Positions 1 through 19,495 of a stretch of 19,495 nt of DNA are shown in pieces. The stretch lies in NCBI GenBank assembly GCA_030039575.1, contig JASHVH010000229.1, positions 1 to 19,495 on the forward strand. The letters run 5' to 3'. Source of the DNA: Acidimicrobiales bacterium (GTDB lineage Bacteria; Actinomycetota; Acidimicrobiia; Acidimicrobiales; Palsa-688). The translations under genes and the position numbers were made by a program. Positions within the stretch are counted from its first letter, which is position 1. Each line of letters opens with the position of its first letter. The notes under the pieces were generated by a model. It ran no database searches. It had not been told where the DNA came from and saw only the letters and a list, made by a program, of their open reading frames with translations.

Positions 1-768
1 GTCACCGGCCTGGCGGGTGGTCGCCACTTCGCTGCTGAGAGTGAGAGCGGAGGACGCCGGCGATCGGGCGGCCATAGCCAGGAGCACGGCCCGAGCCGCA
101 TCAGTGACGAACATCCAGGCCCGCTTCTCGTCAGCGAGCTCGACAGTGCACGGCCGGGAAAGCGCCGCCGCCTCGATCATCTGCGTGGTGAACTGACCAC
201 CCCCCCGCCGGCGGCCTGGTCCATAAACCAGGGGGAAACGCAGACCGAGCGTACCTAGCCCATAGCGGAGCGTGTACCTGCTCGACAGTTGCTCGAGGAA
301 CGATTTACCCGCGCCGTACAGAGTCAACGGCATGTGGGCCGCGTCGTTGGGGATGGGCAGCATCGGATAGTCCTGCGACCGGCCGAAAACGCCAACTGAA
401 CTGGCCCACACCAGGCGCCGGATATGAGCAAAGCGGCATGCGTCCAGTATGGCGAGATGGGGCCTGATCATTTCTTCCACCACCGCGCTCGGCCGGTCTT
501 CGGTCGCCGTCCCAAGCGGGGATGCCAGGTGGACAACTGTCTCAACATCGTTTTCCCGTAATATCGACGTCAAAGTCCGGGCCCCCGGGATACTGTGAAC
601 GACCGCTCCAATGCGTGCCCGCTCCTGCGGGGTGAGCACCTGGTCAGCGGCGTTACCGTCTTGCTGGCGGTCGACAACGATGACCCGGTCCCCTGCCTTT
701 AGTAGCTCCTTTACTACGTAAGCCCCGATGAACCCGTAGCCACCGGTGACCAGCACTGTGGTCCCCAC
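1..768 (-). CDS. NAD-dependent epimerase/dehydratase-type extended SDR (C-terminus cut by window edge)
   Basis: Reading inward from position 768 gives 256 open codons that run off the left edge, so the C-terminus is missing. Residues 8-15 are TGGYGFIG, the TGxxGxxG nucleotide-binding motif of extended short-chain dehydrogenases. D33 at the end of the second beta strand fits NAD binding. Residues 151-155 are YGAGK, the catalytic YxxxK, preceded by WASS (121-124) supplying the Ser. RFPLVYGPG (178-186) is the usual extended-SDR substrate-side motif. These features place it among sugar epimerases, dehydratases and sugar 1-dehydrogenases; the substrate is not readable. The GTG start at 768 lacks a clear ribosome binding site and lies 26 nt after the preceding hydrolase gene, with a mini-ORF in between. 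As last visible gene of the sugar-acid operon it may oxidise or epimerise the incoming sugar. It is longer than uronate dehydrogenases, so I do not call it Udh. Confidence 0.85.
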   Translation of the reverse strand, partial: MGTTVLVTGGYGFIGAYVVKELLKAGDRVIVVDRQQDGNAADQVLTPQERARIGAVVHSIPGARTLTSILRENDVETVVHLASPLGTATEDRPSAVVEEMIRPHLAILDACRFAHIRRLVWASSVGVFGRSQDYPMLPIPNDAAHMPLTLYGAGKSFLEQLSSRYTLRYGLGTLGLRFPLVYGPGRRRGGGQFTTQMIEAAALSRPCTVELADEKRAWMFVTDAARAVLLAMAARSPASSALTLSSEVATTRQAGD

Positions 769-770
769 CG

Positions 771-797
771 TCAGGGCGGCGGGAAGATGGCGCTCAT
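771..797 (-). other. Junction mini-ORF, 8 codons (MSAIFPPP)
   Basis: The ATG overlaps the stop of the upstream hydrolase gene (ATGA), and its own TGA ends two bases before the GTG of the SDR gene. It may only serve to carry terminating ribosomes to the next start. There is no evidence for a functional peptide, and chance is possible. Confidence 0.25.
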
Positions 798-1597
798 CTC
801 GTTTCTGACAGCTGGGGTTGGCGCCAGCTGATCTCGTCCAGGGCGGACACGAACTGGGACGAGGTGATGGTGGTGCAAATGTGCGCCTCCATCCACCAAA
901 TGATCCTCTCCGTGAACGAATACCCGCGTGCCACATCTTCGGGGATCTCGAATGCACGAGTCGCGTCCCGGAGCAGGATGAGCTCGTAGTTCAACTCGAA
1001 GGCGTCAACCATGGTCATCTTCAAGCATGTCGACGCGTCGAACCCGACGCAGAACAGCGTGGACACACCGAGGTTCCTCAGCAGCGTATCGAGGCGGGTG
1101 TCCTTGAACCCGCTGTACTGGTGCTTACGGATAAAGTAATCGCCCTCTTTCGGCCCGAGCGCCACGCTGGTCTCGAGGAAAAGGTCGTCGCTGCCCGTCA
1201 AGTACTCGCGGCCATCGACTCCGCGCTCCCGGAACAACTCCTCGAGGTCGCAACTGAGCGTCCGGTTGAGGGTACGACCGAGTTGCGAGCGGTTCAGTTC
1301 GATACGTGGCCCACTGTTGTGGGCATAAACGACGGGGATCCCGGCGCGCCGCGCCGCCGCCAGGGCAGGCACAATAGCCTCGCCGGCAACACGTTCCCAG
1401 GACAAGCGGTCCTCGTCTTCGGCGCTGGGATGAAGCCGTGCGGCCCCCTCCTCAGCCGTGAAGCCCAGCCCGTACACGTCGACGACCAAGAGCGCGGCTC
1501 GGTCCAGGTCGACCTCGACATCCACCGGCTGCAAACCTCCAAATTTGCCTGGCGGCGAGAGCTTGTAGAAACGGCCCTCGAAATTGAGCTTCGCCAT
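794..1597 (-). CDS. Isochorismatase-fold cysteine hydrolase (amidase type)
   Basis: This is a 267-residue protein of the isochorismatase/N-carbamoylsarcosine amidase/RutB superfamily. The three expected catalytic residues are visible: D40 in LLVVDVYG, K158 in FIRKHQYSGF, and nucleophile C191 in GFDASTCLKM. The KHQYSGF stretch followed by D..LL...G...L...G resembles ureidoacrylate and other amide hydrolases more than true isochorismatases. Family members hydrolyse C-N bonds of small amides in the cytoplasm; the substrate here is unknown. Two adjacent ATGs occur. AGGAGG lies 2 nt before the first (1600) and 5 nt before the second (1597), so I chose 1597. The gene follows the aldolase gene by about 23 nt and overlaps a downstream mini-ORF at its stop. 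An amidase inside a sugar-acid operon suggests an amide-bearing intermediate or a side product, which is speculative. Confidence 0.88.
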   Translation of the reverse strand: MAKLNFEGRFYKLSPPGKFGGLQPVDVEVDLDRAALLVVDVYGLGFTAEEGAARLHPSAEDEDRLSWERVAGEAIVPALAAARRAGIPVVYAHNSGPRIELNRSQLGRTLNRTLSCDLEELFRERGVDGREYLTGSDDLFLETSVALGPKEGDYFIRKHQYSGFKDTRLDTLLRNLGVSTLFCVGFDASTCLKMTMVDAFELNYELILLRDATRAFEIPEDVARGYSFTERIIWWMEAHICTTITSSQFVSALDEISWRQPQLSETR

Positions 1598-1620
1598 CAT
1601 TGCCTCCTAATGTCACTCAT
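1597..1620 (-). other. Junction mini-ORF, 7 codons (MSDIRRQ)
   Basis: The ATG directly follows the TAA of the aldolase gene, and the TGA overlaps the double ATG of the cysteine hydrolase. The hydrolase's AGGAGG ribosome binding site lies inside this mini-ORF as the two Arg codons. It is probably a coupling device or coincidence, not a peptide gene. Confidence 0.25.
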
Positions 1621-2409
1621 TTACCCGTCCCCGACCCGCCGGATGGCGTCCACAAAAGCCTGCCGTTTCAGGGCCACGTCCAGGCCTACGAAAATCAGCT
1701 GCACCCCTAATTCGATGTAGCGGGTGGCCTCATCTTTGTTGCGGACGATCATCGCCGTGGTCTTGCCCGCCTTTGCCGCCCGCTTGAAGACGTCTTCAAC
1801 CTTTTCGCGAAGGCCCTCTTGGGCGCTTGCCCCGTACAAGCCAACCGCAACAGACCAGTCGAGCGGCCCCACCGTGAGCATGTCCACCCCCTCGACATCC
1901 AGGATCTCATCGAGATTGGCCAGGCCTTCGTCGCTTTCGATCTGCACCATGAGGTACGTGACGGCGTTGACCGCCCGGAGCGTGGCTTCGACGTCGCTGC
2001 CGAGCGTGTACCCGGTCCGCGCTGTGCTCGAGGAGACGCCCCTTTCACCCGCCGGCGGGTACTTCCCCAGCCGGACCAAGTCACGCGCCTCGGCCGCCGT
2101 GCACACGTTGGGCGCCACAACGATTTCGCAACCTGCGTCAAGCACCGATTGGACCTGGTGGCGAGAGATCTCAGGCACCCGGACAACCGCGATCATCCCT
2201 AGACTGGTGATCAAACGGCACAGCTTCCCGGCCTCCAACAGCGAGATGGACCCGTGCTCGAGGTCGAGCCAGATGGCGTGGTACCCGGCGCCGGCGAGTA
2301 GTTCGATCTCGATCGGCGTCGGGTCCCGGCATATGATCCCGTACAGCTGGTTGCGCCTGGCGCTCAGTTCGGCCATTTCCGACCTGACCGATGCTGGGTT
2401 AGCCGTCAT
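1621..2409 (-). CDS. HpcH/HpaI-family class II aldolase (2-keto-3-deoxy acid aldolase type)
   Basis: This 262-residue protein has the usual length for HpcH/HpaI aldolases such as GarL, RhmA and HpaI. WLDLEHG (47-53) contains the family Glu-His pair, with H52 the probable catalytic base. R77 in VVRVP contacts the keto-acid carboxylate in the family. GERGVSS lies at 121-127. E158 in MVQIESDEG and D184 in VGPLDWS fit the divalent-metal ligands. Known members reversibly cleave 2-keto-3-deoxy or 4-hydroxy-2-oxo acids to pyruvate plus an aldehyde. The ATG overlaps the stop of the upstream D-2-hydroxyacid dehydrogenase by ATGA, so the two are translationally coupled. Next to a beta-hydroxyacid dehydrogenase of the GarR type, a GarL-like role yielding pyruvate and tartronate semialdehyde is attractive, but the aldehyde product is not proven. 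Confidence 0.92.
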   Translation of the reverse strand: MTANPASVRSEMAELSARRNQLYGIICRDPTPIEIELLAGAGYHAIWLDLEHGSISLLEAGKLCRLITSLGMIAVVRVPEISRHQVQSVLDAGCEIVVAPNVCTAAEARDLVRLGKYPPAGERGVSSSTARTGYTLGSDVEATLRAVNAVTYLMVQIESDEGLANLDEILDVEGVDMLTVGPLDWSVAVGLYGASAQEGLREKVEDVFKRAAKAGKTTAMIVRNKDEATRYIELGVQLIFVGLDVALKRQAFVDAIRRVGDG

Positions 2410-3383
2410 TCGAACACCTCCGGGTTCACGCAGAACGTGGGCCGCCCTCCGTTCAGCACCATGACCATGTCGTTCGCCATCGACCGGTAAATCCGCTCCA
2501 GGGCCAATTCGGTGTTTGCCACCACGTGGGGGGTAAAAATACAGCGTGGATGGCTAAATATCGGATGGCTGGCATCGGGCGGCTCAGTTGGGAAGACATC
2601 GAGGCCCACTGCACCCAACTTCCCGCTGTCCAGCGCTTCCAACAGCACATCCAGGCTTTCGACCACGGGCCCTCGCGCCATATTGAGAAGGACGGCGCCT
2701 TTTTTCATTTGCGCTATCCTGTCACGGTTGATCATTGCCCTCGTCGAGTCGTCCAGCGGCACGTGCAGCGAGACATAGTCGGAGCGGCTCAGCAATTCGT
2801 CCAGACCGACCATCTCGGTCACACTGTCCCCGACGTGGGAAGGGTCTACGAACGGATCGTAGGCGAGGACAGTCATATCGAACGGTTTAAGGAGCTTGGC
2901 CACATGAGCTCCGATCCGACCGAAGCCCACGATACCCATCGTGTGCTCGGCCAGGTCTCCGGGGACGAGGGCGTACTTCGTCTCCCACTGTCCGGTCCGG
3001 ACGATCTGGTCACCAGTCAGCAACTGTTTCACCAGCGCCAGCAACAGTGCCAATGTCCCTTCGGCTACGGCGAAAGCGTGTACGGGGGCGATGACTACGG
3101 CTATCCCGCGTGTCGTCGCCGCGGTGACGTCAACACTGTCGTAACCGGCCCCGGTTCGCCCTATCACCCGCAAGTCATTGGCGGCGGCGATCAACCGGCT
3201 CGTCGCCTTGCCCTCCCCCCGGCAGACGAGGCCGACCGTGCCTTCCATCAGCCCGAGTAACGTCTCCTCGTCCGGAGATGAAGAAATCTCGACCGGCGCC
3301 CACTTCTCGAGGATGTCAATCGCTACCGAACCGATCGGTGTCGTCGCCAGAATGCGGTTGTGCACGGTCACCCCCTGGATCAC
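2406..3383 (-). CDS. D-2-hydroxyacid dehydrogenase (glyoxylate/hydroxypyruvate reductase or SerA-like)
   Basis: Starting at GTG 3383 gives 325 residues, normal for the family. The NAD domain has VGFGRIG (GxGxxG at 153-158) followed by AYDPF, whose Asp (D176) favours NAD over NADP. The catalytic set is complete: R237 in NMARGPV, E267 in FPTEPP and H286 in FTPHVV. The usual N-terminal strand RILATTPIG is present. Upstream codons are open to 3740, but that stretch overlaps the preceding gene and is Arg-rich out-of-frame sequence, so it is not used. Candidate starts are GTG at 3383, 3371 and 3365. The first overlaps the stop of a mini-ORF that has a strong ribosome binding site; the third has a GGGGGTGA-like site. 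The gene is coupled by ATGA to the aldolase. Likely role: reduction of a 2-keto acid or semialdehyde tautomer from the aldolase reaction. Confidence 0.9.
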   Translation of the reverse strand: MIQGVTVHNRILATTPIGSVAIDILEKWAPVEISSSPDEETLLGLMEGTVGLVCRGEGKATSRLIAAANDLRVIGRTGAGYDSVDVTAATTRGIAVVIAPVHAFAVAEGTLALLLALVKQLLTGDQIVRTGQWETKYALVPGDLAEHTMGIVGFGRIGAHVAKLLKPFDMTVLAYDPFVDPSHVGDSVTEMVGLDELLSRSDYVSLHVPLDDSTRAMINRDRIAQMKKGAVLLNMARGPVVESLDVLLEALDSGKLGAVGLDVFPTEPPDASHPIFSHPRCIFTPHVVANTELALERIYRSMANDMVMVLNGGRPTFCVNPEVFE

Positions 3384-3427
3384 CTCGTTACCATAACAGT
3401 CGTCACGCGTTCCGGTACATTTGGCAT
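3380..3427 (-). other. Junction mini-ORF, 15 codons (MPNVPERVTTVMVTR), with strong RBS
   Basis: An AAGGAGGA site three bases before this ATG is among the best ribosome binding sites in the window. Yet the ORF has only 15 codons, and its TGA overlaps the GTG at 3383 of the D-2-hydroxyacid dehydrogenase. It may be a leader whose translation delivers ribosomes to the dehydrogenase start. The alternative is a sequencing frameshift joining it to the dehydrogenase, but the dehydrogenase already has a full-length N-terminus. Confidence 0.4.
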
Positions 3428-3531
3428 TGTTCCTCCTTCGTGGGCCCCGGTAATTACCGAGTACGGGCGGGCGCAAGCACCTTTGTCTCCGATGTTGCCG
3501 AACAGGCTGGGCACGAGGATGGCCGGCTGCA

Positions 3532-4440
3532 TCAGCCGCCTGCCCACTCGATGCTCGACAGGTGGGCGAGAGAGAGTATGAGCGCCTGTACCCCCTTCGC
3601 CGGCCCACCCTGAGCTCGCAGCGCGATATACAACTGGTGAGCAAGCGCCAGGCCGGGCAGCGCAAGGTCGAGCCGTCTAGCTTCCGCCAGGGCGATCTCC
3701 AGGTCCTTGATAAAGTGCTCGATCGAGAAACTCGGCGCAAAGTCGCTCGCCAGCATCCGGGGCCCCAAATTACTCAGCGCCCAGGAACCGGCGGCGCCAC
3801 TGCCCACCGATTCGAGCACTGTCTCGAGGCTGAGCCCGGCCCGGAACCCGTACACAAGAGCCTCGCAGACACCTACGATCCCGCTTGCGAACAGGATTTG
3901 GTTGACCATTTTCGTGTGCTGCCCGGCCCCTGGGCCGCCCTGATGGACGATGGTCTTGCCCATCAGTTCGAGGAGGGGCCGGGCCCGCTCAACGGCCACC
4001 GCGTCTCCTCCGATCATGATCGACAGAGTGGCGGCGCGAGCTCCAACGTCTCCGCCTGAAACGGGGGCGTCCACGCTGTCGACGCCCCGGTCCCGAGCAG
4101 CCTCGAAGATCTCGACTGCCAGCGACGGTTCGCTCGTCGTCATGTCTATGAGGACCGAACCGCGCCGGGCGGCCTTCAGCGCCCCGTCTTCCCCCAACAT
4201 CACGTGACGGACGTCGGCGGGTGTGCCGACCATGGTGAAGGTCAGGTCAGACGCCAGCGCCACCTCCATCGGGGAGCCCGCCCAACCTGCACCCCGGTCG
4301 AGAAGCGGTCTAGCCCGGTCTCTGGTACGGCTGTACACCGTGGCACGGTACCCGGCATCAAGAAGGTGCCCACACATCGATGAACCCATGACGCCTGTCC
4401 CGATCCAGCCCACACGCGTGCCTGGCTGACTGTTGCTCAC
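3532..4440 (-). CDS. Beta-hydroxyacid dehydrogenase (3-hydroxyisobutyrate dehydrogenase / tartronate semialdehyde reductase family)
   Basis: This 302-residue protein has the standard length and all hallmarks of the family. GTGVMG (14-19) is the dinucleotide-binding loop, followed by the substrate loop DAPVSGG (124-130). K177 in GQHTKMVNQ is the catalytic lysine with N180 nearby, and K245 lies in the C-terminal FIKDL motif. S37-R38 after the second strand (VYSRT) suggests NADP use. Members reduce tartronate semialdehyde, methylmalonate semialdehyde, succinate semialdehyde or similar. The neighbouring HpcH aldolase makes a tartronate semialdehyde reductase (GarR-like, giving D-glycerate) plausible but unproven. 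The GTG start has no clear ribosome binding site; it overlaps the stop of an 18-codon mini-ORF that itself overlaps the permease stop. About 150 nt separate its stop from the next gene, the widest gap among the downstream enzymes. Confidence 0.9.
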   Translation of the reverse strand: MSNSQPGTRVGWIGTGVMGSSMCGHLLDAGYRATVYSRTRDRARPLLDRGAGWAGSPMEVALASDLTFTMVGTPADVRHVMLGEDGALKAARRGSVLIDMTTSEPSLAVEIFEAARDRGVDSVDAPVSGGDVGARAATLSIMIGGDAVAVERARPLLELMGKTIVHQGGPGAGQHTKMVNQILFASGIVGVCEALVYGFRAGLSLETVLESVGSGAAGSWALSNLGPRMLASDFAPSFSIEHFIKDLEIALAEARRLDLALPGLALAHQLYIALRAQGGPAKGVQALILSLAHLSSIEWAGG

Positions 4441-4493
4441 TGAACCGGCCCAACGCGGGCCGCGCCCGTACCATCGTTGGCGGTGGCGTTCAT
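4437..4493 (-). other. Junction mini-ORF, 18 codons (MNATANDGTGAARVGPVQ)
   Basis: Its ATG overlaps the permease stop (ATGA) and its TGA overlaps the GTG start of the beta-hydroxyacid dehydrogenase (GTGA), so it bridges the gap exactly. The dehydrogenase start lacks an obvious ribosome binding site, which fits reinitiation after translating this ORF. It has no recognisable domain. Confidence 0.35.
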
Positions 4494-5527
4494 TCTGCTT
4501 TCAAGCGCAGACGGAGCTGGTCGATCCCGACCGCAATGATTAGAAGGGCCCCGGTCACGAACTCCTGCCAGAAGGAATTGATACTGAGAAGGACGATCCC
4601 GTCGTTGACGACCCCGATGACCAACACGGCCAAAAGCGTGCCGAGCATAGTCCCACGGCCACCGGCAAGGCTGGCCCCGCCCAGTACGACAGCGGTGATC
4701 ACGGAGAACTCGAGGCCGGTCGCGGCTGTAGCCGAGCCCTCGCCCGTCTGGGACGCGAGTAGTAGTCCGGTCAGCCCGCAGGCGAGACCGGAGAGGCAGA
4801 AGGTAAAGAAGATAACCCGCAGCGAGCGGATACCGGCGAGACGGGCCGCGGCGCGGTTGGCGCCTATCGCGTACAGCCAGCGACCGTACGTTGTCCGGCG
4901 CAGCGTGAACATCGTGAGGGCGACGACCGCAAGGAAAACCCACACCATCCACGGGATCTGAAGGAACGGCCGGCTGATCCCCAGCGTAGTGAAGCCGTTG
5001 AAGCCGACGGCCACGCCACCGGTCAAAATGTACGCCAACGCGTAGGTCATCTCCATCGTCCCGATCGTGGTTATCAACGGGTTGATCCCGATCACTGTCA
5101 CCAGGAACCCATTGAGGATGCCCACACCTAGACCGGTGCCGAGGGCGACGACGAGCGAGATGGCCAGCGGGTTGTGGTGAGTGTACGACTCCGCGAAAAC
5201 ACATGTCACCAGGGCGACATTTCCGCCTACCGACAGGTCGAACTGGCCCGAGATCAACAACATCGTCCCCGGGCACGCGACGAGACCGACGACCGAGGAG
5301 GCGATAAGTATGTTGGTGAAGTTAGAAGTATTGAAGAAATAAGGAGACTTGATGGTAAAGAAAATGACCAGAGCCGCCAGGACGACCAGCAAGGCGGCCG
5401 ATTCTGGTACGCGAGCCGCGACACTTCTTGCTCGCCCGCCCGGCAAGACGGTGGGGCCCGTCGAGGCTACGCCGGACGGCCCGGTTTGGCTTACGTCGAC
5501 TCCGGGCTCTACGTTCCTGATGTTCAC
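4490..5527 (-). CDS. Ribose-type sugar ABC transporter permease (RbsC family)
   Basis: This 345-residue protein is strongly hydrophobic, with about eight to ten predicted membrane segments after a polar N-terminus of roughly 40 residues. Family landmarks are FDLSVGG near residue 96, the cytoplasmic coupling loop YAIGANRAAARLAGI, and AVVLGGASLAGGRGT near residue 285. It ends with a hydrophobic helix and a short basic tail. It should form the inner-membrane channel of a carbohydrate importer together with the double ATPase immediately upstream, whose stop overlaps this ATG by four bases (ATGA). Only one permease gene is present, so a homodimer is expected as in RbsC. The sugar specificity comes from the binding protein and cannot be read here. 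Confidence 0.94.
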   Translation of the reverse strand: MNIRNVEPGVDVSQTGPSGVASTGPTVLPGGRARSVAARVPESAALLVVLAALVIFFTIKSPYFFNTSNFTNILIASSVVGLVACPGTMLLISGQFDLSVGGNVALVTCVFAESYTHHNPLAISLVVALGTGLGVGILNGFLVTVIGINPLITTIGTMEMTYALAYILTGGVAVGFNGFTTLGISRPFLQIPWMVWVFLAVVALTMFTLRRTTYGRWLYAIGANRAAARLAGIRSLRVIFFTFCLSGLACGLTGLLLASQTGEGSATAATGLEFSVITAVVLGGASLAGGRGTMLGTLLAVLVIGVVNDGIVLLSINSFWQEFVTGALLIIAVGIDQLRLRLKAE

Positions 5528-7014
5528 TCAACCGCCTCCGTGAGAAGCCGACTTGTGGTTATGGCGTCACCTTCGAGCTCGACGACTATGCGACCGCGCG
5601 CCATAACGATGGCACGGTCGGCCACCTGGACCACCTCCTCCTGGTCCGAGGTCGAGATGAGGACGCCCACACCGGCTGCAGCCAGAGCTCGCATCGAGTT
5701 ATAAATGTCCGCCCGTGCTCCCACATCGACCCCGCGGGTCGGCTCGATCATTACCAGGACCGGTGACCCGCGCTCCAGCCAGCGAGCCAGGACGACCTTT
5801 TGCTGGTTCCCGCCGGAGAGCGTTGCGATGGCCTGCAGAGGGTCATTGCGGGACCTTATCGACAGCTCCTGGCGCCAACGCCGGTAAGCGCTGGCCTCGG
5901 CGCGACGCGAGATGAACAACCTGAACCTTGCCATGCGCGGCCACGATGAGGCGGCTATGTTCTCGGCCACCGGGCGCACGGGGAAGATAGCCTCCCGCTT
6001 GCGGTCCGCCGGTACAAAGCCCACGCCGCGCCGGATGGAGCCGAACGGGCTCCGGGGTACGCCCCCGGCGCCGTTGATGGAGATGCTCCCTGACGTCAGC
6101 TTGCGCAACCCGAAGAGCGCCTCCGCCACCACCGTACCGCCGGACCCGAGCTTGCCGTAAAGGACGACGATCTCGCCCGGGTTCACGCTGAAACTGACGT
6201 CCTCGAACCCCGAGGAGGACGCGCTGTGCACCTCGAGCGCCGGCCGGGGACCGGGTTGCCACGTCGGCGCCGGAGGCCGGGAGACGTCAGAAGCCTCATG
6301 GCCCAACATGGCGGCCACGAGCGCTCGGCGGTCGAAGTCCTCGGTGGGCCCCTCGGCGGCCACCGACCCGTCGCGCAAGACCAGTACTCTGTCCGATATT
6401 GCTTTAACCTCGTCGAGGCGGTGGGTTATATAGATGATCGCCGCTCCACGATCTCGCAGGCGCCGCAGCAGGCCGAACAATTGCTCGACCTCATGCTGAG
6501 AAAGTGCGGCGCTCGGTTCGTCCAGGATCAAGACGCGGGTTTGGCCTGAGAGCGCCTTGGCGATCTCTATCACCTGCCGTTCCCCCACTCCAAGTGACCC
6601 CACAGAAGCGGAAAGGTCGAGTTCGATCCCCATTTCCTCGAGCACCGCGGCCGCGCGTTCGCGGACCGCCTTCCATTTCACCACTCCAAATCGCGCCGGC
6701 AACTGGCCCAGCGAAACGTTCTCCGCCACCGACAGCGTGGGCGCATCCGGGAACTCTTGGTGGATCATCCGCACCCCGCCTGCCCGGGCCGACGTGACCG
6801 ACAAGCGGGTAAAAGGCTCCCCACCGATAATAATCTCCCCCGCGTCAGGTGAGTAGTCCCCCGCGATTATCCTGACCAGAGTCGACTTCCCGGCCCCATT
6901 CTCCCCTAGCAGAGCGAGGATTGAGCGGGGGTTGGCGTCGAGGCCGACACCGTGCAGCACCTCGACGCCACCGAACGACTTACGAACCCCGCGAGCGCTC
7001 AGTAAAGCCGTCAT
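5524..7014 (-). CDS. Sugar ABC transporter ATP-binding protein with two ABC domains (RbsA/MglA family)
   Basis: This 496-residue protein is a tandem nucleotide-binding subunit typical of ribose-type importers. The first domain is intact: Walker A GENGAGKST (37-45), Q86, signature LGVGERQ (141-147), Walker B VLILDE (161-166) and switch H198. The second domain has a good signature, LSGGNQQ (399-405). Its Walker A is degenerate (GKLGSGGT, 287-294, no Lys or Arg at the K position) and its Walker B reads VLVMIE (419-424), with Ile where Asp is expected. Degenerate second domains are usual in this family; loss in both Walker motifs is more extreme. The ATG at 7014 lies 36 nt after the binding-protein gene, with a G-rich tract about 12 nt upstream and a 4-codon mini-ORF ending on the start codon. 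It drives uptake through the coupled permease. Confidence 0.94.
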   Translation of the reverse strand: MTALLSARGVRKSFGGVEVLHGVGLDANPRSILALLGENGAGKSTLVRIIAGDYSPDAGEIIIGGEPFTRLSVTSARAGGVRMIHQEFPDAPTLSVAENVSLGQLPARFGVVKWKAVRERAAAVLEEMGIELDLSASVGSLGVGERQVIEIAKALSGQTRVLILDEPSAALSQHEVEQLFGLLRRLRDRGAAIIYITHRLDEVKAISDRVLVLRDGSVAAEGPTEDFDRRALVAAMLGHEASDVSRPPAPTWQPGPRPALEVHSASSSGFEDVSFSVNPGEIVVLYGKLGSGGTVVAEALFGLRKLTSGSISINGAGGVPRSPFGSIRRGVGFVPADRKREAIFPVRPVAENIAASSWPRMARFRLFISRRAEASAYRRWRQELSIRSRNDPLQAIATLSGGNQQKVVLARWLERGSPVLVMIEPTRGVDVGARADIYNSMRALAAAGVGVLISTSDQEEVVQVADRAIVMARGRIVVELEGDAITTSRLLTEAVE

Positions 7015-7025
7015 AAGAGGCTCAT
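7011..7025 (-). other. Junction mini-ORF, 4 codons (MSLL)
   Basis: A G-rich tract immediately precedes this ATG, and its TGA overlaps the ATG of the transporter ATPase. The tract is about 12 nt from the ATPase start, rather far for a direct ribosome binding site. The ORF is too short to judge alone and is listed because similar ORFs occupy the other gaps of this operon. Confidence 0.2.
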
Positions 7026-7050
7026 ACCCCCCCTGAAGATTATTGCTGCT

Positions 7051-8013
7051 TCACTTGCAGGTGCCGGGGAACACCGAATCGATGTTAGCTGCAGTGAGAG
7101 GCGCGGCCTGGACGTATTCGAATGCCGGGACCGACTTGCCGTGGATCAGGTTCAGCAGGGCAGGGACGATAAGCTTCCCGTAGTCCTGGGGGTTGTAGTT
7201 TACATCGCCGACCCAGTTCTTGAACGGTGTGGTGTGACAGATGTACGGGTAAGCGTCAGAACTGGCGCCCTGAGCGACGATATAGAGATCGTTGAGCCGG
7301 CCCACCGACTGGGCGGCCTTGACAGCCCCGATCGCGACATCGTCGTTGATGGCAAGGACCAGGATGCGAGTGGCTCCGGGGAAACGACTGAGCGTGTCGG
7401 TGAACGGGGCGATCGTGTCCGCCGTCGTGTACGTCGTCGGCTCCACCTTCGTAACCTTCAGCCCGGGGCATTCGGCCAGGGTACCCGCGATCTCACCGTC
7501 TTCCCGCTGGATGACACCGGGATTAATTGGAGAGTTGATGGACATCAACGCGTTGACTTTGCAGTCGAAATGTGACTTGGCGTACGTGCCCAGCATCACG
7601 CCACCAACATGGCCCACAGTATAGTTGCTGACCCCCACATAGACCTTCTCGCACGGGGGCTGTTCGATGTCCACCGCCACCACCGGGACTTTGGGCCCAG
7701 CGGCGCATACGCGCGGCGCCGCGGCCTGGTCCGACTGGTAATCGGCGATCCCTTGCACTCCCTCGCTCTTGAACGCCTGCACGCACGAAATGGCTTGAGG
7801 GACGGACAGGTTCGAGTCGCACGTGACGACCTGTACACCGTCCTTCTTCGCCACCGCTTCTACCCCCTGCTCGACGGTTACGGCGTAAGGGATGCTGTCG
7901 GCGAGGTTGACAAAGCCAATCTTGATCGGTGCGGCTACCGCAGCCCCCGGGGCGGTGACTGCAAGCAGGCCCACAGTTGACATGATCACCAGGATTCTTG
8001 GCAATATTTTCAT
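7051..8013 (-). CDS. Periplasmic/secreted sugar-binding protein of a ribose-type ABC importer
   Basis: From ATG 8013 the protein has 320 residues. It begins with a classical signal peptide: a short basic n-region (MKILPR), a hydrophobic core to about residue 20, and likely cleavage after AVA or VAA near residues 27-28. There is no lipobox cysteine, so it should be released or periplasmic rather than a lipoprotein. The mature part starts with IKIGFVNLADSIPYAV, typical of RbsB-type type-I periplasmic binding proteins, and NDDVAIGAVKAAQSVG (223-238) is the conserved second-lobe helix. Eight cysteines (65, 77, 103, 121, 151, 182, 259, 319) lie in the exported part, an even number compatible with disulfides. 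The upstream gap of about 136 nt is the largest within the operon, common before binding-protein genes that need high expression. Purine-rich AAGGAG and AAAGGG tracts precede the start. Confidence 0.92.
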   Translation of the reverse strand: MKILPRILVIMSTVGLLAVTAPGAAVAAPIKIGFVNLADSIPYAVTVEQGVEAVAKKDGVQVVTCDSNLSVPQAISCVQAFKSEGVQGIADYQSDQAAAPRVCAAGPKVPVVAVDIEQPPCEKVYVGVSNYTVGHVGGVMLGTYAKSHFDCKVNALMSINSPINPGVIQREDGEIAGTLAECPGLKVTKVEPTTYTTADTIAPFTDTLSRFPGATRILVLAINDDVAIGAVKAAQSVGRLNDLYIVAQGASSDAYPYICHTTPFKNWVGDVNYNPQDYGKLIVPALLNLIHGKSVPAFEYVQAAPLTAANIDSVFPGTCK

Positions 8014-8069
8014 GTACGACCCTTTCTCCTTCTCACGAAGGGAGCTTTCTCGTGTTGATGCCATTTCAT
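8010..8069 (-). other. Junction mini-ORF, 19 codons (MKWHQHEKAPFVRRRKGRT), in the leader of the binding-protein gene
   Basis: This ORF ends with a TGA that overlaps the ATG of the sugar-binding-protein gene (ATGA). The product would be short and very basic. It lies in the 136-nt gap (8014-8149) between the GH88-like gene and the binding protein. That gap is A/C-rich compared with its neighbours and otherwise shows only a weak 5-bp hairpin at 8112-8129. The alternative in-frame extension of the binding protein (ATG near 8067) would add 18 charged residues ahead of the signal peptide and is less likely. Confidence 0.3.
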
Positions 8070-8149
8070 CCGTTGAGTTTGCCTTGAGTTGGTTTTGCTT
8101 TTCCTGACGATAGGTCCGTGCCAAGACCTGAACTTCAAACGACCATCTT

Positions 8150-9271
8150 TCAGACCTCCTCGCTGTTGAGGTGTCCTTCCATGACGGAGAGCGCTTCGAG
8201 CAAGAAGTAGTCGCCCCAAATGAGCTCGTTCGCGGTTGCCAACCCGATCCGGCGGTTGTAGCAGCCATCGGTCAAGATGCCGGCAGGACGAGCGTCCGCC
8301 GCGTCGAGCCCGGTAAGGTGGTGCTCAATCAGCGCGTCTGCCATGGCCTCGGCGGTCTCCCTGTAAACGGCGCCACGTGTGCCGGCCACCGGGCTCAACT
8401 TCAGGAGCGAGGCGGCTGCTATGGCCGTACCGGACGTGTCCCGCGGTCCATCTGGGTCGTCGAAGTCCCAGGAGGCGACGGCGGTCTTCGGCAGGTGCTC
8501 GCACCACCAGTCGCTGACACCCATGGCGACGTCGAGGAACTCGTCGGCTCCGGCGCACACGGCCTGGGAAAAACCGAGCATGGCCCAGGCTTGAGCGCGC
8601 GTCCAAGTACTGTCGTCACGCACTCCCTTGTGGGTGTAGCGACGCAGGACTTTTCCCGAGCGCGGGTCGAACGAGGCCGACTGGCACACAGAGTTATCCG
8701 CCCGCACGCACAGCTCGATGTGGCGCCGGGCGTTGGTCTCGGCCAACTCCGACAGCTCTGGCTGCCCAGCGCGCCGCGCTGCAAATATGAGCAACGGCGT
8801 CCCTCCCGGGACCCCGTCGATATTCGCCTCTCCCCTGCCGACATCCGAGGCCTCTTCGGCCTCGGAACCCAGTGGTATGAGATTTGCAGACCTGTTGAAC
8901 AACGTGGCCAGGGAACGACCTCCGGAGACAGCGATCTCGGCGGCAATTTCGTCGTCGTGTAGCACTGCACCCAGCGCGGCCCCGTACCAGAAAAGGAACC
9001 CTCGAAAGACCGTCTCGGAGGCGGTGCGGGGGCGCAGGGCCTGTGCCCAATCACGGCCGAGCTTGGCGTAACGCCGATCACCGGTAACGCGGGCAGCCAA
9101 CCAGAGTTCCCCGACCCAGAAGCCTCCTGTCCAGTCACCCGTCGGGGTGCGCGTCCAGGCGCCCGTGCCCGGGTCGGCATAATGGGGGAACCCGGCCGTG
9201 GGCGCGTCCGCCGCCGTCTGGTCTATACGATCGACGATCAGCTCGAGAGCGCGAGCCCGGTGGTCAGACAT
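8150..9271 (-). CDS. GH88/unsaturated glucuronyl hydrolase-like protein, atypical active site
   Basis: From ATG 9271 the protein has 373 residues, close to the GH88 norm. Landmarks of the alpha/alpha-barrel family are visible in order: GDWTGGFWVGELW (45-57), ANIDGVPGG (149-157) with D152 matching the catalytic acid/base Asp, H214 in YTHKG, WTRAQAWAMLG (223-233), DTSGTAIAAASLLKL (278-292) and ELIWGDYFLLEAL (349-361). The HDLGF-type motif holding the second catalytic Asp is replaced by FRGFLF (89-94). No signal peptide is present, so it acts in the cytoplasm, as expected for enzymes cleaving imported unsaturated uronides. The start was chosen because it overlaps the dehydratase stop by eight bases; upstream codons overlap that gene. 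It may be a hydrolase on unusual uronides or a non-canonical relative. Family placement is good, activity uncertain. Confidence 0.8.
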   Translation of the reverse strand: MSDHRARALELIVDRIDQTAADAPTAGFPHYADPGTGAWTRTPTGDWTGGFWVGELWLAARVTGDRRYAKLGRDWAQALRPRTASETVFRGFLFWYGAALGAVLHDDEIAAEIAVSGGRSLATLFNRSANLIPLGSEAEEASDVGRGEANIDGVPGGTPLLIFAARRAGQPELSELAETNARRHIELCVRADNSVCQSASFDPRSGKVLRRYTHKGVRDDSTWTRAQAWAMLGFSQAVCAGADEFLDVAMGVSDWWCEHLPKTAVASWDFDDPDGPRDTSGTAIAAASLLKLSPVAGTRGAVYRETAEAMADALIEHHLTGLDAADARPAGILTDGCYNRRIGLATANELIWGDYFLLEALSVMEGHLNSEEV

Positions 9272-11021
9272 TTGCGGCACCGTAGCCGTCTCCACCTTTG
9301 CCGTGGCGGCGGCCGCCGGCCTCGGGCTCTCCGGCTGGCGGGCTCGAACGGGGACCGTCGCGGGCCCCAAGTACCGCTCCCTGTGTTAGCGATTGGACCA
9401 ATTGCGCGTATTGTCCCAGCCACCCGATTTCGGTGTGCGCAGGTGGCTGCCACGAGGAGCGACGGCGGCTCAACTCGTCAGGGGTTACTTGGAGGTCGAC
9501 CGCGCGTTTGTCGAGGTCGATTATAATTTCGTCCTCTTCTTGGACAAACGCCAATGGTCCCCCCTCCGCCGCTTCAGGCATTACCTGGCCCACGGTGAGG
9601 CCCCTATTGAGCCCGGACAATTCCCCGTCCGTCACCACGGCCACATCTGCGGCCAGACCCGCCCCGTTGAGCGCGGCCACAAAGCTGGCGGCGAAAACCG
9701 TGCCTGGCCCTCCCTTGGGCCCAAGGCCTGGCATAACGACTACGTCCCCTTTCAGGATCCCGCCGTCGCCCAGCGCGGCGATCGCGTCGGCTTCCGAAGC
9801 GAACACCTTGGCTGGCCCCTTGAACATGACGCGATCACGCGGGACGGCAGCTAGCTTCACCAGAGCCCCCGCCGGCGCCAGGCTCCCGCGTATGAGGCAA
9901 AGGCCCGGCCGGCTGTCGAGCGGAGCGGTCAGGGGCCGGATGACGTCCTCATCGCTGACTTTGGCAGCCGCCAGAAGTTCAGCCACAGTGCACCCTCCGA
10001 CTGTCAAAACTTCGCCATATAGTTGGCTCTCGAGCTGTTTCATGAGGCCCAAGGTGCCGCCCGCCCGTTCCAGGTCTTCGGTGTGGTGAGGGCCGTTCGG
10101 ACGAACCCCGCATAGCAACGGGATGCTCTGGGCGCGGCGCTCGAGCATCTCGAACACGTCGATATCCAGGCCGCATTCGACGGCAATCGCCTGCAAATGG
10201 CGGACGGAGTTGATCGAGCCACCGAGCGCTATGTCAACTGCGACGGCGTTTTCAAAGGCCTGTGTGGTCATGATCTGTCGCGGGCGAAGGTCGTCCGAAA
10301 TCATCTCGACTATTCGATAGCCGGCCAGTTTTGCCGTCTCCTCCATCCGGGACGAGCCGGCCCGCACCGGCGCGGACCCCGGGATGGACATCCCGAGCGC
10401 CTCACACAGGACGTGCATCGTGTTGGCTGTGCCGAGGCCTGCGCAGACACCCGGCCCAACGATGGCCTTGTCCGCCATGGCGGCTAGGTCCGCCACCGCC
10501 ATCTGGCCGGCGGCAACGGAACCCACCGCTTCGTAGACATCATCGATATCAACCGGACGGCCTCGAAAACTGCCAAAGGACTGGTAGCCGCCGATGACGA
10601 CCAGCGTCGGGACGTTCAGACGGCCGGCGGCCATCAAATGGGCGGGCGTGGTCTTGTCGCAGGAGGCAAGACATATCATCCCATCCAACAGTGCCCCTTC
10701 GACCGCCACCTCGATGTCGTTGACGATCAGGTCGCGCGATGGCATGATGTAGCGCGCTTGCTTCCCGGCACTGGTGACAAAGTCGCTTGGTGCCGCGGTG
10801 CGGATCTCGAACGCGAGGCCGCCGGCATCAGCGATGGCTTGCTTCACTAACCCGGCCAGGTCATCAAGGTGCGTGAAGCACACGGACAACTCAGAGGAGG
10901 AGTTCACCAGCGCGATCTTGGGCTTGTCCGTGTCGGCTTCGGTGATACCCAGGGCTGCCCACTGGGCGCGGCGCACGGCCCAACTTGTGCTACCTGGTTC
11001 CAGGTTGCTGCGTAGCGTCAC
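9264..11021 (-). CDS. IlvD/Edd-family dehydratase, likely a sugar-acid dehydratase
   Basis: This 585-residue protein belongs to the dihydroxyacid/6-phosphogluconate/aldonic-acid dehydratase family. Three cluster cysteines are in place: C48 in ELSVCFTHL, C121 in LASCDKTTPAH and C193 in GVCAGLGTANTM. D122 (Mg ligand) and K123 (carbamylated Lys in the family) follow C121. GELSG near the C-terminus (TDGELSGLNRG) carries the catalytic Ser, followed by PEAAEGGPLAFV. SELS-C-FTHL instead of the PCN motif of IlvD points to a pentonate/hexonate-type dehydratase, not the branched-chain amino acid enzyme. The product would be a 2-keto-3-deoxy acid, the substrate class of the downstream aldolase. A Gly/Arg/Pro-rich tail of about 35 residues follows the conserved end and overlaps the next gene by 8 nt. 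The GTG start overlaps the regulator stop (GTGA). Confidence 0.92.
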   Translation of the reverse strand: MTLRSNLEPGSTSWAVRRAQWAALGITEADTDKPKIALVNSSSELSVCFTHLDDLAGLVKQAIADAGGLAFEIRTAAPSDFVTSAGKQARYIMPSRDLIVNDIEVAVEGALLDGMICLASCDKTTPAHLMAAGRLNVPTLVVIGGYQSFGSFRGRPVDIDDVYEAVGSVAAGQMAVADLAAMADKAIVGPGVCAGLGTANTMHVLCEALGMSIPGSAPVRAGSSRMEETAKLAGYRIVEMISDDLRPRQIMTTQAFENAVAVDIALGGSINSVRHLQAIAVECGLDIDVFEMLERRAQSIPLLCGVRPNGPHHTEDLERAGGTLGLMKQLESQLYGEVLTVGGCTVAELLAAAKVSDEDVIRPLTAPLDSRPGLCLIRGSLAPAGALVKLAAVPRDRVMFKGPAKVFASEADAIAALGDGGILKGDVVVMPGLGPKGGPGTVFAASFVAALNGAGLAADVAVVTDGELSGLNRGLTVGQVMPEAAEGGPLAFVQEEDEIIIDLDKRAVDLQVTPDELSRRRSSWQPPAHTEIGWLGQYAQLVQSLTQGAVLGARDGPRSSPPAGEPEAGGRRHGKGGDGYGAANV

Positions 11022-11854
11022 GACTTATTTGCCTCCCCTGACTTGGCGCTACGCCGGCGCCCCTTGGATCTTTGAGGTCGCGGTAGCTGGCTGGCACGGG
11101 TGCGCCCGTCATTTCCACCCCCCTCGGCCGGTGCCGGTTGACCGAGTGAGCGGTCAGCGTGGTCGATCATGAGCTCAACCGCAAGGTCGCCGTTCCCTGC
11201 CGCCATGGCCGCCAGGATCGCCTTATGCTGTTCGTGAAGTGCCTCTCGATCGCCCGGAGCAATGCCGAGCTCGCTCCACGCGTCGATCCAGAGTTCGTGG
11301 ACGAGTTGCTGAAAGCGTGCGAGAAGTGGATTACCACACTCACGCCCGAGGGCCGCCTCGAAGCGAAGGTCGAGGCTCCCCTCTTCACGCTCCGCGGCGC
11401 GTATTTCCCTTTCGGCGCGGGCCAGAAGTGAGGCGACCCGGGAAAGGTTCGCGTCGGGATTTGCGGCCACAAGTTGTACCACCTTTACCTCGATCGCCGA
11501 ACGCACATCGACCAATTGCCGAAGGAAGGACTCGTCGACGGCCGCGCTGCCTTTGAACTGGGCCTCAAAGGAGGTCCCATTGGGGTTGGCGATAAAGGTC
11601 CCCGCGTTGCGCCGAATTTCGACCTTGCCCAGCGCCTCGAGCGAGCGCAGCGCTTCGCGAACGGACACCCGGCTGACCTGGAATTGCTCCGCTAGCTCTC
11701 GCTCGGAGCCGAGCCGGTCACCTCGCTGCAAGTCGGTCTGGGCGATGTACTCCTCGAGTTGCCCCAACAACGACCGGAACACGTCGACCTTCTTGATCGG
11801 GATGATCTTGAACGGAGGTCGCGGCCGCGTCGGAGTGATAAGTGGACTGTACAC
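11018..11854 (-). CDS. GntR-family transcriptional regulator, FadR (FCD-domain) subfamily
   Basis: From GTG 11854 the protein has 278 residues. A winged helix-turn-helix spans about 24-90, with GSERELAEQFQVSRVSVREALRSLEALG as the DNA-binding core and FIANPNG as the wing. The C-terminal FCD domain (about 108-238) has the expected ligand pattern D162, H210 (EQHKAI) and H232 (DHADRSL), but the usual FHxAL histidine is Glu (FEAAL, E166). A basic, probably disordered tail (239-278, RSKGRRRS) extends past the domain. Such regulators bind sugar acids or keto acids and repress adjacent catabolic genes. The stop overlaps the dehydratase start by GTGA, so it heads the operon. The promoter found upstream would place transcription start near 11839, inside this frame; GTG 11782 would then be the start, still leaving an almost complete DNA-binding domain. 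Confidence 0.92.
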   Translation of the reverse strand: MYSPLITPTRPRPPFKIIPIKKVDVFRSLLGQLEEYIAQTDLQRGDRLGSERELAEQFQVSRVSVREALRSLEALGKVEIRRNAGTFIANPNGTSFEAQFKGSAAVDESFLRQLVDVRSAIEVKVVQLVAANPDANLSRVASLLARAEREIRAAEREEGSLDLRFEAALGRECGNPLLARFQQLVHELWIDAWSELGIAPGDREALHEQHKAILAAMAAGNGDLAVELMIDHADRSLGQPAPAEGGGNDGRTRASQLPRPQRSKGRRRSAKSGEANKS

Positions 11855-11861
11855 AGGCCAC
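11842..11861. promoter_or_regulatory. 20-bp inverted repeat, candidate operator of the GntR regulator
   Basis: The plus strand reads GTGG-a-CTGT-ac-ACAG-g-CCAC, an inverted repeat with both four-base arm pairs fully complementary and mismatches only in the spacers. It overlaps the proposed -10 box and spacer of the promoter that would transcribe the regulator itself, the classic place for autorepression by a dimeric FadR-type protein. Binding is inferred, not shown. Confidence 0.55.
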
Positions 11862-11874
11862 TGACCACTGTCAA
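11846..11874 (-). promoter_or_regulatory. Sigma70-type promoter for the sugar-acid operon
   Basis: On the minus strand a perfect TTGACA (11874-11869) is followed after 17 bases by TACAGT (11851-11846), four of six matches to the -10 consensus. Transcription would start near 11839. It sits in the 164-nt gap between the gamma-subunit gene and the regulator, where the operon changes function. No convincing terminator was found in the gap: the only stem (11915-11920 with 11933-11938) is six base pairs with a 12-nt loop and no T-run. Confidence 0.5.
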
Positions 11875-12018
11875 GGTTCGTTAGAGCTCACTCCCGTGGT
11901 GGGGTGATCGTGTCGCGCCGACGGTGCCCGACCGGCGCATAAGCCGACGCGGCCAACCGAGGCAGCCGCTATGGTGCGAAAGGACGGGGAGGTCGCGACC
12001 TGAGAGTGCAGGCCGAAA

Positions 12019-12621
12019 TCAGATCTCCGTGCCCGGGTAGCCGTCCGCGTCGATGGCGAACTCGCCGCCGGCGTCCATGATGACGTCGAACAGGTACTGG
12101 CCGGAGGACCGCTCGCAATAACAGAGATAAGACAGCGCACCGTCGACGTCGTCCCGGACCAAGCACGCGACCAGCCCGGCGAACAAGGTCCGGAAGACGG
12201 CACCGTTCGGAGCGTTTCGCGCTGACAGGTCGACCGGGCAAAGTTTGGACAAGACAGCGCGCGCTTGCTCGCCGGTGAGACGCCCGAGCGCGTACCCGTG
12301 CGTGAGATCGGTCACGGTAGTGAAGCTCGGTCCGCCAACGGCGTCAAACTGAGCGCGCATGGCAAGCTCGCGGCCCGAGGGCCCCAAGGCCAGCCACACA
12401 CCGGGACCTTCGCCAATTACTAGGTACCCCGGACCGTCGCGCTCCGCCCGGCCGAAAGGAACACCCATCACGTCCTCGGTCTGCGAGCGGCTCCGGACCT
12501 GTACCTTCGCCAGCGGGCTAAGGTCCGCCAGCCGCAAGGTGGCCGACGAGCGACGGGCGCTCACCTCCCAATTGCCGCGCCTTGTTACCGGCGCGGCCGG
12601 GCGGACCGGGCTGCGGGCCAC
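12019..12621 (-). CDS. soxG: Sarcosine oxidase gamma subunit family; probable N-methylglutamate dehydrogenase subunit D
   Basis: This approximately 200-residue protein matches the SoxG family by ordered motifs: DLSPLAKVQVR (33-43), TVTDLTHGYALGRLTG (about 102-117), KLCPVDL (126-132) and ERSSGQYLFDVIMDAG (170-185). The gamma subunit is the structural GcvT-like partner in heterotetrameric sarcosine oxidase (its N-methylglutamate dehydrogenase counterpart is MgdD). GTG 12621 was chosen because AGGAGG lies 5 nt upstream. GTG 12660 is the alternative and would overlap the alpha-subunit stop by eight bases. It is the last gene of the right-hand operon, followed by a 164-nt gap. The gmaS-like and glutamate-synthase-like genes upstream favour the Mgd reading over sarcosine oxidase. 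Confidence 0.88.
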   Translation of the reverse strand: MARSPVRPAAPVTRRGNWEVSARRSSATLRLADLSPLAKVQVRSRSQTEDVMGVPFGRAERDGPGYLVIGEGPGVWLALGPSGRELAMRAQFDAVGGPSFTTVTDLTHGYALGRLTGEQARAVLSKLCPVDLSARNAPNGAVFRTLFAGLVACLVRDDVDGALSYLCYCERSSGQYLFDVIMDAGGEFAIDADGYPGTEI

Positions 12622-12652
12622 CGGTCCCTCCTCTTCTTGATGGGAGTATTTG

Positions 12653-15472
12653 TCAGCCACGTAGCCGGGCCCCTTCGGGGTCAAAGTGGGCCAATTGCGG
12701 CATCACGGTGGCGGCGACGTCATTTCCGTCGGGCAAATGGACCGTTACGACGCTCCCGGGCGAAGCCAGCTCGGCTATGACGAAACCAAGGCAGACCGAG
12801 CGCCCTAGCGTCGGTGACATGCGGCTGGAGGTGACCCTGCCCGCTATCACCCTGTCATCGGTAAGGATCTGGCTACCCTCGGCTGGCACGACACCGGGGT
12901 CAACCGGCTGCAAGCCGACGAGTTTCGAACCGGGGCCCTTCTCGTGCTCAAAAACGAGCTCCGGCTTTCCAATGAAGTCCGGCTTGTCCAGCTTGACCAG
13001 CCACTCGAGGCCGGCGGAAAAGGCCTCGGTCAGGCCGTCCGTGTCCTGAGCCACGATCATATGGCCTTTCTCCAAGCGCATGATCCGTTGGGCTTCTACG
13101 CCAAAGGCCCCTACGCCGAGGTCGCCACCGGCGGCAAGCAACCTTTCCCAAACGTACAGGCCGAACCCCGCAGGTACATGGATCTCGTAACTGAGCTCTC
13201 CGGTGAACCCGATCCGCCACATATAACAATCGGGCACCCCGGCCACCGACCCGGTGCGGACGTGCATGTACGGAAATGCTTCAGGCGACAAGTCGACGTC
13301 GCTCACCAATCGGCCCAGCAGGTGACGCGAACTCGGTCCCGCTATGTTTATGCTGGCATAGGCCGTAGTCATTTGGGTGACGTGCACCAGCCAGTCCGGG
13401 TAGCTGCATTGGAGCCAGTTCTCCAGCCACTCCCACACCGCCCCTGCTCCCGAAGATGTCGTGGACATCAGGTAGTGGTCCTCGCCCAGCCGGCCGGTCA
13501 CGCCATCGTCAAGGACGACACCATCCTCCGCGCACATCACCCCATAACGGACCGAGCCGACCTCGAGCTTGGACCACTTGTTCACATATAGCAAGTTCAG
13601 GAGCTTGGGTACGTCCGGGCCTCTCAAGTCCAGCTTGCCAAGCGGGGTAACGTCAATAATCCCAACCTTTTCCCGGACATTGCGGACCTCCGCCCCGGGG
13701 TCCCCGTAGTGCTCCGGACGCACCCACTGGCCGGCGACTAGAGGCACAGCCCCACGCGCCTCGTGCCAGGGCTGCATGGGTGAGTACCGGACTGGGGCAT
13801 GCAGGCGTCCCGCCAGCGCGCCGAGGCTTATCGGGACATAGGGTGGCCGCCAGACCGTCGTCCCGGTCTCGGCGATGGTGCGGCCGGTGGCTTCAGCCAA
13901 GACAGCGACAGTGTTGACAGTCTCGAGCTTGCCTTGGCCGGGGCCCATGGTGGCCGTGGTGTAGCGCTTGGCCAGCTCGGCCGAGTCGTAACCCTCCTGT
14001 GCGGCCGAGAAGATGTCCTTCGACGAGACATCCTCGGAGAAGTCCACAAAGCCATGCGTACTGGCCCGGAAAAGCGCCGGATGAGGGCGGGGCACGAGCT
14101 CGGGGGCACCTGTCTCGTTTCCGCCGTGGGCTCGAGCGGCCGCCGCCGCACCCACAGCCCGGCCATGCGATACCAGCTCGTCGGCTGAACCGTCGCCCAC
14201 GATCCCGCCTGTGGCCATCACATTTGGTTGCGCGGACCGGCCCGGGACGAACCGCGCCGCCCTCTCGTCGTAGCGGGGGATGTCCCCGGACATGTTGAGC
14301 AGCGACGTGGGAGCGGTCCACCCGACCGAAGTGACCAGCAGGTCGCACGCAAGTTCCGTCCCGCCGTCAAGCTCGACTCCTGAGACCTGGCCCCGGCCAA
14401 TAGCTCGGCGTACGCCCTCACCTCGGCGGGCATCCACGACCCTCAGCACTTCGGTCCCGATGTCGCCCAGATCCTCGGCGGCGGCGATACCGTCGTCGTT
14501 CCCCGTGAACACGACCGCCCGCTGCCCCGGCTTCACGGCGTAGAGGTTGACCAGTCGTCTTGCCGCCGTTGACAGCATGACCCCCGGCAGGTCGTTCCCC
14601 TCGAAGACGTACGGGCGCTCAATGAGCCCTGGAGCGACGACCAACATCTTGGCCCTCGCTTTTATCAGGCGCTCGCCGGCGTTGGGCAGTTCCCGCTGCA
14701 GGACACCGACCCAGTTGTCGTCGTAACGGCCAGTGACGACGGAGTTCAGCAGGACCTCTACCCCGTCTTGTTCGGCCACCGCCCGGCGGAGGTCGGCCAG
14801 AAGTGCCAGTTCGCCCGCCCGTCCGTAACGGAGATGACCGCCCAGTTCGTACTCTTCCTCGACGAGCATTACCGACGCCCCCGCCTCGGCGGCCGCCAAG
14901 GCGGCTGCCATACCGGCCGGGCCACCGCCGGCCACCAGTACGTCGGGGTGCGCATAGCGTTTGTCGTACTCGCCCCCGGCCGAACTGGCCGGCAGCCGGC
15001 CACCCGGAGCGAAGTGTTGCAGCACGCGTTCGTACGCGGGCCACAGCCGCTGCGGTTTGATGAAAGTCTTGTAATAAAAACCCGCACTGAGGAACCGGGG
15101 GAAGGCGCCGTTCACCGCCGCTATGTCCCAGGCCAAAGAGGGCCAGACGTTCTGAGCCTTAACCGTCATGCCACCTCGGAGCCGGCGGTGCGCAGCTCGC
15201 ACGTTCGGCTCGTCGTCAACCTGGACGATGCAGTTCGGGTCGTGGAAATTGGCCGTCAATATCCCTCGTGGCCGGTGGTACTTGAAACTGCGTGAAAAAA
15301 ACTTCTCGCCCGACGCGGCCAGAGCCGACACGATCGTGTCGCCCTGAAATCCCGAGTAGCGCCGACCGTTCCAGGTGAACCCAAGCGACGTCGCCCGGTC
15401 GATCAGCTCGCCGGGACGCCGCCCGGCCCGCATATCCCTGGTCGAGTTACGAGCGCGGGCAATAGTTACCAT
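12653..15472 (-). CDS. soxA: Sarcosine oxidase alpha subunit family; probable N-methylglutamate dehydrogenase subunit C
   Basis: This 939-residue protein has the SoxA architecture. It has an N-terminal ferredoxin-like fold domain (about 25-110, with GFQGDTIVSALAASG and the FKYHRPRG motif). A Rossmann nucleotide-binding region starts with VLVAGGGPAGMAAALAAAEAG (178-198), a second dinucleotide-domain strand is AVVFTGNDDG, and ATGGIVGDG is the ATG motif. A GcvT-type aminomethyltransferase domain spans about 560-935 and includes GVEAQRIMRLEKGHMI. The GcvT domain transfers the one-carbon unit from the oxidised N-methyl group to tetrahydrofolate. The ferredoxin-like part lacks the four clustered cysteines of a 2Fe-2S site, as in other SoxA proteins. 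ATG 15472 is preferred; a TTG at 15481 overlaps the delta-subunit stop and would add three residues. Confidence 0.92.
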   Translation of the reverse strand: MVTIARARNSTRDMRAGRRPGELIDRATSLGFTWNGRRYSGFQGDTIVSALAASGEKFFSRSFKYHRPRGILTANFHDPNCIVQVDDEPNVRAAHRRLRGGMTVKAQNVWPSLAWDIAAVNGAFPRFLSAGFYYKTFIKPQRLWPAYERVLQHFAPGGRLPASSAGGEYDKRYAHPDVLVAGGGPAGMAAALAAAEAGASVMLVEEEYELGGHLRYGRAGELALLADLRRAVAEQDGVEVLLNSVVTGRYDDNWVGVLQRELPNAGERLIKARAKMLVVAPGLIERPYVFEGNDLPGVMLSTAARRLVNLYAVKPGQRAVVFTGNDDGIAAAEDLGDIGTEVLRVVDARRGEGVRRAIGRGQVSGVELDGGTELACDLLVTSVGWTAPTSLLNMSGDIPRYDERAARFVPGRSAQPNVMATGGIVGDGSADELVSHGRAVGAAAAARAHGGNETGAPELVPRPHPALFRASTHGFVDFSEDVSSKDIFSAAQEGYDSAELAKRYTTATMGPGQGKLETVNTVAVLAEATGRTIAETGTTVWRPPYVPISLGALAGRLHAPVRYSPMQPWHEARGAVPLVAGQWVRPEHYGDPGAEVRNVREKVGIIDVTPLGKLDLRGPDVPKLLNLLYVNKWSKLEVGSVRYGVMCAEDGVVLDDGVTGRLGEDHYLMSTTSSGAGAVWEWLENWLQCSYPDWLVHVTQMTTAYASINIAGPSSRHLLGRLVSDVDLSPEAFPYMHVRTGSVAGVPDCYMWRIGFTGELSYEIHVPAGFGLYVWERLLAAGGDLGVGAFGVEAQRIMRLEKGHMIVAQDTDGLTEAFSAGLEWLVKLDKPDFIGKPELVFEHEKGPGSKLVGLQPVDPGVVPAEGSQILTDDRVIAGRVTSSRMSPTLGRSVCLGFVIAELASPGSVVTVHLPDGNDVAATVMPQLAHFDPEGARLRG

Positions 15473-15477
15473 TCGCC

Positions 15478-15765
15478 TCAACCTTCCTCGGGGCTCGCCG
15501 AGGGGGGCGCCTCACTGCCCACTGAACGCGTCGTCCGGACCTCGTTGGTCACCGTGTTCCGTTCAGCTACGAAAAACCGCGCGCACCCGAAACGATGGAA
15601 CCAGGTCTCTGTGGTCCATCCAGCCCGGTTCCGCCGGATATATAGGTAGGCCCTCCACTCGGCGGGGCCAATGTCCTGGACCGGTGGCCTCGCACCCCCC
15701 TCTCCCCAGTGGGCAAACTCGTCACTGTTGCGGGGGCCACAGTAGGGGCAAGGTATGAGGATCAA
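15478..15765 (-). CDS. soxD: Sarcosine oxidase delta subunit family; probable N-methylglutamate dehydrogenase subunit B
   Basis: This 95-residue protein has the small zinc-binding fold of SoxD. It opens with MILIPCPYCGPRNSDEF, giving C6 and C9. TWFHRFGCARFFVAERNT supplies H57 and C61, completing the Cys3-His zinc site known in the family. ERNTVTNEV is also a typical delta-subunit stretch. The start is a TTG with GGAGG five bases upstream, which decides it. A 30-nt gap separates it from the beta-subunit gene, and its stop overlaps a possible TTG start of the alpha subunit. Confidence 0.9.
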   Translation of the reverse strand: MILIPCPYCGPRNSDEFAHWGEGGARPPVQDIGPAEWRAYLYIRRNRAGWTTETWFHRFGCARFFVAERNTVTNEVRTTRSVGSEAPPSASPEEG

Positions 15766-15795
15766 CGACGCCTCCAGGCCGCCGTCAGTCCCGTC

Positions 15796-17142
15796 TCAGT
15801 GCCCAACTGCCGCCGCCCCTCGTTCGCCGACCAGGCGGCCCTCGAAGAAGCGGGCCAGGTCGAACGCCGCGATGAGCTCGGGCGTCTTGCCGGTGGCCAC
15901 GAGCTCAGCCATCGACTCGCCCGCGGCCGGCCCCGCCTTGAACCCGTAGGTGCCCCACCCGACGTCGACCAGGAACCCCTCCACTTCGGTCACCCCCATG
16001 ATCGGCGAGAAATCGGGGGTGATGTCGCAGAGCCCCGCCCACTGACGCAGGACGCGCAGCTTGGCGATCCCGGGCATGAGCTCGAGGACATGGCTGGCCA
16101 GCTCCTCTGTGAACTCGAGCGAGCCTCTCATCGAGTATGACGGGTAAGGGTCAGTGCTGGCCCCGAAAACCAGCTCCCCGCGGTCGGTCTGGCTCACGTA
16201 GACGTGCAAGCTACCCGATACCACCACCGCCTGCAGGAACATCTTCACCGGTTCCGTAACAGCCGCCTGCAGCGGGTGGGTCACGATTGGGAGCGACACT
16301 CCCGCCATTTCCGCTACGAGGCTCGCCCATCCCGCCGTGCAGTTGACCACCACCGGCGCCGAAACTTTACCCTTGCTCGTATTTACGCCCCTCACCCGGC
16401 CCCGGTCCAACGAGATGGCGAGTACCTCAGTGTTCTGATGGATCTCGACCCCCAAGGCGTCGGCGGCGCGCGCGTACCCCCAATTGACGGCGTCATGGCG
16501 GATGATCCCGCCGGGAGGGTGGTAGAGGGCGCCCAGGACCGGGTATCGGGTGCCCGAGGACACGTCCATTTGGGGGACCAGCGCCTTCACGTCGGCCGGC
16601 GAAATGACCTCTGACTGGACGCCTTCGAGCTTGTTGACCTCGGCTCGCCATCGCATCGTCCGCAGCGAGCTGTCGTTATGAGCCAGTGTCAGGTGCCCGC
16701 GTTGGGCGAACATGACATTGAAGTTGAGCTCAGCGGCGAGGGAACGGTACAGCCCAACGGAGCGGTCGTAAAACCGGACTCCTTCCGGCGTCAGGTAATT
16801 CGAACGGATAATGGCGGTGTTGCGGCCCGAACCACCGCCGCCAATGTACCCCTTGTCCAGGACAGCAACCTGCCGGGCACCGTGGTTACGAGCCAGGTAA
16901 TAGGCCGTTGCCAAACCATGGACCCCGGCGCCGATCACCACGACGTCGTATTGGGGCTTTAGTTCCGTCGTGCGCCACGCACGTGGCCAATCTTGCTGGA
17001 AGAGGCCGTGCCCGAGCAGGCCCATGGCGGAGTAGCGTCCCTTCGCCGCACTTTGGGCGTACCGTCCTGCCCATTGGCCTGCCCATTGGCCTGCCCGTTG
17101 GCGGACGTCCCGCCACCCATTGAGCTGACCAGGTGCTCGCAT
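15796..17142 (-). CDS. soxB: Sarcosine oxidase beta subunit family; probable N-methylglutamate dehydrogenase subunit A
   Basis: This 448-residue protein is an FAD-dependent oxidoreductase of the DAO/SoxB family. VVVIGAGVHGLATAYYLA (67-84) is the FAD-binding GxGxxG loop, followed by VLDKGYIGGGGSGRNTAIIRSNY. H216 in GGIIRHDAVNWGYARAAD sits in the stretch where the beta subunit of heterotetrameric sarcosine oxidase attaches FMN covalently, inferred from family knowledge. The C-terminal WAGLCDITPDFSPIMG and GWGTYGFKAGPAAGE are the FAD-proximal signature. The region RYSAMGLLGHG near residue 36 resembles the usual SoxB N-terminus, so about 30 residues precede it here, including a short AGQW repeat. 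The subunit carries the amine-oxidation site. It lies about 33 nt after the glutamine-synthetase-like gene. Confidence 0.92.
   Translation of the reverse strand: MRAPGQLNGWRDVRQRAGQWAGQWAGRYAQSAAKGRYSAMGLLGHGLFQQDWPRAWRTTELKPQYDVVVIGAGVHGLATAYYLARNHGARQVAVLDKGYIGGGGSGRNTAIIRSNYLTPEGVRFYDRSVGLYRSLAAELNFNVMFAQRGHLTLAHNDSSLRTMRWRAEVNKLEGVQSEVISPADVKALVPQMDVSSGTRYPVLGALYHPPGGIIRHDAVNWGYARAADALGVEIHQNTEVLAISLDRGRVRGVNTSKGKVSAPVVVNCTAGWASLVAEMAGVSLPIVTHPLQAAVTEPVKMFLQAVVVSGSLHVYVSQTDRGELVFGASTDPYPSYSMRGSLEFTEELASHVLELMPGIAKLRVLRQWAGLCDITPDFSPIMGVTEVEGFLVDVGWGTYGFKAGPAAGESMAELVATGKTPELIAAFDLARFFEGRLVGERGAAAVGH
17066..17101. repeat. Three tandem 12-bp repeats in the 5' end of the beta-subunit gene
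   Basis: The unit CCTGCCCATTGG occurs twice exactly (17066-17077 and 17078-17089) and a third time with one change (17090-17101). On the coding strand it encodes repeated Ala-Gly-Gln-Trp within the N-terminal extension. Because the period is a multiple of three, copy-number change would keep the reading frame. Confidence 0.8.
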
Positions 17143-17175
17143 ATTCTCTCGCCGCCTCCGTGGACCTTTGCTCGA

Positions 17176-18534
17176 TCAGAACAGGGTCAGGTAGCGGTCG
17201 ACCTCGGCTTCGCTCACCACGGCGTGCCAAGCGAGGAACTCCCGGCGCTTCACTGACGCGTAGTAGTCGATATAGTCGCCGTCGGCCGTCTTGCCGAGCG
17301 CCTGGCGGAGGATGTCGTTACCCGTCAGGGCTTCGATGGCGTGCAGGAGGGTCGGCGGCAACGACCGGATCCCCCGCCTGGCGATCTCCTCAGACGGCAG
17401 CTCGTACAGATTATCCCGGTTGGGCTCACCAGGGTCGGCCCGGCGGTCGATGCCATCGAGCCCGGCCGCCAGTTGGGCCGCCATCGCCAGGTAGGGGTTA
17501 GCGGCGCCGTCGCAGGCGCGGTTCTCGACGCTGCCTCCACCTGAAACACGAAGCATCTGCGTCCTGTTATTGCCCCCGTAGGTCACGTAAGCGGGTGCCC
17601 ATGTCGCACCCGAAAGGGGGGCGCCTACACCCATGCGTTTGTAGGAGTTCACGCTGGGACAGGTGATCGCGGCCAGGGAACTCGCATGGTCCAGTAGCCC
17701 GCCAATGAAGTGGTATGCCGTCTCCGACAGCCCGAGACCGCGGGGGTCAGCGGAGTCGACGAACAGCTCCGCACCGGTGGCTTCGTCCCAGAGGCTCGAG
17801 TGCATATGGAGGCCGTTGCCTGTCAGGTGGGTAAACGGCTTGGGCATGAACGTGGCCGTCATACCCGCTTGCTGGGCCAGCGTGTGCACCATATAACGGA
17901 AGAAGACGACCCGGTCGGCCGTGGTCAACGCGTCGGCGTGGCGGAAGTTCTGCTCGAACTGCCCGTTGGCATCCTCGTGGTCGTTCGCATAGTTGGCCCA
18001 ACCGAACTGGTTCATGTACTTGGAGACCGTGGTGACGTGGTTGTACATCCGGGTAAGCGCCTTGGCGTCGTAGCAAGGCAATTCAAGGGAGTCGACCTCG
18101 TCGGCGATAACCAGCCGGCCCTCCGGGGTGCGCCGGAGGAGGAAGTACTCGGCCTCACAGCCCACTTGGTACACAAAGCCACGGGACTTGGCCACCTCCA
18201 GTACTTGCTTCAAGATCAGCCTGGGCGAGTAAGGCCAAGGGGCGCCTTCGACATGGACATCGCACTGCACCACCGCCAGCCCAGGCTGCCATGGGGCGAG
18301 TGTGTACGACGCGGGGTCGGGCACGGCGACCAGGTCTGGGTCAGCCGGGCTTTGGCCTATGGCGCCGGCGGCGAACCCGGCAAAGCCCGCCCCGCCCGAC
18401 ATTAAGACGTCGAGCGCTTCAGCAGGCACGAGCTTGGCACAGGGCTTGCCGTGCATGTCGACGAACATGGCGAAGAAGAACTCAACCTTGTCCTTCTCGG
18501 CCTTCGACCTGAGCTCGTCAGTGCCTTGCGACAT
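17176..18534 (-). CDS. gmaS: GlnT/GmaS-type glutamine synthetase, probable gamma-glutamylmethylamide synthetase
   Basis: From ATG 18534 the protein has 452 residues, the size of GlnT/GmaS proteins. Active-site motifs are in order: GCEAEYFLL with E127 and E129, NDHEDANGQFEQNF with E187 and E194, TGNGLHMHSSLW with H243, NSYKRM with R299, GGNNRTQMLRV with R324, and SVENRACDGAANPYLA with E337 and R339. GAGFAGFAAGAIGQ (48-61), ANDHEDANGQFE and a C-terminus ending DRYLTLF are typical of the GlnT/GmaS branch, not of housekeeping GlnA. GmaS ligates methylamine to glutamate using ATP. ATG 18534 was chosen over a GTG at 18558 because a purine-rich AGAGGA precedes it by six bases. Its place between a glutamate-synthase-like gene and mgd/sox-like genes is the main reason for the GmaS call; a plain GlnT cannot be excluded from sequence. 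Confidence 0.85.
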   Translation of the reverse strand: MSQGTDELRSKAEKDKVEFFFAMFVDMHGKPCAKLVPAEALDVLMSGGAGFAGFAAGAIGQSPADPDLVAVPDPASYTLAPWQPGLAVVQCDVHVEGAPWPYSPRLILKQVLEVAKSRGFVYQVGCEAEYFLLRRTPEGRLVIADEVDSLELPCYDAKALTRMYNHVTTVSKYMNQFGWANYANDHEDANGQFEQNFRHADALTTADRVVFFRYMVHTLAQQAGMTATFMPKPFTHLTGNGLHMHSSLWDEATGAELFVDSADPRGLGLSETAYHFIGGLLDHASSLAAITCPSVNSYKRMGVGAPLSGATWAPAYVTYGGNNRTQMLRVSGGGSVENRACDGAANPYLAMAAQLAAGLDGIDRRADPGEPNRDNLYELPSEEIARRGIRSLPPTLLHAIEALTGNDILRQALGKTADGDYIDYYASVKRREFLAWHAVVSEAEVDRYLTLF

Positions 18535-18564
18535 CCCCCATCCTCTCTCTCCTCGCACGCGCCC

Positions 18565-19494
18565 CTAGCCTGGCGGCTCTCCCGGGATCCAGTCAGTCCC
18601 GGCCAGAGGTACTTTCGCCATGGCCGCCGCCTCGATCGTGAGGGCGACAAGATCCTCAGGTTCAAGGTTGTGGACGTTGGACTTCCCGCAAGCCCTGGCG
18701 AGAGCCGTCAGCTCCATCGTCATCGCCCTGAGGTAATTAGCTACCCAGCGTGCCCCCACCGACGGGTCGAGCCGCGACTCGAGGTCAGGGTCCTGGGTCG
18801 TCACGCCGACGGGGCACAGGCCGGTATGACAGTGGTGGCAGAACCCTGGCGCCGTCCCCAGGCTCGTGTACTCAGCTGTGGCATCGTGGTCTTTTCCGTC
18901 CTGCCGGTAAGAAGGCTTATTGCACCCGAGAGCGACCATAGCCGCTACGCCTATCGAGACGGCCGTCGCACCGAGCGCCAAGGCCTTGGCCACATCTGCC
19001 CCGGAACGGATCCCACCAGAAACGATCAGTTGGACCTCATGGTGCTTCCCGATCTCCCGGAGCGCCTCGGCCGCCAGGCGCACGGCGGCCAACGTGGGGA
19101 TGCCGGCATGCTCGATAAAGGCGGTGGGCGTGGCCCCGGTACCTCCTTGCATACCGTCTACGACGACGACGTCGGCGCCCGCTGCCACCGCCAGCTTTAC
19201 GTCGTTCGCCACCCTGGTCGCGCCAAGCTTCACGTAAACCGGCTTTTCCCAGCCCGTTGCCTCCCGAAGTTCCTCGATCTTTATACGCAGGTCGTCCGGA
19301 CCAGTCCAGTCCGGGTGGCGTGAAGCCGAGCGCTGGTCGACCCCCGGTGGGAGCGTGCGCATGGCTGCAACTCGGTTGCTCACCTTCTGGCCGAGCAATA
19401 GCCCACCCCCGCCCGGCTTCGCGCCCTGGCCGATGACCACTTCGATGGCGTCCGATTGGCGAAGGTGCTCGGGGTTGAAACCGTACCGGGATGG
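18565..19494 (-). CDS. mgsC: FMN-binding glutamate synthase-family protein, probable N-methylglutamate synthase subunit C (N-terminus cut by window edge)
   Basis: The frame is open to the right edge, giving the last 309 residues of a larger protein. It contains the central FMN/synthase domain of glutamate synthases: RYGFNPEHL then AIEVVIGQGAKPGGGG, KPVYVKLG, VVVVDGMQGGTGA, LIVSGGIRSGADVAKALALGA and IGVAAMVALGC. A cysteine cluster FCHHCHTGLCPVGVTTQ follows and fits the iron-sulfur ligand region. MgsC converts gamma-glutamylmethylamide to N-methylglutamate together with the amidotransferase MgsA and MgsB. A stand-alone protein with no long C-terminal domain agrees with MgsC or archaeal-type GltB rather than full-length GltB. 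The stop lies about 30 nt before the gmaS-like start, so they are probably one operon. Start and upstream genes are outside the window. Confidence 0.88.
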   Translation of the reverse strand, partial: PSRYGFNPEHLRQSDAIEVVIGQGAKPGGGGLLLGQKVSNRVAAMRTLPPGVDQRSASRHPDWTGPDDLRIKIEELREATGWEKPVYVKLGATRVANDVKLAVAAGADVVVVDGMQGGTGATPTAFIEHAGIPTLAAVRLAAEALREIGKHHEVQLIVSGGIRSGADVAKALALGATAVSIGVAAMVALGCNKPSYRQDGKDHDATAEYTSLGTAPGFCHHCHTGLCPVGVTTQDPDLESRLDPSVGARWVANYLRAMTMELTALARACGKSNVHNLEPEDLVALTIEAAAMAKVPLAGTDWIPGEPPG

Positions 19495-19495
19495 G

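Follow-up and report, generated by a model that had tools for sequence, protein, structure and literature searches.

A probable N-methylglutamate pathway operon, divided between two contigs, in an Acidimicrobiales genome

Introduction

The genes of the N-methylglutamate (NMG) pathway are well characterized in Proteobacteria, and the pathway was proposed in 2015 for two actinobacteria, Mycobacterium sp. 141 and 155, in which, judging by the locus numbers given, gma-mgsABC and mgdABCD form separate clusters (PMC5023230). The gene set of the NMG operon of Methyloversatilis and Methylobacterium (gmaS, mgsABC, mgdABCD) also appears among the genes scored in a survey of the Binatota (PMC8262859). 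Two other systems are built from related proteins. One is heterotetrameric sarcosine oxidase, SoxBDAG, represented by the solved structures 1vrq and 2gag. The other is the operon msmeg_6259-6263 of M. smegmatis, in which, as described in PMC4222082, the same kinds of protein (glnT, GATase, FwdC, glutamate synthase) stand behind amt1 and are expressed under nitrogen starvation in a GlnR-dependent manner.

Here we describe a locus that we read as an NMG pathway operon, mgsA-mgsB-mgsC-gmaS-mgdA-mgdB-mgdC-mgdD, split by the assembly over two contigs. We put the probability of this reading at about 0.88, a figure that refers to the kind of pathway and that overlaps with a variant of the same chemistry acting upon another amine. 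The reactions, methylamine as substrate, and co-transcription are carried over from the characterized proteobacterial pathway. On that analogy, GmaS would form gamma-glutamylmethylamide from methylamine, glutamate, and ATP; MgsABC, a split glutamate-synthase-like enzyme, would convert this amide to N-methylglutamate; and MgdABCD would oxidize N-methylglutamate, yielding glutamate together with a C1 unit, either tetrahydrofolate-bound or as free formaldehyde. The net outcome would be that methylamine gives up its nitrogen and perhaps yields energy.

The probable operon and its inferred continuation on a second contig

The window, by which we mean the whole stretch of DNA analyzed, is the entire contig C399 (19,495 bases). 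The MAG to which it belongs comprises 565 contigs totalling 3.83 Mb and is 68% complete. A first-pass annotation had placed a glutamate-synthase-type gene, a GlnT/GmaS-type gene, and a beta-delta-alpha-gamma oxidase set together on one strand with small gaps, and this is indeed the arrangement: all six genes lie on the minus strand within 12019-19494, separated, in the direction of transcription from mgsC to mgdD, by 6, 33, 30, -4, and -32 bases. With their predicted identities they are:

18565..19494, minus strand: mgsC, FMN/Fe-S subunit of N-methylglutamate synthase; 309 aa in the window, the 5' part lying past the contig end; Glu_synthase PF01645, 268.5 bits
17176..18558, minus strand: gmaS, gamma-glutamylmethylamide synthetase; 460 aa; TIGR03105 "type III", 595.2 bits (cut-off 469.6)
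15796..17142, minus strand: mgdA, SoxB-like beta subunit, FAD/FMN oxidoreductase; 448 aa; PF01266, 250.8 bits; TIGR01373, 500.7
15478..15765, minus strand: mgdB, SoxD-like delta subunit; 95 aa; PF04267, 91.4 bits
12653..15481, minus strand: mgdC, SoxA-like alpha subunit; 942 aa; TIGR01372, 857.5; domains 2Fe-2S, Rossmann, A3, and folate-binding GcvT (PF13510, PF07992, PF17806, PF01571, PF08669)
12019..12684, minus strand: mgdD, SoxG-like gamma subunit; longest frame 221 aa, its actual start uncertain; PF04268, 22.2 bits (cut-off 21); TIGR01375, 57.9 bits

Because absence of mgsA and mgsB beyond position 19495 had been named as an outcome that would speak against the pathway, it carries weight that both genes are present in this MAG, where they lie on a contig overlapping the window. 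Bases 1-259 of this contig, C527 (L003), match window positions 19236-19494 at 93.8% identity by blastn, and a GXGXG profile search of the MAG returned a large glutamate synthase and a weaker match on C527 (41.4 bits). The contig carries:

C527 1-721: 5' part of mgsC, probably continuing the window gene through the 19236-19494 overlap
C527 721-1539 (longest frame): mgsB, GXGXG
C527 1392-2294: mgsA, class II amidotransferase, GATase_6/7; a TTG start, then Cys
C527 2485-3237: GntR-like gene, divergent, before mgsA

Between them, window and C527 supply the three parts of an N-methylglutamate synthase, mgsC in the former and mgsA and mgsB on the latter. We infer the physical link between the contigs from the 259-base overlap. 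Its identity of 93.8% rather than 100% likely reflects strain variation, a second copy being the alternative; the rate of mismatch suggests that two strain versions meet at the assembly break.

The GntR-like gene is a candidate regulator. Its homologues, at 57% identity in L124 and 34-36% in L010, L012, L016, L018, and L042, adjoin mgsA or an MgdA-type gene in L010, L012, L018, and L124, and are found at a distance of 1.3 kb in L042 and of 6 kb in L016.

Downstream of the operon, after 164 bases and on the same strand, a GntR-FCD gene and a sugar-acid-like set begin, which show no obvious connection with the pathway. This region (794-11854, minus strand) encodes the GntR-FCD regulator, an IlvD/Edd dehydratase, a protein that matches no Pfam family but is GH88-like in look, a sugar-type ABC transporter, hydroxyisobutyrate-type and 2-hydroxyacid dehydrogenases, an HpcH/HpaI aldolase, and an isochorismatase; it probably serves sugar-acid catabolism.

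GmaS and its amine pocket

The solved proteins closest to the window GmaS are the methylamine ligases RhGmaS (7cql) and 9qur, at 397 and 392 bits, the next being a glutamine synthetase at 237 bits. In a tree of 84 rows, the window protein falls inside a 14-row actinobacterial clade (100/100). Three of the four further synthetases of the genome lie apart from it, the remaining one (C521, L130) being below the length/score filter. The clade connects with RhGmaS at 100/97, but the program flags this link as one between long branches; the branch of RhGmaS is long in this tree, and 9qur groups with proteobacterial rows. A tree had been proposed as the arbiter of the protein's family, and it groups the protein with GmaS, not with GlnA-type rows, in agreement with the TIGR03105 score, the matches to solved structures, and the residues described next.

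PMC7948447 names 21 residues of RhGmaS, from Rhodovulum sp. 12E13, as serving ATP, glutamate, metal, methylamine, or catalysis. The window GmaS is identical at 18 of these, including Asp177, Glu186, and Arg312, and has Ala, Phe, and His in place of Gln175, Trp189, and Tyr191. Six of the seven methylamine-pocket residues are kept, the exception being Gln175, a position occupied by Ala in 14/14 actinobacterial GmaS rows, as opposed to Gln in 57/58 other GmaS rows. The genome's other synthetases (four rows, three genes) lack Asp177 and Asn188 in every row and Lys30 in three. Since mutation of pocket residues reduced GmaS activity (PMC7948447), the fixed Gln175-to-Ala exchange may bear on substrate choice; judged from the alignment, we regard it as a lead and not a result.

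Oxidase subunits

A 51-row tree of beta subunits contains a branch, supported at 100/100, that parts the sarcosine oxidases from the window protein, which stands with 38 further rows of MgdA type. On the sarcosine-oxidase side stand the two solved PDB chains together with eight of nine rows from loci without gmaS/mgs genes; 36 of the 38 MgdA-type rows come from loci that do have gmaS or mgs genes, with L121 and L124 showing none within their stretch. L114, a sarcosine-oxidase-type row, forms a very long branch at the root, outside both groups. The tree left out 12 of 61 matches, below 40% identity, as well as L125 (same locus as L011), and L129, which in this tree and in that of GmaS is the window itself, is excluded from the stated counts. 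The beta subunit thus falls where the first-pass annotation had predicted, with MgdA-type proteins and away from the two solved sarcosine oxidases. Comparison of 39 MgdA-type with 10 sarcosine-oxidase-type rows gives 23 class-specific positions, and the window has the MgdA-type letter at 21. The His of an "RHD" motif in the window protein aligns with the "KHD" His of 1vrq and 2gag, presumably the site of covalent FMN attachment.

The alpha subunit is set apart by the NCBI model TIGR01372 (cut-off 1164): the window scores 857.5, Planosporangium 866.0, and a Methyloversatilis MAG 844.1, while three sarcosine-oxidase-type alphas exceed the cut-off at 1216.6, 1260.2, and 1437.8. The first-pass annotation had expected automatic annotation to call these genes sarcosine oxidase and so hide the pathway; in this it was too pessimistic, as the alpha model already separates the two. 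The remaining window subunits also score below the NCBI Sox cut-offs (beta 500.7/529.45, gamma 57.9/143.95, delta 89.5/116.5), though the beta cut-off by itself is not decisive, since the MgdA-type beta of L010 passes it at 532.3. We conclude that the window set is of the MgdABCD kind, distinct from SoxBDAG, for beta by the tree, for alpha by model score, and for delta and gamma by low model scores only.

Sarcosine-oxidase-type copies were also found in the relatives: five of 13 actinobacterial genomes with mgsC of the window's type carry an extra copy, at 47-48% identity, in addition to the MgdA homologue. No gmaS/mgs match lies in the 11-15 kb around these five, nor around four more from two proteobacteria; nine of the ten sarcosine-oxidase-type matches were viewed with flanks, the exception being L103 of G018. 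The neighbors scanned include a serine dehydratase and a formyl-transferase with an ACT domain in L116 and such a formyl-transferase in L119, the rest being of other kinds. The sarcosine-oxidase-like cluster of L114 (G012), with its very divergent beta, adjoins a gene for an MTTB-family methyltransferase.

Linkage and co-occurrence in relatives

The loci compared here are the best 80 of 313 mgsC relatives in a genome-collection scan; they were fetched by mgsC, and several are on short contigs. Among these best 80, matches to mgsA, mgsB, and gmaS share the locus with mgsC in 74, and 35 have within the mgsC locus a beta subunit whose identity is 50% or higher, frequencies that argue against chance linkage.

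Co-occurrence was followed, regardless of linkage, in 61 genomes, namely the window's own and 60 relatives. An MgdA-type beta is found in 7/8 genomes with an mgsC match vs 2/53 without (Fisher p = 6e-7; 4e-6 without the window's own genome), four of the seven co-occurring genomes being of one genus. The distribution is patchy, with an mgsC match in eight genomes, an MgdA-type gene in nine, and both in seven. Four of the eight have mgsC of the window's type (G000, G033, G035, G051), three of them with the beta subunit; G044 and G050 have only a diverged type 2, and G067 and G077 a 67% copy. Window-type mgsC occurs without an MgdA match at 1e-60 in G001 and G033, the reverse holds for G066 and G074, and the congeners G021 and G022 have neither mgsC nor beta subunit at 1e-60. 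In G033, a member of the same family, mgsC (L205:5339-6580) reads with one internal TGA, through either decay or assembly error.

Within the best 80, 13 loci that are actinobacterial by record title carry the window's type of mgsC (L005-L013, L016-L018, L042); L057, labelled Acidimicrobiia, lies outside the actinobacterial rpoB clade and is not counted, and G009 and G051, whose contigs are identical, represent a single genome that enters each of the two sets, the 13 and the 61, one time. Twelve of these 13 genomes hold an MgdA homologue at 71-76% identity, within the mgsC locus in only eight and on another contig in G002 and G011. The order mgsA-mgsB-mgsC-gmaS-soxB recurs in three of the loci (L010, L012, L042), continued by soxDAG in L010 and L012; in L042 the contig ends inside soxB. 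L010 comes from the cultured Planosporangium flavigriseum TBRC 198; Pseudonocardia asaccharolytica DSM 44247 is a further carrier in culture. Four others (L007, L009, L011, L017) show mgsABC-soxBDA with gmaS inverted, L018 has soxBDA inverted, and the other five have no MgdA-type gene in the locus.

Elsewhere among the best 80, 23 Burkholderia-type or Aquabacterium-type loci (e.g. L059:1720-2907, L019:3820-5091) have no MgdA-type gene and carry a SoxB-like FAD oxidase of 25-28% identity some kb from gmaS-mgsABC.

Relation to the proteobacterial operon and taxonomic range

The window encodes the same protein families as the operon of Methyloversatilis and Methylobacterium. Identity to the Methyloversatilis MAG L063 is 75% for MgsC, 57% for MgdA, 45% for GmaS, 41% for MgdC, and 33% for MgdB; the order there is mgdA-B-C, gmaS, mgsA-B-C, as opposed to mgsABC-gmaS-mgdABCD in the window, and L063 yields no separate mgdD match. 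In all three trees (beta, GmaS, MgsC), the window stands apart from these organisms in an actinobacterial clade, which for MgsC numbers 17 rows (100/98; the tree left out L064 to L084 except L073, L078, and L083). Window MgsC is 73-76% identical to proteobacterial MgsC, below the cut-off of >81% that PMC5023228 gives for mgsC within Proteobacteria; from these figures we take the shortfall to be the distance between phyla. The same 73-76% clearly exceeds the 55-58% shared with the type-2 paralogue described below.

The MAG was placed through its relatives, as Acidimicrobiia-like: rpoB was not found in it, nor in G001, G004, or G016, and G014 was not included in the search. Seven genomes related to it at the level of genus, family, or order fall in one rpoB clade (100/100) with G007, titled Acidimicrobiaceae, and with G009 and G012, titled Actinomycetes, apart from Pseudonocardia and Planosporangium. 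The first-pass annotation had seen here an extension of the pathway to actinobacteria; the phylum was, however, already covered by Mycobacterium sp. 141/155 in 2015 (PMC5023230), which share pathway and phylum with the window and which we liken to it by description, not sequence. We found no open-licence paper joining Acidimicrobi- with methylamine and methylglutamate, and so, as far as that literature goes, the range may be new at class level.

Diverged cassettes and plasmid variants

A second type of cassette, gmaS2-mgsA2-mgsB2-mgsC2, occurs in actinobacterial loci (L122:9242-13743, L123:5907-10343, L194, L195, L008, L012, L042, L013, L199/L200), incomplete in several of these stretches. Its MgsC2 copies are 91-96% identical to that of L122 and 55-58% to window MgsC; GmaS2 is ~30% identical to window GmaS, keeps 7/7 RhGmaS pocket residues in four of four rows, and, in the L122 copy, scores under the TIGR03105 cut-off. 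The cassette adjoins MgdABCD-type genes in L122, L123, L194, and L195; in L123 and L194 a gene for an XRE-cupin regulator accompanies it. One might suppose that several diverged GmaS-MgsABC cassettes of Actinomycetota (type 1 with its Gln-to-Ala exchange, type 2 evolving slowly) feed one MgdABCD-type demethylase, each for different amines; we consider this doubtful, but if true, the "N-methylglutamate pathway" of this phylum would comprise a small group of related pathways for alkylamines.

In Candidatus Mycobacterium methanotrophicum and in a Streptomyces (L172:8599-14093; L173:6510-13122), plasmids carry glnT, amidotransferase, mgsB-like, and mgsC-like genes with one FAD oxidoreductase replacing MgdABCD, followed in Streptomyces by a gene for mycothiol-dependent formaldehyde dehydrogenase; going by gene content, this appears to be a one-subunit path by which N-methylglutamate yields formaldehyde. 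A match on a Pseudonocardia plasmid (H60, L171:15001-15507; 72% identity), near transposase and integrase genes, proved to be a fragment of an MgdA-type beta gene, covering residues 28-195 only.

Discussion

Gene content and order, family placement, conserved residues, and co-occurrence lead us to the NMG operon that the first-pass annotation had proposed, with mgsA and mgsB in the MAG and the GmaS and beta trees among its supports. Were the oxidase instead an ordinary SoxBDAG that by chance lies beside GlnT and a glutamate-synthase-like protein, one would have the identical domain make-up, the unbroken alignment of beta residues 55-448 with 1vrq and 2gag, and the folate-binding domain of alpha; the separation of the clades in the beta tree, an alpha as far under the cut-off as Methyloversatilis MgdC, the five actinobacterial genomes that carry both types, their Sox-type copies lacking gmaS/mgs in the stretch viewed, and the co-occurrence with mgsC in relatives make this very improbable. 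An ammonium module for nitrogen starvation, with no methylamine pathway, appears equally remote. The M. smegmatis operon (msmeg_6260-6263 being known to us by description) lends that idea substance, as does the ammonium transporter gene ~3 kb from the type-2 cassette in L200. The window genes, however, are of type 1, with GmaS over the TIGR03105 cut-off vs 320.7, below it, for the one type-2 copy tested; they run on into MgdABCD, which would be superfluous in such a module; and the 19 window frames scanned include no ammonium transporter.

Somewhat less improbable, though still unlikely, is that the same chemistry handles another primary amine, such as ethylamine, by way of a gamma-glutamylalkylamide and an N-alkylglutamate. 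The smaller residue fixed at position 175 throughout the actinobacterial clade is what one might expect of such a change; against it stand the six remaining pocket residues, all conserved, an oxidase of the demethylating kind, and the folate domain of alpha, which fits a C1 product.

As for the fate of that C1 unit in an NMG pathway, FolD is present in the MAG. Neither a mycothiol-dependent formaldehyde dehydrogenase (best 111.2 of 512.9) nor a hexulose-phosphate synthase of the RuMP route (best 26.7 of 200) scores over its cut-off in this 68% complete MAG, whose gaps make such absences weak evidence. With no hexulose-phosphate synthase over cut-off, growth on methylamine carbon through RuMP looks less likely than use of methylamine as a nitrogen source.

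The locus offers one actinobacterial NMG operon with every part in a single gene order. The MgsC clade, the MgdA clade, and the alpha-model score serve as markers by which such operons can be told from sarcosine oxidase as well as diverged GlnT-type cassettes, and with these markers, methylamine users outside Proteobacteria could be counted.
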